Below, in pieces: positions 1 to 64,000 of a DNA stretch of 64,000 nucleotides. Within the stretch, counting starts at the first letter, position 1. Each line of letters begins with the position of its first letter. A program made the translations under genes and the position numbers. Under the pieces are notes generated by a model. The model was not told where the DNA came from. It made no database searches and worked only from the letters and a program-made list of their open reading frames with translations. The stretch is from Geobacter sp. (GTDB lineage Bacteria > Desulfobacterota > Desulfuromonadia > Geobacterales > DSM-12255), in assembly GCA_009886125.1 (NCBI GenBank), contig VFJK01000094.1:1-64000 (forward strand), written 5' to 3'.

Positions 1-96
1 ATTCTGGATTTATTGAGTTCGTTCAAGGACAAGGATTCAGAAATCCAGGAGCTGAGAAACGAACTAAATGAAATAAAGAAAAAGATCGGTTTGTAA
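1..96 (+). CDS. C-terminal end of an unidentified protein (partial)
   Basis: An open frame enters from the left edge and stops with TAA at 94-96, giving the last 31 residues of a protein. The visible tail is rich in Lys/Glu with a heptad-like pattern (KDSEIQELRNELNEIKKK), so it probably ends in a coiled coil. It lies 22 bases upstream of the WbpG-like gene on the same strand and is probably part of the same polysaccharide operon. Too little is present to name a function. Confidence 0.6.
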   Translation: MLDLLSSFKDKDSEIQELRNELNEIKKKIGL

Positions 97-118
97 CCAG
101 ATAAAAGGGATCTATTCC

Positions 119-1255
119 ATGAAAGTTTGTAGCAGATGCATATATGATGAGCGGGTACCCAGTATACAATTCGACGAGAATGGTGTCTGCAATTACTGCG
201 CGATGGTCGACTCTCTCAAGGAACAGTATGCAACCGGTACTCCTGCCGGTGATGCCAAGCTGGCCGGGATTGTTGAACAGATCAAGCGTGACGGCAAGGG
301 TAAAAAGTATGACTGTGTCGTCGGGGTGAGCGGCGGCACCGACTCCTCGTACATGCTTTACAAAGCCATAGAGTGGGGGCTGCGACCTCTGGCGGTCCAC
401 TACGACAATACCTGGAACAGCGCCATTGCCACCGAGAATATTCGCAAGGTACTGAAAAAACTGAATGTTGATCTGTTTACCTATGTTGTGGATAACAAGG
501 AGATGGACGATATATTCAAGGCTTTTTTTCGTGCCGGGGTTCCCGAGATCGATGGGCCAACCGATCTGGCTCTTGCCGAAGTGCTGTATCGTGCTGCCGG
601 GAAATACGGAGTCAAATATATTCTTGAAGGTCATTCATTTATCACAGAAGGGGTGTCCGCGCTCGGCAATGTATATTTTGACGGCAAATACATCAGCTCC
701 ATCCATAAGCAGTTCGGAATAATGCCGATGAAGACCTATCCGCTCATGCATTTTGCGGCCTTCATGAAGTGGATTCTGCTCAAGCGTATCAAGAAGATCA
801 GGCCTTTCTGGTACATGTCCTATTGCAAGGAGGATGCCCGGGCGTTTCTGGAGAAAGAGTGCGACTGGCAGTACTATGGCGGGCACCATCTGGAAAACCG
901 CATGACCGCCTTCAATCACAGCTACTACCTGCCGGTGAAATTCGGGGTCGATCTGCGCAATCTCAGCCTGGCAGCCTCGGCTCGAAGTGGACAGCTCAGC
1001 CGTGAGGAGGCATTTCGGCAGTATGCTGAACCTCCGCATATGGAAGACGAACTGCTGGATTACTTCAAGAAACGTCTCAACATTACTGATGAAGAGTTCG
1101 AGAGTGTTATGCGCGGACCGATCAAGAGTTTCCGTGACTATCCGACCTACAAGTCGCTTTTCGAAAAGTTGCGCCCGTTCTTCTATGTTATGGCTAAAAT
1201 GAATCTGGTCCCCATGAGCTTTTATATCAAGTATACGTCCAAGACCGGTGTCTGA
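119..1255 (+). CDS. wbpG: N-acetyl sugar amidotransferase, WbpG/PseA-like
   Basis: 378 aa. Family role: uses ammonia delivered by HisH/HisF-like partners to turn an acetamido group of a UDP-sugar into an acetamidino group for O-antigen. Seen: a PP-loop ATP-pyrophosphatase signature SGGTDSS at residues 71-77 and two CxxC pairs near the N-terminus (C4/C7 and C24/C27), a probable zinc site typical of this family. The start follows a weakly purine-rich leader. The stop overlaps the ATG of the next gene by one base (TGATG), indicating translational coupling to the hisH-like gene. The gene trio matches the wbpG-hisH2-hisF2 arrangement known from Pseudomonas O-antigen loci. The sugar substrate itself cannot be read from the sequence. 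Confidence 0.88.
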   Translation: MKVCSRCIYDERVPSIQFDENGVCNYCAMVDSLKEQYATGTPAGDAKLAGIVEQIKRDGKGKKYDCVVGVSGGTDSSYMLYKAIEWGLRPLAVHYDNTWNSAIATENIRKVLKKLNVDLFTYVVDNKEMDDIFKAFFRAGVPEIDGPTDLALAEVLYRAAGKYGVKYILEGHSFITEGVSALGNVYFDGKYISSIHKQFGIMPMKTYPLMHFAAFMKWILLKRIKKIRPFWYMSYCKEDARAFLEKECDWQYYGGHHLENRMTAFNHSYYLPVKFGVDLRNLSLAASARSGQLSREEAFRQYAEPPHMEDELLDYFKKRLNITDEEFESVMRGPIKSFRDYPTYKSLFEKLRPFFYVMAKMNLVPMSFYIKYTSKTGV

Positions 1256-1875
1256 TGATAACCATCGTTGACTATGGCATGGGCAACCTCGGATCGATTG
1301 CCAACATGTTCAAAAAGATCGGGGTCCCGTCCTGTATCACTGGTGATGTTGATCAGATTGCTGCTGCAGAAAAGATCCTCCTGCCAGGAGTCGGAGCTTT
1401 TGATACTGCAATGGCCCGTATCAATGATAGCGGGCTGTTGCCTCTGCTCAACCACAAGGCGCTTGAGGAAAAGATACCGGTTCTCGGCATCTGTCTGGGA
1501 ATGCAGCTGCTGACGAGCTCGAGTGAGGAGGGGCAGTTGCCCGGTCTTGGCTGGATTCCTGCCACCACACTGGCGTTCAAGAGCCGTATAGATACAGCCC
1601 GTTTCAAGGTGCCTCATATGGGTTGGAATATCGTCGAAAAACATACCTCCAGCCCCCTCACCATGGGATTTGAAGGTTTCGACGAGATGCGTTTCTATTT
1701 TGTCCACTCCTACTTCGTACAGTGCGTTGACGAATGCAATTCGATTCTGCGCAGCACTCACGGTCTCACCTTTGATTCTGCCATCCAGAAGGACAATATC
1801 TTCGGCGCCCAGTTTCATCCCGAAAAGAGCCACAAATTCGGAATGAAGTTGCTGGGAAATTTCGCCGGTCTCTGA
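1255..1875 (+). CDS. hisH: HisH-like glutamine amidotransferase subunit
   Basis: 206 aa, the normal length for HisH. Class I glutaminase that releases ammonia for its synthase partner. Seen: nucleophile Cys80 in GICLGMQ, and the His188/Glu190 dyad in FHPEK. It sits between WbpG-like and HisF-like genes in a polysaccharide locus rather than in a histidine operon, so it most likely feeds ammonia through HisF to WbpG for acetamidino sugar synthesis, not histidine synthesis. The start ATG overlaps the wbpG stop codon. Participation in histidine synthesis cannot be excluded from sequence alone. Confidence 0.87.
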   Translation: MITIVDYGMGNLGSIANMFKKIGVPSCITGDVDQIAAAEKILLPGVGAFDTAMARINDSGLLPLLNHKALEEKIPVLGICLGMQLLTSSSEEGQLPGLGWIPATTLAFKSRIDTARFKVPHMGWNIVEKHTSSPLTMGFEGFDEMRFYFVHSYFVQCVDECNSILRSTHGLTFDSAIQKDNIFGAQFHPEKSHKFGMKLLGNFAGL

Positions 1876-1878
1876 AAT

Positions 1879-2640
1879 ATGCTCCGTACCCGTGTCATAC
1901 CCTGCCTGCTTCTGCGCGACGAAAGTCTCGTCAAGTCGGTCAAGTTCAAGACCTATAATTATATTGGCGACCCCATTAACACTGTTCGCATCTTCAATGA
2001 ACTGGAAGTTGATGAACTGGTATTTCTCGACATAACCGCCAGTCGCGAGGGGAGAAAGCCCAATTTCAAGATTCTGGAGCAGATTGCTGCTGAATGTTTC
2101 ATGCCGTTGGCTTATGGCGGCGGGCTTTCGGATATCGAAGACATAGGTCGCATCTTTGCCATCGGGTTTGAAAAAATAGTAATTAACAGTAATGCTGTTC
2201 GTGATCCTTCCTTTATCACCCGGATTGCTGACAAGTTCGGTTCCCAGAGCGTCATCGGCTCCCTTGATGCCCGCAAGAACCTGTGGGGCCGTTACGAGAT
2301 ATTCACCCACGGCGGTTCCGCCAAGACAGGCAAGGCACCTGTTGAATGGGCTCTGGAGCTGGAGCGGCTTGGAGCAGGTGAGTTGCTGGTTACCTCCATA
2401 GATCAGGATGGCACCTGGGCCGGTTATGATGTCAAACTGACCGAATCGGTGGCTTCGAAGGTGCATGTGCCTGTAATAGCCAACGGGGGGGCCGGCACTG
2501 TCCGCCATATCGGTGAAGTTGTCAAAAAGGGGCTTGCGTCGGCGGTAGCACTGGGTAGTATGGTGGTTTTTCAAGGCAAGGATCTGGGTGTGCTGGTTAA
2601 TTTTCCTGACAGCAAAGAGCTGAAAGAGGTTCTGCTGTAA
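1879..2640 (+). CDS. hisF: HisF-like cyclase subunit (O-antigen paralogue)
   Basis: 253 aa TIM-barrel of the HisF family, 3 bases after the hisH-like gene. Seen: the second catalytic Asp is kept (D130 in GSLDARK), but the first (D11 of Thermotoga HisF, in the CLDV strand) is Leu11 here (IPCLLLRD). Established: both Asp residues are needed for cyclase chemistry. Inference: this copy probably only conducts ammonia from the HisH-like partner to WbpG and does not make imidazole glycerol phosphate. The phosphate-binding regions (NGGAGT near residue 200) remain. Confident on family, moderate on the specialised role. Confidence 0.87.
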   Translation: MLRTRVIPCLLLRDESLVKSVKFKTYNYIGDPINTVRIFNELEVDELVFLDITASREGRKPNFKILEQIAAECFMPLAYGGGLSDIEDIGRIFAIGFEKIVINSNAVRDPSFITRIADKFGSQSVIGSLDARKNLWGRYEIFTHGGSAKTGKAPVEWALELERLGAGELLVTSIDQDGTWAGYDVKLTESVASKVHVPVIANGGAGTVRHIGEVVKKGLASAVALGSMVVFQGKDLGVLVNFPDSKELKEVLL

Positions 2641-2642
2641 TC

Positions 2643-3929
2643 ATGGTTAATAAAGCTCCACGTGTTTTTATAGGTCTTTGCGAGATCGTCGGCTTCAATA
2701 ATAACCTGACTCTTGGTTTTGACGAGTTAGGTGTTGACTCTGTCTTTGCAGAGCTGAACAGCCACCCTTTCAAATACGGTGAGCGCAACCTTGATAATTT
2801 CTGGATCCGCATCATCCGTTTTTTTGGAGACAAGCGTTCAGGCACCCCGAGACAGGACAGAGTCCGCAAGATCTTCTGGATTTTCTGCCAGCAGACTGCA
2901 ATCATACCGCTGTTTATCTGGGCGCTCATTAAGTTCGACGTGTTTATCTTCTCATTCGGTGAATCTTTTTTTCGGCTCCTGGACCTTCCTATACTCAAGC
3001 TGTGCGGCAAGCGGATAATTTGCGTATTTTTCGGCAGTGAGTCGCGACCTCCTTATCTCAATGGTAAATACTCCGGGCTATCTCCGGAGGAGTGCTTCCG
3101 GCTCACAAAAGAGTTTAAGCATCGCGTCAATAGGATTGAGCAGTACGCAGATATCATCATTAACCACCCACCGACAGCACATTTTCACGAAAAGCCGTTT
3201 GTACAGTTTATGGCTATCGGTCTTCCCCTGGCCTGTAACTCGACAAAGTCATCCATTATGGATGCTCACGAAGGAACTGTGCGTATTCTCCATGCCCCTT
3301 CTTATTCTGCCTGCAAAGGAACGGACAGAATACGAGCAGCAATAGCGAACATAAAAAGCAGAGGATATGCCATCGAGTTTATTGAGGTGATCAATCAACC
3401 CAACGCAGTAGTCATAACGGAGCTGCAACAGTGTGATTTTGTGGTGGATGAGCTCTTTTCGGATGCTGTAATGGCAGGGTTTGCAACTGAAGCTGCTTTC
3501 TGCGGAAAGCCGGCCATTGTGGCAGGGTATGCATCGGAAAGGGATTGGGGAAATATCCCCACTGAAGATTTACCTCCGGTGCATTATTGTCATCCTGATT
3601 GCATCGAAGAAGCGATTGTGCAGCTAGTCACGGATAGAGAATATCGTCAACGTCTTGGTGAGCGGGCACATGCCTATGTAACTGAGCAATGGACCCCAAA
3701 AATTGTAGCAGAGCGATTTTTGAAACTGATACAGAACGATGTGCCTCAAGAGTGGTACTATGACCCGCAAAGCATTGCGTACCTGCATGGCTGGGGGCAG
3801 CGTGAAGAGCAACTCCGCTGCCACCTGGATAATTTAATAAGAACACATGGTCCGGAGGCTTTACAGATATCCGATAAGCCGATATTACTTAAACGCTTTT
3901 TGGATTTTGCTGCGATGGAACGAGTTTAA
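2643..3929 (+). CDS. Glycosyltransferase-like protein, GT-B type
   Basis: 428 aa. The C-terminal half reads like a GT4-type donor domain: HAPSYSACKGTDRI at about residues 220-235 and a Glu/Gly-rich donor segment (GFATEAAFCGKPAIVAGY) near residue 280. The N-terminal half is less typical and includes a hydrophobic stretch near residues 80-115 that may hold the protein at the membrane. It starts 3 bases after the hisF-like stop and its TAA overlaps the wzx ATG by one base. Likely adds one sugar of the O-antigen repeat on the cytoplasmic face; donor and acceptor are unknown. Confidence 0.7.
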   Translation: MVNKAPRVFIGLCEIVGFNNNLTLGFDELGVDSVFAELNSHPFKYGERNLDNFWIRIIRFFGDKRSGTPRQDRVRKIFWIFCQQTAIIPLFIWALIKFDVFIFSFGESFFRLLDLPILKLCGKRIICVFFGSESRPPYLNGKYSGLSPEECFRLTKEFKHRVNRIEQYADIIINHPPTAHFHEKPFVQFMAIGLPLACNSTKSSIMDAHEGTVRILHAPSYSACKGTDRIRAAIANIKSRGYAIEFIEVINQPNAVVITELQQCDFVVDELFSDAVMAGFATEAAFCGKPAIVAGYASERDWGNIPTEDLPPVHYCHPDCIEEAIVQLVTDREYRQRLGERAHAYVTEQWTPKIVAERFLKLIQNDVPQEWYYDPQSIAYLHGWGQREEQLRCHLDNLIRTHGPEALQISDKPILLKRFLDFAAMERV

Positions 3930-5383
3930 TGCTCAGACGTTTTTTCAAAGACAGCATCCTCTATGGCGGTGCGAATCTTTTCACCAAATTGGTCGTGGTC
4001 CTCCTTGTGCCGGTCTATGCGCGTGTTTTTCAACCCCTGGAAATGGGGGTCATAGACATGATATTCGCTTTCGGTTCTATCGCGAGTGTGGTCGTCCCAA
4101 TGGGTATTTCCAATGGAATTGCCCGGTTTCTTCCAGATGCCAAGGATGAGGAGTCACGAGCTGCACATGCTTCGAGCGCCTGGTGGTTTACGGTTGGGAC
4201 ATACGGTGTGTACGCCTTGATCGCCGTGATTTTGAGCAGATACCTTGCATCATGGATGCTCGACAACGAGCAGTGGTCTACCGTTTTTAAAATTGCAATT
4301 GCTGCCCATGTCTGCAACGGGCTGCAATACTTTCTTCAGGGGCTTCTTCGCTGGCAGCTCCTGCCAAAAGCGTTCATCATTTCAAATTTTGTTTCCATGG
4401 TTGTGATGGTTTCGGTCTGTCTGGTGCTGATTCTTGTAGTTCGCACCGGAATATCGGGTGTTTACTATGCCCAGATCATCGGCACTATGTTTGGATCCGC
4501 CATTGCCTGGTATCACAGCCGAAACATCCTGCGGCGCGCATTCAACTGGTCGATTTTCAAACGGATGCTTATTTTCTCGTTGCCACTTGTCCCGGCGCTG
4601 GTCGGGGAGTTTATTTCCAACTACGTTGACCGGCTTGCAATCAAAAAACTGATGACCATTGCCGATGTCGGTGTTTACGGGATGGGGTATCGATTCGCTG
4701 CCGTGGTCGGGCTGCTGATGGCGGGCTTCAGTAGTGCGATAACCCCGTTGGTGTATGCTCATTACCGGGAGGAAGGGACTCCGCTGGAGCTGGCCAGAAT
4801 TTTTCGCTATTTCCTGGTATGCGCGATCCCCCTTGTCGCCGGCCTGATACTGTTTTCTCAGGAGCTGTTATGGGTGTTTGCCACCCCTCTGTACTATTCA
4901 GCCTGGCCGATTATCCCGGTACTCGGCGCAGCCTATCTTCTGTTCGGAATGTACAACTTTGCTCCGGGGCTCAGTATTGCCATGCGATCGAAAGCAATTG
5001 CAATGATTAATCTGCTGACAGCAGTTCTTAATACTGCGCTCAATTTCATTCTCATTCCGTTCATGGGAATTGTCGGTGCGGCAACGGCGACCCTTATCAG
5101 TGCTGCCACCGCCTTTGCTGTGTATATGCTGCTCAGCCAGAAATGCTATCCGGTTCCGCATAAATGGAAAGAGATGTGGATAGCCGTAACATGCGGTCTG
5201 GTTATAGCCGTGTCAGGCCTTATGTTTACCGGCCTGCAAGGACTTTCGCTGATGGGCATTACCATAAAGTCATGTTTTCTTGTTTTGTGCTGCCTCTCGA
5301 CCGTAACGGTCCTGGTAGGTTATCATGAAGTAAGACAGTTCTTTTTCCGGTTAACCAAAAAACTCCCGGCGGTATCCCCATGA
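3929..5383 (+). CDS. wzx: Wzx-type polysaccharide flippase
   Basis: 484 aa, almost wholly hydrophobic with about 12-14 predicted membrane helices and an N-terminal FKDSILYGGANLFTKLVVVL typical of the MOP/Wzx polysaccharide exporter family. It would flip undecaprenyl-linked repeat units to the periplasm. Coupled by a one-base overlap to the upstream glycosyltransferase and by ATGA overlap to the downstream epimerase-like gene. A Wzy-like polymerase at 7605-8996 provides the matching partner of a Wzx/Wzy system. Confidence 0.87.
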   Translation: MLRRFFKDSILYGGANLFTKLVVVLLVPVYARVFQPLEMGVIDMIFAFGSIASVVVPMGISNGIARFLPDAKDEESRAAHASSAWWFTVGTYGVYALIAVILSRYLASWMLDNEQWSTVFKIAIAAHVCNGLQYFLQGLLRWQLLPKAFIISNFVSMVVMVSVCLVLILVVRTGISGVYYAQIIGTMFGSAIAWYHSRNILRRAFNWSIFKRMLIFSLPLVPALVGEFISNYVDRLAIKKLMTIADVGVYGMGYRFAAVVGLLMAGFSSAITPLVYAHYREEGTPLELARIFRYFLVCAIPLVAGLILFSQELLWVFATPLYYSAWPIIPVLGAAYLLFGMYNFAPGLSIAMRSKAIAMINLLTAVLNTALNFILIPFMGIVGAATATLISAATAFAVYMLLSQKCYPVPHKWKEMWIAVTCGLVIAVSGLMFTGLQGLSLMGITIKSCFLVLCCLSTVTVLVGYHEVRQFFFRLTKKLPAVSP

Positions 5384-6402
5384 GTCATCACGCTATATCC
5401 TTAGGTAATATTTCCTCGGAGTGCATTCTCGGGAATTATTACCTGGATTTTTCCTGTGCAGTTGACTCGATCCGTGCAGGTGCATATGGTCCTGTGGATC
5501 CGAAAGGAATCCCTCTCGTCGATTATGACAGGATATTCAAGAACAGGTGGCCGATAAAATCAAAATGTCATAACATCGGCATTCATTATACACCGGTGAC
5601 AACCGCCCAGTATGCGCTCGGACTCTATGGTCAGTTGGTCGCAACCGGGAATCCGGAAGTCAGAAAGCTTTTCTTAAACCAGGCTGACTGGCTTTGCCGC
5701 AATCTCACCGTAATGCCGGACGGATTCGCCTTGTGGCTGCATAATTTTCCTCAGCCAAGTTACAACCTCAAGGCGCCATGGGTGTCTGGTATGGCGCAAG
5801 GACAAGGGATTTCTGCTCTTCTGCGTGCGCATGAGATTACCAGTGATAAATCTTATGTCGATGCTGCTATTCTTGCTTCACAAGCGTATCAGCATGATCT
5901 TGCGACAGGTGGTGTGTCTGTCAGGGATTCAAATGGATATCTGTGGTTTGAGGAGTACCCTACTGCACCGGCCTCACATGTTCTCAACGGCTTCATTTTC
6001 GCTCTTTGGGGGCTGTACGATCTCTGGCGCGCCACTGAAGATTCTGAAATCCATTCTCTATGGAGTTGCGGCATTGAAACACTGAAAGCAAACCTGCCCA
6101 GATTTGATTGCGGAGGCTGGTCCCGGTACGACCTGATTCGCACTGAAAAAGCAGGTCACGATTATCATATGATCCATATCATGCAGCTTGAAGTTATGGC
6201 ACAGTTGACCGGAGAGCCCCTCTTCAAGGAATACTCCCAGCTTTGGCGACGTAACGCAGAGCATGCAAATCTGAAACTGTTGTCTGCATCCCGCATAATA
6301 CGAGGTGTTCTGCGACGTTTGGGCCTGATTCAGCGACCTGTGTTGACGGGGATTTCCGTAGTCTGCCCACCCTGCAACAAAGGGACAGCGCTTGATGCGT
6401 GA
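5380..6402 (+). CDS. D-glucuronyl C5-epimerase-like protein
   Basis: 340 aa soluble protein resembling the C-terminal catalytic region of glucuronyl C5-epimerases (Glce_C, alpha/alpha barrel): WVSGMAQGQGISALLRA near residues 130-147 and YLWFEEYP plus SHVLNGFIFALWGLYDL near residues 187-212. The family epimerises glucuronate to iduronate within a polymer. The Aro-rich (FEEYP) strand and Tyr residues late in the protein (WSRYDL, DYHMIH) fit the fold. No signal peptide is obvious, which would place it in the cytoplasm and so on lipid-linked or nucleotide-linked substrate, an oddity. ATGA overlap with wzx. Confidence 0.75.
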   Translation: MSHHAISLGNISSECILGNYYLDFSCAVDSIRAGAYGPVDPKGIPLVDYDRIFKNRWPIKSKCHNIGIHYTPVTTAQYALGLYGQLVATGNPEVRKLFLNQADWLCRNLTVMPDGFALWLHNFPQPSYNLKAPWVSGMAQGQGISALLRAHEITSDKSYVDAAILASQAYQHDLATGGVSVRDSNGYLWFEEYPTAPASHVLNGFIFALWGLYDLWRATEDSEIHSLWSCGIETLKANLPRFDCGGWSRYDLIRTEKAGHDYHMIHIMQLEVMAQLTGEPLFKEYSQLWRRNAEHANLKLLSASRIIRGVLRRLGLIQRPVLTGISVVCPPCNKGTALDA

Positions 6403-6495
6403 CCTTCTTCCTGACTCCATGCAGTCCGGCGGAGATATTCTCCGCAATCCTGAAAGTTTCTCCTTTCTTATCCTGTTGTCTTCAGGAGGTGGTTT

Positions 6496-7614
6496 GTGAA
6501 AACGCTTTTTGTCTTTGCAGTCGACACAACACTACCGCGTGGCGACAGTACCCACGTGCGGGAATTTGTTGCGCATATCTCACAGGAATGCCCTTCCAGC
6601 GAGGTGTTCACCTATAATGATGTGCATATCAATTCAAGATATTTGCGTTTGCTTGTTTTTAGAATATGTCTCTGGTGGCGTTATCTTGCAGGAGTTCGCC
6701 GCAAGGTCTATCTGCGGTACTTCCCGGCGATATTTGTAGATATGATTTTATTAAAAATCCTGGGTTGCGACGTATATGTTGAACTGAATGCGGTCATTTC
6801 AGACGAGGCGGAGGATTTAGGTCGTTCCCCGTTACTTCGTTTGATCACCAGCATCGATGAGAAATGCATCTGTGCACTCTCCAAGGCACTTGTTTCCGTA
6901 ACCCCCGAGATCCAGCGATATTATTCCGAGAAATACGGGAAACGCGAGTCCTATGCAGTTAAAAACGGAGTGAACACACACCTCTTCGATCCTGCCCATG
7001 CTGTTTTGCCAGAGGATATGAAGATGCTGCAGGGCAGATTTGTCATTGGCTTTGTCGGCAGCCTTTCGCCCTGGCAGGATTTTTCAACATTGATTGATGC
7101 CGTGAATGAACTTGTAAATCGACGCGGGCTCAGAGAGCTGCGATGCGTGATCGTCGGTACCGGCAGCGAGGAGCCGGCAATCAAGGAGAGGATTGCGAGC
7201 CTCGGGCTGGAGGATTTCATCATCATGACCGGTCGCAGAAAGTATGAGGATATCCCCGGTTATATCAGCCTTTTTTCTGTTGCGGTGGCACCGCTGAAAG
7301 GCAGCCGAACCAAAAATACGGGATCGGCGGCACTCAAGGTCTTTGAATATCTGGCAATGGGAAAGCCCGTGATCCTCGCTGATGTGGGCTCATTGTCCGA
7401 TATTATTCACAGCCAGGGTGTCGGGCTGGTGTATCAGAGTTCGGACCCGACGGATTTGGCAGACAAGATTCACGATATATATTCAGGACGGGTAGACATT
7501 GATTCCATGTCAACACGGTCAAGGGTTTTAGTGGAAAATGAATATTCCTGGGAGTCCTCCGTTCGTGACACCATCAACGTTATCAATGATAATCACCAAG
7601 CAGAATGTCAATGA
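6496..7614 (+). CDS. Glycosyltransferase family 4
   Basis: 372 aa GT-B enzyme. Seen: FVGSLSPWQDFSTLIDA near residue 190 (donor-domain entry), GTGSEEPAIKERI, and KVFEYLAMGKPVI near residue 285, the EX7E-type donor-sugar motif of GT4. Starts at GTG 6496 behind a strong AGGAGG. The 93 bases before it contain no gene. Its end overlaps the polymerase gene by 10 bases. Predicted to extend the O-antigen unit; linkage unknown. Confidence 0.83.
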   Translation: MKTLFVFAVDTTLPRGDSTHVREFVAHISQECPSSEVFTYNDVHINSRYLRLLVFRICLWWRYLAGVRRKVYLRYFPAIFVDMILLKILGCDVYVELNAVISDEAEDLGRSPLLRLITSIDEKCICALSKALVSVTPEIQRYYSEKYGKRESYAVKNGVNTHLFDPAHAVLPEDMKMLQGRFVIGFVGSLSPWQDFSTLIDAVNELVNRRGLRELRCVIVGTGSEEPAIKERIASLGLEDFIIMTGRRKYEDIPGYISLFSVAVAPLKGSRTKNTGSAALKVFEYLAMGKPVILADVGSLSDIIHSQGVGLVYQSSDPTDLADKIHDIYSGRVDIDSMSTRSRVLVENEYSWESSVRDTINVINDNHQAECQ

Positions 7615-8996
7615 AATATCTGGTGCCTTTTATAATCGCCGCGGCTTGCATTCTGCTAATCACGAATCATGTTACGCTGTTTGCCCTGGTCCTGGTGGCT
7701 CTGGTCTGGGCAAATTTCTATGCCAGCCGCTATCTTTACGGAAACCTGTTTTCTCCTCTGGCAGTGTTCTCGATAGGATGGCTTCTGCCGGCATCCTGCG
7801 TCGTGTTTTTGCCCAATCATATCAAATTTGATGGATGGGAGGTGCATCAAGAGCTATGGCTGGCTATTATCCTGAGCTACCTGGCGTTTCTTGCGGGACA
7901 CCTCTTTACACTCTTTTTTATCGATAACGGCCGGGCAGTGTCCGGGAGGAACAATCCATCCAGAAAGTATTACCTGCAAAGGGGTTGGGAGTCATTCCCC
8001 GGAGAGAAAACCTGGAACCTTTGGTTGATACGGGCTTTTTTCATGCTCGGGATGATCGGCTTTACACTCAATATAAATAATGTTATCCAGGCCGGCGGCT
8101 TCAGCCTCTATCGGGACCTCGGTTTCCGTGATGTAGAAACGATTTTTGGCCAGAGTACTCTCGTAAACTACCTCTATTTCCTGCTGCCTCTTGTTCTGCT
8201 TATCGGCATGATCCATCAATGCCGTTTTGGTTACACACGGTCGATTACACTGCTGATGACTCTGTCGTTTATAGGCCTGTTTTTCCACGGGACGAAAAGT
8301 ACGATCGTTTTCCCTGTTGTTATTGCACTGATCGCTTTTTTCTACAGCCGTCGCTCAGTACGCCCCAAAATGGTGTTTATTACCCTCGGACTGCTTCTGA
8401 TCTGTTTTCAGATCATTACGATCGGCAGAAATCTTCCCTACATGCTTGCCCGTGATGAAGACTTGTTCACTATACTCACTGTTCGCCTGGATGATTTATT
8501 TCTGTATTTTTCTCCTGGATTCGCGAACTTGCAGGAGGAGATCCTTAACTTGAAAAACTTCCGGGGCGGGGTGGAAAGTTTTCAGTTTGCAGGCGAACTT
8601 GTCAACTTTATTTTAGGCAAGCGGGAAGGGATAACCCAAACCGTTTTTGAAGGAGAGCAGTTTTATATGTTCAACGATGCCTATAACACAGGCACCTTTC
8701 TTCGTGAACATTACCGGGATTTCGGCTTTGTTGGTGTGGCGGCTTTTTCCTTTGTCTACGGGCTGATATCAAACTTGTTCTACTGCCGGTTTCTCGAAGA
8801 AACCTCCATACGGAATGTCGCCTTGTACTCTATTATATCCCTGATGTTGCTGATCAGTTTTTTCAGTAACCACTATTTTAAAATACAATACTGGTACTGG
8901 ATTTTTGTCATAACTATTGCTGATGTTGTTGCACGGCTGGTCATGCAAAAACGGAATCAAAAAAAATCGCGATCAGAGAGTGTTTATGAAACATAA
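7605..8996 (+). CDS. O-antigen polymerase, Wzy-like
   Basis: 463 aa inner-membrane protein with about 10-12 hydrophobic helices and a large periplasmic loop between roughly residues 285 and 370 containing charged residues, the layout of oligosaccharide repeat-unit polymerases. Poor primary conservation is normal for Wzy. Flanked by flippase, glycosyltransferases and sugar-modifying enzymes, which supports the call. It overlaps the upstream glycosyltransferase by 10 bases and the downstream epimerase by 11 bases, so all three are probably translated from one message. Confidence 0.75.
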   Translation: MSMKYLVPFIIAAACILLITNHVTLFALVLVALVWANFYASRYLYGNLFSPLAVFSIGWLLPASCVVFLPNHIKFDGWEVHQELWLAIILSYLAFLAGHLFTLFFIDNGRAVSGRNNPSRKYYLQRGWESFPGEKTWNLWLIRAFFMLGMIGFTLNINNVIQAGGFSLYRDLGFRDVETIFGQSTLVNYLYFLLPLVLLIGMIHQCRFGYTRSITLLMTLSFIGLFFHGTKSTIVFPVVIALIAFFYSRRSVRPKMVFITLGLLLICFQIITIGRNLPYMLARDEDLFTILTVRLDDLFLYFSPGFANLQEEILNLKNFRGGVESFQFAGELVNFILGKREGITQTVFEGEQFYMFNDAYNTGTFLREHYRDFGFVGVAAFSFVYGLISNLFYCRFLEETSIRNVALYSIISLMLLISFFSNHYFKIQYWYWIFVITIADVVARLVMQKRNQKKSRSESVYET

Positions 8997-9939
8997 GTCA
9001 GTACTGGTCACGGGAGGCACAGGATTTGTCGGCAGGTATCTCATTGCTGAATTACTGTCAGAAAGGATTCAGGTATACGCGCTGACTCGTGAGATGCCTT
9101 TAGACCTGCAAGGCGTACGGGCGCTCAAGGGTGATATTACTGACCCGATACCTTTGCCGGAAGACGTGTCGGCAATTTACCATTGTGCAGGGATAATCAG
9201 CGACGAATCCAGGATGCACGCCGTGAATGTCATCGGCACACAACGTATCGTTGAAGCTGCACTCGCTCAAAAATGCCCACTTGTCCATCTTTCAAGCGCC
9301 GGGGTTATCGGCCCGACACGGTCGCTTTGTGTTAATGAACTGACAGAATGTCGTCCTGTCACTGTTTATGAGAAGACAAAACTTGAGGCCGAAAAGGTTG
9401 TTCTGGAAGGGGTCGCGGCGGGGTTGCAGGCTACTATGCTCAGGCCTACGACAGTTTTCGGCGTCGGCCGCGTCCCTGAAAGAGACAGTTTCCTGCAGCT
9501 GCTCAGGTCCATCAAAAATGGTAAATATCGAAATATTGACAATGGTCAGGGTCTCTACGGTATTGTCCATGCCCGGGAGGTCGCGCGCGCAATGGTTGCG
9601 CTTTCACGAAGCGGACAAAGCAGAGGCGAAGCGTTTTTTATAAACACCCCGGTCAGTTTTCATGATTTCTCTGCCATTGCTGCAGAATCGACAGGTAGTG
9701 CTGCCCCTGGAAATATCCCGTATCTCATAGCCTATGGAGCAGCCGTGCTCTTTTCTCTGGCAGGAGCCGCCTTGAACAGGAAAATGCCCCTGACCCTGTC
9801 ACGGTTCGAAGCCTTGACCAATAAGACCATCTACTCTCAGCAGCGTCTCCTTACCGAAACTGATTACTGTCCGGCACAGCCTATCGAAAGGTATATTTCT
9901 GAAGTATGCGCCGAGTTTATGCAGAAGGGGCTTTTGTGA
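8986..9939 (+). CDS. NAD-dependent sugar epimerase/dehydratase (SDR)
   Basis: 317 aa from ATG 8986; an upstream ATG at 8917 would run 23 residues into the polymerase gene and is less likely. Extended SDR: Rossmann motif VTGGTGFVGRYL at residues 7-18, catalytic Ser in LSSAGVIG and YEKTK (YxxxK) near residue 125. Converts or reduces an NDP-sugar; product not predictable. It is one of three SDRs of this kind in the locus (also 11135 and 15006). Confidence 0.8.
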   Translation: MKHKSVLVTGGTGFVGRYLIAELLSERIQVYALTREMPLDLQGVRALKGDITDPIPLPEDVSAIYHCAGIISDESRMHAVNVIGTQRIVEAALAQKCPLVHLSSAGVIGPTRSLCVNELTECRPVTVYEKTKLEAEKVVLEGVAAGLQATMLRPTTVFGVGRVPERDSFLQLLRSIKNGKYRNIDNGQGLYGIVHAREVARAMVALSRSGQSRGEAFFINTPVSFHDFSAIAAESTGSAAPGNIPYLIAYGAAVLFSLAGAALNRKMPLTLSRFEALTNKTIYSQQRLLTETDYCPAQPIERYISEVCAEFMQKGLL

Positions 9940-9941
9940 GC

Positions 9942-11105
9942 ATGCAAGACAAAGCCGTGCTCGGAAGGAAAATATGTTTTGTGGCAACAGTCGAATGGCC
10001 GTTGAAGATGTTTCTTCATGAGCAGATCCGTGCATTGTCGCGCATGCACGAGGTCGTCGCAGTCGTCAATACCGACGACCGTTGCTTCCTCGAGAAGAAA
10101 GGTGTCTCGATACGTGTCGAGCCTTTTGATATCAAGAGAGAGATAGCACCGCTATCTGACGTAATCTCGCTGTTCCGTTTGTTCCTGTTTTTCCGGCGGT
10201 CCAAATTCGATCTTGTCCATTCGATCAACCCGAAATCCGGACTTATAGCCATGATCGCGGCCTTCTTTGCCCGAGTCCCTGTCAGAGTGCACACGTTCAC
10301 GGGGCAGGTATGGGTCACCAGGACCGGACCTTTCCGGCAAGTCCTCAGATTAATGGATTGGCTGGTCGCTTCACTTGCGTCCCATGTGGTCACGGACAGT
10401 TTCTCCCAATTGTCCTTTCTTAAAGAACAAGGAGTGCTTCCGCATCAAAAGGGTTTCGTCCCCGGGAGGGGCTCGGTGGGTGGTGTAGATGTCAGGCGAT
10501 TCAGTTTCAGCAAAGATGCCAGACGCGAAATCCGCCATACACTCGAGATTCCCGACGATGCCGTCGTATTTCTGTTCGTCGGCAGGATGAACCGCGATAA
10601 GGGGCTTCTCGAGTTGGCTGAAGCGTTTTGTCGCGTTTCGGAAACCGGCTGTCATGCACATCTCGTCATCGTCGGTCCCGATGAAAAGGGGATGCAGACA
10701 TATGTTGCCCGTATCTGTTCGGAGGTTGTTTCCAGAGTCCATTTTATCGAGTATAGTGCTACGCCCGAGAAGTATATGTCAGCAGCTGACGTTCTCTGTC
10801 TGCCCAGCCATCGGGAGGGTTTCGGGACAGTGATCATAGAAGCTGCAGCTGTCGGTATACCGGCAATAGGTTCACGGATATACGGGTTGACCGATGCCAT
10901 CGTGGAAGGGGAGACCGGGTTGTTCCATGAGGTCGGCGATGCTGAGGGTTTGTCATTGCAGATGCTCCGGCTTGCTCAGAACCCGATTGATCGTTGCAGG
11001 ATGGGGCGTTTCGCCCATGAGAGGGCAATACGGGATTTTTCCCATGAAGAGTTGACGGCAGCCATGCTCGAGTTTTATTCGAGCGTTCTGAAAGGCCGGC
11101 GGTAA
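9942..11105 (+). CDS. Glycosyltransferase family 4
   Basis: 387 aa from ATG 9942; GTG 9936 overlaps the preceding stop and has a better-spaced AGAAGGGG, so the true start could be two codons earlier. GT4 signatures: GRGSVGGVDVRRF (about residue 175), FLFVGRMNRDKGLLEL (about 200) and REGFGTVIIEAAAVGIPAI (about 290). Members with the G.GSV.GVD signature are often found beside WbpV/WreQ-like reductases in O-antigen loci, as here with the gene at 11135. Sugar donor unknown. Confidence 0.84.
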   Translation: MQDKAVLGRKICFVATVEWPLKMFLHEQIRALSRMHEVVAVVNTDDRCFLEKKGVSIRVEPFDIKREIAPLSDVISLFRLFLFFRRSKFDLVHSINPKSGLIAMIAAFFARVPVRVHTFTGQVWVTRTGPFRQVLRLMDWLVASLASHVVTDSFSQLSFLKEQGVLPHQKGFVPGRGSVGGVDVRRFSFSKDARREIRHTLEIPDDAVVFLFVGRMNRDKGLLELAEAFCRVSETGCHAHLVIVGPDEKGMQTYVARICSEVVSRVHFIEYSATPEKYMSAADVLCLPSHREGFGTVIIEAAAVGIPAIGSRIYGLTDAIVEGETGLFHEVGDAEGLSLQMLRLAQNPIDRCRMGRFAHERAIRDFSHEELTAAMLEFYSSVLKGRR

Positions 11106-11134
11106 AGAAAAATCCGTCTACAAGTGAGGTCGAA

Positions 11135-12103
11135 GTGCAGAAGACTATCCTGATAACCGGCGCGACCGGATTTGTCGGCTCAGCCCTGATAAAGCGACTA
11201 CTGCGCGAGACTTCCTGTCTGAGAGCAACGGTTCTGGAAGGAGAGGATACTGGGCACCTCCCTGCAGAAGTTGCGAAGTATCCAGTCGGGCCTCTGTCAG
11301 AGACCTGCGACTATACTGAAGCCCTGCACGGTGTCGATACCGTGATTCATCTCGCAGCCCGCGTCCATGTCATGCAGGAGAATGCGGCGGATCCTCTGCA
11401 GGAGTTCCGCAAGGTAAATCTTCATGGAACTGAACGGATTGCCAGGCAATCAGTGCAGTCCGGCGTCAAGCGCTTCGTGTTCCTGAGTACAATCGGTGTC
11501 AATGGGGACAATTCCGAGATATCTCCTTATTCTGAGTCTGATCAGCCACTGCCGCATAACCCGTATTCTCTTTCGAAATATGAGGCAGAGCAGGCGCTGA
11601 TGGAGATCTCGAGGTCCGAAGGGCTCGAAGTCGTCATTATCCGCGCACCTCTGGTGTATGGCCCTGGAAACCCGGGGAATTTTCTCACATTTCTCAGGGT
11701 CGTGTCGCAAAGGATTCCGTTGCCACTTGCATCGGTCCAAAATCGACGCAGTCTGATATTTGTCGGTAACCTGGTTGAAGCGTTGACAATATGTGCGTTT
11801 CATCACGATGCCGCCGGGAAAACATATCTCGTTTCCGATGGGGCTGATATTTCCATGCCGGAACTGATCCGTCTGACATCCGGATATCTTGGCGTCTCGG
11901 CACGACTGTTCCCGGTCCCTGTACCTCTCTTACGGTTTGGAAGCATGCTTCTTGGTAAAACCGGAGTGTACAACCGACTGGCGGGGGCATTAACCGTAAA
12001 CTGTTCCCGTATAGTCGGAGAACTTGGATACACCCCTCCGTATTCGGTAGAAGAGGGGGTGAAGTTGACCGCCGAATGGTACAAGTCGAGTCAAGGCCGA
12101 TGA
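11135..12103 (+). CDS. NAD-dependent epimerase/reductase, WbpV/WreQ-like
   Basis: 322 aa from GTG 11135 behind GAGGTCGAA. Extended SDR: ITGATGFVGSAL at residues 5-16, Ser in FLSTIGVNG and YSLSK (YxxxK) near residue 146. By family and context it may be the 4-keto reductase that turns the WbpM product into UDP-QuiNAc, working with the 4,6-dehydratase at 18301 and the phosphoglycosyl transferase at 17608. It could instead be a UDP-hexose 4-epimerase. The class call is firm; the substrate is inferred. Confidence 0.78.
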   Translation: MQKTILITGATGFVGSALIKRLLRETSCLRATVLEGEDTGHLPAEVAKYPVGPLSETCDYTEALHGVDTVIHLAARVHVMQENAADPLQEFRKVNLHGTERIARQSVQSGVKRFVFLSTIGVNGDNSEISPYSESDQPLPHNPYSLSKYEAEQALMEISRSEGLEVVIIRAPLVYGPGNPGNFLTFLRVVSQRIPLPLASVQNRRSLIFVGNLVEALTICAFHHDAAGKTYLVSDGADISMPELIRLTSGYLGVSARLFPVPVPLLRFGSMLLGKTGVYNRLAGALTVNCSRIVGELGYTPPYSVEEGVKLTAEWYKSSQGR

Positions 12104-12175
12104 TGAAGTGTTGTTAAGATCACTGCTCGTTACTTCGGATGCCGTTCTGATATGTGGCCGGTGCTCAAATATCCC

Positions 12176-12181
12176 TATACT
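12176..12181 (+). promoter_or_regulatory. Possible -10 box (TATACT) ahead of the Gtr-like gene
   Basis: TATACT sits 28 bases upstream of the earliest possible start. No good -35 is seen (TGTGGC at 17-bp spacing), so this is only a candidate promoter in the 106-base gap after the SDR gene. Confidence 0.25.
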
Positions 12182-12185
12182 AGTC

Positions 12186-13902
12186 TGATCAACCGATCAA
12201 AAGGTGAGAATGTTAACAAGAATATTCAATAAATACCCGCTGTTGATACTGCTGTTTTTTTTCTTTATTATCAATATTGTTATTCTTTCGAACGTTCCCC
12301 TGTATGGAGATGAACTCTCCTTCGCGGAGTACATTCCAGTTTATCAGACCAGATTCCATCAGTATTTCATAGATAACTTCATGCAGTACAAGTTCTATCG
12401 TGTATTGGGTAATCCACTGTGTTATATCGGTGCATATATCTCTCATGGATCGCCGCTAAAATTGTCTGCAATTTTTACCGTTACGGCAATGTTGCTGATA
12501 GCAGGCTATTCACATCTATATGCAAAATGCTTCATGCAACGCAAGAACCTCTCGTATATTCTTACTGGCATACTGTGTCTATCATTCCCGTTCTCGTACT
12601 ATATCGTCATCGCAAGAGCTGGATACCATGAACTTGTGACATTGTCGTTAGTGTTGATGTGTATCTATAGTACGTCCAGATATGTACAAACAGATAAAAG
12701 GCAATATATGTTCATTGCCGTTTTTGTATATTTTATTTCTTTGTATGTATATGAAGCATCACTGATGATGTCACTATATCTGGTTATTTTCGTTGCCAGC
12801 CAGGTTACAAAAAAACGATTCCTGAGTTCGAGGAATCTTTCATTCGCGGTACTGTTGCTGATCGGGATGATGGTCTACCTTTATCATCAGTTCAGCTATT
12901 TGCAATCACAGCCTAAGCTTTCTGATTCAATGGCGATTTATGCTCCCTATAATGTCGGATTGACGATCAAGGAGCAGTTGTTGAGAGTGGTTTTGTATTT
13001 TGCATATCATGTCAAATGGTCACTCTATTATCTTTACAATTTTTCCACGTCCATAACCCTGGTCGATACCTGTCTGATTGCCGTTTTCATCCTGTTGACG
13101 GCAACCGTGCTGTGGAGATCGCTGTCAAACCCTTTAACCTATCCGGACCGTGAGGTTTCACGGTCATTGATATTCAACGGCATCAGCCTGTTTGTCTGTT
13201 CTTTCGGACTTTGGGCGTATTACTGGATTTTCAAGAAATCCATCGTCCTGCCGCCATTTTACAATTTTCTCTTGCCGGCGATCGGTATCTCCGTGGCGTT
13301 GACCGGTTGGATATCCCTGTTCTCGGTGCGAATAACCAGTAATCGGGTTCTGAAGTCGTTCGTGTTCGCCATCATTATCACCGCGTTTACGACCAATATA
13401 ATATTTTTTCTTTCGTCAAGGCTTGCGATCATCAACTCGGTGAACGAGATTCAGGGGTATGCACGACTGATCAATGACAAGTACGGTCTGCAGGCACAAC
13501 AGTTCAAGAACATCGTATTGCTTGACTTGCCTGTGGAATCAGGCTATGCAAGGCGCAAGGGACGATACGAATATTCACTTATTATGTCTTTGAATAAATT
13601 GAATCCCAACTGGAAACAGCTGAGCATCATTTCCAATGTCTGCAAGAACGATGCAGATGAAAAGATAACGATCTCTCCGTACATGATTCCGGTCAAGGTA
13701 GATGATCTGCTGATAGTATCGTACAATCAGGATCATCATGATTTTGAGCGACGTGGTCCGAGCTCGTGTGCTGATGCTCTGAAGCAGTCGAAATCCGATC
13801 CATGCAAACTGGGATTCATGAACTATGAGATCTCGTATAGTACCGAGAAGGAAAATATAATAATGAGAAAACGCCTATAGGCGTTGATCAATCCGATCAA
13901 AA
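12186..13902. repeat. Near-identical short direct repeats flanking the Gtr-like gene
   Basis: TGATCAACCGATCAAAA at 12186-12202 and TGATCAATCCGATCAAAA at 13885-13902 differ by one inserted T and bracket exactly the AT-rich gene 12210-13880. A 14-bp perfect palindrome (ACGCCTATAGGCGT, 13871-13884) spans the stop codon just before the second copy. They could be recombination footprints or paired regulatory sites. Confidence 0.5.
12210..13880 (+). CDS. GT-C-like multi-pass membrane glycosyltransferase (Gtr-type)
   Basis: 556 aa from ATG 12210 (GTG 12204 is an alternative). About 10-11 hydrophobic helices followed by a soluble tail of about 150 residues. An acidic YGDE motif in the first periplasmic loop (about residues 31-34) fits the catalytic Asp/Glu of GT-C enzymes that use polyprenyl-phosphate sugars. 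A GtrB-like enzyme lies next at 14014, so this pair could add a side-branch sugar to O-antigen. The coding sequence is visibly more AT-rich than neighbours, and near-identical 17-18 bp sequences flank it, both hinting at later acquisition. No close family recognised. Confidence 0.6.
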   Translation: MLTRIFNKYPLLILLFFFFIINIVILSNVPLYGDELSFAEYIPVYQTRFHQYFIDNFMQYKFYRVLGNPLCYIGAYISHGSPLKLSAIFTVTAMLLIAGYSHLYAKCFMQRKNLSYILTGILCLSFPFSYYIVIARAGYHELVTLSLVLMCIYSTSRYVQTDKRQYMFIAVFVYFISLYVYEASLMMSLYLVIFVASQVTKKRFLSSRNLSFAVLLLIGMMVYLYHQFSYLQSQPKLSDSMAIYAPYNVGLTIKEQLLRVVLYFAYHVKWSLYYLYNFSTSITLVDTCLIAVFILLTATVLWRSLSNPLTYPDREVSRSLIFNGISLFVCSFGLWAYYWIFKKSIVLPPFYNFLLPAIGISVALTGWISLFSVRITSNRVLKSFVFAIIITAFTTNIIFFLSSRLAIINSVNEIQGYARLINDKYGLQAQQFKNIVLLDLPVESGYARRKGRYEYSLIMSLNKLNPNWKQLSIISNVCKNDADEKITISPYMIPVKVDDLLIVSYNQDHHDFERRGPSSCADALKQSKSDPCKLGFMNYEISYSTEKENIIMRKRL

Positions 13903-14013
13903 TCATGTGATGTAAGACACCGATGAAAAAGTTGAGCTGTATAAAATACGACTTATGCAAACGTATCGACATTAAACAGATCATGTCTAGTAAATGAACG
14001 TTTGGGGTACATT

Positions 14014-14967
14014 ATGGAGAAGACAGTTTCCATCCTCGTTCCTTGTCATAATGAGCAGGATAATCTGCATGAATTGTATGCAAGGCTCACTGCGGTGATG
14101 AGTAGTCTTGATTATGGTTATTCCATCATCTTGATAGACGATGGTAGCACCGATCGTTCAATTGAGCTGATGACGAATCTGACTAGGCAGGATGAGCGGG
14201 TATGCGTACTTGAGTTCTCGAGGAATTTCGGACACCAGGCTGCATTATGCGCCGGTCTTGATTTTGCTGATGGAGATGCAGTCATCATGATGGACGGAGA
14301 TCTGCAACACCCTCCGGAGATGATTCCGGTGCTGATATCAAAGTGGTGTGAAGGGTATGAAATCGTTTCGACTGTCCGTAACGACCCGTCCCAGACCCCT
14401 GTCTACAAAAAGCTGACGGCTTCGTTATTTTATAAGATCATCAATATCCTTGCCAAGATCAACATCCCTCCCAACAGTGCCGATTTCAGGCTCCTGGACC
14501 GAAAAGTCGTCTTGCAGTTCAGAAGGCTCAATGAGAAGACTAAGTTTTTCAGGGGGCTGGTCAACTGGGTAGGTTACAGGCAGTTCATCATACCTTATGA
14601 CGCGGAACCAAGACAAGCAGGGACGTCAAGTTATACCTTGATGAAGATGTTACGGCTTGCTCTGGATGGTATCACCTCGTTCTCATCATTCCCGTTGCAG
14701 ATTTCTACCTTGATCGGCATCGTCGTCTCATCATTAAGTTTTGTGTATGCAGGGTATGCGATATATATGAAACTGTTCACCAACCTGGCGTTCTCAGGGT
14801 GGGCTTCGGTCCTGGTATCGGTCTTGTTTCTCGGGGGCATTCAGCTCCTGAGTATCGGCATCATCGGCGAATATATAAACAGGATATATACTGAGACGAA
14901 AGCACGTCCGACCTACATCATCAGATCGGTCCATGCGATAAACCCGGACCCTGCCCTGAAAGAATAG
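14014..14967 (+). CDS. GtrB-like polyprenyl-phosphate glycosyltransferase (GT2)
   Basis: 317 aa from ATG 14014; a TTG at 14002 is less likely, since GGGG at 14004-14007 serves the ATG. GT2 domain: VPCHNEQDN, LIDDGSTDRS, MMDGDLQHPP (DxD-type metal site near residue 93), with two C-terminal helices near residues 225-290, the layout of GtrB/DPM1-type enzymes. It charges undecaprenyl phosphate with a sugar on the cytoplasmic face for later use by a GT-C enzyme, here probably 12210. No GtrA-like small flippase is seen nearby. Confidence 0.84.
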   Translation: MEKTVSILVPCHNEQDNLHELYARLTAVMSSLDYGYSIILIDDGSTDRSIELMTNLTRQDERVCVLEFSRNFGHQAALCAGLDFADGDAVIMMDGDLQHPPEMIPVLISKWCEGYEIVSTVRNDPSQTPVYKKLTASLFYKIINILAKINIPPNSADFRLLDRKVVLQFRRLNEKTKFFRGLVNWVGYRQFIIPYDAEPRQAGTSSYTLMKMLRLALDGITSFSSFPLQISTLIGIVVSSLSFVYAGYAIYMKLFTNLAFSGWASVLVSVLFLGGIQLLSIGIIGEYINRIYTETKARPTYIIRSVHAINPDPALKE

Positions 14968-15005
14968 AAGTGGGGCAGGTCGATAACCGTCTTATCGAGG
15001 GGTTC

Positions 15006-15992
15006 ATGATATTCTTGACAGGCGTCAACGGTTTTTTGGGGAGCCATGTTGCATTCAAGCTTGCGACCGCAGGCCACCGTGTGATTGCACTGACCCGGAA
15101 CGGTGACGTACCCGAACTTCTTACGGACAGTGCGATAGAGTACTGTCGCGGTGATCTCTGTGACACTGCGTCGTATGAGGACGTACTGAGCAGATGCGAT
15201 ACCGTAATCCATACTGCCGCACTGGCTTCCTTCGATGCCGCTGACCTTGGGGACTATTACAGGATTAATCACGTTGGGACCAGAATGTTGCTTGAGACGT
15301 CCTACAATCGTGGCGTCAGGAGGTTCATCCATACGAGCACACGCGGAGTACTCGGTGTTGCCGCTCAGCCCGAATTATCCGATGAATCCTGTCCACTTCC
15401 GTCCCCCGAAAAAGCTGATGATTATGTGAAGTCCAAATGGCTTGCCGAGAGGGAAGTGCGGGAGTTTTCACAACTGCACGATATGGACTGCATCATCCTC
15501 TCCCCGACTGCATTGATCGGGGCACATGATCGTAAGCCGACTCCCATAGGCCGGGTCGTTCTCTCTTTCCTGCAACAGAAGACACCGTTTTACATGGACG
15601 GCGGGTTAAACTTGGTAGACGTCGAAGACGCTGCTGACGCTTTCGTGGCGGCTCTCTCCCTCGGAGAGAACGGTCATACCTATATACTTGGGAATGTCAA
15701 TATCCCTCTGTACGAGTTATTCAAAAAACTTTCCGAAATAGCTTCCGTTCCTCTTCCCAGGATCAGAATTCCTTTCCTTGCCGCCTATATTGGTTCGTAC
15801 ATGATGGTCGCAACATCAAAGCTTACCCGCAAGGCTCCTTTTGCGACTCCGAAAAAGGTTGTTTCCCTGTTCAGGAACCATTCTTATTGCAAGAGTTCAA
15901 AGGCCCAACAAGCATTCAATGTGCCGGATACACCTCTAGATGTTACGTTAATGAGAACATGTTCCTGGTTTAAGGAAAATTCATACATATAA
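15006..15992 (+). CDS. NAD-dependent epimerase/dehydratase (SDR, 3-beta-HSD-like)
   Basis: 328 aa from ATG 15006, preceded by GAGGGG at ideal spacing. Motifs: LTGVNGFLGSHV at residues 4-15, catalytic Thr/Ser in HTSTRGVLG, and YVKSK near residue 141. Similar to hopanoid-associated-sugar or dihydroflavonol-reductase-like SDRs. It lies 12 bases before the radical SAM gene and after gtrB, suggesting these three modify one sugar or lipid. Substrate unknown. Confidence 0.77.
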   Translation: MIFLTGVNGFLGSHVAFKLATAGHRVIALTRNGDVPELLTDSAIEYCRGDLCDTASYEDVLSRCDTVIHTAALASFDAADLGDYYRINHVGTRMLLETSYNRGVRRFIHTSTRGVLGVAAQPELSDESCPLPSPEKADDYVKSKWLAEREVREFSQLHDMDCIILSPTALIGAHDRKPTPIGRVVLSFLQQKTPFYMDGGLNLVDVEDAADAFVAALSLGENGHTYILGNVNIPLYELFKKLSEIASVPLPRIRIPFLAAYIGSYMMVATSKLTRKAPFATPKKVVSLFRNHSYCKSSKAQQAFNVPDTPLDVTLMRTCSWFKENSYI

Positions 15993-16004
15993 TATAGGCT
16001 GAAT

Positions 16005-17399
16005 ATGAAAAAGCGTGTCGTTCTGGTCAATCCACCGAATGAAAAAACAATATTGAGGGATATGTACAGCAGTACCATATCAAAGGGTCTGTATAACTGG
16101 CCGTGTACCGATCTGCTCGTGATATCGGGAGTATTGAAAGATGAATTTGATGTGACATTCCTTGATGCTAATACACTGCGAATGTCACTGGGCGAGACTC
16201 TCGAAAGAATAGCCGTGATCGATCCGTTGGCAGTTGTGTGTGCGATCGGTAATTCTGTTAAGAACGACGACTACGATTTTATCCGACGACTGAGAGAGCG
16301 GATCCAGTCTATAACGATCTGCGGCACGGGAGGAATCCTCTTTCACAATGCAGAGAACGAAATGAGGGCACTGCCAGAAATCGATGCTTGTCTGTTGAAT
16401 TTCACCTCTAACGATATCGTCAAATTCCTTAAGGGTGAGTTCTCTGGCATGAACAATATCGTCTACCGTCACAATGGTGAAATAGTCCATGCAGCTGTAG
16501 AGACGAACCCGAACGGCTTCTCTTATCCTGTCCCGCTTCATGAACAACTCCCCCTCCACAGATACAGACTATCACATGGTAAGGCGAAGCCGCTTACATC
16601 TGTTTTGACAAGCTACGGATGTCCGGCAACGTGTCGTTTCTGTGTCGCCGGGAAGATTAGTTACAGTTACCGGAGTCCGGACAATATCATCGAGGAGTTG
16701 GACTCGATCCACCGGATTGGTGTAAAGGAGGTCTTCTTCAGGGATAATGCGTTCTGTTCCAGCCGCAATCAGGGTAATGAATTACTTGATAGGATGATCG
16801 AACGACAGTACGGTTTCAGCTGGATAGCCGATGTCAGGGCTGTGACCCTGGATAGTGAGACCGTCTGGAAGATGAAGCGGTCGGGGTGCCACGCACTGCA
16901 TATAGGAGTAGAAAGCGGAAGCCCGGAGATACTTCGGAAGTACAATAAAGGAGCTACTCTTGACCATATCAGGAGTGCGTTTGCGCTATGTAAGGAAAAT
17001 GGGATCAAGACGGTGGGATATTTCATTATCGGCCTGCCCGGAGAGAAAACCGAAGATGTCATGAAAACCATTGATCTGTCCATTGAGCTTGATTGCGATT
17101 ACGCCTCATTCAATATCGCACTGCCGATAGTAGGTACAACACTATGGGAAGAATCAGTCAAAATGGGCTGGATAGACAATAACACCGACACCATTTATGA
17201 TGGGTCTCTCAATGCTCAGATTAATTCAGGGGACATCTCGAATGAAGAAATATCTGCATTACGGGATGAAGCCTATAAGCGATTCTATCTACGACCGTCT
17301 TATTTCTTAAAGAAAATTACAGGAATTCGGAACATATACCAATTCAAGATGTTAGTTCTGGAATTTATTAATATGATAAGAAATAAATTATCTGTTTAA
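16005..17399 (+). CDS. B12-binding-domain radical SAM enzyme in the O-antigen locus
   Basis: 464 aa. The N-terminal Rossmann-like region (about 1-150) starts KKRVVLVNPPNEK as in B12-binding radical SAM proteins, though the usual DxHxxG is not evident. The radical SAM core has CxxxCxxC in GCPATCRFC (about residue 205), then GVESGSPEILRKYNKG and GLPGEKTEDV further on, typical of the class B methyltransferase/BchE-like group. Co-directional with the SDR at 15006. May methylate or rearrange a sugar or its lipid carrier; no specific reaction can be assigned. Confidence 0.78.
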   Translation: MKKRVVLVNPPNEKTILRDMYSSTISKGLYNWPCTDLLVISGVLKDEFDVTFLDANTLRMSLGETLERIAVIDPLAVVCAIGNSVKNDDYDFIRRLRERIQSITICGTGGILFHNAENEMRALPEIDACLLNFTSNDIVKFLKGEFSGMNNIVYRHNGEIVHAAVETNPNGFSYPVPLHEQLPLHRYRLSHGKAKPLTSVLTSYGCPATCRFCVAGKISYSYRSPDNIIEELDSIHRIGVKEVFFRDNAFCSSRNQGNELLDRMIERQYGFSWIADVRAVTLDSETVWKMKRSGCHALHIGVESGSPEILRKYNKGATLDHIRSAFALCKENGIKTVGYFIIGLPGEKTEDVMKTIDLSIELDCDYASFNIALPIVGTTLWEESVKMGWIDNNTDTIYDGSLNAQINSGDISNEEISALRDEAYKRFYLRPSYFLKKITGIRNIYQFKMLVLEFINMIRNKLSV

Positions 17400-17607
17400 A
17401 ATCATCAACCCGGTTGACATGTGGTCCTCTGCGGCCCGGCAACCGGTCGATCAATTCTTCAGAACCTAGGGTTTGGTTGGCTGCGTCTAATGAAGCTGAT
17501 GAAAAAACAAGGATGCTTTCTACTATTTTGAGCTTGAACAATAACAACGGTATCCTGCATAATGCGCCCGCTTGACGAATCCTATCCCTAACGCCTGTAG
17601 GTAACTT

Positions 17608-18186
17608 ATGACCCCCGGCCTGTATTTGAAGAGACTGTTCGACATAACCTGCTCGCTGCTGGCCCTTATTGCGCTCTCTTTACCCATGCTGTTCATTGCA
17701 CTGGCTGTCAAGTTTACCTCGGCTGGTCCAGTGCTGTATTGGTCTGACCGTGTCGGGTACAATAATGTCATATTTAAAATGCCCAAATTTCGCACAATGC
17801 TGACAGGCACTCCCGCTGTAGCCACACATCTGCTTGATGACCCGGACCGCTGGTTGACGCCAATCGGTAAATTCCTCCGCAAATCAAGCCTGGATGAACT
17901 CCCCCAATTATTCAGCATTGTTACGGGTGAGATGAGTATAGTCGGACCGAGACCGGCACTGTTCAATCAGAATGACTTGATCGAACTCAGGACAGCAAAA
18001 GGAGTTCACCTTTTGACACCTGGTCTGACCGGACTTGCGCAGATTAGCGGCCGAGATGACCTCCCCATTCCAGTTAAGGTTGATTTTGATGAATACTACC
18101 TCAGAAACCGTACCTTTTTTCTTGATATCCAGATTGTGGTTATGACCTTCGTCAGAGTTTTGAAAACTGAAGGAGTGAAGCATTAA
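17608..18186 (+). CDS. Initiating phosphoglycosyl transferase (PglC/WcaJ-type core)
   Basis: 192 aa, the minimal monotopic phosphoglycosyl transferase without the N-terminal membrane bundle. Seen: N-terminal KRLFDITCSLLAL re-entrant helix, KFRTM, SLDELPQL with the catalytic Asp-Glu pair near residue 94, and VGPRPALF. It transfers a sugar-1-phosphate from UDP-sugar to undecaprenyl phosphate, starting the repeat unit. The following WbpM-like dehydratase suggests a QuiNAc- or bacillosamine-type first sugar. The 208-base gap upstream has no gene. Confidence 0.88.
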   Translation: MTPGLYLKRLFDITCSLLALIALSLPMLFIALAVKFTSAGPVLYWSDRVGYNNVIFKMPKFRTMLTGTPAVATHLLDDPDRWLTPIGKFLRKSSLDELPQLFSIVTGEMSIVGPRPALFNQNDLIELRTAKGVHLLTPGLTGLAQISGRDDLPIPVKVDFDEYYLRNRTFFLDIQIVVMTFVRVLKTEGVKH

Positions 18187-18231
18187 TACACTTATCCCCA
18201 GCTGACTTGAAACGAGCCAAACGCAATTAAC

Positions 18232-18260
18232 TTGCTAAAAACAACACTTTGTTTTAATCT
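18232..18260 (+). promoter_or_regulatory. Candidate sigma70 promoter for the WbpM-like gene
   Basis: TTGCTA (18232-18237), 17-bp spacer, TAATCT (18255-18260), 40 bases upstream of the start at 18301. Reasonable but not strong; the upstream gene may also read through. Confidence 0.4.
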
Positions 18261-18300
18261 CTTAAGCCACTTAAACAGTTCAAAAGAGGTTTTATAACCT

Positions 18301-20223
18301 ATGCTTACCAAGCGCCGAATATTAGTTTTTTTCTTCGACCTGCTTCTCATAAGTGCTGCATTATGCTTTTCATTTCTCCTGAGGTTTGATTTTTCAGTCC
18401 CTCCCGCTGAAGTTGAACTTTTCACTGAGTGCCTGATTGTCGTCCTTATTGTAAAACCTCTCGTGTTTATTGCCACCGGTTTTTATCTCAACATCTGGAG
18501 ATACGCCTCTCTTCAGGACGCTATAGAGATGTTCAAGGGGGTAATGTTTTCTTCGATCCTGGCTGTTTTTACTGTGTTCTACCTGAGACAGTTCGCTCCT
18601 GTCCCACGTTCTATCTTTCTTATGGATGCGATCCTTTTATTCACCTTTCTTGCTGGAAGCCGCTTGATCTGGCGTCTTTGCAGGGAGAACTATCGTATTG
18701 GGAACAGCTGCGAGGGACCCAGAACCCTTATCGTCGGAGCAGGTGAAGCTGGCAGCATGCTGCTGAAGGAGATACGCCGACTTCCCCACTCTGCCTATAA
18801 TGTCGTCGGTCTTATCGATGATGATCTTGAAAAACGTGGTCTTAAACTCCATGGCGTTCCTGTTCTAGGCGGGACAAAACAGTTGAGTTCACTTATTCGT
18901 TCCAATGAGATCGAGGATGTTATTATTGCCATGCCTTCAGTTGATGGAAAGGCACTGCGTCAAGTCGTTGATTTTTGCAAGAACGAGAATGTTACCTTCA
19001 GAACTTTGCCCAGTATCAGTAATCTTATTAATGGAAAAATCACCGTCTCACAGATCAAGAAAGTTGATATCGAAGATCTTCTGGGCCGTGACCAGGTCAT
19101 GCTTGACAGAGATCTGATCGGGTCATACCTGGCCGGCAAACGGGTACTTGTTACCGGAGCAGGCGGGAGTATCGGGAGTGAGATCTGCCGTCAGGTAGCG
19201 CTCTTCCAACCGGAAAAACTGATTCTTATAGACCAGTCTGAGACCCCTCTCTATGAAATAGAAAAAGAGCTTACCGCTCGATTCCCTGAGATAAAATTCC
19301 TTCCCTTGACGGTTGATGTCCGTGATCGCGAGAAAGTCCATTGCACATTTGAACAGTTCCAGCCACAGGTCGTATTCCATGCTGCTGCATACAAGCATGT
19401 GCCGATGATGGAGTACAATCCAGCCCAGGCAGTTCTCAACAATGTATTCGGGTCAAAAAATGTAGTTGATGCATCATGTCAGTGCAAGGCTGAAAACTTT
19501 GTCATGATATCAACCGATAAAGCAGTGAATCCCACAAATGTCATGGGTGCCACAAAACGGGCCGCTGAGATCTACGTGCAGTCGGTATCGAGATACTTCA
19601 AAACAAAATGTACCACGGTCAGATTCGGAAATGTTCTCGGCAGTAATGGCAGTGTTATCCCTTTGTTCAAGGATCAGATTGCCGCAGGGGGCCCGGTGAC
19701 GGTGACGGACAAGAGAGTCATCCGCTACTTCATGACAATACCTGAGGCTACTCAGCTTGTTCTTCAGGCAGGCGGTATGGGGTCAAACAGCGAGATACTT
19801 GTTCTCGATATGGGAGACCCGGTCAGGATTCTTGATCTAGCTGAAGAGTTGATTCGTCTTTCAGGGCTGACCCCTTACGAAGATATCGATATCATCTTTA
19901 CCGGCTTGAGACCTGGCGAGAAACTCTTTGAAGAGTTGCTGGTCGAAGGGGAAGGCGTACTTGCTACCGCACATGAAAAAATCAGAGTTCTTGCTCCTGT
20001 GCATGTCAGTATGGAGTCTGTTCAGCAGGAGCTTGATCTTCTGTATAACTCAGCTCGTGCCGAGAATGTCTCTGATTTGATAGTCTCTTTGAAACGCCTC
20101 GTGCCTGAATTCAAACCTTCCTATCATTTCAATGGTGATGCACCTCTTTCCTTCCAGCGGGTAAGACCTGACCTGTTCCCGGTTGAAGAAAGGAAGGTAA
20201 TTCAATTGCAGAAGCGCGCATGA
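18301..20223 (+). CDS. wbpM: WbpM/FlaA1-type NDP-sugar 4,6-dehydratase, membrane form
   Basis: 640 aa, the full long form. Four N-terminal helices (about 1-130), a first nucleotide-binding domain with IVGAGEAGS near residue 145, and a second SDR domain with VTGAGGSIGSE near residue 286. Catalytic region STDKAVNPTNVMGATKR has Met in place of the usual Tyr of YxxxK, as in WbpM and its relatives. Makes UDP-4-keto-6-deoxy-HexNAc from UDP-GlcNAc, the precursor of QuiNAc, FucNAc or bacillosamine. Preceded by the phosphoglycosyl transferase, with a WbpV-like reductase at 11135. Confidence 0.9.
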   Translation: MLTKRRILVFFFDLLLISAALCFSFLLRFDFSVPPAEVELFTECLIVVLIVKPLVFIATGFYLNIWRYASLQDAIEMFKGVMFSSILAVFTVFYLRQFAPVPRSIFLMDAILLFTFLAGSRLIWRLCRENYRIGNSCEGPRTLIVGAGEAGSMLLKEIRRLPHSAYNVVGLIDDDLEKRGLKLHGVPVLGGTKQLSSLIRSNEIEDVIIAMPSVDGKALRQVVDFCKNENVTFRTLPSISNLINGKITVSQIKKVDIEDLLGRDQVMLDRDLIGSYLAGKRVLVTGAGGSIGSEICRQVALFQPEKLILIDQSETPLYEIEKELTARFPEIKFLPLTVDVRDREKVHCTFEQFQPQVVFHAAAYKHVPMMEYNPAQAVLNNVFGSKNVVDASCQCKAENFVMISTDKAVNPTNVMGATKRAAEIYVQSVSRYFKTKCTTVRFGNVLGSNGSVIPLFKDQIAAGGPVTVTDKRVIRYFMTIPEATQLVLQAGGMGSNSEILVLDMGDPVRILDLAEELIRLSGLTPYEDIDIIFTGLRPGEKLFEELLVEGEGVLATAHEKIRVLAPVHVSMESVQQELDLLYNSARAENVSDLIVSLKRLVPEFKPSYHFNGDAPLSFQRVRPDLFPVEERKVIQLQKRA

Positions 20224-20375
20224 ATATCTGACTCTAAGATGTCATGGAATTAACCGCCTGGGTTTTCAGTTCAGATGCAGTGCCAGCTGAACCTGTCAAG
20301 CTGTATCACTTCTCTTTTCCCACTATCCTTCCCATCATCAATTCAGTTACTCATTTCGTATAAGGATTATGCATA

Positions 20376-21971
20376 ATGATCAAGCAGAGCTTCCCTTTTA
20401 TTGCACTGTTGTTTCTTCTGTCTCTTCCCTCGAATCTTTTTGCACTCTCCTCCGCAAATATTCCAATCGGTTCTCCGGTTTACGCACAAATTGAAAAACT
20501 GGTAGCTCTTGGTCTGATCTCATCTGATTTTGCCGGGATTAAACCGATTACCAAAAGTGAAGGTGCAAGACTTCTTCAAGAGGCAGACAACAACAGCAGG
20601 GAAAATGGTGCATCGTCATTTTCAAATGAGCTTTTAAGTGAACTCCGTTTATATTTGAAGCGTGAACTTTCACTTTTAGACAAGCCATCACAAGCTCCAC
20701 TCTTTGATGTCGCTCCGGTCTCTGATCTGACACTTCGGTATGTGTATCTGAGCGGTGCGCCGCGCGACTATGATCGCCCCATACATGATCCGGGCGGTGA
20801 GGGTGTATTCGGAATAGGGTCAGGACTTCGCCCGGTAAATGCGTATCCGACTACAGCACAGCAGCGAGGGACGGAGGGTACTCCGCTCTTTGAAAACAAT
20901 GAAGGTACTTCATACTGTAAGGGGAGCAGTCTGGATGCAAGATTCAGCAGTGAAGCTCATGTAGGGCAGTATGTATCTTTGTTTATCGAACCGGCATTCC
21001 TGGTAACCGACGGTTTGACCAGAGGCAGACTGAACAAGGGGTACGTAAAGTTAGGGGGGGACTCGTTTGAGCTTGAACTGGGACGCGACTCGAACTGGCT
21101 CGGATTTGGTGAGCGCGGTGCAATAACGCTTTCAAATAATGCAGACAACTTTGATCTGATAAAACTGTCAAATCCTGAACCGTTAAATGCGGGTTTTCTG
21201 GGCAAGCTTAAGCTGGCCTTTATATTCTCTCAGCTTGATAAGGTTATGACTTCAGACGGAGAGCGTCAGCCATGGTTTTATGCAATAAAGGCCTCTCTGA
21301 AGCCGGTCCCCTCATTTGAGATCGGTATCAATCTGGGCAGACAGCAGGGCGGCCCGGGTGTAGACAACAACCTGCGCGATAACCTGCAGGGGCTCGTTGG
21401 AGGCACGAATAATGACAATTCAAACAGTCTCGGTGGTTTTGAACTCCGCTGGCGTATGCCGTTTCTCAGGAATACCGAGGCATATTGGGAATATTCCGGT
21501 GAGGATGCGGCAAAGTTCTGGCCAATTGTCGAGAGTTATCTTGCCGGTATTTACATCCCGAGGCTGACCGATGACGGTAAGAACGATTTCAGATTTGAAT
21601 ATTTTCTTGGGAATAATATTCTTTATACTCACTGGAAGTATACTGAGGGGTATACCTATGAAGGCTTGCCGATAGGTCATTCTCAAGGCGGAGCGACTCA
21701 GGATTTCCTGTTCCGCTATCGGCACTGGTTCAGTGCGCGGGGATTTGCCGGTGCAGATTATATGTATACCACCAGAGGTAATGTCGGGCGCGTCTACAAT
21801 CAGACTCTCGAAAGGAAAAACGCTCTGCGGGCTTTCTGGACAATTCCGGTTTCTGACAGATTTGATATGAAGCTGACGTATGGATGGGAGAAAGTGAATA
21901 ATCTCAATCTGCAGGAAAATGCGAGCAGGACCAATAATCTTGCTGTTGTAGAGGCTCACTACCGATTCTAG
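20376..21971 (+). CDS. Wzi-like capsule assembly outer-membrane protein
   Basis: 531 aa with a signal peptide (hydrophobic FPFIALLFLLSLPSNLFALS, cut about residue 24). A helical N-terminal part (about 25-110) is followed by alternating amphipathic strands and a terminal aromatic (AHYRF), the mark of an outer-membrane beta-barrel. Motifs such as ELGRDSNWLGFG and NADNFDLIKLSNP fit the Wzi capsule-assembly family, which helps hold polysaccharide at the cell surface. SD AAGGA lies before the ATG. It ends the polysaccharide block. Confidence 0.82.
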   Translation: MIKQSFPFIALLFLLSLPSNLFALSSANIPIGSPVYAQIEKLVALGLISSDFAGIKPITKSEGARLLQEADNNSRENGASSFSNELLSELRLYLKRELSLLDKPSQAPLFDVAPVSDLTLRYVYLSGAPRDYDRPIHDPGGEGVFGIGSGLRPVNAYPTTAQQRGTEGTPLFENNEGTSYCKGSSLDARFSSEAHVGQYVSLFIEPAFLVTDGLTRGRLNKGYVKLGGDSFELELGRDSNWLGFGERGAITLSNNADNFDLIKLSNPEPLNAGFLGKLKLAFIFSQLDKVMTSDGERQPWFYAIKASLKPVPSFEIGINLGRQQGGPGVDNNLRDNLQGLVGGTNNDNSNSLGGFELRWRMPFLRNTEAYWEYSGEDAAKFWPIVESYLAGIYIPRLTDDGKNDFRFEYFLGNNILYTHWKYTEGYTYEGLPIGHSQGGATQDFLFRYRHWFSARGFAGADYMYTTRGNVGRVYNQTLERKNALRAFWTIPVSDRFDMKLTYGWEKVNNLNLQENASRTNNLAVVEAHYRF

Positions 21972-22030
21972 TCGATCATCCCTGACTGAGACATAATGCA
22001 ACCGCTACTGACTCTACCCTCTCCAGAAAG

Positions 22031-22933
22031 ATGAATATGAATAGTGACGACCATTATATCCGGGCAATAACCTCCTCAGGCGGCATTCGTGTTCTGGTCT
22101 GTTCAGTTGCCATTCTTGCCAGGGAGATTATTAGGCTCCAGGGAGCATCAGCTACCGTAAGTGTCGCTCTGGGGCGCGGGATTGCTGCCGGGTCACTTAT
22201 GGGAGCCTTGCTGAAGCCGGGTCAGCGAATCGCCCTGAAGTATGAAGGAAACGGGCCGATGCAGAAGATGATCATCGAAGCTGACAGTGACGGCGCTGTC
22301 AGGGGAACAGTTGCGAACGCTTTGGCTGAAGCAGTTCCGGTGAATGGGAGATGGAACGTCCCTGCCGTTCTGGGACGGGCCGGTTTCCTGACTGTTTCCA
22401 GGGATCTCGGGATCGGTGGAGAGCCGTATCTCGGCACAGTTCAGCTGGTGAGCAGTGAGATTGGCGAAGACCTTGCCTACTATCTGGCTGAGTCAGAACA
22501 GATCCCGTCAGCTGTCGGAGTCAGTGCAGGTCTTGCTGAAGACGTTTCATTGGCTGCATGCGGCGGTTTTCTGGTTCAGGCACTTCCAAAGGCGGATGAA
22601 TCGGAGGTCACTGCACTGCTTGATAGGATCGATTCACTTCCATCGATCACTCTGCTGCTTGAAAGAGGGGGGACCGAGCTGCTCCTCTCCTCCATTATGG
22701 GCGACATTCCCTATAACCGGCTCGAATCAAGACCGCTGATATTCCGCTGCGGCTGCAGTCGGGAAAAGGTCGAACGGGTTCTCTATACTCTTGGGGAAAC
22801 CGGTCTTCAAGAGCTGCGCGAACGAGACGGCTTTGCAGAGGTCACCTGTGAATTCTGCAAGGTTATCTACCGTCTCGATGCCGAAGAACTCAACAGACTT
22901 GCTATCTTCTCCCAAGATTCAATCCCTCAATGA
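22031..22933 (+). CDS. hslO: Hsp33 redox-regulated chaperone
   Basis: 300 aa, full length. N-terminal Hsp33 fold (about 1-230) and C-terminal redox switch with four zinc Cys: C240 and C242 (FRCGCS) and C273 and C276 (CEFC). Oxidation releases zinc and activates holdase activity in the cytoplasm. Upstream of cydDC by 21 bases; both concern thiol/redox balance, so co-transcription makes sense. Confidence 0.95.
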   Translation: MNMNSDDHYIRAITSSGGIRVLVCSVAILAREIIRLQGASATVSVALGRGIAAGSLMGALLKPGQRIALKYEGNGPMQKMIIEADSDGAVRGTVANALAEAVPVNGRWNVPAVLGRAGFLTVSRDLGIGGEPYLGTVQLVSSEIGEDLAYYLAESEQIPSAVGVSAGLAEDVSLAACGGFLVQALPKADESEVTALLDRIDSLPSITLLLERGGTELLLSSIMGDIPYNRLESRPLIFRCGCSREKVERVLYTLGETGLQELRERDGFAEVTCEFCKVIYRLDAEELNRLAIFSQDSIPQ

Positions 22934-22954
22934 TAATATCTTTTTGATCCTGTT

Positions 22955-24661
22955 ATGAATACTAATCCGTTATACAGCGATAACCGTGGAGAAAAGTGGC
23001 TTTTCAGTGAGGCTTTGGCTCTTCGCCGTAATTTGATAATCTCAATTACTCTTGCCGTTCTGGGTGGAGTTCTGACGATCATACAGGCCAAAGTCCTTGC
23101 TTCTGCCTGTTACCTGATCATTATCAAGCACTCTGATATACGTTTGATCTTCCCGCTCGCGGGTTGGGTGCTCTGCATAGCCTGCATCAGAAGCACTCTT
23201 TCCTGGTTTGCCGAAATGTATGCAGCTGCCGCTTCTTCAGAAATGAAGATAAAGGTTAGGAGTCGGCTCTACCGAAGCATAATTTCTGCGTCACCGCTAA
23301 CAAGGCGGATGGGCACCGCTCCGCTGGTCGAGGCTGTTTCTCAGGGAGTTGATTCGCTGGACCCCTATATCTCCCGTTTTTTGCCTAATCTTGCTCTGGC
23401 TGCAGTCCTGCCGCTTCTCTGCCTTTTATTCGTCCTTCCTGTCGAGTGGCGTGCCGGTCTGGTTCTCCTCTTTTCGGCTCCATTCATTCCGCTCTTTATG
23501 ATCCTGATCGGGAAAGGGGCGGAAGAGCTGAACAGAAAACAGTGGGTCAGACTTTCGATCATGTCCGGACACCTCTTTGACCTGATCCGCGGGCTGCCTG
23601 ATCTGAAAATATGCAGTGCGGTAAAGCGTGAAGCAGCTTCAGTCGTCCGTGTCTCCGAAGAGTATCGTATTTCGACGATGTCGGTGCTGAGGGTGGCATT
23701 CCTCTCTGCCTTTACCCTCGAGTTTTTTACTACTGTCGGTACGGCTGTTGTTGCGGTCATTATCGGCTTCCGTCTTTTAAACGGAGAGCTTGAGCTTGCA
23801 GACGGACTTTTCATCCTGATTGCCGCTCCTGAGTTCTATCTGCCTCTCCGCACACTTGGACTCTCCTATCATTCGCGGATGCAGGGGATAGCTGCAGCTG
23901 AACAGATAGCGCCGCTACTTTTTCAGGAAAACCCGGAAATTCACGCATCCGGTACTCTGCCTGTGCCGGCAGGCGGACTGATAATTGCCTACGAAAAGGT
24001 CACCTTTCGCTATCCTTCGGGTCGCGGCGGTATTGTCGGAGCGGACTTTGTTCTTCCCTCCGGAACGATAACCGCTCTGGTAGGGGAGAGTGGCTCCGGG
24101 AAATCAACAGTAGCCTGGCTTCTTCTCGGGCTTGCTTCTCCGGAAGCGGGGAGGGTGCTGGTAAACGGAACTGACCTTCGCGACATCGACACGGTAGATT
24201 GGCGAAGCCGGATTGCGTGGATCCCGCAGACACCTTTTTTCTTCTGTGGCAGCATACGCGATAATCTCATAATCGGATTGACTGCTGTTGATGACGATTC
24301 TATCCGGTCTGCGCTGGATTCTGCAGCAGCTCTTTCTTTCGTAGAAAGTCAGCCCGGTGGGCTCGACTGCCTGCTTGGAGACCGCGGGGCCGGGCTTTCC
24401 GGTGGAGAACTTCGCAGGCTGGCCATAGCGAGGGTATTTCTGCGCGGTGCCGACCTGATAATCCTTGATGAGCCGACTGCAGGTCTTGACCGTCAGAGTG
24501 AACTTCTCGTATGCAAATCCCTGAAAAATCTGTCATTCGGTCGTACCGTTCTGGTTATCAGCCATCGTGAGGAAACGGCAGGCTTTGCTGACAGGCTTCT
24601 CCGCTTTATCGACGGCAGAGTCCAGGAAGTTTCTATTTCCGAGGAATACGGAAATGCGTGA
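22955..24661 (+). CDS. cydD: CydD, thiol-exporting ABC transporter subunit
   Basis: 568 aa half-transporter: six-helix membrane domain (about 25-320) and ATPase with Walker A GESGSGKST near residue 379, signature LSGGELRRLAIAR and Walker B LIILDEPTAGLD. CydDC exports glutathione/cysteine to the periplasm for cytochrome bd assembly. Its stop overlaps the cydC start by 8 bases. No cydAB genes are in the window. Confidence 0.9.
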   Translation: MNTNPLYSDNRGEKWLFSEALALRRNLIISITLAVLGGVLTIIQAKVLASACYLIIIKHSDIRLIFPLAGWVLCIACIRSTLSWFAEMYAAAASSEMKIKVRSRLYRSIISASPLTRRMGTAPLVEAVSQGVDSLDPYISRFLPNLALAAVLPLLCLLFVLPVEWRAGLVLLFSAPFIPLFMILIGKGAEELNRKQWVRLSIMSGHLFDLIRGLPDLKICSAVKREAASVVRVSEEYRISTMSVLRVAFLSAFTLEFFTTVGTAVVAVIIGFRLLNGELELADGLFILIAAPEFYLPLRTLGLSYHSRMQGIAAAEQIAPLLFQENPEIHASGTLPVPAGGLIIAYEKVTFRYPSGRGGIVGADFVLPSGTITALVGESGSGKSTVAWLLLGLASPEAGRVLVNGTDLRDIDTVDWRSRIAWIPQTPFFFCGSIRDNLIIGLTAVDDDSIRSALDSAAALSFVESQPGGLDCLLGDRGAGLSGGELRRLAIARVFLRGADLIILDEPTAGLDRQSELLVCKSLKNLSFGRTVLVISHREETAGFADRLLRFIDGRVQEVSISEEYGNA

Positions 24662-26291
24662 ACTGCTAAAGATCGTCATGGCTGTCAGAAGCCAATGGGG
24701 CTGGATGGCTGCCGGAATCCTCATCGGAGTTGCTGTGATCGCTGCAAACTCCCTGCTTATGGCTGTCTCCGGATGGTTTATCGCCTCAATGGCCGTTGCC
24801 GGGGTCACCAAGGTCTCCTTTAACTATTTTGTCCCTTCTGCGGCAATACGTGCCCTTGCGATAAGTCGTACCGTCGGTCGCTACATAGAGCGTCTTGTTA
24901 CTCACGGAGCTGCCTTCAGGGCGCTTTCCGGGCTTCGTATCTGGCTGTTTCTCAAGCTTGCGCCGCTCTCACCGGCGCTTCTTGAGCGCTACTCGTCCGG
25001 TGACCTTTCGAGCAGGCTTCGCTTTGACATAGATTCACTTGAATCATTGTATCTGCGAATAATCGCCCCGCTTTTTACCGGCGTGATTTCAATTGCAGCT
25101 GCAACCCTGTTTGTTGCTTTCTGGAGCAAACCTGTTGCCGTGGTACTCTTTTTTGCACTTATTGTTTCCGGGTTACTTCTCCCTCTTGCTCTCAGGCGGC
25201 TCTCCGCAGTTCACGGCAGAGAATCAGCTGTTTCTGCAGGGGAGTTGCGGAGTCTGGTCTCAGAAGGGATTTCAGGGGGGGCGGAATTGATATTGTTAGG
25301 TGCTGTCGAAATGCACGCTGAGAAGATCGATGCCTTGTCAGCCAGGCTCGTCTCAAGTCAGGAAAAACTTGCTTCTGTTGGTGCAATGGCAGTTTCGGGG
25401 CTTACTGTATCTCTGGCTGCTGCTCTGACAGGCATTCTGATAACCGGGGCTGCATCTGTATCCCATGGAGAGATGACCGGACCGCAACTGGTAATGCTGC
25501 TCCTTTTTTCAGCGGCTGTTTTCGAAGCTGCCGGCGGCATGCCTGCAGCAATGCAGATGCTGCCAGCAGCTAAAGAGTCAGCACGCCGGATAACAGAGCT
25601 CGCCGATGCCGCTCCACCTGTTCCGGATCCTCTTTCTCCAGCTCCTTTACCTGCTGATACCGGCATCTCGTTCAGGAATGTCTCCTTTGCCTATCCCGGT
25701 TCAAGCCCGGTACTGTCCGGATTCAGTCTTGAACTCCCGAAAGGAGCAAAGGTAGCTCTGACAGGCAGGAGCGGAAGCGGTAAGAGCACTCTGGCGCAGA
25801 TACTCCTTCGTTTCAGAGAGTATAAAGGGAGTGTTACTGTTGGTGGTGTCGAGCTGAAGCATCTGACTGCGGATGATCTCCTGACCCTGATCTCTGCCGT
25901 GCCGCAGAATCCACATATCTTCAATACGTCAATTCGGAAGAATATTACGGTAGCAAATCCTGACGCAAGCAATGAAGAGATATCGAGTGCAGTATATGAT
26001 GCTGTCCTTGATGAGTGGATCGCTTCTCTGCCCGAAGGGTTGGAGACAATGGTCGGCGAGATGGGCTGCGCTGTCTCGGGTGGCGAGGCACGCAGGATCG
26101 CGGTTGCGAGAGCGCTGCTTCAGAAGGCTGAGATATTTGTTCTGGACGAGCCTACCGAAGGACTTGATCCGGAGAGTGAGCGGACGCTTCTTGCTAGAGT
26201 AACCAGAAGGCTCAAGGGTAAGACCCTTCTTCTGATATCACATCGGCAGGCAGCTGTTGAGATTGTTGACACTGTTGTCCGTATCGGCTAG
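24654..26291 (+). CDS. cydC: CydC, thiol-exporting ABC transporter subunit
   Basis: 545 aa from ATG 24654 with GAGG at 24641-24644; an earlier in-frame ATG at 24567 lies deep in cydD and is unlikely. Membrane domain about 1-310, ATPase with GRSGSGKST near residue 372, VSGGEARRIAVARALLQ signature and VLDEPTEGLD. Forms the heterodimer with CydD. MAVSGWFIASMAVAG near the N-terminus is a typical CydC segment. Confidence 0.9.
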   Translation: MRELLKIVMAVRSQWGWMAAGILIGVAVIAANSLLMAVSGWFIASMAVAGVTKVSFNYFVPSAAIRALAISRTVGRYIERLVTHGAAFRALSGLRIWLFLKLAPLSPALLERYSSGDLSSRLRFDIDSLESLYLRIIAPLFTGVISIAAATLFVAFWSKPVAVVLFFALIVSGLLLPLALRRLSAVHGRESAVSAGELRSLVSEGISGGAELILLGAVEMHAEKIDALSARLVSSQEKLASVGAMAVSGLTVSLAAALTGILITGAASVSHGEMTGPQLVMLLLFSAAVFEAAGGMPAAMQMLPAAKESARRITELADAAPPVPDPLSPAPLPADTGISFRNVSFAYPGSSPVLSGFSLELPKGAKVALTGRSGSGKSTLAQILLRFREYKGSVTVGGVELKHLTADDLLTLISAVPQNPHIFNTSIRKNITVANPDASNEEISSAVYDAVLDEWIASLPEGLETMVGEMGCAVSGGEARRIAVARALLQKAEIFVLDEPTEGLDPESERTLLARVTRRLKGKTLLLISHRQAAVEIVDTVVRIG

Positions 26292-26328
26292 TAATTAACT
26301 TGATCGTCAGTCTGTTATAGAGGTTACT

Positions 26329-27123
26329 ATGATCCTTCCCGACATCGACCCTGTTTTTCTGAGAATCGGACCGCTTGAGTTCAGGTGGTACGGACTCATG
26401 TACATATTCGGTTTCACCGCCGCTTATCTGATTATAAAAGCACAATCGAAAAAACGTGGCATCATCCTATCCACTGAAATGCTTTCCGACATCGTCTTTA
26501 TGGTTGCGCTCGGTGTTGTTTTAGGAGGACGAGCCGGATACATCCTTTTTTATAATCTGAGCTGGTATTTTGCAAATCCACTCAAGGTTTTCGCTGTCTG
26601 GGAAGGAGGGATGTCGTTTCATGGCGGTCTTATCGGCGGGATTCTGGCCGGGTTGTACGTTGTAAGAAAAAACCGTCTTGATCTCTGGATAATGGCCGAT
26701 CTCGTTGCGATGACTGTTCCGGTGGGTCTCGGGCTAGGACGGTTAGGAAACTTTATCAACGGAGAGCTTTACGGGAGGGTCACGCAGACGCAGTGGGGCG
26801 TTGTTTTCCCGTACGGAGGTCCTCTGCCGAGGCATCCTTCGCAGCTCTATGAAGCGTTTCTTGAAGGAGTGGTTCTCTCTGTTCTTGTCTGGAGTCTGAG
26901 CTACACAAAACCTCCGAAAGGCACTCTTTTCTGGTTTGCAATAGCCGGTTACGGGCTCTTCAGATTCATTGTGGAGTTTTTCAGGGAGCCTGACAAACAG
27001 ATCGGGTTTTTATGGGGAGGTGCCACAATGGGACAGTTGCTGAGTCTGCCAATGTTCCTGCTGGGGGTTGTAATGATTATATCGGGGTATGTCAGGAGGC
27101 GATCGGTTAATGCAGCTTCTTGA
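26329..27123 (+). CDS. lgt: Prolipoprotein diacylglyceryl transferase
   Basis: 264 aa, seven-helix inner-membrane enzyme that attaches diacylglycerol to the lipobox Cys of prolipoproteins. Seen: GGMSFHGGLIGG with the essential His near residue 103, and the Lgt signature GRLGNFINGELYGR near residue 142. SD GAGGTT precedes the ATG. Its 3' end overlaps the convergent anti-sigma factor gene by 17 bases. Confidence 0.95.
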   Translation: MILPDIDPVFLRIGPLEFRWYGLMYIFGFTAAYLIIKAQSKKRGIILSTEMLSDIVFMVALGVVLGGRAGYILFYNLSWYFANPLKVFAVWEGGMSFHGGLIGGILAGLYVVRKNRLDLWIMADLVAMTVPVGLGLGRLGNFINGELYGRVTQTQWGVVFPYGGPLPRHPSQLYEAFLEGVVLSVLVWSLSYTKPPKGTLFWFAIAGYGLFRFIVEFFREPDKQIGFLWGGATMGQLLSLPMFLLGVVMIISGYVRRRSVNAAS

Positions 27124-27532
27124 CCATCTCCAGCACGTTTCCTTCTTTCCGTTTTACATACTGTACTGAATCCATCAATGATTTTATGAGAAAGATCCCC
27201 CGCCCCCGGTCCTCAAGCTTTTCAAAGTCAGGTGCAGGGATATCGTTTATGTCAAAGCCCTGTCCGCAGTCGTAGATCTTTATCTGCACTTCATGCTCCC
27301 CGACATGTATCAAAATATGCACTATTTCATCGCTGTTTTCTTGCGCTGCGTATTTGATGGCGTTCGTCATAGCTTCCGTCAGCACGAGGTTTAATTGATA
27401 CGCAAGGGATTCCCTATCTCCGAGATAACGGTCGATCTCCTTGGCGATGTCTTCACCGATCCTCCCTACAAGGCTCAGGTACTTTGTATGATTCGGTACC
27501 TTGATATCAAGTTCGATATTTCTGTTTTCCAT
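27107..27532 (-). CDS. RsbW-like anti-sigma factor / serine kinase
   Basis: 141 aa HATPase_c_2 (GHKL) protein. N-box LTEAMTNAIKYA (about residues 52-63), G1 box YDCGQGFD and G2 box DRGRGIFLIKSL are all present, so ATP binding and kinase action are likely. In partner switching it phosphorylates the STAS antagonist and sequesters a sigma factor or other output. It lies 17 bases downstream of the STAS gene. No sigma factor gene is adjacent, so its target is not shown. Confidence 0.87.
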   Translation of the reverse strand: MENRNIELDIKVPNHTKYLSLVGRIGEDIAKEIDRYLGDRESLAYQLNLVLTEAMTNAIKYAAQENSDEIVHILIHVGEHEVQIKIYDCGQGFDINDIPAPDFEKLEDRGRGIFLIKSLMDSVQYVKRKEGNVLEMVKKLH

Positions 27533-27549
27533 GATTATCTCTTGAGAAA

Positions 27550-27882
27550 TCAGCTTTTCACGGCATCTGCAGCAGATGCGAAGATCTCGAATACTCTGTG
27601 GAGACGGGTTAGTTCGAACATGGATTTTACTTGCGGTTGAAGTGATGAAAGCTTCAGAGTCCCTTGATTAGACGTTGCATTCTTAAAGCCTGATACCAGA
27701 GCACCGAGTCCGGAGCTGTCGATAAAGCGTACATCTTTCATATCTATCAGGAGATTTTTCTTCCCCGACTCATAAAGCCTCTGGACTTCCAGCTTGAGAT
27801 CAGAGGAGTTGTGAGCATCAAGCCGTTCTTCATTGATATTGATTACGGTCGTATCCTGAATCTGTTCAATTGATAGGTTCAT
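27550..27882 (-). CDS. STAS-domain anti-sigma factor antagonist
   Basis: 110 aa SpoIIAA/RsbV-like STAS protein. The phosphorylation loop FIDSSGLGALVSGF (Ser pair at about residues 57-58) is intact. When dephosphorylated by the upstream PP2C phosphatase it would bind the RsbW-like kinase. AAGG at 10-11 bases before its ATG provides a ribosome site. Lies between phosphatase and kinase genes in one minus-strand operon. Confidence 0.88.
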   Translation of the reverse strand: MNLSIEQIQDTTVININEERLDAHNSSDLKLEVQRLYESGKKNLLIDMKDVRFIDSSGLGALVSGFKNATSNQGTLKLSSLQPQVKSMFELTRLHRVFEIFASAADAVKS

Positions 27883-27946
27883 ATCAGTGCCTTTTTAACG
27901 TATTAATAGAATAATATTTTTACTATATCATGAAAGTGGTTGTTTG

Positions 27947-30900
27947 CTAGTCCTCCTGGTCAAAAAACGAATGCTCCACTCGCAATGCTACAATCGAGAT
28001 GTCATCGGCAATCGCCACGCCGCCGGCAAAGTTTATAACCTCCCGGTAAATCGTATCGATTATGCTTTGAAGCGGCTCATCATGGATTGTGCTTAGAATC
28101 ATGCTGAGACGCTCGATTCCGTACATATTCCCTTCACTGTCTGCCGTCTCGGTCAACCCGTCTGTATACAGGAGAAGGATGTCGCCCGGGTCGAGAAGGA
28201 TCGATTTGTCTTCAAAGATGACGTCACTCTTTACTCCAAGGATCATCCCCTCAGCGTCCAGCGTCATGCACTGTGCGTCGGATATTCTGTATAAAACCGG
28301 AGTGTTGTGACCGGCACTCGAATACGTCAACCATTGGGTAAAGGTGTCGTATTTGATATAAAACATGGAGATAAACAGTTCTGCTCTTGAAAGATCACTC
28401 ATAAGCAGTGAGTTCAGGTTGGCCAGTACTATGCCCGGGCTGTTGCTGGTGTTTATCTGAGCTCTCAGGACCGATCTGGTCTCGACCATGATGAGTGCAG
28501 CTCCGACATTGTGTCCGGAGACATCCGCAATAACAGTATCTATTATCCGGTCATCAGTTACGAAGAAATCGTAGTAGTCTCCGCCGACATGGTCAGCTGC
28601 TATAGAAAGAGAGGCTATCTGTACACCCTGAAGAAGAGGGGGGGCTTCCGGGAGGAGCGACATCTGGATCTGTTTGGCAATCTCCATCTCATGGGTGACA
28701 GCGGCATTCCGGAGCAGGGCTGCATCTTTTGCGCGCATCTCCTTCTCACGAGCTTCCCGTTCGTCCACAAGCTTGACGGCAAGAGCAAGCTGACCGGCAA
28801 GGCTGGTGAGGAGGTTCAGCAGCTCTTCTGTAAACATCCCCATGATGGAGACAGAGTACACCGAAAGGACTCCAAGCGGCTCTTCGTCTCCGACAATCGG
28901 AATATGGGCAAAAGCAGAGAAGGTTTCCAGTTGAGTTGCTGCTGAGTTACTCTGTTTTTTCAGACTTCTCGTATCATTTGCAAACTGTGGTCGTCTGCTC
29001 AGCAGCATTTCATCCAGATAAAAATCTTCCTCAGGCCGAATGCTCTGTTTCTGAGAATATGCTCCAGGCAATAGACTTTTTTCATAGCAGAGCGACAAAG
29101 ACCCATCGGGCTCAATAAGTCTGAGGGTGATAAGGTCGAACCTGAACTCGGATGAAAGAAGGTCAGCAAGCTCTTTTATTATGAGTTGAATATCGTTGGA
29201 GCGGTTCATTATCTCGGATGATTTCAAACGGACATACAGCGCTTCGCGGCTCTCCTCAAGGGAGGATCGAACCGATTTGAAGGCATCGTAAAACGATTCC
29301 ATCTGGGAACCGACACCCGAAAGGTAGTTCTCGACAATTGCCTTTGCAGCAGCAGAGCCGACTGAGCCGGCAATCGTTTTCTCTACGAATCGTTTCAGGC
29401 TCGGGAGTTCAAACTCTGATACCATCCCCCTCTCGTCTATCTCATGCTCTGCAAGATATTCGCTGATGGCATCATGTGCTTCCTTCTCCCCGATAAAATT
29501 CACCATCAGGTTGACGAACTCGATTATGGTGACCGGTTTGGAAAGGCGCTTTGTCTCCCACAGGTCCTGCCGCTGGTCATTTGAAAATGCTTCGGTAAAT
29601 TTCTGGCTCTGCTCACGGCCTGATTCGGTATGTTCAAGGAGAATTGAAAACAGCAGATAGCCGCTGATATTGAAGAGCATGCTCCAGAAAAGTGAATTAC
29701 TCCACATGCCGAGGCCGGTAAGCCCGAAAAGCTCGGTAGGTTTCAGGATTGATAACCCGAAAAGCCCTGTATCAAGGAGATCGGAAGTGATCCACCCTGA
29801 TTTGATGAAGGAAGGGAGGAGGAGGGTATAGAACCAGACAACAAAGCCGCCAAGTATTCCAACGATAGCTCCGGCTGCATTTCCTCTTTTCCAGTACAGA
29901 GCTCCTATAAGTGAGGGAGCGAGCTGTGCCGCCGCTGAAAAAGAGATCAGGCCGATATTGACCAGCATGAAAGTGTCGCCGATTATATGGAAATATCCAT
30001 ATCCGAGGAAAACGACAAAGAAAATGCTCATCCTTTTCAGGTTCAGGAGAAGAGCCGGGAACGACTCGGTGATTTTGAGACGCAGTACCAGGGGGATCAT
30101 GAGGTGGTTGAGGATCATTGTCGAAGTGGCGACCGATTCGGCGATCACCATTCCGGCTGCGGCTGAAAATCCTCCGAGGAAAGCGAGGAGGGCGAGCCAG
30201 TAATGACCGGTATTCATCGGGATTGTCAGTACGAAGTAGTCTGCACCGGTGTTGCCGCCGCTCAGGAGTATCCCGGCAAACGCGATTGGGAGGACAAAAA
30301 TGTTGATAGCAAAGAGATATGCCGGAAATCGCCACATTGCATCCTTGATATGGGCTTCATTGGAGTTCTCAATTACCATGATCTGGAACTGCCTGGGCAG
30401 GAGCATGACGCTGCCCATAGCCAGAAATAGATTTGTCGCCCAGTTTGCATAACCCGGCTCACCGTTTTCCGAGAGAGTGGTCAACTGTTTATAGAGGACA
30501 GGGTGTTCTGTACCCATTCTGGTAAAGATGTCCTGAAAACCGTCAAAAAGAAAATAGGTTACGTAGATGCCGACAGCCATGAAAGCAAAGAGCTTGACGA
30601 TGGATTCAAAGGCAATTGCGGCAACGAGCCCTTCGTGCCGGACTTGTGTCGCAAGGGTTCTTGCTCCGAAGAGTATTCCGAATACACTGATGAACAGCGC
30701 GAAAAAGAGACCGGGGTTTCTGAATGCAAACGAGTCTCTCAGGGCTGGGGAGATATCGAAGCTCGGGTGATTGCAGATAATGGCGAAAGTGGTTGACACT
30801 GCTTTCAGCTGCAACGCTATGTACGGGATTATCCCGAGGACTGCAATAAGAGTTATGACAGCTCCGAGGAACTGGGATTTTGAGTATCGTGAACTGAGAA

Positions 30901-31213
30901 AGTCTGCAATCGAGGTGATGTTGTTATCTTTCGATATCCTGATGATCTTTCTCAGGATGAACCACCAGGTGAAAGCGATAAGCGAGGGACCGAGATAGAT
31001 AGTTATGAAGTCGAGACCGGAAGTCGCTGCTCTGCCGACGCTTCCGTAATAGGTCCATGAGGTGCAGTAGACGGTAATCGAGAGGGAGTAGACAAACGAA
31101 TTTGAGACGATGCTTCGACCGCTTCTGAATCGTTTGTACGCATAGGCGGCAATCAGGAAGTGAAGGGAGACATAAAGGAGTATCAGTATGATGAGGGTCG
31201 AGAGACTGATCAT
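27947..31213 (-). CDS. SLC5 transporter-STAC-GAF-PP2C fusion phosphatase (RsbU-like)
   Basis: 1088 aa. Residues 1 to about 545 form a sodium:solute symporter (PutP/CbrA N-terminus type, about 13 helices, with the YCTSWTYYGSVG entry). A STAC-like linker follows (VEKTIAGSVGSAAAKAI near 610), then a GAF domain (about 670-815), a short coiled coil, and a PP2C/SpoIIE phosphatase (about 850-1080) with metal-binding GGDYYDFF, DVSGHNVGAAL, LLYTDGLTE and DDISIVALR. The protein would couple substrate uptake or binding to dephosphorylation of the STAS protein encoded next. CbrA-like proteins carry a histidine kinase instead; the phosphatase output is the unusual part. Overlaps the upstream small gene by 4 bases. 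Confidence 0.88.
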   Translation of the reverse strand: MISLSTLIILILLYVSLHFLIAAYAYKRFRSGRSIVSNSFVYSLSITVYCTSWTYYGSVGRAATSGLDFITIYLGPSLIAFTWWFILRKIIRISKDNNITSIADFLSSRYSKSQFLGAVITLIAVLGIIPYIALQLKAVSTTFAIICNHPSFDISPALRDSFAFRNPGLFFALFISVFGILFGARTLATQVRHEGLVAAIAFESIVKLFAFMAVGIYVTYFLFDGFQDIFTRMGTEHPVLYKQLTTLSENGEPGYANWATNLFLAMGSVMLLPRQFQIMVIENSNEAHIKDAMWRFPAYLFAINIFVLPIAFAGILLSGGNTGADYFVLTIPMNTGHYWLALLAFLGGFSAAAGMVIAESVATSTMILNHLMIPLVLRLKITESFPALLLNLKRMSIFFVVFLGYGYFHIIGDTFMLVNIGLISFSAAAQLAPSLIGALYWKRGNAAGAIVGILGGFVVWFYTLLLPSFIKSGWITSDLLDTGLFGLSILKPTELFGLTGLGMWSNSLFWSMLFNISGYLLFSILLEHTESGREQSQKFTEAFSNDQRQDLWETKRLSKPVTIIEFVNLMVNFIGEKEAHDAISEYLAEHEIDERGMVSEFELPSLKRFVEKTIAGSVGSAAAKAIVENYLSGVGSQMESFYDAFKSVRSSLEESREALYVRLKSSEIMNRSNDIQLIIKELADLLSSEFRFDLITLRLIEPDGSLSLCYEKSLLPGAYSQKQSIRPEEDFYLDEMLLSRRPQFANDTRSLKKQSNSAATQLETFSAFAHIPIVGDEEPLGVLSVYSVSIMGMFTEELLNLLTSLAGQLALAVKLVDEREAREKEMRAKDAALLRNAAVTHEMEIAKQIQMSLLPEAPPLLQGVQIASLSIAADHVGGDYYDFFVTDDRIIDTVIADVSGHNVGAALIMVETRSVLRAQINTSNSPGIVLANLNSLLMSDLSRAELFISMFYIKYDTFTQWLTYSSAGHNTPVLYRISDAQCMTLDAEGMILGVKSDVIFEDKSILLDPGDILLLYTDGLTETADSEGNMYGIERLSMILSTIHDEPLQSIIDTIYREVINFAGGVAIADDISIVALRVEHSFFDQED

Positions 31214-31470
31214 GGCTCCTCATCTCTTGCTTTGTTGTCGCTGCCGGTATGAATGGATTTTGTGAAGAGATAAATGACCAGGATCGAAAAGCTCCACCCT
31301 CCAAAGATATAGATGAAGAGGAGCGGGAAGTAGAAAATGGCTATATTCTTGTTAAAGATGTGCAGAAAAGGGTAATTGAACATTATGATGCCGAGAATGA
31401 AGAAGATGACCCACGTTTCCTTCAGCCTAAGCCGGTCCAGAAAGCTATGTTTCAACCGGTCTGGTTTCAT
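31210..31470 (-). CDS. Small two-helix membrane protein, operon leader
   Basis: 86 aa with two hydrophobic segments (about 20-36 and 42-68) and charged ends. Overlaps the start of the SLC5-phosphatase gene by 4 bases, so the two are translationally coupled. It may be a small subunit of the transporter module, as seen for other SLC5 systems, but I do not recognise a family. Confidence 0.65.
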   Translation of the reverse strand: MKPDRLKHSFLDRLRLKETWVIFFILGIIMFNYPFLHIFNKNIAIFYFPLLFIYIFGGWSFSILVIYLFTKSIHTGSDNKARDEEP

Positions 31471-31529
31471 GAGCCAAGAATATCATTTTTTCCGATGTTT
31501 ACAACCAGAGTTATCTGTCCGGTTTTAGA

Positions 31530-32652
<1,123 letters not shown>

Positions 32653-32674
32653 TTATCGACTCTTTGCAGGAGAC

Positions 32675-32707
32675 AAGAGCTGAAGGGTTACCTTTGGCTC
32701 TTTTTTT
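32675..32707 (+). terminator. Terminator/attenuator after mreB, abutting next start codon
   Basis: AAGAGC (32675-32680) pairs with GCTCTT (32697-32702), and AAGG (32683-32686) with CCTT (32691-32694), loop GTTA, with a TG/TG internal mismatch, followed by a T run to 32707. The ATG of the next gene is at 32710, so the hairpin occupies its ribosome-binding region. Confidence 0.65.
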
Positions 32708-32709
32708 AT

Positions 32710-33741
32710 ATGACCAATTATCTGCTTGATATAATCCTTCCCGTCTGGAACCGGCCGGTAGAGGTGAGATCCGCATTGGCATCCTTCTCAACGGATACCC
32801 CCCTGTCGCGGCTTGTGCTCGTTGACATCGGCAGTGACCGGGAGACTGAGAGGATTCTGGATGAATTTGCCGAAGCTCTGGATGACCGGGTCATACTGCT
32901 CTCGACTGAACGGAATGTCGGCACGGTCGCAGCGCTGAACCTCGGTCTCGAAAAGTCTTCTGCACCTTATGCCCTGATAGCGACCCCTTTCACAACTCTT
33001 GCTGCGGGCTGGTTCGACGCCGTGCTTACTCTGTTCAACCGTTATCCGGAGTCAGGAGCGGTTGTTCTCAGGGAGAAGAGCGGTTCCCGCCGTGCCGGCG
33101 ACATTGAGACTGACAGTGGTTCATTTGTAGCCATGGTCCTGAAGAAAAGCCTGTACGATATCTCGGGCGGTTTTGATGAAGCGATGGACGGCGGTGAATG
33201 GGCTCTCCGTGATTTTGCCCGGCGGGTAATCCGCTCCGGTCAGACAATCCATTCACTGGAGATGGAAAAACTCAAGCTGGCTGCTTTTGCAGAGTTCGGA
33301 TCAGCAGCCAGGCGGCTTGAGCGGGAGACCAATGCCAGGCAGCTCTATGCTGAACGGTGGGGCGACTCCCTACCGTATCTGCTGGTATGTTCGGACTCTA
33401 TGCCCGGGGTTGAAATTGCTGAGTTCAGAGGCACTCTTCTTGAGTCTGCCCGGCAGGGGAACCGGATCACAGTCGTAGCAGAAAACAGGACAGGCAAACT
33501 CCTTTCCCGTGAAGGGTTTGCAGCGCTCCATGAAAACATCGCCTTTGAGATCCTGCCGAAACTCTTTTCTTCCAGGGCGTTAAAAGGGATTCTTTCAAGA
33601 GCTGCTGTAAGTCAGCCGGGAGCTGTTCTTGTTTCGGAGGATGACTCATTTTCTGCCCCCTTCAGCAGGCTGAGCTTTACCGATTTTGTTTCAGGGGTCA
33701 CAACCCGCAGGGAAAAATGGTACTGCAGGAGGGATAGATGA
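32710..33741 (+). CDS. Glycosyltransferase family 2-like protein
   Basis: 343 aa. N-terminal GT-A fold: [16 protein letters not shown] (residues 8-23), [16 protein letters not shown], and [14 protein letters not shown]. The usual DxD is not obvious ([11 protein letters not shown] at that place), so activity is uncertain. The C-terminal ~130 residues have no recognised domain. No Shine-Dalgarno sequence is visible, as the T run of a hairpin ends 2 bases before the ATG. Overlaps gmhA by 4 bases, so it likely acts in LPS core assembly. Confidence 0.7.
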
Positions 33742-34310
33742 ACGATGAGATTATTGCCCAGCTTGCCGATCACCGGGCAGTCATTAATAAAATGGAAGAG
33801 CTCCTGGCACCGGCGATCGCCGAAATGGCAGAGACCATCTTTACGGCTCTTGCTTCCGGGAAGAAGCTCCTGATCATGGGTAACGGCGGATCTGCAGCCG
33901 ATGCCCAGCACTTTGCCGCAGAAATACTGGGCCGGTTTAAACTCGAACGTCCGGCAATGCCCGCGATTGCACTCACCACGGACAGCTCTATTCTCACTGC
34001 CATCGGCAATGATTACGGCTACGACAACGTCTTCTCCCGTCAGGTCGAAGGCCTTGCAGCCAAAGGCGACGTGGTGATCGGCATATCGACCAGCGGTAAC
34101 TCTCCCAATGTCCTGGCAGCGCTTGTCAAGGCCAATGCTATCGGCTGCAGGACCATAGCTCTGCTTGGCAGGGATGGCGGCAGCATCCGGGAGTCAGTGG
34201 CTGTCCCGGTTCTGGTGCCGAGTCATGATACCCCCAGGATACAGGAAGCACACATCACGGTTATTCATATTGTCTGCGACCTGGTTGAAAAACGCCTTTT
34301 CGGAAAGTAG
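33738..34310 (+). CDS. gmhA: Sedoheptulose-7-phosphate isomerase
   Basis: 190 aa, normal length. SIS-domain enzyme making D-glycero-D-manno-heptose 7-phosphate, the first step to ADP-heptose for LPS inner core. Seen: [21 protein letters not shown] near residue 50 and [15 protein letters not shown] near residue 117, and the C-terminal [16 protein letters not shown] helix with catalytic His. Coupled to the upstream glycosyltransferase (ATGA). Confidence 0.95.
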
Positions 34311-34319
34311 GCTGACTGC

Positions 34320-34898
34320 ATGAAACTGAAAAGCGCTGTCTTTCTCGATCGGGACGGGACTATAAACGAGGAGCAGGAGTACCTCTACAGGAAAGAGGAG
34401 TGTCACTTTCTGCCGAATGTCAAAGAGGCGGTCAAGCGGCTTAACGAGGCCGGTTATCTGGTCGTTGTCGTGACAAACCAGTCCGGAATAGCTCGCGGCT
34501 ACTACACAGAGTCCGATCTTGAAGAACTTCATGCCTACATGGAGAAGGAGTTCGCGACTTCAGGCGCAAAGATCGACGGCTGGTACTTCTGTCCTCACCA
34601 TCCTGACTTCATGGCCAACGCTAAAGAGTGCGACTGCCGCAAGCCTCTTCCAGGGATGCTGTTGACTGCTGCCGATGAGCTTGGCATCGATCTCCCCTCT
34701 TCATGGATCGTCGGCGACAAGATCGTCGATCTGGAGGCAGGTATTGCCGCAGGTTGCCGGTCGATCCTGGTGAGGACCGGGTATGGTGCTGCTCTGTCGG
34801 TTCATGCACCTTCAGGCGTACCGGTTGTAGATGATCTTTCAGCAGCAGTGGATCTCTTGCTTGAAAAGAGTGAGAGCACTGTTTCGAGGAGGCTGTAG
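34320..34898 (+). CDS. gmhB: D-glycero-beta-D-manno-heptose-1,7-bisphosphate 7-phosphatase
   Basis: 192 aa HAD phosphatase. DxDxT motif in [11 protein letters not shown] (residues 8-18), zinc-loop Cys/His in CPHHPDF and [10 protein letters not shown] (about residues 83-110), and [12 protein letters not shown] near residue 130. Acts after GmhA/HldE in ADP-heptose synthesis. Lies 9 bases after gmhA and one base before rmlA. No hldE is in the window. Confidence 0.93.
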
Positions 34899-34899
34899 C

Positions 34900-35787
34900 A
34901 TGGCAATAACGAAAGGGATCCTGCTTGCCGGTGGTGCCGGGAACAGGCTCTATCCGCTGACACTTGTCGCGAGCAAACAGCTTCAGCCGGTTTACGACAA
35001 ACCAATGATCTACTATCCTCTGGCAACGCTCATGATGGCCGGGATAAACGATATTCTGATCATTTCAACCCCGCACGACACTCCCCGTTTTCAATCGCTT
35101 CTGGGTGACGGTTCCCGCTGGGGGATCTCACTGACGTACAAAGTCCAGCCCGAACCGAACGGGATAGCCCAGGCATTTCTGATCGGGGAGGAGTTCATCG
35201 GTTCAGATCCGGTCGCTCTGATACTCGGAGATAACATTTTTTACGGCAAGATGGGGCTGGACAGGCTTGCCAGCGAGTTTGTGTCCGGGGCCAGGATTTT
35301 CGGCTATTATGTCAACGATCCCGAGCGCTACGGAGTTGTCGAGTTCGACGATGAAGGGCGGGCGATAGGAATAGAGGAAAAACCTGAAAAACCGAAGTCA
35401 CATTATGCCGTGCCCGGGCTCTATCTGTATGACAACACGGTCGTCGCAATTGCCAAATCAATCTCCCCGTCTCCACGGGGAGAGCTTGAGATCACGGATG
35501 TGAACCGGGAGTATCTGCGCCGCGGTGAGATCATGGTCGAAAAACTCGGTCGCGGTATTGCATGGCTCGATACCGGGACTCATCAGAGCTTGCTGGAGGC
35601 AAGTCATTTCATCGGTACGCTTGAGGCGAGGCAGGGGCTGAAGATCGCCTGTCTGGAAGAAGTAGCTCTACGTATGGGCTATATCGACTGTCGCAAAATG
35701 GCCGAAGTCATAGACCAGACTCCCCGGTCCAGTTACCGTGAGTATCTTGAACGCGTGTATAAAGAGCCCGGACTCTGCCGGATCTAA
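34900..35787 (+). CDS. rmlA: Glucose-1-phosphate thymidylyltransferase
   Basis: 295 aa from ATG 34900 with GAGGAGG upstream; an upstream ATG within gmhB is less likely. RmlA signature [16 protein letters not shown] at residues 5-20 and [17 protein letters not shown] with the dTTP/Glc-1-P binding residues; GDNIFYG near residue 110. Makes dTDP-glucose. The paired rmlC-like gene follows, but rmlB and rmlD are not in the window. Confidence 0.94.
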
Positions 35788-35798
35788 TGGAGGGTCGA

Positions 35799-36275
35799 AT
35801 GAATTATGAAGAGGGCTTTATCCATGATGTGTCCGTAAAGCCGCTTTCCCGGTTTGATGACAAAAGAGGGTGGCTTTCCGAGATGTTTCGCACCGATGAG
35901 CTGCCCGAATGGTTCAGGCCCGAGATGGCGTATATATCGATGACCGTACCCGGTGTCGCCCGCGGACCACATGAACATGTTGCGCAGACTGACTACTTCT
36001 GTTTTATCGGCCCGGGAAACTTCAAGGTCTATCTCTGGGACACGCGTAAGGGTTCACCCACCTTCGGGACAAAGCAGACGCTTCTCTGCGGCATAGACGC
36101 TCCTGCAGCGATGATAATACCTGCCGGGGTGGTCCATGCGTACAAGAATGTCAGCCTCGAAAACGGGATAGTTTTCAATGCGCCTGACAGATTGTATGCC
36201 GGTAGTGGAAAAAGGGAGCCTGTCGACGAGATACGGCATGAAGATGCAGCTGATTCAACGTTTATCCTGGACTGA
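35799..36275 (+). CDS. dTDP-4-dehydrorhamnose 3,5-epimerase-like cupin
   Basis: 158 aa from ATG 35799; GGAGGG at 35789-35794 favours it over ATG 35787, which overlaps the rmlA stop. Cupin of the RmlC family: RGPHEHVAQTDYF near residues 58-70 and LWDTRKGSPTFGTKQ near residue 85. It is shorter than typical RmlC (about 180 aa) and the RGLHYQ motif reads RGPHEH, so it may be a different sugar epimerase or 3,4-ketoisomerase acting on a dTDP-4-keto sugar. Three bases separate it from mreC. Confidence 0.75.
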   Translation: MNYEEGFIHDVSVKPLSRFDDKRGWLSEMFRTDELPEWFRPEMAYISMTVPGVARGPHEHVAQTDYFCFIGPGNFKVYLWDTRKGSPTFGTKQTLLCGIDAPAAMIIPAGVVHAYKNVSLENGIVFNAPDRLYAGSGKREPVDEIRHEDAADSTFILD

Positions 36276-36278
36276 AAA

Positions 36279-37100
36279 ATGTGGGAGCTGCTCAAGAAAA
36301 AACGGACAATCGTTGCTGCCGGCTTTGCCTTTGCGGTCGCCCTGGTCATCTATTCGTATAACCTCAAGCAGAGAGAGCATACAAACGCATTCGAAGGGAT
36401 GATCCTGACGATCTCCTCGCCTCTGATGGCGGTGATTTCCGACTCGAACAGGTTTCTTCGTTCCTTCTGGGATGACTATATAAAACTTGTTTCGACCGGA
36501 AAAGAGAATCACGCGCTCAGGGAGTCTGTCCGCCAGTTGAATGTCCGGGTCATCGAATCGCAGGATGCGCTTCTTGAAAACGAGCGTCTTAAAAAGCTGC
36601 TGGCACTCAAAAGTTCTCTCAAAGGGTATTCGGTTGCGGCAGCAGTTATCGGTGAAGAGAGTGCACCCTGGTTCAGGAGCATTGTCATAAACCGGGGGAG
36701 TGTCGACGGCCTTGCCGAAGGGATGCCGGTACTGGCGACAAGCGGTGTGGTTGGAAGGGTCGTAAAGGTCGCTGCCGGCAGCTCACGGGTCCTTCTCCTT
36801 ACCGACCATGCAAGTTCCATCTCGGCAATGATCCAGCGCTCAAGGGCGCGCGGTGTGCTGAAAGGGAAAGGTGGGGGCTCATGCTCCCTCGAGTTCACCG
36901 TGCGTGAAGATGACGTGAAAGTCGGCGATATCGTCACGACATCGGGAGTCGGCGGACTGTTTCAGAAAGGGCGTGTGCTCGGTGAGGTGACCATGGTCAG
37001 GAAAGGGGAGTACGGTATGTTCCAGACCATCGATGTCCGCCCGGCTGTCAATACCTATAACCTCGAAGAGGTCCTGGTCCTGCTCCAGAATATCGAATGA
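36279..37100 (+). CDS. mreC: Rod shape-determining protein MreC
   Basis: 273 aa: one N-terminal membrane helix (about 12-28), a coiled coil (about 70-110, NHALRESVRQLNVRVIESQ) and the periplasmic beta-domain pair with VDGLAEGMPVLATSGVVGRV and VGDIVTTSGVGGLFQKG. Scaffold that links MreB to cell-wall synthases. It ends 1 base before a strong terminator, so mreD and mrdA are not in this operon. Confidence 0.93.
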   Translation: MWELLKKKRTIVAAGFAFAVALVIYSYNLKQREHTNAFEGMILTISSPLMAVISDSNRFLRSFWDDYIKLVSTGKENHALRESVRQLNVRVIESQDALLENERLKKLLALKSSLKGYSVAAAVIGEESAPWFRSIVINRGSVDGLAEGMPVLATSGVVGRVVKVAAGSSRVLLLTDHASSISAMIQRSRARGVLKGKGGGSCSLEFTVREDDVKVGDIVTTSGVGGLFQKGRVLGEVTMVRKGEYGMFQTIDVRPAVNTYNLEEVLVLLQNIE

Positions 37101-37126
37101 AAAGCCCGCGAAATGCGGGCTTTTTT
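37101..37126 (+). terminator. Rho-independent terminator after mreC
   Basis: Perfect 9-bp stem AAAGCCCGC (37101-37109) / GCGGGCTTT (37115-37123), 5-base loop, T run to 37126. It ends the mreB-mreC operon. Confidence 0.92.
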
Positions 37127-37202
37127 GTATACGGTTTCCATATGAAGGGCAGTGCTTAAAGGACGGCCAGTCCCCCAGTCTAGTGCGCCAGGGGAACTCA
37201 CT

Positions 37203-37613
37203 TCAGTCAAGCGGGTAGAGACTGATTCCAGCGGGTTTGCCGAGCACCTCAAAGTGGCTGTCCAGAGTGGCTACCTGAATCTTGACCGACGCGGCGGCAG
37301 TAGCAATGAAGCAGTCGGACAGGCCGACGGTGACACCTTTGCGACGCAGCTTGCCCGACAATTTTCCGGCAGCAGCCCATAGTTCAGGCGTTTCGGGTAT
37401 GAAAGTGAAAACCTTGATGAAATCATTGAGAACGGCAAGCTCCTTGTCTGACTTCGCTCCCTGCATCAGTTCGGCAAGGATGATGCCGCAGCAGACGACC
37501 TGCTCGTCGTCGATAAGCTTCGTGACGATGCCGCGATATGGTTCGCGCCCGCGGAAAAACTCGATCCAGATCGAGGTGTCGATCAGTACCCTAGCCAAGG
37601 CGGTTGTCTCCAT
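37203..37613 (-). CDS. vapC: PIN-domain toxin, VapC family
   Basis: 136 aa from ATG 37613; TTG 37598, 15 bases on and preceded by GGAG, is a credible alternative start. PIN acidic residues: Asp12 in VLIDTSIWIEFF, Glu in IILAELMQG, Asp in VGLSDCFIATAAA and Asp in ATLDSHFEVLG. A likely Mg-dependent ribonuclease. Overlaps the vapB stop by 23 bases, so it is coupled to its antitoxin. Confidence 0.9.
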   Translation of the reverse strand: METTALARVLIDTSIWIEFFRGREPYRGIVTKLIDDEQVVCCGIILAELMQGAKSDKELAVLNDFIKVFTFIPETPELWAAAGKLSGKLRRKGVTVGLSDCFIATAAASVKIQVATLDSHFEVLGKPAGISLYPLD

Positions 37614-37800
37614 GGCGCAGCTCATCGGCCGTGGCAATAAACTCCATTTTTCCGGCCATCGCCTTGATACTGGCCAGCTTGCGCAGGCGGATTTCATCCT
37701 TGACGGCGGTAAGTACAGCTTCGGTCTTGCTTCTGGCGCCGACGAGAGACATTAGTTCAGTCAGCAGGTCCTGAGGCAGGGTAACAGTTGCACGTGACAT
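37591..37800 (-). CDS. vapB: VapB-type antitoxin
   Basis: 69 aa. N-terminal ribbon-like MSRATVTLPQDLL followed by SKTEAVLTAVKDEIRLRKLAS, as in the VapB (DUF2191-like) antitoxins that bind DNA and neutralise VapC. SD GGAGG is 5 bases before the ATG. First gene of the minus-strand pair, with an inverted repeat in its leader. Confidence 0.85.
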   Translation of the reverse strand: MSRATVTLPQDLLTELMSLVGARSKTEAVLTAVKDEIRLRKLASIKAMAGKMEFIATADELRHGDNRLG

Positions 37801-37822
37801 GACTAACCTCCAAGAGAAAGTT

Positions 37823-37849
37823 GCACAAATAATGATACTTATATTGTGC
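37823..37849. promoter_or_regulatory. Probable vapBC operator (inverted repeat)
   Basis: GCACAA (37823-37828) and TTGTGC (37844-37849) are 15 bases apart, with further partial symmetry (ATAA/TTAT) inside. They lie 22 bases upstream of the vapB start, where autoregulation by the VapBC complex is expected. Confidence 0.5.
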
Positions 37850-38007
37850 TAAATATCAACACAAAAATAAACTAAATTAAAATGAAACTAGATCATACAT
37901 AACCCAGCCGCAATCGTACAAAAACTCTGTAAATTTACGCTGCAGCCCGTCCTTCGATTTCCCGCAGCAGCTGCAATTGGTAACCGACTGACTGCAGTAA
38001 AATCCAT

Positions 38008-38042
38008 TTGACCTTATCATGTCCATAACGTACAATTTGTAC
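38008..38042 (+). promoter_or_regulatory. Promoter and overlapping operator of the Phd-ParE pair
   Basis: TTGACC (38008-38013), 17-bp spacer, TACAAT (38031-38036): a near-consensus sigma70 promoter. The -10 box is inside a perfect inverted repeat GTACAA-T-TTGTAC (38030-38042), 14 bases before the antitoxin ATG. This fits autorepression by a Phd-type antitoxin. Confidence 0.75.
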
Positions 38043-38056
38043 AAATGGAGGTTGTC

Positions 38057-38308
38057 ATGACCAATATATCTACAGCTGAAGCCCGCAACGATTTCGCCGA
38101 TGTCATCAATCGGGCATCATTCGGCAAGGAGCGGTTTGTCCTGACCCGGCGCGGTAAGAAACTGGTAGCAATTGTGCCAGTTGAAGACCTTGATCTGCTT
38201 GAAGAGCTGGAAGACCAGATGGATGTTGCCGCGGCCAAAGCAGCTCTGGCTGAGTCAGATGAACGGGTTTCCTATCAGGACCTGCGGCGTGAGCTGGGGT
38301 TTGAATGA
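38057..38308 (+). CDS. Phd/YefM-family antitoxin
   Basis: 83 aa from ATG 38057, preceded by GGAGG (38047-38051). Sequence TNISTAEARNDFADVINRASFGKERFVLTRRGKKLVAIVP is cut here by motif: STAEARNDFADVINRA (residues 4-19) and LTRRGKKLVAIVP (residues 28-41) are typical Phd/YefM DNA-binding elements. The C-terminal half is acidic and probably wraps the toxin. Overlaps the toxin gene by ATGA. Confidence 0.88.
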   Translation: MTNISTAEARNDFADVINRASFGKERFVLTRRGKKLVAIVPVEDLDLLEELEDQMDVAAAKAALAESDERVSYQDLRRELGFE

Positions 38309-38562
38309 CCTGCCGGATTGAACTGACCAGGGCGGCTGCCAGGGATCTGACAGCTGTTCCCAAACCGATGCTGAAACGACTGGATGCCTGCATCCTCGGA
38401 TTGGCAGACGATCCCCTGCCGCCGGGAGTTAAAAAACTCAAGAACAGCGATGGTCTGTACCGTGTGAGAGTAAGCGATTATCGCATTATCTATCGAATCG
38501 AGCAGGAGATATTGACCGTTCTGGTCGTCAAGATAGGCCACCGGCGGGAAGTGTATCGGTAA
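38305..38562 (+). CDS. RelE/ParE-family toxin
   Basis: 85 aa of the RelE/ParE fold: CRIELTRAAARDL at the N-terminus, KKLKNSDGLYRVRVSDYRIIY in the middle (positions 43-63) and VVKIGHRREVYR at the end, the last carrying the Arg/His/Tyr cluster common to mRNA-cleaving RelE members. Start overlaps the antitoxin stop by four bases. ParE-like gyrase poison versus RelE-like ribonuclease is not settled, though the GHRREVY end favours RelE. Confidence 0.88.
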   Translation: MTCRIELTRAAARDLTAVPKPMLKRLDACILGLADDPLPPGVKKLKNSDGLYRVRVSDYRIIYRIEQEILTVLVVKIGHRREVYR

Positions 38563-38585
38563 ATATTAATAATGGCGAAGTAATA

Positions 38586-38767
38586 AGGGACTCGGAACTA
38601 ACCAATATACCGTTTTACATCTCATCTTCAGACCATCTTTGCCGCCCCTTCAATCACAAAATCCTCAGCGTAGCCGTGCTACGCCTGCGGTTTTGCTCAA
38701 TCAGGAACGACAAATCTGACCTAAATCTGAGCGTAAAACTTGGTATATCAGTTAATCCCGAGTCCCT
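38586..38767. mobile_element. 182-bp foldback/MITE-like palindromic element
   Basis: Left end AGGGACTCGGAACTAAC... (38586-38618) and right end ...GTTAATCCCGAGTCCCT (38733-38767) are inverted repeats of about 33 bp with few mismatches. The symmetry runs inward across the whole element and meets at GCGTAGC-CGT-GCTACGC (38668-38684), whose centre (38676) equals the centre of the ends. No coding gene inside. Probably a non-autonomous repeat. Confidence 0.75.
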
Positions 38768-38774
38768 AAAAAAG

Positions 38775-38805
38775 AAAACCCCGGTGATTGCCGGGGTTTT
38801 TTTTT
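38775..38805. terminator. Bidirectional rho-independent terminator
   Basis: 10-bp perfect stem AAAACCCCGG (38775-38784) / CCGGGGTTTT (38791-38800), 6-base loop, T run to 38805 on + and A-rich flank on -. It serves amtB (minus) and could stop the toxin-antitoxin transcript (plus). Confidence 0.9.
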
Positions 38806-38826
38806 CTATCAAACTCTGTAGAGGCG

Positions 38827-40047
38827 CTATCGCACCGACTCTTCCGGATAGGCGCCGGTATGATGGATCGTGAGGTCTGATCCGGCATACTCTTCGTCTT
38901 CGTTGAGCCGTATTCCGACCCACTTCTTGAGCCCGCCATAGACAAGGAAACCGCTGCTCAGGGCAAAAACGATTGCCAGGAGTGACCCGCCCAGCTGGGA
39001 GAGGAAAGAGACTCCGCCGATCCCTCCCAGGGCTTTCTGCCCGAAGATCCCGGCAGCTATGCCGCCCCACGAACCGATTATCCCGTGAAGAGGCCATACG
39101 CCGAGCACGTCGTCGATTTTAAGTTTTTCCTGCTCGATATGAAATCCGTAGACAAAGATGACTGCAGCGATACAGCCGGTGACAAAAGCTGCAAGCGGGT
39201 GCATGATGTCACTCCCTGCACAGACAGCGATCAGTCCGGCAAGTGCACCGTTGTGTATGAAGCCGGGGTCGTTCTTGCCGGCGACTAGAGCGGCCAGAAC
39301 GCCGCCGACCATGGCAAGCAGGGAGTTGACTGCCACGAGCCCTGATATCTTGTCAAGATGACCGGCACTCATGACATTGAAGCCGAACCAGCCGATGGCC
39401 AGGATCCAGGAGCCGAGAGCAAGGAACGGGATGTTGCTGACCGGTATCGGGTTCGAGCGGCTTTTCGTGTAGCGTCCCAACCTCGGTCCAAGCAGAAGTA
39501 CCGCAGGAAGGGCCAACCAGCCGCCTATGGAGTGGACAACGACAGAGCCGGCATAGTCATGGAATTCTGCGCCGCCGAAGCTCTTGAAAAGATCCTGGAG
39601 CAGGGAGGCGTTCTTTCCCCAGATCAGGGATTCGAAAAACGGGTAGGCCAGGCCGGCAAAGATCCCGCCTGCTATGACCTGGGGCCAGAATTTGGCACGC
39701 TCGGCGATCCCGCCGGAGATGATAGCAGGGATGCAGGCTGCAAAGCAGAGAAGGAAAAAGAAGTGGACGAGGTCATACCCCTGGTTTTCCACGATGAGTT
39801 GATCGGCAGGTTTGAGAAAGGAGATCCCGTAGGCGATCGGGAATCCGATTAGAAAATAGACTATCGTTGAGACTGCCCAGTCGGTAAGGATCTTGACAAA
39901 GGCGTTTACCTGGCTCTTTTTCCGGACAGTGCCGACTTCCAGAAAGGCAAATCCGGCGTGCATGGCAAAGACCATGACAGCGCCAAGCATGAGAAAAAGA
40001 ACATCGGTACTGTTTCTCAGCGTTGAAAGGGATGCAGCAGCTTCCAT
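38827..40047 (-). CDS. amtB: Ammonium transporter AmtB
   Basis: 406 aa from ATG 40047, chosen because GGGGG lies 5 bases upstream; an ATG 10 codons earlier is poorer. About 11 helices; AFLEVGTVRKKSQVNAFVK near residue 35, the twin-His pore region (SVVVHSIGGWLALPA near residue 170 and the late WPLHGIIGSWGG), and a cytoplasmic tail. Conducts NH3/NH4+. No glnK/glnB gene is next to it, which is unusual. A sigma54 promoter lies upstream. Confidence 0.93.
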   Translation of the reverse strand: MEAAASLSTLRNSTDVLFLMLGAVMVFAMHAGFAFLEVGTVRKKSQVNAFVKILTDWAVSTIVYFLIGFPIAYGISFLKPADQLIVENQGYDLVHFFFLLCFAACIPAIISGGIAERAKFWPQVIAGGIFAGLAYPFFESLIWGKNASLLQDLFKSFGGAEFHDYAGSVVVHSIGGWLALPAVLLLGPRLGRYTKSRSNPIPVSNIPFLALGSWILAIGWFGFNVMSAGHLDKISGLVAVNSLLAMVGGVLAALVAGKNDPGFIHNGALAGLIAVCAGSDIMHPLAAFVTGCIAAVIFVYGFHIEQEKLKIDDVLGVWPLHGIIGSWGGIAAGIFGQKALGGIGGVSFLSQLGGSLLAIVFALSSGFLVYGGLKKWVGIRLNEDEEYAGSDLTIHHTGAYPEESVR

Positions 40048-40103
40048 AATTACCCCCGTTGGTAATGTTTTGTTCACCGGTCATTGTGAACAACCCTCTT
40101 AGG

Positions 40104-40119
40104 AGCAACTACTCTGCCA
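40104..40119 (-). promoter_or_regulatory. sigma54 (-24/-12) promoter of amtB
   Basis: Read on the minus strand: TGGCAG, 5 bases, TTGCT, an almost exact match to TGGCAC-N5-TTGCW with correct GG/GC spacing. It lies 57 bases upstream of the amtB ATG, fitting nitrogen control by NtrC-type activation. Confidence 0.8.
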
Positions 40120-40300
40120 ATTTGATATCATACGTAATTACAGCTAATTACCTTTGTGCAGCGTTCATTTATCGTTTTTTGTGATTAGAAATAAGGCAGT
40201 GCTGATTATTAGGCAGGCGTTTTTGCGATTTATTAAATGCGGTGGATTTTTTTGTCCAGCGCCGATATAGTTTCGAGCAGTTGTTTTATGGGGAGAAGAG

Positions 40301-42097
40301 ATGAGTCGAAAAGTCAGAATCCTTCCGGAACAGTTGGCGAACAAGATAGCAGCCGGTGAGGTGGTCGAGCGTCCGGCATCGGTCGTCAAGGAGCTTGTGG
40401 AGAACTCCATAGATGCCGGTGCTACCGAGATTATCGTCGAGATCGAGGAGGGTGGCCGGCGTCTCATAAAAGTCACTGACAATGGCTGCGGCATGTCCAG
40501 GGATGATGCCATGATGTCCCTTGAGAGGCACGCTACCAGCAAGATCACGAACGATGACGATCTTTTTTCGCTCGGAACGCTCGGATTCAGAGGGGAGGCG
40601 ATTCCGTCGATCGCTTCTGTTTCCCGATTTTCGATCTCAAGTCGCGAACATGATTCAGTCGAGGGGGTGGAGATCTATTCGGAAGGCGGGACACTGCGGG
40701 ATGTCAAAGCCTGCGGGATGGCGCCAGGGACCTCTATCTCAGTCCGCAGCCTCTTTTACAATACTCCGGCCCGCCTCAAATTCATGAAGAGCCGCGAAAC
40801 CGAAGCAGGGCATATCGGAGAAGTTCTTAACCGGCTAGCCCTTTCCCGTCCGGATATCAGGTTCGTGTACGCCCAGGACAACAGGGTCGCTTCACGGTTT
40901 CTTGAGGTCGATATGGAGTCCCGGGCGAAAGAGGTCCTGGGGGGGGTAATAGCAAAAGAGCTGTATCCGTTCGAAGCGGAGCGGGGCCCGATCACACTCA
41001 AGGGGCTTTTGGGGAGTCCTTCTGTCAGCAGGTCGTCAGCAGCACACATCTATACGTTTATCAACGGCAGGTATATCAGGGACAGGGTCGTGCAGCACGC
41101 TCTGCTGCAGGCCTACCGGAATGTCATCGAGCGCGGAAGATATCCGGTCCTGGCGCTCTTCATAACGATCCCTGCCGAAGATGTCGATGTGAATGTCCAT
41201 CCGACAAAGCACGAGGTCCGGTTTCGGGAGCAGTCGGCAGTGCACGCGGCGATCCACTCCGCAATAGAAGGGGTACTCCGTGAAGCTCCATGGATCAGGC
41301 TTCCTGTCAGCACACTGTTCCAGGCACCGTTAAAACCCTCCGGTGTGAGCATCTCAAGGATCGAAGAGGTCCGGGAGGCGCTCCTGCGATACTCTTCACC
41401 TGATCCTTCCGTGCAGAGCTTCTCCAGATCCGGACCCGTCGCTGCAGTTCCTGAAGCTGTATCGTTACCCTCCCATCCCCGGCTTGATGAAGGCTCTTCA
41501 ATCCAGCCAGAAGGATATTTCTCAGCACTCACGGTCATCGGCCAGTTCAGCTCCGCGTACATAATCTGCCAGGATGAGGATGACCTTGTGATCATCGATC
41601 AGCATGCGGCTCACGAGAGAGTCGTCTTTGAAACACTGCGCAGTAATTTTGCCCAAGGGAGTATCGAAGGGCAGCGGCTGCTGTTTCCGGAGACGATCGA
41701 ACTGTCATCGTCCGAGAGCGCTGTTGTCAGGGAGCAGCAGGGGACTTTCGCCAGACTGGCGTTCGATCTGGAGCATTTCGGCGGGAGTACCTGGATACTG
41801 AGCGGCATCCCGGTCATTCTCTCCGGTAAGGAGTATCTACGGTCACTGCGGGATATTATCGAAGAGTTCGCGGGTGTCGGATCGACCACAGTTGTTGAAG
41901 AAAAGGTTGAAGAAGTGCTGGCTACTGTAGCGTGCCACAGTGTTGTCCGGGGCGAGTGGCATCTTTCCGCGGCTGAGATCCGGAATCTTTTTCACGGGAT
42001 GGACAGAACGGATTTTGCCGGGAACTGCCCTCATGGTCGGCCAGCCGTTGCCAGGATCACGAGGCGCGAGGTAGAGAAACTTTTCAGGCGGAGCTGA
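40301..42097 (+). CDS. mutL: DNA mismatch repair protein MutL
   Basis: 598 aa. GHKL ATPase N-terminus: NSIDAGAT, DNGCGM and TLGFRGEAIPSIASVS; the C-terminal domain has the endonuclease motif DQHAAHERVVFE and CPHGRP near the end, so this is the nicking type. GGGGAGAAGAG precedes the ATG. Links MutS recognition to strand incision. Divergent from amtB, with 253 bases between. Confidence 0.95.
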   Translation: MSRKVRILPEQLANKIAAGEVVERPASVVKELVENSIDAGATEIIVEIEEGGRRLIKVTDNGCGMSRDDAMMSLERHATSKITNDDDLFSLGTLGFRGEAIPSIASVSRFSISSREHDSVEGVEIYSEGGTLRDVKACGMAPGTSISVRSLFYNTPARLKFMKSRETEAGHIGEVLNRLALSRPDIRFVYAQDNRVASRFLEVDMESRAKEVLGGVIAKELYPFEAERGPITLKGLLGSPSVSRSSAAHIYTFINGRYIRDRVVQHALLQAYRNVIERGRYPVLALFITIPAEDVDVNVHPTKHEVRFREQSAVHAAIHSAIEGVLREAPWIRLPVSTLFQAPLKPSGVSISRIEEVREALLRYSSPDPSVQSFSRSGPVAAVPEAVSLPSHPRLDEGSSIQPEGYFSALTVIGQFSSAYIICQDEDDLVIIDQHAAHERVVFETLRSNFAQGSIEGQRLLFPETIELSSSESAVVREQQGTFARLAFDLEHFGGSTWILSGIPVILSGKEYLRSLRDIIEEFAGVGSTTVVEEKVEEVLATVACHSVVRGEWHLSAAEIRNLFHGMDRTDFAGNCPHGRPAVARITRREVEKLFRRS

Positions 42098-42218
42098 CCC
42101 GTTGAACAAGTCGTATTCATCATGAGATCCGTTTGTTGCATCTTGACACTCTGCCTTCCGTGATGGTAGTTTCGCAGCGTTTCAGGCTGTTCAATTTTGC
42201 TGTTCAGGGGTGTAGAGA

Positions 42219-42974
42219 GTGAAGATCGAGTCAGGAGTGAATCAGGTATCAGCACCACGGATAGCACTGGTAGTCGGAGGGAGCAGAGGGATAGGCCGTT
42301 CTATCGCCGTGAGGCTGGCAGCTTCCGGTTTCCATATATGGCTCACCTACAAAAGCAACCACGAAGCTGCTGCACTGGTCAAAAAAGAGATCGAGGACGT
42401 TGGCGGCAGCTGTGAGACATTCGCTTTCGATGTCAGCAGCTACGAGGAGGTCGAGGCAGCATTGGCAGGCCGTCTTGAAACCAGTTCGCCGGAAGTCCTG
42501 GTGTTCAACTCCGGGGTCACCCGGGACAACCTGCTCATGTGGATGAGCAAGGAGGAGTGGGACACTGTTCTTGGCACCAATCTTGACGGATTTTTCAATG
42601 TGACGAGGCAGGTCGTTTTTTCCATGCTGAAGGCGAAGAAGGGGAGGATCGTTGTCATCTCCTCGACTTCAGGACAGACAGGGCATGCCGGACAGGTGAA
42701 TTACTCGGCATCCAAGGCCGGTCTTATCGGCGCTGCCAAGGCTCTTGCCCGTGAAGTCGGTAAAAAGAACATCTTTGTGAATGTTGTCTCCCCTGGTTTT
42801 ATCGAGACCGATATGACTTCGGACATCCCCAAAGTGCAGGTCCTTCCTCTGATACCGCTCAACCGGATCGGCCGCGTTGAAGATGTCTCTTCCGTGGTCA
42901 ATTTTCTCTGCACCGAGCAGAACATGTACATTCATGGACAGGTAATCGGTGTCAACGGCGGGTTGGTGATGTAA
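42219..42974 (+). CDS. FabG-like 3-oxoacyl-ACP reductase
   Basis: 251 aa classical SDR from GTG 42219. Cofactor motif GGSRGIGRSIA (residues 20-30), catalytic Asn121, Ser148/149, Tyr162 and Lys166 (NYSASK), and a C-terminal GQVIGVNGGLVM. It is the only ketoreductase near the polyene-type cluster and would reduce the beta-keto group after each extension. It is followed by a strong terminator and separated from the main operon by a minus-strand operon, yet is the natural KR partner. Confidence 0.85.
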   Translation: MKIESGVNQVSAPRIALVVGGSRGIGRSIAVRLAASGFHIWLTYKSNHEAAALVKKEIEDVGGSCETFAFDVSSYEEVEAALAGRLETSSPEVLVFNSGVTRDNLLMWMSKEEWDTVLGTNLDGFFNVTRQVVFSMLKAKKGRIVVISSTSGQTGHAGQVNYSASKAGLIGAAKALAREVGKKNIFVNVVSPGFIETDMTSDIPKVQVLPLIPLNRIGRVEDVSSVVNFLCTEQNMYIHGQVIGVNGGLVM

Positions 42975-43004
42975 ATGGCGTTGGTAAGCCAAATTAGATC
43001 ATCC

Positions 43005-43040
43005 AACGAAAAAAGCCCGTATTACCGGGCTTTTTTCGTT
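43005..43040. terminator. Strong bidirectional rho-independent terminator
   Basis: 15-bp perfect stem AACGAAAAAAGCCCG (43005-43019) / CGGGCTTTTTTCGTT (43026-43040), 6-base loop. It stops transcription from the ketoreductase and the convergent radical SAM operon. The 165 bases beyond it to the radical SAM stop show no gene. Confidence 0.93.
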
Positions 43041-43205
43041 GCGGTATAAAATAAGGCTCAATGTAAATTTGAATCATAACCTTCGACAATTCTCAAGACA
43101 ATTACCAACTTTATAGCCCGTTCTAATAAAAAGTCAATTATTGAAATATTATCAGTCAACGCTCATTGGAGAGTCTGCGAAATGGAGGTGGCCTGCGAAT
43201 AAAAT

Positions 43206-44543
43206 TCAGGAAAAGATGCGGGGTTTGGTGATTTTCGTGATGGTTTTGTAGCTGTCGTAGTTCCAGAAGAAAGAAATTCCGGTGCTGAACATGCTTCTGG
43301 TGTTGATAAAGGTGCGCAGGCCTCTCTTCAGGGATGTCCGGAAGGATGAGACCGTGCGATAGGCGTCAACTACACCCTTGTAGAGTTCTTCAGGGGTCAT
43401 GGTTCTGGGCTGGAATACCGGTTCAAAGATATTGTACGACTCCCAGTCACCTGGATAGTCGGTGAGAATGAGGCGGTTCTCGGCAGCCAGCTCTTCGTAG
43501 AGCCGCGTACCGGGCATGGGAGTCTGAATGCTGAGCTGTACAGCGTCAATCCCGGTCTCCATGATGAAATCCAGGGTACGTTTAAAGGTATCGCGGTCGT
43601 CAGAGTCGGTGCCGAAGATGAAGCAGCCGACTATGGCAATGCCGTGGTCATGGATCTTCTTGACAGCATCCCTGAAGTTTCGGGTGTTGGGGCGCATGTT
43701 TATATTTTTGTCCATGGATTTGAGGGCGACATCATTGAGGGACTCGAATCCTATCAAGAATGCCTTGGCGCCGCTCCTGGCCGCCGCTGCCAATAGGCCG
43801 TCATGTTCTACGATGTTGAGGCAGGTCTGTCCTCCCCATTCCTTTCCGGTATCCTCCAACCGCCTGAACAGTTCAAACGCCCGCTTGATGTAATGCTGGC
43901 CTGAACCGATTACGTTGTCATCAATGATGAAGATCCGTTTTTCCTTGATGGCATTGATTTCGTCGATAACGTTGTCGATATTTCGCAACCGGTACTGCCC
44001 GCCGTTAAAGCCGGTAACCGAGCAGAATTTGCAGTTGTGCGGACAGCCGCGCGAGGTCTGGACGGTCTGGACGAAATACTTTCCTGACAGCAGGTCGCGA
44101 CGGGGCAGGGGGAGGTTTTCGATGCAAGGTCGCTCCGCCTGAGTGTAGATTTTCTGCAGCGAGCCGGCCTCGAAATCGTTCAGGAGCCTCGGCCAGATAT
44201 CTTCAGCTTCTCCGACGACTATGGAATCCGCATAGCGGGCAGCTTCACCACTCATCATCGAGGCATGAATCCCCCCCATAACAACCGGCACGCCACGTTT
44301 TCGAAATTCACCGGCGATCTCATAGGCACGTGGAGAAAGGGGGGTCATGCACGTGATTCCCACCAGATCTGCATGTTCATTAAAATCTATATCGGAGACC
44401 GCTTCATCCACGATCTTGATCTCGAAACTGGCCGGCGTGAGGCTGGCGAGGATAAGTAGATTCAGGGGGGGAAGAGCCAGTACCCGGATGTTCTCCAGGA
44501 GCTTGGTTCGATAGGCAGGGCTGATGAGCAGGATTTTTTTCAT
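43206..44543 (-). CDS. B12-binding radical SAM enzyme (first of the lipid cluster)
   Basis: 445 aa. N-terminal B12-binding-like fold: KKILLISPAYRTKLLENIR, VVMGGIHASMMSGEAARYADSIVVGEAED in register with the family. Radical SAM core with CxxxCxxC in SRGCPHNCKFCSVTGF near residue 168; later GFESLNDVALKSMDKNIN and FGTDSDDRDTF. BchE/HpnJ-like group, which does methylations, cyclisations or rearrangements on hydrocarbon-type substrates. Last gene of the minus-strand operon. Confidence 0.83.
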   Translation of the reverse strand: MKKILLISPAYRTKLLENIRVLALPPLNLLILASLTPASFEIKIVDEAVSDIDFNEHADLVGITCMTPLSPRAYEIAGEFRKRGVPVVMGGIHASMMSGEAARYADSIVVGEAEDIWPRLLNDFEAGSLQKIYTQAERPCIENLPLPRRDLLSGKYFVQTVQTSRGCPHNCKFCSVTGFNGGQYRLRNIDNVIDEINAIKEKRIFIIDDNVIGSGQHYIKRAFELFRRLEDTGKEWGGQTCLNIVEHDGLLAAAARSGAKAFLIGFESLNDVALKSMDKNINMRPNTRNFRDAVKKIHDHGIAIVGCFIFGTDSDDRDTFKRTLDFIMETGIDAVQLSIQTPMPGTRLYEELAAENRLILTDYPGDWESYNIFEPVFQPRTMTPEELYKGVVDAYRTVSSFRTSLKRGLRTFINTRSMFSTGISFFWNYDSYKTITKITKPRIFS

Positions 44544-44562
44544 AATTAGTTCAAGGTCAGGG

Positions 44563-45567
44563 CTATTGGCTTACTATGACAGCAAGTTCCCGGTACAAAG
44601 ACTCTTCATCTGCTGCGCACTCCCTGAGAATGTTCGCAGGGAGAGTGAAAGATTCGTTCTCACCGGCGCGACCCTTGCACATCCGGGCAGCTACAACGGC
44701 AAATTCACGCCAGACATCACCAACAGCCGTCATCTTTGAAGACATCTCTTTTAACCGGTCATCCTGAAGGAGTATGGCTGCTTCCTGGAGAAAAGCAGCA
44801 TAGATAAACCGGAATCCGGCTCCACCGGTGCCGATCTCCTCCTGCATCCTGACCTGCTGGCCAAGGCAGAGAAGGGCCTTTTTCTCGCCAAGATTCCTGG
44901 GCCAGAGCTCCATGCGACCGGCCAGGAAGCGCATGCCGCGGACGCCGATGATCGGGAGGGGCGTCTTCAGCATGACCTTCGTCACCGCCCTGATGCCGTT
45001 ACGTATGGCAGGCTGCAGATCCATTCGGTCAGGTACTCTGGTCAGGTAGTACATCTTCCCTTTGGGTGCCAGAGTCCCCTTGGCAAATCTTGCCTTCATA
45101 AGGTCAATCCGGTTGCATACTACCGGTTCCGGGAAAACCGGGTCGCTGATCAGGTATTCATCGCCGCGGCGACCATAAACTACGAGATTGTGCATATTGA
45201 AATGGAACCGGTACGCCGGGGGGAAGTAGGGGAGCCACCAGGCGCCGGTCTGGAGACCGACCGGGATGCCCCGTGCCAGGGTAGCGTCGAGTGTTTCCAT
45301 GGCCAGTTCCTGGTCGCGGAATTTTCTCGATTCGACGCTCACTCCCAGCTCTTTCATGGTGCGGTTGAAGATGCCACCGGTAATGCACCGATAGGTGGTC
45401 ATCGGCAGGTTATTGAGCTTAATAAAGGGCAGGTAGGCGAAAAAAAGGCCTGCACCAATGCCAAAGGCCATGGCCTCGCTCATCTGTTCACCGTAATGGG
45501 AGATGAGATTGGCGGTTACGCCGCTTTCACAATGGGCCGATTGACGATGTATGAAGTTGATTTCCAT
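44563..45567 (-). CDS. BtrH-like protein (BtrH N-terminal plus DUF4872-like region)
   Basis: 334 aa. N-terminal HRQSAHCESGVTANLI with Cys13, then GLQTGAWWLPY and HFNMHNLVVYG near residues 110-130: the Cys/His pattern of the BtrH N-terminal, papain-like fold. BtrH transfers an acyl group from ACP to an aminoglycoside in butirosin synthesis, so here it may move the finished acyl chain off an ACP. The C-terminal half is helical. One-base overlap (TGATG) with the upstream 146-aa gene. Confidence 0.72.
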   Translation of the reverse strand: MEINFIHRQSAHCESGVTANLISHYGEQMSEAMAFGIGAGLFFAYLPFIKLNNLPMTTYRCITGGIFNRTMKELGVSVESRKFRDQELAMETLDATLARGIPVGLQTGAWWLPYFPPAYRFHFNMHNLVVYGRRGDEYLISDPVFPEPVVCNRIDLMKARFAKGTLAPKGKMYYLTRVPDRMDLQPAIRNGIRAVTKVMLKTPLPIIGVRGMRFLAGRMELWPRNLGEKKALLCLGQQVRMQEEIGTGGAGFRFIYAAFLQEAAILLQDDRLKEMSSKMTAVGDVWREFAVVAARMCKGRAGENESFTLPANILRECAADEESLYRELAVIVSQ

Positions 45568-46007
45568 CAGACCTTGAGTTCCTTTGTCGGGGTGCGGAAA
45601 TGAAAATTGCGGATTTTGTTAATGTCTGTCAATTCGTCAACGGAAGTCTTGAACAGAGCAGCATAAAGCTCCAGAAGAGGTTTTTTCAGGTTGCTGAACA
45701 CTTCCGGCCTGAGGTGGCGTCTTATCCGCCAGCGGAACAGACCTGAATACTGGGTAAGAAGCGCCAGATCCATCTGGTTCTTGGCCATATGGAATGCAAG
45801 CAGGCTCAGTTCTCCGGCAAGAACCCGCTGCCTGACGGCGTCCAGCTGCTGGTCCAGAAGCTCCCATGCCTGGTCGTTGGCAATGTTCTTCGGCTCCCAG
45901 CCGGCGCTGGGAACCAGGTGATAGCGCCCTTCATCATCAACAGCGTAGCAAACTTCCTTAATGCCTTCTGCAATGCCGACGTCCTGAGGGACATCTTTTT
46001 CCTTCAT
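45567..46007 (-). CDS. Conserved-looking protein of unknown function
   Basis: 146 aa, no membrane helix or signal. An Asn-rich, mostly helical protein with a charged C-terminus; no family recognised. Coupled to the BtrH-like gene by one-base overlap, so probably works with it. The SD GGAAAG precedes its ATG. Confidence 0.65.
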   Translation of the reverse strand: MKEKDVPQDVGIAEGIKEVCYAVDDEGRYHLVPSAGWEPKNIANDQAWELLDQQLDAVRQRVLAGELSLLAFHMAKNQMDLALLTQYSGLFRWRIRRHLRPEVFSNLKKPLLELYAALFKTSVDELTDINKIRNFHFRTPTKELKV

Positions 46008-46037
46008 GAGCTTTCCTTGTCAAGAGCACACACTGTC

Positions 46038-46583
46038 TCAATCATTGAAGCTTGCGAGAAACATAGGGTCGTTCATTATTGTCTCAAATGATCTGTCGAT
46101 AAGTTTATAGGCCCGTGCCTGCAGGGCCGGCACTGATCTGTTCTCGGCAGGGTCCATGCTGATGGAATACATCTTCTGGAATATAGTTGTCCTGTTTTTG
46201 GTCAGATTCACATTGAATCTGAAAAGCTGGTCAGTCAACGAGACCATCTCATATCTGAACTCGATCATCCCGTTTTCATAGGGAGCTATAGTAACGCCGA
46301 TCTCTTCGAAGGCATATCTGAAGCAGTACCAGAAATAGGACTGCAGGGTCTGATTCGTCTCGTACTGAATTTTATGATCCGGGCTGTAATAAATCCACAT
46401 CGAGGTGTTCTGGGCGGAATTGGTAAATGAAGACATGTAAATTTTCTTGTTAACAAAGCGTTTTTGCTGACTCAGGGATATATTGGGTTTATACGAGTCC
46501 GGATTGATAGCCACTCTGGTCGTACAGCCAAGAATGGAAAGCATGAACAATAACGTGATGAGTTTAGCTGTATTTAAGAGCAT
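46038..46583 (-). CDS. Predicted lipoprotein
   Basis: 181 aa from ATG 46583, with GGGGAGGGG upstream; an ATG at 46631 would put 16 residues before the signal. Signal peptide and lipobox LSILGC (Cys20). The mature domain is mixed alpha/beta with many aromatics (YYSPDHKIQY, QSYFWYCFRYAF). First gene of the minus-strand operon; probably outer-membrane or periplasmic anchor for product handling. No family recognised. Confidence 0.75.
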   Translation of the reverse strand: MLLNTAKLITLLFMLSILGCTTRVAINPDSYKPNISLSQQKRFVNKKIYMSSFTNSAQNTSMWIYYSPDHKIQYETNQTLQSYFWYCFRYAFEEIGVTIAPYENGMIEFRYEMVSLTDQLFRFNVNLTKNRTTIFQKMYSISMDPAENRSVPALQARAYKLIDRSFETIMNDPMFLASFND

Positions 46584-47027
46584 ATCCCCTCCCCAAAGCG
46601 TGAATGTGGAAATTGTGTCAAATAGTTGCATAGTTATAATTAGGCGGTCAACATATATTTGACAGATAAACCGGTTTGTTACAGGTCGATTTGATGCAGG
46701 TCTGACTGCACCCGTCTCTATACGGAAACGATGGTAGAGAAAGCTCAGCCCGCAGCATGAAATATCTCCCGAAAGAGTCTCCAGTCCCCCTGAAGGCCTA
46801 AAAATTGCTTTGACGGCAGCTTGTTCAGGGTGTTATAAATAGAGTCCGAAAAAAGTCATCCCCATCATTCGGACAAGTCGTTTAACATCTCGGGTCAACT
46901 CATCTGCGTTCATCGCCAGTATCTGCTTGCAGCCGGTCTGGCCTTATCTGTTTGATCTGTTGTCTCCGGAGCTGTTTATTACAGTTTATTCTTCCGGCGG
47001 GAGATCTCTTCCGCCTCTGTTTATTTA

Positions 47028-47168
47028 GTTTCCATCCGGAAAGGGTGCTTTTTCCCCCTGGCGGCGTCAATCTTCGGCTTTGCTTGTGCGGCGTACCTGT
47101 GTACGCCTCCGCGCAAACCCTTGATTTCCTTGCCAGGAGAAAAAATCCCCGCTTTCCAATTTGGAAAC
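47028..47168. mobile_element. 141-bp foldback palindrome
   Basis: Ends GTTTCCA (47028) and TTGGAAAC (47161-47168) are inverted; imperfect symmetry continues inward (TTTTTCCCCCTGGC against GCCAGGAGAAAAAA) to a central GGCGTAC-CTGT-GTACGCC (47090-47107). The centre matches the centre of the ends. Similar design, though not the same sequence, as the element at 38586-38767. Confidence 0.6.
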
Positions 47169-47173
47169 CAACA

Positions 47174-47202
47174 GTTTCTGTCCGGAGTTTCCGGACAGAA
47201 AC
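47174..47202. promoter_or_regulatory. 13-bp perfect inverted repeat ahead of the ketosynthase operon
   Basis: GTTTCTGTCCGGA, 3-base spacer, TCCGGACAGAAAC, ending 23 bases before the GTG start at 47226. No T run follows, so it is more likely an operator or repeat end than a terminator. Confidence 0.5.
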
Positions 47203-47225
47203 TATTTAATGTATGAAGAGGGCCT

Positions 47226-48443
47226 GTGAATAGAGTCGCGATAACCGGATACGGAATAATCTCCTGCCTTGGCAATACCGTCGAAGCAGTCGGTCATTCA
47301 TTGAAAATGGGGGAATCAGGGATCATTTTTGATGAGGTCCGTCAGGGTCTAGGGTTCAGAAGCCCCTTGACCGGAGCAATTTGCGGTTTTGATGAACGGG
47401 CTCTCCTGACAAAAAAACAGTGCAAAACCATGCCGGATTTTGCCGTTCAGGCTCATACGGCCGCAGTCGATGCCCTTCAGATGTCCAGGCTTTCGCCGGA
47501 AGAGATCGAAAATGAAGAGACGGGACTGATCTTTGGTTGTGATTCCAGCTGCATTGCGGCTATTGAGCAGGTCGACCTGCTTCGTGAAAAAGGGGAGACC
47601 AAGCAGATCGGCAGCGGGCATGTATTCCGGTCCATGACCTCCTGTGTCACGATGAACCTGAATACGTTGCTGAAGACCCGCGGCGCCTGCTGGACCATAA
47701 GCTCAGCCTGCTCCAGCGGCGGACATGCAGTCGGACAGGCTGCTGACCTTATTGCCTTCGGACGCCAGGAGCGGGTGATCTGCGGCGGCGCGCAGGAGAT
47801 AAACTGGCAGTCGATGTGCAGCTTCGATGCGCTTTCCGCTTTTTCGACCAGGCTCGATGATCCCAAGAGGGCTTCCCGTCCCTTCGATGCCGCCCGTGAC
47901 GGACTGGTCCCCAGCGGTGGTGCAGCCGCTCTGGTCCTGGAGAGGTATGACCTGGCTGTCGCCAGAGGGGCGACCATTTTCGGTGAAGTCAAGGGGTATG
48001 CCTTTTCATCCGATGGCAGTCATATCTCGGTCCCGAGCCAGAACGGCTTGCAGAGAGCGATGCGCAAAGCGATATCCCTTGCCGGGATAAAACCGGCTGA
48101 TATCGATTACGTCTGTGCCCATGCGACATCGACTCCTGCAGGGGACGCTGCCGAGGCGAACAATATCTCTGCAGTCTTCGGCCCGGCGACTCCGCCCGTC
48201 TCATCCCTGAAATCCATGACCGGTCATGAACTCTGGATGTCCGGTGCTTCCCAGGTCGTCTACTCCGCGATCATGGCACAGCAGGGGTTTATTGCGCCGA
48301 ACATCAACTTTACCGAACCGGACGAGTTCTCTGCCAAACTCAATATTGCTGCCGAAAGGATCGACCGGGCACCTGAACATATTCTCTGCAACTCTGCTGG
48401 ATTCGGCGGGACCAACTCCTGCCTTTTGCTCAGGTTCTCTTGA
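47226..48443 (+). CDS. Beta-ketoacyl-ACP synthase (KS 1)
   Basis: 405 aa from GTG 47226 behind GAGGG. Complete Cys-His-His site: Cys162 in SSACSSGGHA, His299 in AHATST and His334 in KSMTGHELW. FabB/FabF-type condensing enzyme. First gene of the long plus-strand operon; its stop overlaps the next ATG by one base. The region before the second His (MTGHE rather than the usual GH.xGAAG) is unusual. Confidence 0.88.
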   Translation: MNRVAITGYGIISCLGNTVEAVGHSLKMGESGIIFDEVRQGLGFRSPLTGAICGFDERALLTKKQCKTMPDFAVQAHTAAVDALQMSRLSPEEIENEETGLIFGCDSSCIAAIEQVDLLREKGETKQIGSGHVFRSMTSCVTMNLNTLLKTRGACWTISSACSSGGHAVGQAADLIAFGRQERVICGGAQEINWQSMCSFDALSAFSTRLDDPKRASRPFDAARDGLVPSGGAAALVLERYDLAVARGATIFGEVKGYAFSSDGSHISVPSQNGLQRAMRKAISLAGIKPADIDYVCAHATSTPAGDAAEANNISAVFGPATPPVSSLKSMTGHELWMSGASQVVYSAIMAQQGFIAPNINFTEPDEFSAKLNIAAERIDRAPEHILCNSAGFGGTNSCLLLRFS

Positions 48444-49930
48444 TGAAGTACGACTTCGTCGTTATCGGTGCAGGGGTTTCCGGGCTCACTTCTGCCCTGC
48501 TCCTGGCCAAAAGCGGCTATCATGTCGCTATCGTCGAGAAATCGGATCAAATCTCCCCCCTCCTGAGAGGGTTCACCCGCAAAGGTGTTCATTTCGACAC
48601 CGGTTTCCATTATACGGGCGGCCTGGGCCCCGGGGAGCCGCTTGATATCATCTTCCGCTACCTGGGACTTTCGGATCATCTGACCACGTTTCATTTTAGC
48701 GAACAGGGATTCGACATTTTCCGAAGCATCAAAGACGGGTTCGAATTCCAGTTCCCGACAGGATACGAACTGATACGGGAAAAACTGGTTGCAGGGTTCC
48801 CTGACGAAGCAAAGGCAGTTGACACCTACCTGCAGATGGTACGAACAGTCTGTGCTTCAATGCCCTATCTGAATATTGATATCGATTTCAACGAGACCAG
48901 CCTCCTTCAGGGGCTGGATGACAGGACACTTCAGGAAACGCTCGATGCGCTTACCGCTAACAAGCATCTCAAAGCCCTGCTTTCGATGCATTGCGTTCTA
49001 TACGGGGTGCCTCCGGGCGAAGTCAGTTTCTCCCAGCACGCCTGCATAGTAGGCAACTATTACCAGTCGGCGATGGGTATCCGGGGTGGAGGTCTCAGCC
49101 TGGCAAAAGCATTCGATGTCAGGTTGAAGGATCTGGGGATCGATGTTTACTGCGGCAGCATGGTCAGTGAGATACTCCTGTCACCTGAAGGCGCCGTCTC
49201 CGGAGTGAAGCTTGCTAACGGTACCGAACTGGCCTGTTCGGGGTGCATGTCAACCATACACCCGGTGACCATGCTTGACCTGCTCCCTGAGGAGACCTTC
49301 CGGTCGGCTTACAGTAATCGTCTCCGGGATCTGAAGGAAACCCTCTCAGCGTATATGATTTATGCTGTCTCCGACAGAGCCATACCATTTCTGGCCGGTT
49401 CCAACCTGTTTGTGTTCCCGGATGTCGATGACCTGAGCAACATGGGGGTCAGGCCGCTTGAACAGAACCTGCTTTACCTGACAGCTGCATACAAGGGAAC
49501 AGAGAGTGAACCGATGGGGTTCATCGGTATATCGCCTGCTTCTTTCGAACAGACGGCTGCCTGGAAGAACTCGACAACCGGCAGGCGCCCTGACGATTAC
49601 CGGGTTTTCAAGGATGATGTCATCACACGGCTGAAGTGCCATATAGATTCGTATTGTCCTGAGTTGCGAGGGACTATGACGTATACCGAAGCCTCAACGC
49701 CGCTCTCGGTAAGGGATTACAATAATACCCCGCTAGGCGGTCTCTACGGGATCAAACACATGGTTGGTCAACGAAATCCCTTCCCTGTCACAAAGGTAAA
49801 AGGGCTTTTCCTTGCCGGACAGGCTATAGTATCTCCCGGTATTATGGGGGCGGCTCTTTCCGCATTCATATCCTGCGGGAATATTCTGGGTCACGATCGA
49901 CTAAGGAAGGAACTACGGGCATGCAGTTGA
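48443..49930 (+). CDS. CrtI/phytoene-desaturase-like FAD oxidoreductase
   Basis: 495 aa from ATG 48443, overlapping the KS 1 stop. FAD dinucleotide motif VVIGAGVSGLTSALLLAK (residues 6-23), then EKSDQ with the ribose-binding Glu, FDTGFHYTGG, and a C-terminal FAD tail GLFLAGQAIVSPGIMGAAL. Family members desaturate or isomerise polyene/isoprenoid chains. No phytoene synthase or other carotenoid gene is in the window, so the substrate is probably the ACP- or lipid-bound chain made here. Confidence 0.83.
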   Translation: MKYDFVVIGAGVSGLTSALLLAKSGYHVAIVEKSDQISPLLRGFTRKGVHFDTGFHYTGGLGPGEPLDIIFRYLGLSDHLTTFHFSEQGFDIFRSIKDGFEFQFPTGYELIREKLVAGFPDEAKAVDTYLQMVRTVCASMPYLNIDIDFNETSLLQGLDDRTLQETLDALTANKHLKALLSMHCVLYGVPPGEVSFSQHACIVGNYYQSAMGIRGGGLSLAKAFDVRLKDLGIDVYCGSMVSEILLSPEGAVSGVKLANGTELACSGCMSTIHPVTMLDLLPEETFRSAYSNRLRDLKETLSAYMIYAVSDRAIPFLAGSNLFVFPDVDDLSNMGVRPLEQNLLYLTAAYKGTESEPMGFIGISPASFEQTAAWKNSTTGRRPDDYRVFKDDVITRLKCHIDSYCPELRGTMTYTEASTPLSVRDYNNTPLGGLYGIKHMVGQRNPFPVTKVKGLFLAGQAIVSPGIMGAALSAFISCGNILGHDRLRKELRACS

Positions 49931-51153
49931 GAAGGGTGGTAATAACCGGAATGGGGATCATCTCACCATTCGGTCGCGGGATCGGCACCCTGATGGATGG
50001 ACTTGTCGAAGGGAGAAGCGGCGTTGTCAATGTCCCGGAACTGGCCGAGATCGTCGGGATGAGGACCCGGGTCGCTGCGCTGGTGCCGGGCATAGATCCA
50101 AAGGAGATCCCGAGAAAGTTCAGACGCTCCATGTCGAGCATGTCCGTGTTTGCCACGCTGGCTTCACACGATGCCGTTGCCCAGGCGGGATTAACCGAAG
50201 CCGAGGTCACCGGAGGTCGGCTGGGGGTCTCCATCGGTTCGACTGTCGGAAGTCCTCAGACCATGCAGGACTTTTTCAGGGATTTCAGCATCGACAACAG
50301 CCTTGAGAGGATGAAATCCACGATCTTCTTCCATATAATGAACCACAGCTGCGCTGCAAACGTCTCCCAGACTCTGGGCATTACCGGTCGGATACTCTCT
50401 CCTTCGTCGGCGTGCTCCACCAGCTGTCAGGCAGTAGGCTATGCTGCCGAGATGATAGCAGGCGGCAAGCAGGACTTCATGCTCTGCGGTGGGGCGGATG
50501 AATTCCATCCACTGACCTCGGCGACATTCGATGTCATGAATGCAGCTTCAATAAATTTCAACGACTCACCGACAATGACGCCACGTCCTTTTGACCGTGA
50601 CCGTGACGGGGTAGTCTGTGCAGAGGGGAGCGGGATCCTGCTGCTTGAGGCTCTTGATTCGGCTCTTGCACGCAATGCCACTATTCTGGCGGAGATTTCC
50701 GGTTTTGCCACTACCTCGGATCCTGCCAGTATCGCCAATCCCAATGCAGCCAATATTGCCCACTGCATGAATATGGCATTACTTGATGCAGGAGTAACTC
50801 CAGCTGAGGTTGACTATGTCAATGCCCATGCAACATCGACCGAGCAGGGGGACATTGCCGAGAGTGAAGCTGTTTTTTCGGTTTTCGGCGGGAAAGTCCC
50901 GACAAGCAGCCTGAAAGGGAACCTGGGCCATGCAATGGCTGCAAGCGGGACCCTGGAGCTGGCAGCCTGCATAGAGATGCTGCGCAACGGGTATCTGCTG
51001 CCGACCAACAACCTTGAAAACATCGATCCTTTATGCGGACAGATCCAGCATGTACAGGAACTTATTCATATACCGGTCAACACGGTGATCAAAAACAATT
51101 TTGCCTTGGGTGGCGTAAACTCATCCATAATTTTAAGGAGATACAACCAATGA
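49921..51153 (+). CDS. Beta-ketoacyl-ACP synthase II-like (KS 2)
   Basis: 410 aa, FabF-like and complete: Cys165 in SSACSTSCQAVG, first His in NAHATSTEQGD, second in KGNLGHAMAASG. Overlaps the FAD enzyme by 10 bases and the ACP gene by 4. The tight coupling to the only ACP gene suggests it is the main elongating KS or starts the chain with an aromatic unit. Confidence 0.9.
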   Translation: MQLRRVVITGMGIISPFGRGIGTLMDGLVEGRSGVVNVPELAEIVGMRTRVAALVPGIDPKEIPRKFRRSMSSMSVFATLASHDAVAQAGLTEAEVTGGRLGVSIGSTVGSPQTMQDFFRDFSIDNSLERMKSTIFFHIMNHSCAANVSQTLGITGRILSPSSACSTSCQAVGYAAEMIAGGKQDFMLCGGADEFHPLTSATFDVMNAASINFNDSPTMTPRPFDRDRDGVVCAEGSGILLLEALDSALARNATILAEISGFATTSDPASIANPNAANIAHCMNMALLDAGVTPAEVDYVNAHATSTEQGDIAESEAVFSVFGGKVPTSSLKGNLGHAMAASGTLELAACIEMLRNGYLLPTNNLENIDPLCGQIQHVQELIHIPVNTVIKNNFALGGVNSSIILRRYNQ

Positions 51154-51413
51154 CCGACCAGGAGATTGTCGAGCAGATTAACATCTCTATTGCCAAGGAG
51201 TTTGAGCTGGATCAGGATACCCTGACCCCTGAAACGACACTTTTTGAAGACATGGGGCTGGACAGCCTGGACATCGTCGATCTGGTAATAGTTCTCGAAG
51301 CCGCATTCAGTTTCAAGATCCGTGAAGAGGAGGCTATCCGGAAGATACAGACTCTGGGCGATATCCATACCTTTGTGATCAACAAGAAAAGGGAACAAGA
51401 GAACAAGGCCTAG
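51150..51413 (+). CDS. Acyl carrier protein
   Basis: 87 aa from ATG 51150 with TAAGGAG upstream; longer in-frame starts lie in KS 2. Phosphopantetheine attachment Ser39 in DMGLDSLD. Acidic four-helix protein carrying the growing chain. It is the only ACP seen, whereas characterised aryl-polyene systems use two. Followed directly by the acyltransferase gene. Confidence 0.92.
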   Translation: MTDQEIVEQINISIAKEFELDQDTLTPETTLFEDMGLDSLDIVDLVIVLEAAFSFKIREEEAIRKIQTLGDIHTFVINKKREQENKA

Positions 51414-52211
51414 ATGACCGGGATTCATCAAAAGAGTCAGAATTGCCCGGCTTCGAGAAGGAAACAGCCGATCAGCTCCTTGTTCATGACATTCAGTTTT
51501 TATCCGCTGATGCTAGCCTGGATACTGCTCAGTGTGATCCTGGCGCCCGTGCTTTTTCTGATCTGCAAAGTGTCGACCGGCTGGGAGACTGCCCGCATCA
51601 TACGGTTCCTTATCAGGATCCACGGACGCGGAATGATTGTAATCGTTTCTCCCTTTATCACGCTTGGAAGAATAGACCTGGAAGCGATACAGCGTCCCTG
51701 CATACTCGTTGTCAATCACCTCTCTTTTTTCGACGGATATTTCATGGCAGCACTTCCTTTTTACGACATGGCCTTTGCTGTCGGCGCCTGGCCGTTCAGA
51801 ATGTTCTGGTATTCCGTATTTATGCGCCTTGCCAACTATATCGATGTCGAAAGTACCAGTTGGGAGGAGACACTTGCTGTCTGCAGAAAGGTTTTCTCCA
51901 GCAATGCCGGTTTGTTGATCTTTCCGGAAGGGCATCGGAGCAGGACCGGCAGTATCCAGCAGTTCCAGTCCGGGGCTTTTCGTCTTGCCGTCGAGACGGG
52001 GATGCCGGTCGTCCCTTTGTGTATCACCGGCACAGATACGCTGCTCCCGCCCGGGAATTACCGGCTCCATCCTTCCCGGATCTGTCTGAAGGCACTGCCT
52101 CCGGTTGACCCGGCGACATTTACCGGATCGTTCCGTCACATAAAGATGAGCAGGTACGTGCATAATCTCATGTCCAACGAGATCGAGCGGATGAAGGCGG
52201 AAAAGTGCTGA
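51414..52211 (+). CDS. PlsC-like lysophospholipid/acyl acyltransferase
   Basis: 265 aa. One N-terminal helix (about 30-55), HX4D in NHLSFFDGY near residue 100 and the FPEGHRSRTG motif near residue 170, both diagnostic of PlsC. In aryl-polyene loci such enzymes are thought to move the product onto a lipid anchor. The ATG follows the ACP stop directly; the next gene overlaps by 7 bases. Confidence 0.87.
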   Translation: MTGIHQKSQNCPASRRKQPISSLFMTFSFYPLMLAWILLSVILAPVLFLICKVSTGWETARIIRFLIRIHGRGMIVIVSPFITLGRIDLEAIQRPCILVVNHLSFFDGYFMAALPFYDMAFAVGAWPFRMFWYSVFMRLANYIDVESTSWEETLAVCRKVFSSNAGLLIFPEGHRSRTGSIQQFQSGAFRLAVETGMPVVPLCITGTDTLLPPGNYRLHPSRICLKALPPVDPATFTGSFRHIKMSRYVHNLMSNEIERMKAEKC

Positions 52212-53533
52212 GCATGGACGCCGGAATCAACATGTTCGATGCGGTTAGCAACCGCGATATGGATCGTGGCTCCGGAGAAGGGATTGCCGCTCTGCAGCAG
52301 CGCCTTCTGCAGCAGCATGTTGCCTATGCGGCAGCGCTGTCCCCGTTTTATCGCCGGCTGTTCAAAGGATTGAATTCTCTGGATATGAAAAGTCCTGCTT
52401 CTCTTGCAGCTCTTCCCTTTACCGCCAAGAGCGACCTGGAAGCAGATTATGCCGATTTCCTGGCAGTTCCGGAAGAGGAGATCGTCGATTTCTGTCTCAC
52501 TTCAGGAACGACCGGCAAACCGGTTGCCATGCTGCAGACCGGCAGAGACCTTGACCGGCTTGGTTACAATGAGGAGCTCTCTTTCCGGGGAGCAGGGATC
52601 ACGAAAGATGACCGTGTCCTGATTGCCGCTGCCATCGACCGCTGCTTTATGGCGGGATACGCCTACCTACTCGGCCTGGGTCGAATCGGTTCGACAGCCG
52701 TCAGGGGCGGATCAAGCAATGTTGCACAGTTATTGGAGCTGATAAGGATCAGCAGGCCTACGGCAGTTGTCGGAGTCCCTTCTCTTCTCCTTGCGGTCGG
52801 TGAGCGGTTCCTTCTGGAAGGTACCGACCCGGCAGGACTCGGTATCGCGAAATTGATCTGCATCGGTGAACCGGTCAGGAATCCGGATCTTTCCCTGTCT
52901 CCGCTCGGAAGCCGGCTGTCAGGCTGCTGGAACTCCCGGATATTCGGAACCTATGCCAGTACTGAAATGGCCACTGCGTTTACCGACTGCGACTGCGGGA
53001 AGGGTGGGCATCTTCGCCCCGATCTGGTGATTGTCGAAATCGTCTCTGATGATGGCACCGTGTTGCCGCCCGGAGAGTACGGTGAAGTGGTGGCGACTCC
53101 TCTCCAGGTGACAGGCATGCCCCTGGTACGCTTCAGGACCGGCGATATTGCCGCGATCCATGATGCTCCCTGCGACTGCGGACGAAACTCGGTCAGGCTC
53201 GGCCCGATCGTCGGCAGGAAATCGCAGATGCTCAAATACCGGGGGACTACGGTCTATCCTCCGGCGATCTGTTCGGTTCTCCAGGGGATCAAGGAAGTGC
53301 GGGGCCATTACATTGAGGTCTACAGCGATTTCGATCTCAGTGACCGGATCAGGGTCGTTGTCGGCACTTCTGATCCGACTCTGACTCCCGAGTGCCTTGC
53401 AGAGCAGATATCAGCAACGATCCGGGTAAAACCGGAGGTCTCCCTGGCTACTCCGGAAGAGGTGACGGGGAGAACCCTGCAGGATAATAAGCGTAAGCCG
53501 GTGACGTTTTTTGATTACCGCGGCAGGAGGTAA
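52205..53533 (+). CDS. AMP-dependent ligase, phenylacetate-CoA-ligase-like
   Basis: 442 aa, GTG 52205 (AAGG at 7 bases) or ATG 52214. Adenylation motif LTSGTTGKPV near residue 98, the YASTEM region near residue 252, and Cys-rich DCDCGKGGH and CDCGRNSV typical of PaaK-type ligases. Probably activates an aryl acid (cinnamate- or benzoate-type) and loads it as starter onto the ACP, after the ammonia-lyase encoded next. Confidence 0.83.
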   Translation: MLSMDAGINMFDAVSNRDMDRGSGEGIAALQQRLLQQHVAYAAALSPFYRRLFKGLNSLDMKSPASLAALPFTAKSDLEADYADFLAVPEEEIVDFCLTSGTTGKPVAMLQTGRDLDRLGYNEELSFRGAGITKDDRVLIAAAIDRCFMAGYAYLLGLGRIGSTAVRGGSSNVAQLLELIRISRPTAVVGVPSLLLAVGERFLLEGTDPAGLGIAKLICIGEPVRNPDLSLSPLGSRLSGCWNSRIFGTYASTEMATAFTDCDCGKGGHLRPDLVIVEIVSDDGTVLPPGEYGEVVATPLQVTGMPLVRFRTGDIAAIHDAPCDCGRNSVRLGPIVGRKSQMLKYRGTTVYPPAICSVLQGIKEVRGHYIEVYSDFDLSDRIRVVVGTSDPTLTPECLAEQISATIRVKPEVSLATPEEVTGRTLQDNKRKPVTFFDYRGRR

Positions 53534-53547
53534 CTTGTCAGAGATTT

Positions 53548-53626
53548 GACCACCCCTAGCCCCTCCTGAATCAGGAGGGGGACTTTGCAGGCTCCCCTCC
53601 TTGATAAGGAGGGGTGGGGGGTGGTC
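53548..53626. repeat. 79-bp GC-rich palindromic intergenic repeat
   Basis: Outer arms GACCACCCC (53548-53556) and GGGGTGGTC (53618-53626), with two internal hairpins CCCCTCCT-GAATC-AGGAGGGG and CCCCTCC-TTGATAA-GGAGGGG. Resembles the small GC-rich palindromes dispersed in many genomes. It interrupts the operon between the ligase and ammonia-lyase genes. Confidence 0.7.
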
Positions 53627-53675
53627 GAAGCAGAGCCATCATAAATAATTCTAATCCACAGCGAAGGAAATTATC

Positions 53676-55259
53676 ATGTCAGATCGTCCTACAGTCCTCT
53701 TAAACGGTAATGACCTTACCATCGAAGATATCGTCGCCATCGGTGTCGGCGACAAGCAGGTTGCACTCGATCCTGCTGCCCTTGAACGCTGCCGCGCAAG
53801 CCGCCAGTTCCTTGAGGAAGAGGTGGCTGCAAAGCGCGTCATCTACGGCGTTAACACCTCATTTGGTCCGATGTGCAACAAGATCATTCAGGACAGCGAG
53901 ATAGAGGCCCTTCAGGTGAACCTTATCCGGAGTCACGCTGCCGGACTTGGCGATCCGCTGAAGCCGTACGTATCTGTAGCGATCATGGCAGTCCGCCTTA
54001 ACACCCTGGTCAAAGGGTACAGCGGTGTAAGGATCGAGCTTCTGGAGTTCATGCAATGTATGGTCAATCAAGGGATCGCCCCCTACATTCCGGAATGCGG
54101 CAGTGTCGGGGCATCCGGCGACCTGATCCATCTGGCGCACCTCTCACTGGCAATAATCGGCGAAGGGGAATCATACTACCAAAACGAGCTTCGCAGGACC
54201 GCCGACATCTTCATCTCTCTGGGCATCACTCCGTTTCGCCTCAGCTTCAAGGAAGGAATCGCCCTGATGAACGGCACCAGTGCCATGACGGCTCTGGCAG
54301 CCTTTGCCCTGTTCGGGGCCAGGAAACTTCTCCGGGTCAGCTGTGTGACCGGTGCCTTTGCACTTGAGATCTTCGGCGGTATCGATGATGCCTTTGACGA
54401 GGATCTGCACCGGGTAAAACCCCATCCAGGACAACTCGAAATCGCTGAGACCATCAGGAGACTTTACGAGGGATCGGGCAATATCACCCTCAGGAAGGAC
54501 ATGCACGACCTGATCCGGCAACAGGAGACCGATGGGCCGGTGTACGAGACAAGCATCAATGTCCAGGATGTCTACTCCATCAGGTGTACTCCCCAGGTGC
54601 TTGCACCGGTCAGCGAGGCAATCGATTTTGCCTGCCGTATCGTGGAGACCGAGGCGAACTCTTCCAATGACAACCCGATCATCATACCGGAAAAGAAAAA
54701 GATCATCCACGGCGGCAATTTTCACGGTCAAAGCATCAGTTATGCCATGGACATGCTCTGCATCGCTATCTCCACCCTCTGCAACCTTTCAGAAAGAAGG
54801 ACCAACAAGTTCCTTGACAAGAACCTCAACGAGGGGCTCCCCGAGTTCCTGATCCCCGGGACATTGGGGTTGACCATGGGATTCATGGGCGCCCAGTACC
54901 TCGCGACTTCTACAACAGCTGAAAACAGACAACTCTCCAATCCTGTCAGTACGAACTCCATCTCCTGCAACGCTTCCAATCAGGATGTGGTGAGCATGGG
55001 AACCGTCGCAGCCCGCAAGGCTTTCAAGTCGGTGAGCAATGCCAAGCATGTAGTGACGCTGGAAGTCCTTGCCGACCTTCAGGCCCTTTCATTCAGAAAT
55101 GCCGACCGGCTTGGAACGGCGACCCGTCGCATCTTCAATATTCTGAACAGCGAGTTTACGCAGTATGACAACAGTCGGGTTTTCCACGACGATCTGGTCA
55201 AATTCAGGAAACTGCTTTTTTCCAGTCAGATTTTCGATGACCTGGGTCAATACTATTAA
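53676..55259 (+). CDS. Aromatic amino acid ammonia-lyase (HAL/TAL family)
   Basis: 527 aa. MIO-forming triad Ala146-Ser147-Gly148 in GSVGASGDL; catalytic Tyr58 in YGVN. At the specificity position the sequence is Arg85-Ser86-His87, the Ser-His pair usual in histidine ammonia-lyases, while a well-known tyrosine lyase has His-Leu. Context with an aryl AMP ligase and polyene genes argues for Tyr (giving coumarate) or another aromatic substrate. Preceded by SD AAGGA after a repeat. No hut genes are near. Confidence 0.87.
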   Translation: MSDRPTVLLNGNDLTIEDIVAIGVGDKQVALDPAALERCRASRQFLEEEVAAKRVIYGVNTSFGPMCNKIIQDSEIEALQVNLIRSHAAGLGDPLKPYVSVAIMAVRLNTLVKGYSGVRIELLEFMQCMVNQGIAPYIPECGSVGASGDLIHLAHLSLAIIGEGESYYQNELRRTADIFISLGITPFRLSFKEGIALMNGTSAMTALAAFALFGARKLLRVSCVTGAFALEIFGGIDDAFDEDLHRVKPHPGQLEIAETIRRLYEGSGNITLRKDMHDLIRQQETDGPVYETSINVQDVYSIRCTPQVLAPVSEAIDFACRIVETEANSSNDNPIIIPEKKKIIHGGNFHGQSISYAMDMLCIAISTLCNLSERRTNKFLDKNLNEGLPEFLIPGTLGLTMGFMGAQYLATSTTAENRQLSNPVSTNSISCNASNQDVVSMGTVAARKAFKSVSNAKHVVTLEVLADLQALSFRNADRLGTATRRIFNILNSEFTQYDNSRVFHDDLVKFRKLLFSSQIFDDLGQYY

Positions 55260-55346
55260 CCATGCTATTCATTTACAGCTCCTAAGGAAGGCTTCCTGTC
55301 ATGCACCTTGCAATTTCGATCCATAGACATACTCCGGTGATCTGCC

Positions 55347-55805
55347 ATGAATGCTGACCTGGCTCTGCCGATGTCTGCCTCCCGGCTCATTCCTCACCGT
55401 CCGCCTATGCTTCTGGTAGACCGGCTTCTCACTGCTGAATCCGGTTCAGGGACGGTGGAAGCCTGCTTTGATTCAAGTTCCATTCTGGTGAACAGCCGGG
55501 GGGAGGTGGATGAGGTGGTCCTGGTCGAGCTGCTTGCCCAGGGGTACGCTGCCATAAAAGGATATGAAGATCTCTGCAATGAAACTCCGGTCAAGGAGGG
55601 TTTTCTTGTCGGCGTCCGTAAACTGAGAATATCCGGACAGGCGTTTGCCGGGGACAGGCTTCACATAACCATCAGGACTGTCGGCACCTTTGAGGGGTTT
55701 GCCGTTGTAGAGGGGGAGATACGGCGCAAAGATGAGATCATTGCCGCCGGCACCCTGAAACTTTTGCTGGTCGATGACAGCGTCCTGGACGGAGGAAGAT
55801 CGTGA
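55347..55805 (+). CDS. Hot-dog 3-hydroxyacyl-ACP dehydratase subunit A
   Basis: 152 aa FabZ-like. IPHRPPMLLVDRL at residues 15-27, and the catalytic-acid helix VELLAQGYAA with Glu61 and Gln65 in FabZ register. The catalytic His that should be 14 residues earlier is Leu47, and no HFPG is present. The dehydratase at 59483 has the opposite defect. Overlaps the LolA-like gene by 4 bases. Confidence 0.82.
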   Translation: MNADLALPMSASRLIPHRPPMLLVDRLLTAESGSGTVEACFDSSSILVNSRGEVDEVVLVELLAQGYAAIKGYEDLCNETPVKEGFLVGVRKLRISGQAFAGDRLHITIRTVGTFEGFAVVEGEIRRKDEIIAAGTLKLLLVDDSVLDGGRS

Positions 55806-56431
55806 GACTCTTCTTGCTGCTGGTTTTTATGATCCTTTCTGCTTCCTCGGTAACCATGGCAGCGGAGACGAAAGGGAGTCCCGTTTCTTCTGCGCTCCTG
55901 AGCCGCCTGGAGCAGAGTGCCGGAGGGGTGAAGTCTCTTTCCAGCGATTTTATCCAGGAGAAGCATCTCAGCATGTTCAAGACGGTGCTTACCTCCAAGG
56001 GGCGTTTCTACTACAGCAGACCGGATCTGCTCCGCTGGGAACTGACCTCTCCGGTCGCCTCAGGATTTGTGTTGAAGGGTGACAAGGGTCGACGCTGGAA
56101 TGAGCGTTCAGGCAGAAGCGATTCTTTCGTGATCAGCCAGGAGCCGGTGATGAAGCTTGTGTCGGAGCAGCTCTTTGCCTGGGCCAAGGCTGATTTTGTC
56201 TGGCTCAGGAAAGAGTACCGGATCAACGTGCTTGAGGAGTCGCCTGTCGTGCTCCGCCTGGAGCCGCTTTCCAGCGCGACTGCCGGGTTCCTGAGCCATC
56301 TGCTGATCAGCTTCAGTCCTGACGGCAGGTATGTAAGAGCCGTAGAGATCCGGGAAAAGGATGGTGACTTTACCAGGATCAGGTTCGTGAATACTGCAGT
56401 CAACAAAACGCTGCCAACGGACCTTTTCTAG
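55802..56431 (+). CDS. LolA-like outer membrane lipoprotein carrier protein
   Basis: 209 aa from GTG 55802. Signal peptide (MRLFLLLVFMILSASSVTMA, cut near residue 20). LolA-type beta half-barrel: QEKHLSMFKTVLTSKGRFYY and PDLLRWELTSP near residues 55-85. Aryl-polyene clusters carry such genes; it is thought to shuttle the lipidic product across the periplasm. The next gene starts directly after its stop. Confidence 0.85.
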   Translation: MRLFLLLVFMILSASSVTMAAETKGSPVSSALLSRLEQSAGGVKSLSSDFIQEKHLSMFKTVLTSKGRFYYSRPDLLRWELTSPVASGFVLKGDKGRRWNERSGRSDSFVISQEPVMKLVSEQLFAWAKADFVWLRKEYRINVLEESPVVLRLEPLSSATAGFLSHLLISFSPDGRYVRAVEIREKDGDFTRIRFVNTAVNKTLPTDLF

Positions 56432-58810
56432 ATGACGGTCCCCTCGTTCACCCTGTTTGCACGGATCTATGGCTATCTCTCCACCCGCCGCAAGGCTCTT
56501 TACGGGATAACCCTGCTGGTCGTGATCCTTGGGAGCCTGCTCTCTGCCAGGATACATCTCCAGGAGGATATCGTAGCGATGCTCCCGGACGATGGTTCGT
56601 CTGTGGCGCAGGATTTTCAGCTGCTCCAGCTTGCCCCTTTCTCACGGAAGGTGGTCATTACCCTGAAAGGGGGCACGAACACCGATACAGCGGCTTTGAC
56701 AACAGTTGCCGACCGTCTGGCCCAGGGGCTTGTCGGGACCGGGATCACCAGTGTGACGACCGGTCCGGCAAATATGGCCGGCGGGTTCTTCGGCTGGCTG
56801 GTTCAGTCTCTGCCAAGCCTGGTCACGGAACAGGAGCTTGTCCAGATTGCTGCAGCGACAGCTCCTGTTGAAGTGAAAAGCAGTCTCAGGAAGAGTTATG
56901 AACAGCTTCTGGCTCCTGAAGGGTGGGCACTGAAAGGGAGTATTCAGAACGACCCGCTCTCCTTCTCCACGATCGCCCTGGCCAGGCTGCAGTATATGAA
57001 CATGATCCCGAACATGCGGCTGGTAAACAACCATTTTGTAAGTGCTGACGGGAAAAGTGCCCTTCTTGTTGCCGACAGCACCGTCCCTATGACCGATTCG
57101 GCCGGCGCACGGCTCCTCATGGAGCGGATTCAGAGCCAGATCGCTTCGATCGTCCCTCCTGAGATGACAACATCGGTTATCTCCGGGCATCGATACACAT
57201 TGACGAATGCCGATACGATCAAGAAGGACCTCTTCATCATCCTGACGTTCAATTTGATCGCTCTCCTGGCGATCTACATATTTTTCCTCAGAAGCCTGAG
57301 TGCCGTTTTTGTCTTTCTGGTCCCTTCCGCGATCCTTATCATCGCTTCCGGAGTCCTTGCCCTGATCAGCAGGGATGTTTTCGCTGTCACACTCGGCTTT
57401 GGAGGAGTACTCCTCGGCATTGCCGATGAGTATGCGATGTTGATCTACTTCTCCTGCCGACAAGGGGGGAAGGATCCGGGCACAATCACCGGTGAAGTCG
57501 CCAGACCGGTGCTTTTCGGCGCGATCGCCACACTGCTCTCCTTCGGGGTCATGATGTTTTCAAGCCTTCCGGGTCAGCGGCAACTCGCCATTTACAGTAT
57601 GACAGGGATTGTAGCATCGCTCCTGATCTCCCTGCTGGTCCTTCCTCATCTTATCAAGCCGGAGCCGACAGATATCAAGCAGAACCTTTCCCGGCCCTGG
57701 CTGAACAGGTTCCCGCGCCCGCTGGTCATCGCTGTATGGCTGCTCGTTCTGGCTCTCTGCGGCTGGCAGGCGAGCAGGGTCCGCTTCAATGGCGATATGC
57801 GGACGGTCAGCATGGTCTCCCCGGAGCTTCGACAGGCCGAAGAGGAACTGGTCAAAACCTGGGGAGACATGCGCGGCAAGGCGATGCTCTTTGCCGAAGG
57901 GAAAGACCTTGATTCAGCTCTTGCACTCAATGACCGCCTTTTCAACAAGCTGTCAGGCCGCATTCCAGCCGGCGACCTGGTCAGTCTCTCCCCGCTTCTG
58001 CCGAGCAGTGGGAGCCAGCAGGCAAGCCGGGAGCGCTGGGCAAAGTTCTGGCAGGAAGGACGGGCAGTGCAGCTCGCAGCAGACCTGAAGCGCGAGGGGA
58101 GCGGTTTCGGTTTTTCACCGGAGGCCTTTGCTCCCTTTCTCAAAAACCTGAATTCACCGCCGCTGGCGACAACCATCGAGGACCTGCGGGGCGCAGGTAT
58201 GGGGGAGATGGTCGATTCCATGATCATCCGGTCAAACGGAGTGGTCCGGGTTCTGACTCTTGTGCCCGACCGACCTGAGATAATAGCCGCCCTTGATCCT
58301 GATCTGCGGACCCTACCCGGGGTCCGGCTCGTCTCCCAGAGCCGCTTCGGTGACAATGTGAGCCGGGCGATCATAAAGGATTTCACCCGGTACATGGTCC
58401 TTACCTCACTACTGGTCCTTGCCCTGGTTATCGTCCTGTTCAGGAAACCGTCACGCATCATGCTGGTCCTGGTCCCGGTCATAACCGGGCTGGTCTGCAT
58501 GCTGGGGATCATGGGGATGCTGGGTATTGAGTTCAATATCTTTAACATCGCAGCGACCATTCTCGTGATCGGACTCTGCGTCGACTACGGCATCTTCATG
58601 GTCTGCAGGCTGACTGAGGGGTCTAACCATGCGGCCGGCAGGGCGGTCCTGGTCTCCGGGCTGACGACCCTGGCAGGTCTGGGCTCTCTGGCCCTGGCAA
58701 AGCATCCATCGATGCACTCTATTGGCATCACGGTCCTCCTTGGTATCGGCGCAGGCATTTCAGCTGCGCTTCTGGTGATACCGGCACTCTGCCGAAAGGA
58801 TGCTCCTTGA
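56432..58810 (+). CDS. MMPL/RND-family lipid exporter
   Basis: 792 aa: one N-terminal helix, periplasmic domain (about 45-260), five-helix block (about 265-400), a second periplasmic domain and a final five-helix block (about 650-790). GIADEYAMLIYFS near residue 335 and GLCVDYGIFMVCRL near 710 are the MMPL-type D-Y charge-relay segments. Probably exports the polyene lipid over the inner membrane with LolA and the DUF3261 lipoprotein. Confidence 0.88.
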   Translation: MTVPSFTLFARIYGYLSTRRKALYGITLLVVILGSLLSARIHLQEDIVAMLPDDGSSVAQDFQLLQLAPFSRKVVITLKGGTNTDTAALTTVADRLAQGLVGTGITSVTTGPANMAGGFFGWLVQSLPSLVTEQELVQIAAATAPVEVKSSLRKSYEQLLAPEGWALKGSIQNDPLSFSTIALARLQYMNMIPNMRLVNNHFVSADGKSALLVADSTVPMTDSAGARLLMERIQSQIASIVPPEMTTSVISGHRYTLTNADTIKKDLFIILTFNLIALLAIYIFFLRSLSAVFVFLVPSAILIIASGVLALISRDVFAVTLGFGGVLLGIADEYAMLIYFSCRQGGKDPGTITGEVARPVLFGAIATLLSFGVMMFSSLPGQRQLAIYSMTGIVASLLISLLVLPHLIKPEPTDIKQNLSRPWLNRFPRPLVIAVWLLVLALCGWQASRVRFNGDMRTVSMVSPELRQAEEELVKTWGDMRGKAMLFAEGKDLDSALALNDRLFNKLSGRIPAGDLVSLSPLLPSSGSQQASRERWAKFWQEGRAVQLAADLKREGSGFGFSPEAFAPFLKNLNSPPLATTIEDLRGAGMGEMVDSMIIRSNGVVRVLTLVPDRPEIIAALDPDLRTLPGVRLVSQSRFGDNVSRAIIKDFTRYMVLTSLLVLALVIVLFRKPSRIMLVLVPVITGLVCMLGIMGMLGIEFNIFNIAATILVIGLCVDYGIFMVCRLTEGSNHAAGRAVLVSGLTTLAGLGSLALAKHPSMHSIGITVLLGIGAGISAALLVIPALCRKDAP

Positions 58811-59490
58811 GTCAAAGATTGGTAACGCTCATACTGTCGATTATGCTGATTCAGGGCTGCGTCAGCAGTAAAGTCCCGTTCCAGGGGACGGAGCTGATTC
58901 CGGTCAGCCCGATGACGACTGCCGCACTTGTCGGCCATCTCTGGAGTTCCGGCAGCGGCAGGTATCTGATCAGGCAGTCAGCACTTTTCGAGTTTCAGGG
59001 GAGTAGCATCCCTATCGAAGGGATGATGAGGCTTGATCTGGATAAGAAGCAGGGACGGCTCGTAGCCATGAACGAGATGGGGGTCAAGCTGTTTGACCTT
59101 GTCGTTGACCCCGCGACCAGCGAGTCACTCTTTGTGATACCGGAACTGATGCGCTATCCGGGCTTTACGGAAGCTGTGGCGATCTCGGTGAGAAGGATCT
59201 TTCTCTCCCCAGGGCCTTCACCGGATGATACCCTGGTTCTTGCTGACAAGAGCTATCTGCTGACCCGGACTCAGGATAACCGTACCCTTCGTTTTGTCCT
59301 AGGAGGACGTGACGTTCAGATGATAGAGAAGTCATCGGTATCAAGTGACGAAGCGTGGCGTGTACGCTACTTCGAGTTCCAGCAAGACCAACAGTTACCA
59401 TTCCTGCCACGGGGTATTGTGCTGGATGATGAACGTGCGGGATACCGCCTGACACTTTGGCTTGAAAGCGTGGAAAAGACCGATGAATAG
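58807..59490 (+). CDS. DUF3261-type lipoprotein
   Basis: 227 aa from TTG 58807. Lipobox LIQGC with Cys18, then a mostly beta domain. This position, after an MMPL exporter and LolA-like gene, is that of the DUF3261 protein in aryl-polyene clusters. Likely an outer-membrane receiver for the exported lipid. The next gene overlaps by 8 bases. Confidence 0.78.
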   Translation: MSQRLVTLILSIMLIQGCVSSKVPFQGTELIPVSPMTTAALVGHLWSSGSGRYLIRQSALFEFQGSSIPIEGMMRLDLDKKQGRLVAMNEMGVKLFDLVVDPATSESLFVIPELMRYPGFTEAVAISVRRIFLSPGPSPDDTLVLADKSYLLTRTQDNRTLRFVLGGRDVQMIEKSSVSSDEAWRVRYFEFQQDQQLPFLPRGIVLDDERAGYRLTLWLESVEKTDE

Positions 59491-59869
59491 ACTCAAACAG
59501 GAAATCATGGCAGCGGCAGCAGGCAGGATCACCAGTGACGAAATGAAATCCGTGGCCCGCAGCTACCGCTTTCCGGAAAGTTTTATCGGATTTTCCGGCC
59601 ATTTCCCCGGGAACCCCATACTCCCCGGCATTGTCCAGCTCCTGACCGTCGTTTCCCTGATCGAGGAGCATACCGGTACTGAGCAGAAGTTACTGGCCGT
59701 CGAGGATGCGAGGTTCCTGAACCCGATCCTGCCTGATCAGGAGATACTGGTACAGTGTCAGCAGCGGACTGTCCGGGGTAAATTGCTTCACGAAGCCCGG
59801 CTGACGGTCAGCGACAGACCGGCTGCTTCATTCCTCATCCAGTTGCGGACCGTTGAGGGTATCTCGTGA
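59483..59869 (+). CDS. Hot-dog 3-hydroxyacyl-ACP dehydratase subunit B
   Basis: 128 aa from ATG 59483. FabA/FabZ catalytic His40 in GHFPGNPILPG is present, but the acid expected 14 residues on is Leu54 (PGIVQLLTVV). It thus keeps the half of the active site that the 55347 protein lacks; a heterodimer is likely. Ends 37 bases before KS 3. Confidence 0.82.
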   Translation: MNRLKQEIMAAAAGRITSDEMKSVARSYRFPESFIGFSGHFPGNPILPGIVQLLTVVSLIEEHTGTEQKLLAVEDARFLNPILPDQEILVQCQQRTVRGKLLHEARLTVSDRPAASFLIQLRTVEGIS

Positions 59870-59906
59870 GCCCGATATATTTCTCCAGACAGGTAAGGGT
59901 TTTTGC

Positions 59907-61034
59907 ATGAACCGTGTGTATGTTACAGCCGCTGCCGCACTGTCCGGACTGGGACCTGATCTGGAGACTCTCTGGCAGAGATTGCTGGCAGGAGAATCTG
60001 CTGTCCGTCCGATAGAGAGATTTGCAACCGACCGGTACATCACCAACAATGCGTCCTGGATCGCCGGACTCGAACCGGAGAGTGGACGGTCCAGGATCTA
60101 TCCGCTGCTGGAGCTGCTCCTTGACGGGTTTCCACCGGTACCGGCTGGCACGGTTCTGATAACTGCGACCACCAAGGGCTGCATCGACAGTATGGAACAG
60201 CTCCAGAAAGGTCTTGCGGGAGATCCTCACGACCTCCAGGTGGAACACCTGCTGCAGTGGCTCGGGAGAAAATATCCCGTCTCTTCCGCCATCAATATCA
60301 ATGCTGCCTGTGCATCCTCGACAATCGCCGTTGCCCGCGCTGCCGCGCTTATTGCCAACGGTCGGTGCGAGTCGGTACTTGTACTCTGTATGGACCTGTT
60401 AAGCGAGTTTGTGTTTTCGGGTTTTTCAGCCCTTCAGGGACTTGCAATCAATACCTGCCGTCCTTTTGACCTGAACCGGAACGGCCTCTCGCTCGGTGAA
60501 GGAGGGGGAGCCTTGCTGATGATGAGCGGAGCTCTGGCACGGAGGGAAAAACGTCCTCTTCTCGGCGTCATTGCCGGTTGGGGCGCAGCGAACGATGCCA
60601 CCCATATAACCGCTCCGGCACGGGATGGCTGCGGACTGGTACAGGCAGTGACACAGGCTTTGAAAAAAGCGGGTATCGGTCCGGATGATATCGGGGCGGT
60701 CAGCGCCCACGGGACCGGGACAGTCTACAATGATCAGATGGAGCTTACCGCTTTTAAAGCGCTTTTCGGAGACCGCCAGCTTCCGATGCACTCGGTCAAA
60801 GGAGCAATCGGCCATACGCTCGGGGCTGCCGGAGGGATAGAAGTCGCTGTCGGACTGAGATCGCTGCAGAGCGGAGTCCTGCCGCCGACCGTTGGCTTGA
60901 CAGACCCGGCTCCGGGGGCTGAAGGGCTTTTCAGCAACAGAGAGCAGCAGTTGACCGGTGACTGTCTGCTGACAACGAATTCCGGTTTCGGTGGTGTCAA
61001 TGCGGCCCTGATCCTTCAGAGGGGAGAACTGTGA
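59907..61034 (+). CDS. Beta-ketoacyl synthase (KS 3, ApeO-like)
   Basis: 375 aa from ATG 59907 with AGGTAAGGG upstream; an ATG at 59853 lies in the dehydratase. Full Cys-His-His: Cys135 in AACASSTIAV, His in SAHGTGTVYND and KGAIGHTLGAAGG. Directly coupled (TGATG) to the chain-length-factor-like gene, as in the ApeO:ApeC pair of aryl-polyene synthases. Confidence 0.88.
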   Translation: MNRVYVTAAAALSGLGPDLETLWQRLLAGESAVRPIERFATDRYITNNASWIAGLEPESGRSRIYPLLELLLDGFPPVPAGTVLITATTKGCIDSMEQLQKGLAGDPHDLQVEHLLQWLGRKYPVSSAININAACASSTIAVARAAALIANGRCESVLVLCMDLLSEFVFSGFSALQGLAINTCRPFDLNRNGLSLGEGGGALLMMSGALARREKRPLLGVIAGWGAANDATHITAPARDGCGLVQAVTQALKKAGIGPDDIGAVSAHGTGTVYNDQMELTAFKALFGDRQLPMHSVKGAIGHTLGAAGGIEVAVGLRSLQSGVLPPTVGLTDPAPGAEGLFSNREQQLTGDCLLTTNSGFGGVNAALILQRGEL

Positions 61035-61744
61035 TGGATGTCGCACTTTCAGGGATCGGCTGGGTCACCCCGTCCGGGATCGGCTGGGGAGGAGGGGGGC
61101 AGCGTTTTGATCTGACTCCGGGGGCACTTCCGGTTTTGACCAGGAAGGAGGTCTTCCCGGAACCGAATCAGCGTTTTGGGCGCCAGTCTGAATATTCCAA
61201 GATAGGGCTGGCATCCATAGCATTTGCCCTTCGTGATGCCGGGCTGGAAACCTGGACCGAAAAGCGCCCGGTCGGGATCATGGCAGCATCCCAGCTCGGC
61301 TGTCTCACGACAGATCTGGACTATTTCCATACTGTCCTGCCGCAAGGGGGAAGTCTTCCCAGTCCCAACCTGTTTGCCTACACACTGGCAAACTGTTTCA
61401 TGGGTGAAGCAGCGATCCAGTTCGGTCTTACCGGTTCGACCATGGTCATCAACGAGGCCGGCCAGAGTGGTGCTGCCTCGCTCAGGATGGCTCTGGAGAG
61501 CATTGCCTGGGGTGAGCATGATACCATGCTTGCAGGGATCTGCGATCTTCAGGCTCCGGTGCAGTTTGCAGAATCCTTTACGACGACTCCCGGGGCGCTG
61601 TTTATGGTCCTGTCCGGTCAGCCGTCCCACCAGCGCCCGGGGTACGGCGCCTTGTCTCTTGCCGGAAACGGCTCAATACTTTATAACGGCAAGGAAGCTG
61701 CCGGCATTGTCGAGCTGTTACATACCTGCCTGTCAGGCAGATAA
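61034..61744 (+). CDS. Truncated KS-like chain-length factor (ApeC-like)
   Basis: 236 aa from ATG 61034 (GTG 61031 possible). Matches only the N-terminal half of a KS. The nucleophile position is Gly143 in INEAGQSGAAS where active KSs have ACSSG, and both catalytic His regions are missing. So it cannot condense alone; it fits the ketoacyl-synt_2-type chain-length factor that pairs with KS 3. Confidence 0.85.
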   Translation: MDVALSGIGWVTPSGIGWGGGGQRFDLTPGALPVLTRKEVFPEPNQRFGRQSEYSKIGLASIAFALRDAGLETWTEKRPVGIMAASQLGCLTTDLDYFHTVLPQGGSLPSPNLFAYTLANCFMGEAAIQFGLTGSTMVINEAGQSGAASLRMALESIAWGEHDTMLAGICDLQAPVQFAESFTTTPGALFMVLSGQPSHQRPGYGALSLAGNGSILYNGKEAAGIVELLHTCLSGR

Positions 61745-61795
61745 TTTACAAAACAGCGCTCTGTTCCGGCGCTTCATGCCATAGGAGAGTCCCTG

Positions 61796-63061
61796 ATGAA
61801 GATGACCCTGATCTACCCGAGCTGGCCGAAACTTGACCGCCAGACAGAGTTTCACCTCCCCCCCCATGGCCCGGTTGTTTTTGCTGCGACTGTACCCAAA
61901 ACGGTGGAATTGCACTTTATCGACGAGAACCTTCAGAAGATCGATTTCTCGGAGAATTGTGACCTGGTCGGCTTGTCGGTCATGCTCACCTGTCAGCTAC
62001 CGAGGGCCTTCGAGGTTGCTGCCGAGTTCCGGAAACAGGGGATTCCGGTCATCTTCGGCGGCATTGCTACCATGCTTCACTCCGATGAAGTCGCCCTGCA
62101 TGCTGATTCGATCTTCCTCGGCGAGGCGGAAGGGCGCTTTGCTGCAGTAATCGACGATTTCCAGTCCGGCGGGATGAAGAAAGTCTACAACTACATGGAC
62201 AACCCGCCCGATGCCGGGCTGATCGGGACTGCCCGGAGGGAGATCCTGAACCGCGAGCTTTATAACTACCGCGGTGTGCAGATGCTTGACCTGGTGCATG
62301 CCTCCCGCGGCTGCAAATTCGACTGTTTCCCCTGCTGCACCGGCTTTCTCGGCGGGAAGAACTTCCGCCCCAGGCCGATCGACAAGGTGATCCAGGAGCT
62401 GGAAGCAATACAGAACAACCGGCTGTTTATTGTCGACAACTCTCTCTCCCAGGACCGGCAGTGGCTTATCGACCTTTTTACCGCCATGGCTCCTCTCAAG
62501 AAAAAATGGGTCTCCCATCCGATCCTGGATGATGACCAGATCCTCCGGCTTGCTGCAGATGCCGGCGCCTGGTATGTCTATCAGGCAGTCTTCGACACCT
62601 CCGATGTGATCCGGAACAGGATCAAAAGGCTCAAGGATCACGGCATCGCCATAGAGGGGACGATCATCCTCGGGACTGATGAGCAGGATGAGGATTATAT
62701 CAAGCGTCTTGTCGATTTCCTGCTGGAAGTCGAGCTGGATGTCGCTGAGTTCACGATCCTGACCCCCTTTCCCCACTCTCCTATCCGGGCAAGTCTTGCC
62801 GCTGAGGGGCGGATCCTTTCGAGCGACTGGCTTAAATACGGCGCCGACAAGGTGGTGTTCCAACCGAAGCTGATGACTCCGGAAAAGCTGCAGGAGATGT
62901 ATCATTATGCCTGGAATACCTTCTATGCAGATGGGGGGCACGCGATCAAGATGGGGAAACTCTTCAGGAAGGTCATCCAGCGTGAGATGGAGGACGATAC
63001 CTACTACCGCTATAACCCGCGGATGAAACGTTCTTTTGCGAAGCAGAAGAGTCAGCCATGA
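61796..63061 (+). CDS. B12-binding radical SAM enzyme (second of the lipid cluster)
   Basis: 421 aa, SD AGGAGAG. N-terminal B12-like fold (KMTLIYPSWPK..., VIFGGIATMLHSDEVALHADSIF); radical SAM CxxxCxxC in SRGCKFDCFPC near residue 172; GTDEQDEDY and LTPFPHSPI later. Shorter and divergent from the first copy: the Cys motif ends FPC rather than FC. Its 4-base overlap with the next radical SAM gene suggests consecutive steps or a complex. Confidence 0.82.
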   Translation: MKMTLIYPSWPKLDRQTEFHLPPHGPVVFAATVPKTVELHFIDENLQKIDFSENCDLVGLSVMLTCQLPRAFEVAAEFRKQGIPVIFGGIATMLHSDEVALHADSIFLGEAEGRFAAVIDDFQSGGMKKVYNYMDNPPDAGLIGTARREILNRELYNYRGVQMLDLVHASRGCKFDCFPCCTGFLGGKNFRPRPIDKVIQELEAIQNNRLFIVDNSLSQDRQWLIDLFTAMAPLKKKWVSHPILDDDQILRLAADAGAWYVYQAVFDTSDVIRNRIKRLKDHGIAIEGTIILGTDEQDEDYIKRLVDFLLEVELDVAEFTILTPFPHSPIRASLAAEGRILSSDWLKYGADKVVFQPKLMTPEKLQEMYHYAWNTFYADGGHAIKMGKLFRKVIQREMEDDTYYRYNPRMKRSFAKQKSQP

Positions 63062-64000
63062 GCAGGATCCTGCTGATCTCTTCGAACGTAACGACTGAAC
63101 CGTATCCGGTCTATCCTCTCGGGGTAGCGGTCATCGCTGCTGCGTTGACCGGAGCCGGCCACAAGGTCGAACAGTTTGATTTCCTGGTATCAGGAAGGTC
63201 GGAGGATGAACTGAAGAGCAGGGTCGCGGCGTTTTCCCCGGATTACAGCTGCCTCTCCATCCGGAATCTCGATAACTGCGACTCCACGAGTGTCACCGGC
63301 TATCCCGAGGTAGCCAGACGCCTGGTCGAGGTACTTCATTCGGCTTCACCTGCCCCGGTCATCATCGGCGGTCCGGCCTTTTCCATCCTGCCTGAAGAGC
63401 TCCTGGCCTATACCGGCGCTGACTACGGTATCGTGGGTGAAGGGGAGCAGCAGGTCTGTGAGCTGGTCAAAAATCTCCAACAGGGGCTGAACCCGCCCCG
63501 CTTGATACGGGGAAAGCGGCTGCTGGTCGGTGAGGAGATGACCTCACCTCTCTTCACAGACGAACTGATCCGGTTCTACCTCGGCGAGAGCGACATGATC
63601 AACCTGCAGACCAAGAGAGGGTGCCCTCACGGCTGTATCTACTGCAGCTATCCTTCTCTGGAGGGGGACCGCTACCGTTGTCGCGAGCCGAGAGCCGTCG
63701 TTGACGACCTCGAACGGATAGGGACCGATCACGGGGTCAACAGCTTCTTCTTTACCGACTCGGTCTTCAATGACAGTGACGGCCACTATCTTGAGGTCGT
63801 CGAAGAGATCCTCCGCCGTGAGCTCACTGTTCGCTGGTGCTGCTACATGCGCCCTGAAGGTATCGGCAGAAAAGAGCTCGCGCTTATGAAACGGGCCGGC
63901 CTCTATGCCGCCGAACTCGGAACGGATGCGGCCAGCGATACTACCCTGAAGTCGCTCGGAAAAGGATTCACCTTCAACGATGCTCTGGAGGTCAATAAAG
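63058..64000 (+). CDS. B12-binding radical SAM enzyme (third, truncated by window end)
   Basis: ATGA overlap with the previous gene; runs open to the right edge (314 codons seen). B12-binding-like N-terminus (SRILLISSNVTTEPYPVYPLG; GGPAF, IVGEGEQQ) and CxxxCxxC in KRGCPHGCIYC near residue 186, then ELGTDAASDTTLKSLGKGF. The usual radical SAM glycyl and SAM-binding residues lie in the seen part. The C-terminus is outside the window. Confidence 0.82.
   Translation, partial: MSRILLISSNVTTEPYPVYPLGVAVIAAALTGAGHKVEQFDFLVSGRSEDELKSRVAAFSPDYSCLSIRNLDNCDSTSVTGYPEVARRLVEVLHSASPAPVIIGGPAFSILPEELLAYTGADYGIVGEGEQQVCELVKNLQQGLNPPRLIRGKRLLVGEEMTSPLFTDELIRFYLGESDMINLQTKRGCPHGCIYCSYPSLEGDRYRCREPRAVVDDLERIGTDHGVNSFFFTDSVFNDSDGHYLEVVEEILRRELTVRWCCYMRPEGIGRKELALMKRAGLYAAELGTDAASDTTLKSLGKGFTFNDALEVNK

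Follow-up and report, generated by a model that had tools for sequence, protein, structure and literature searches.

The 64-kb window studied here, that is, the whole analysed stretch of DNA of 64,000 nucleotides, belongs to a 3.57-Mb draft genome of the class Desulfuromonadia and carries a type II polyketide synthase (PKS) cluster spanning 47226 to 61744. Two genes of this cluster encode dehydratase-like hot-dog proteins, P1 and P2, each with only one half of the catalytic dyad of FabZ, in which each of the two active sites pairs the His of one chain with the Glu of the other. Sites built from residues of both subunits have been described for hot-dog dehydratase dimers (PMC2698920). The locus raises the question of whether P1 and P2 are two defective enzymes or the two halves of one, as the original prediction proposed.

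A polyene-type cluster with two half sites

The cluster (Table 1) runs in the order ketosynthase, FAD oxidoreductase, ketosynthase, ACP, acyltransferase, FlxY-like ligase, aromatic ammonia-lyase, P1, LolA, MMPL exporter, DUF3261, P2, ketosynthase and short CLF-like protein. This gene set is that of aryl-polyene and flexirubin clusters.

Table 1. Genes of the PKS cluster and the candidate ketoreductase in the window.
Feature	Position	Strand	Evidence
Short-chain dehydrogenase, candidate ketoreductase of the cluster	42219..42974	+	Pfam adh_short/KR; homologues in related clusters
Ketosynthase (FabB-like)	47226..48443	+	
FAD-dependent oxidoreductase	48440..49930	+	
Ketosynthase	49921..51153	+	Best NCBIfam PRK09116
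Acyl carrier protein	51144..51413	+	Pfam PP-binding E 1.1e-9
Lysophospholipid-type acyltransferase	51414..52211	+	
FlxY-like acyl-CoA ligase (starter activation)	52205..53533	+	NCBIfam FlxY E 9.3e-129, below cut-off
Aromatic amino acid ammonia-lyase (starter supply)	53676..55259	+	Pfam Lyase_aromatic E 8e-167; FlxA E 1e-144, below cut-off
ApeP-like hot-dog dehydratase subunit P1	55347..55805	+	Glu61, Gln65, Leu47 at His position; pLDDT 95; top fold match 6qsr_B (ApeP)
LolA-like carrier, export module between both dehydratase genes	55802..56431	+	Pfam LolA E 8.6e-20; NCBIfam LolA2_flexi E 1.4e-31, below cut-off
MMPL-family exporter	56432..58810	+	Pfam MMPL E 2.6e-15
DUF3261 (LolB-like) protein	58807..59490	+	Pfam DUF3261 E 4e-5, above cut-off
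ApeI-like hot-dog dehydratase subunit P2	59483..59869	+	His40, Leu54 at acid position; pLDDT 95; top profile match 6qsr_A (ApeI)
Ketosynthase, ApeO position	59853..61034	+	Pfam ketoacyl-synt N and C
Short chain-length-factor-like protein, ApeC position	61031..61744	+	Pfam ketoacyl-synt N domain only; 237 aa

In lyase-type clusters a ketoreductase gene lies directly upstream of the first ketosynthase. The window has no ketoreductase gene at that place; its likely ketoreductase gene is separated from the cluster by 4.3 kb on the upstream side, with a block of genes on the opposite strand in between, and its product is closer to those of the radical-SAM fusion clusters described below (E about 1e-120) than to those of lyase-type clusters (E about 1e-80). 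Several genes for B12-binding radical SAM proteins border the cluster at either end (43206-44543, 61796-63061 and 63058-64000; also L208:1368-2858), and a BtrH_N/DUF4872 protein is encoded at 44563-45567. Another open frame, of 2360 aa (G000:C164:110-2305), contains three FabA-like dehydratase stretches and is possibly a polyunsaturated-fatty-acid type synthase.

The translations bear out the residues named in the original prediction. P1 (152 aa) has E61 and Q65, and L47 stands at the position of the FabZ catalytic His, 14 residues before E61, which is the FabZ His-to-Glu spacing. P2 (128 aa) contains GHFPGNPILPGIVQLL, in which H40 is followed at the same 14-residue spacing by L54, the occupant of the FabZ Glu position. 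Neither protein is complete alone, as had been claimed: in the translations and the family columns no other residue completes the dyad in P1 or in P2. The ordinary FabZ of the same genome has both His and Glu in one chain; judged by this mark of FabZ membership, neither P1 nor P2 is a FabZ.

AlphaFold monomer models, built on the relatives collected in this study, gave confident hot-dog folds for both proteins (mean pLDDT 95.0 for P1 and 95.2 for P2). In these models E61 of P1 lies on the central helix (57-77), while H40 of P2 lies in the loop before helix 49-64, which bears L54. The top fold match of P1 among all PDB chains was 6qsr_B (ApeP, TM 0.84), from the entry entitled 'The Dehydratase Heterocomplex ApeI:P from Xenorhabdus doucetiae'. 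For P2 the best fold matches were FabZ chains, and chain A of 6QSR was absent among the best 50 listed. The family sequence profiles placed each protein with one chain of the heterocomplex: P1 matched 6qsr_B first (1.4e-17), and P2 matched 6qsr_A first (4.3e-11), followed by 3ESI. Both proteins score below the cut-offs of the corresponding Pfam families, P1 with 16 of 27 bits for ApeP-like PF22817 and P2 with 21.6 of 28.5 bits for ApeI-like PF22818. Since P1 and P2 each align with FabZ over most of their length, the fold matches alone do not prove a heterodimer over a homodimer.

Conservation of the complementary pattern

Relatives of P1 and P2 were gathered from 277 genomes of the Desulfuromonadia. 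The window itself is part of the following tallies; at one additional locus P1 is truncated. Among the P1 proteins the Glu is present in 59/59, always together with the Gln, and the His in 0/59, its position being taken by Leu (36), Phe (20) or Met (3). All 60 P2 proteins have the His and none has Asp or Glu at the acid position, which is occupied by Leu (45), Gln (6), His (4), Met (3), Arg (1) or Val (1). P1 and P2 lie on one contig at 58 loci, usually about 4.1 kb apart, and the complementary pattern is unbroken in all 58 of these pairs. Of the 277 genomes, 67 contain strong relatives of both proteins, against 7 with such a relative of P1 only and 3 with one of P2 only (Fisher p 4e-52). In eight of these ten singleton genomes the expected place of the partner falls past the contig start; the other two are G030 and G081.

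Among the loci of Geomonas and relatives (L068-L070, L073, L129-L131), the ApeI-like protein of Geomonas has His at the acid position (VEIHxVVSL), so that it carries His at both dyad positions.

The 3.7 kb between the P1 and P2 genes of the window is a point against their pairing. In a near relative (L128, P1 58% identical), however, the P1 stop overlaps the P2 start by four bases (8080-8083), and in three further lineages (L183, L191 and L194) the two genes adjoin or overlap. This overlap and adjacency favour joint production of the two proteins and also their pairing.

A scan for the P1 family in 84,980 species genomes yielded 80 loci, from Desulfuromonadia, Lentisphaerae, Planctomycetota including Brocadiaceae, Nitrospirae, Elusimicrobia, Kiritimatiellia, Gammaproteobacteria and Pandoraea. 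The survey was extended with Pseudomonadota loci having Pfam ApeP-like matches and Bacteroidota loci having flexirubin lyase matches. Removal of duplicates and of three complete-dyad FabZ ORFs matched by both profiles left 162 unique ApeP-like and 113 unique ApeI-like sequences; removal of these ORFs rested on the dyad itself together with the double profile match, which brings a small circularity into the following counts. The Glu is present in 162/162 ApeP-like sequences and the His in 0/162, while the His is present in 113/113 ApeI-like sequences. The acid column of the latter holds Asp or Glu in 18 of 113 and a non-acidic residue in 95. It is Asp in most aryl-polyene loci of Pseudomonadota, Gln and His in two loci of that phylum, and Glu in a few loci of Planctomycetota, Lentisphaerae and Kiritimatiellia.

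No natural fusion of P1 with P2 was seen among the surveyed loci. The ORFs matched by both profiles (L200, L201 and one ORF of L182) were considered as fusions and rejected, being complete-dyad FabZ.

The half sites are thus neither chance nor a local pseudogene, because the complementary pattern is kept in all the same-contig pairs of the class and across phyla.

A proposed two-part dehydratase and its alternatives

P1 and P2 very probably make up a single 3-hydroxyacyl-ACP dehydratase of the ApeI:ApeP type, each being a different half of a heterodimer with a single composite Glu/His site. The two proteins would pair like a FabZ dimer, with P2 giving the sole His (H40) and P1 the sole Glu (E61, with Q65), so that exactly one site would work. 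Because the His is only on P2 and the Glu only on P1, such a heterodimer would contain a complete site and an empty one; the second site (Leu47 of P1 and Leu54 of P2) would be dead, and either homodimer would be without a complete site. The enzyme would dehydrate the 3-hydroxyacyl-ACP after every ketoreduction round of the type II PKS. The starter of the PKS is probably 4-coumarate or a similar product of the ammonia-lyase, which the FlxY-like ligase would activate, and the LolA/MMPL/DUF3261 module would export the aryl polyene product. We infer the physical pairing of P1 with P2, the position of the dyad across their interface, the activity and the product; the pairing is what would be expected by homology with ApeI:ApeP. 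The shared-dyad heterodimer of the original prediction is, with the chains of 6QSR as top matches, the best explanation of the data.

P1, P2 or both might instead pair with the ordinary FabZ of the genome, giving mixed dimers with one working site each. A complete FabZ is indeed present, and the PDB holds a FabZ complexed with another hot-dog protein (9a6k, YCSD-FABZ). We regard such pairing as very unlikely, given that P1 and P2 co-occur almost perfectly while FabZ-like weak matches occur in many genomes without both, that in each pair of the class one protein retains the dyad residue that the other has lost, and that the homologous ApeI and ApeP were solved together as a heterocomplex (6QSR). 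There is a still smaller chance that P1 and P2 are non-catalytic ACP- or substrate-binding proteins and that FabZ does the dehydration. Each of them is without half of the standard dyad, as that would allow, but the dyad residues still present rank with the best-conserved positions of both families: Q65, P16 and E61 are the three most conserved columns of P1, and G39, H40 and F41 are among the most conserved in P2, with H40 invariant. Loss of catalysis is not expected with dyad halves so conserved, and the solved relative is a dehydratase heterocomplex.

Least probable of all is that P1 and P2 each act as a homodimer with a non-standard catalytic residue, for example H17 of P1, which is nearly invariant (160/165). 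H17 was rejected as a substitute for the His, since it belongs to a PHRxP motif that is common in full-dyad FabZ and stands alongside the full dyad in the FabZ of the same genome and in the PDB FabZ rows. For P2, no conserved Asp/Glu column was found anywhere in the aligned ApeI-like sequences.

The missing acid and comparison with known systems

If P1 and P2 form the composite site proposed above, the residue at position 54 of P2 would belong to the dead one. The acid in P2 is not needed for a site made of P2-His and P1-Glu. The acid column of P2 ranks 46 of 122 by entropy; its free variation, with H40 and E61/Q65 of P1 fixed, is as expected if the site of the acid was already dead. The acid is absent from the ApeI-like partner in the branch of the window, in flexirubin clusters of Bacteroidota and in several other lineages. 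A tree of P2 relatives (66 rows, the two FabZ rows of L200 and L201 counted as acid) contains at least three changes of acid state; having few columns, long branches and an unsure root, it neither dates nor orients these losses. On balance we favour a reading in which single-site heterodimeric dehydratases would be the rule in polyene type II PKS clusters of many phyla. After the loss of the His from ApeP, the partnerless acid of ApeI would have drifted and been lost, among other lineages, in Elusimicrobia, in flexirubin clusters and in the branch of the window, leading by a neutral ratchet to reciprocal dependence.

From FabZ, P1 and P2 differ in carrying one dyad residue each, whereas FabZ is a homo-oligomer with His and Glu in one chain; the hot-dog fold, the 14-residue His-to-Glu spacing and, in P1, the PHRxP motif are shared.

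Flexirubin clusters encode the ammonia-lyase FlxA, the ligase FlxY, LolA and two dehydratases, FlxF and FlxS (PMC3992019). The lyase and ligase of the window reach 482.6 of 700 bits for NCBIfam FlxA and 429.8 of 520 for FlxY, and by these scores they are clear relatives of FlxA and FlxY, not equivalogs. In Bacteroidota clusters with a flexirubin lyase the half sites are complementary in the same way, with acid and His both lost: the ApeP-like protein has Phe at the His position and the ApeI-like protein has Gln at the acid position. They differ from the window in having two side-by-side ApeP-like copies in four of the nine genomes examined. In L240, L242, L247 and L251 both neighbouring ApeP-like genes have Phe at the His position and keep the Glu, and the ApeI-like protein is single where found, with Gln at the acid position.

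In another subgroup (L116:1148-2632, L118-L121, L123, L124, L158, L160, L162-L165, L168, L170, L171, L175 and L178) the ApeP-like domain stands at the C-terminal end of a frame of roughly 500-680 aa. The N-terminal part of the L116 fusion, the only one scanned, is a Radical SAM + SPASM enzyme. No aromatic ammonia-lyase gene was present at any of the 12 fusion loci examined (two of them short contigs), and in L212 the fusion gene follows the ligase, at the place of the ammonia-lyase gene; together these suggest a different supply of starter units in the fusion clusters.

The closest parallel is the ApeI:ApeP dehydratase heterocomplex of Xenorhabdus doucetiae, reportedly described by Grammbitter et al. 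in 2019. Common to such systems and the window is a polyene type II PKS cluster that encodes KS/CLF, LolA, MMPL and DUF3261 along with two different hot-dog proteins, an ApeP-like one having Glu without His and an ApeI-like one having His. The ApeI/ApeP dehydratases of Acinetobacter baumannii have been described as heterodimeric, with just one active site (PMC8041823). P1 is 21% identical to 6qsr_B, and the starter genes of the window are the lyase and the FlxY-like ligase, not ApeH. The dehydratase genes are also swapped around LolA-MMPL-DUF3261: the ApeP-like gene comes before this module and the ApeI-like gene after it in the window, whereas the order in E. coli CFT073 is ApeI, glycosyltransferase, thioesterase, LolA, MMPL, DUF3261, ApeO, ApeP and reductase. 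At the acid position 6QSR, 3ESI and the ApeI of E. coli CFT073 keep Asp where P2 has Leu54; this Asp is not universal even in Pseudomonadota and was not treated as defining. The match to ApeI:ApeP in the original prediction therefore holds for kinship with the chains of 6QSR and not for reciprocal incompleteness, as the canonical ApeI keeps its Asp.

Genes of the P1 and P2 type are best annotated and expressed as pairs, as a single one would resemble a dead FabZ. The ApeI:ApeP arrangement is extended here to many uncharacterised clusters of Desulfuromonadia and other phyla and to flexirubin clusters, and partners with His-Asp, His-Glu or His only provide a natural series for studying how paired enzymes grow mutually dependent. 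This kind of enzyme is already known from aryl-polyene clusters, and the pair of the window is a distinct variant of it: classical ApeI:ApeP is degenerate on one side, whereas P1 and P2 are degenerate on both and would be reciprocally dependent.
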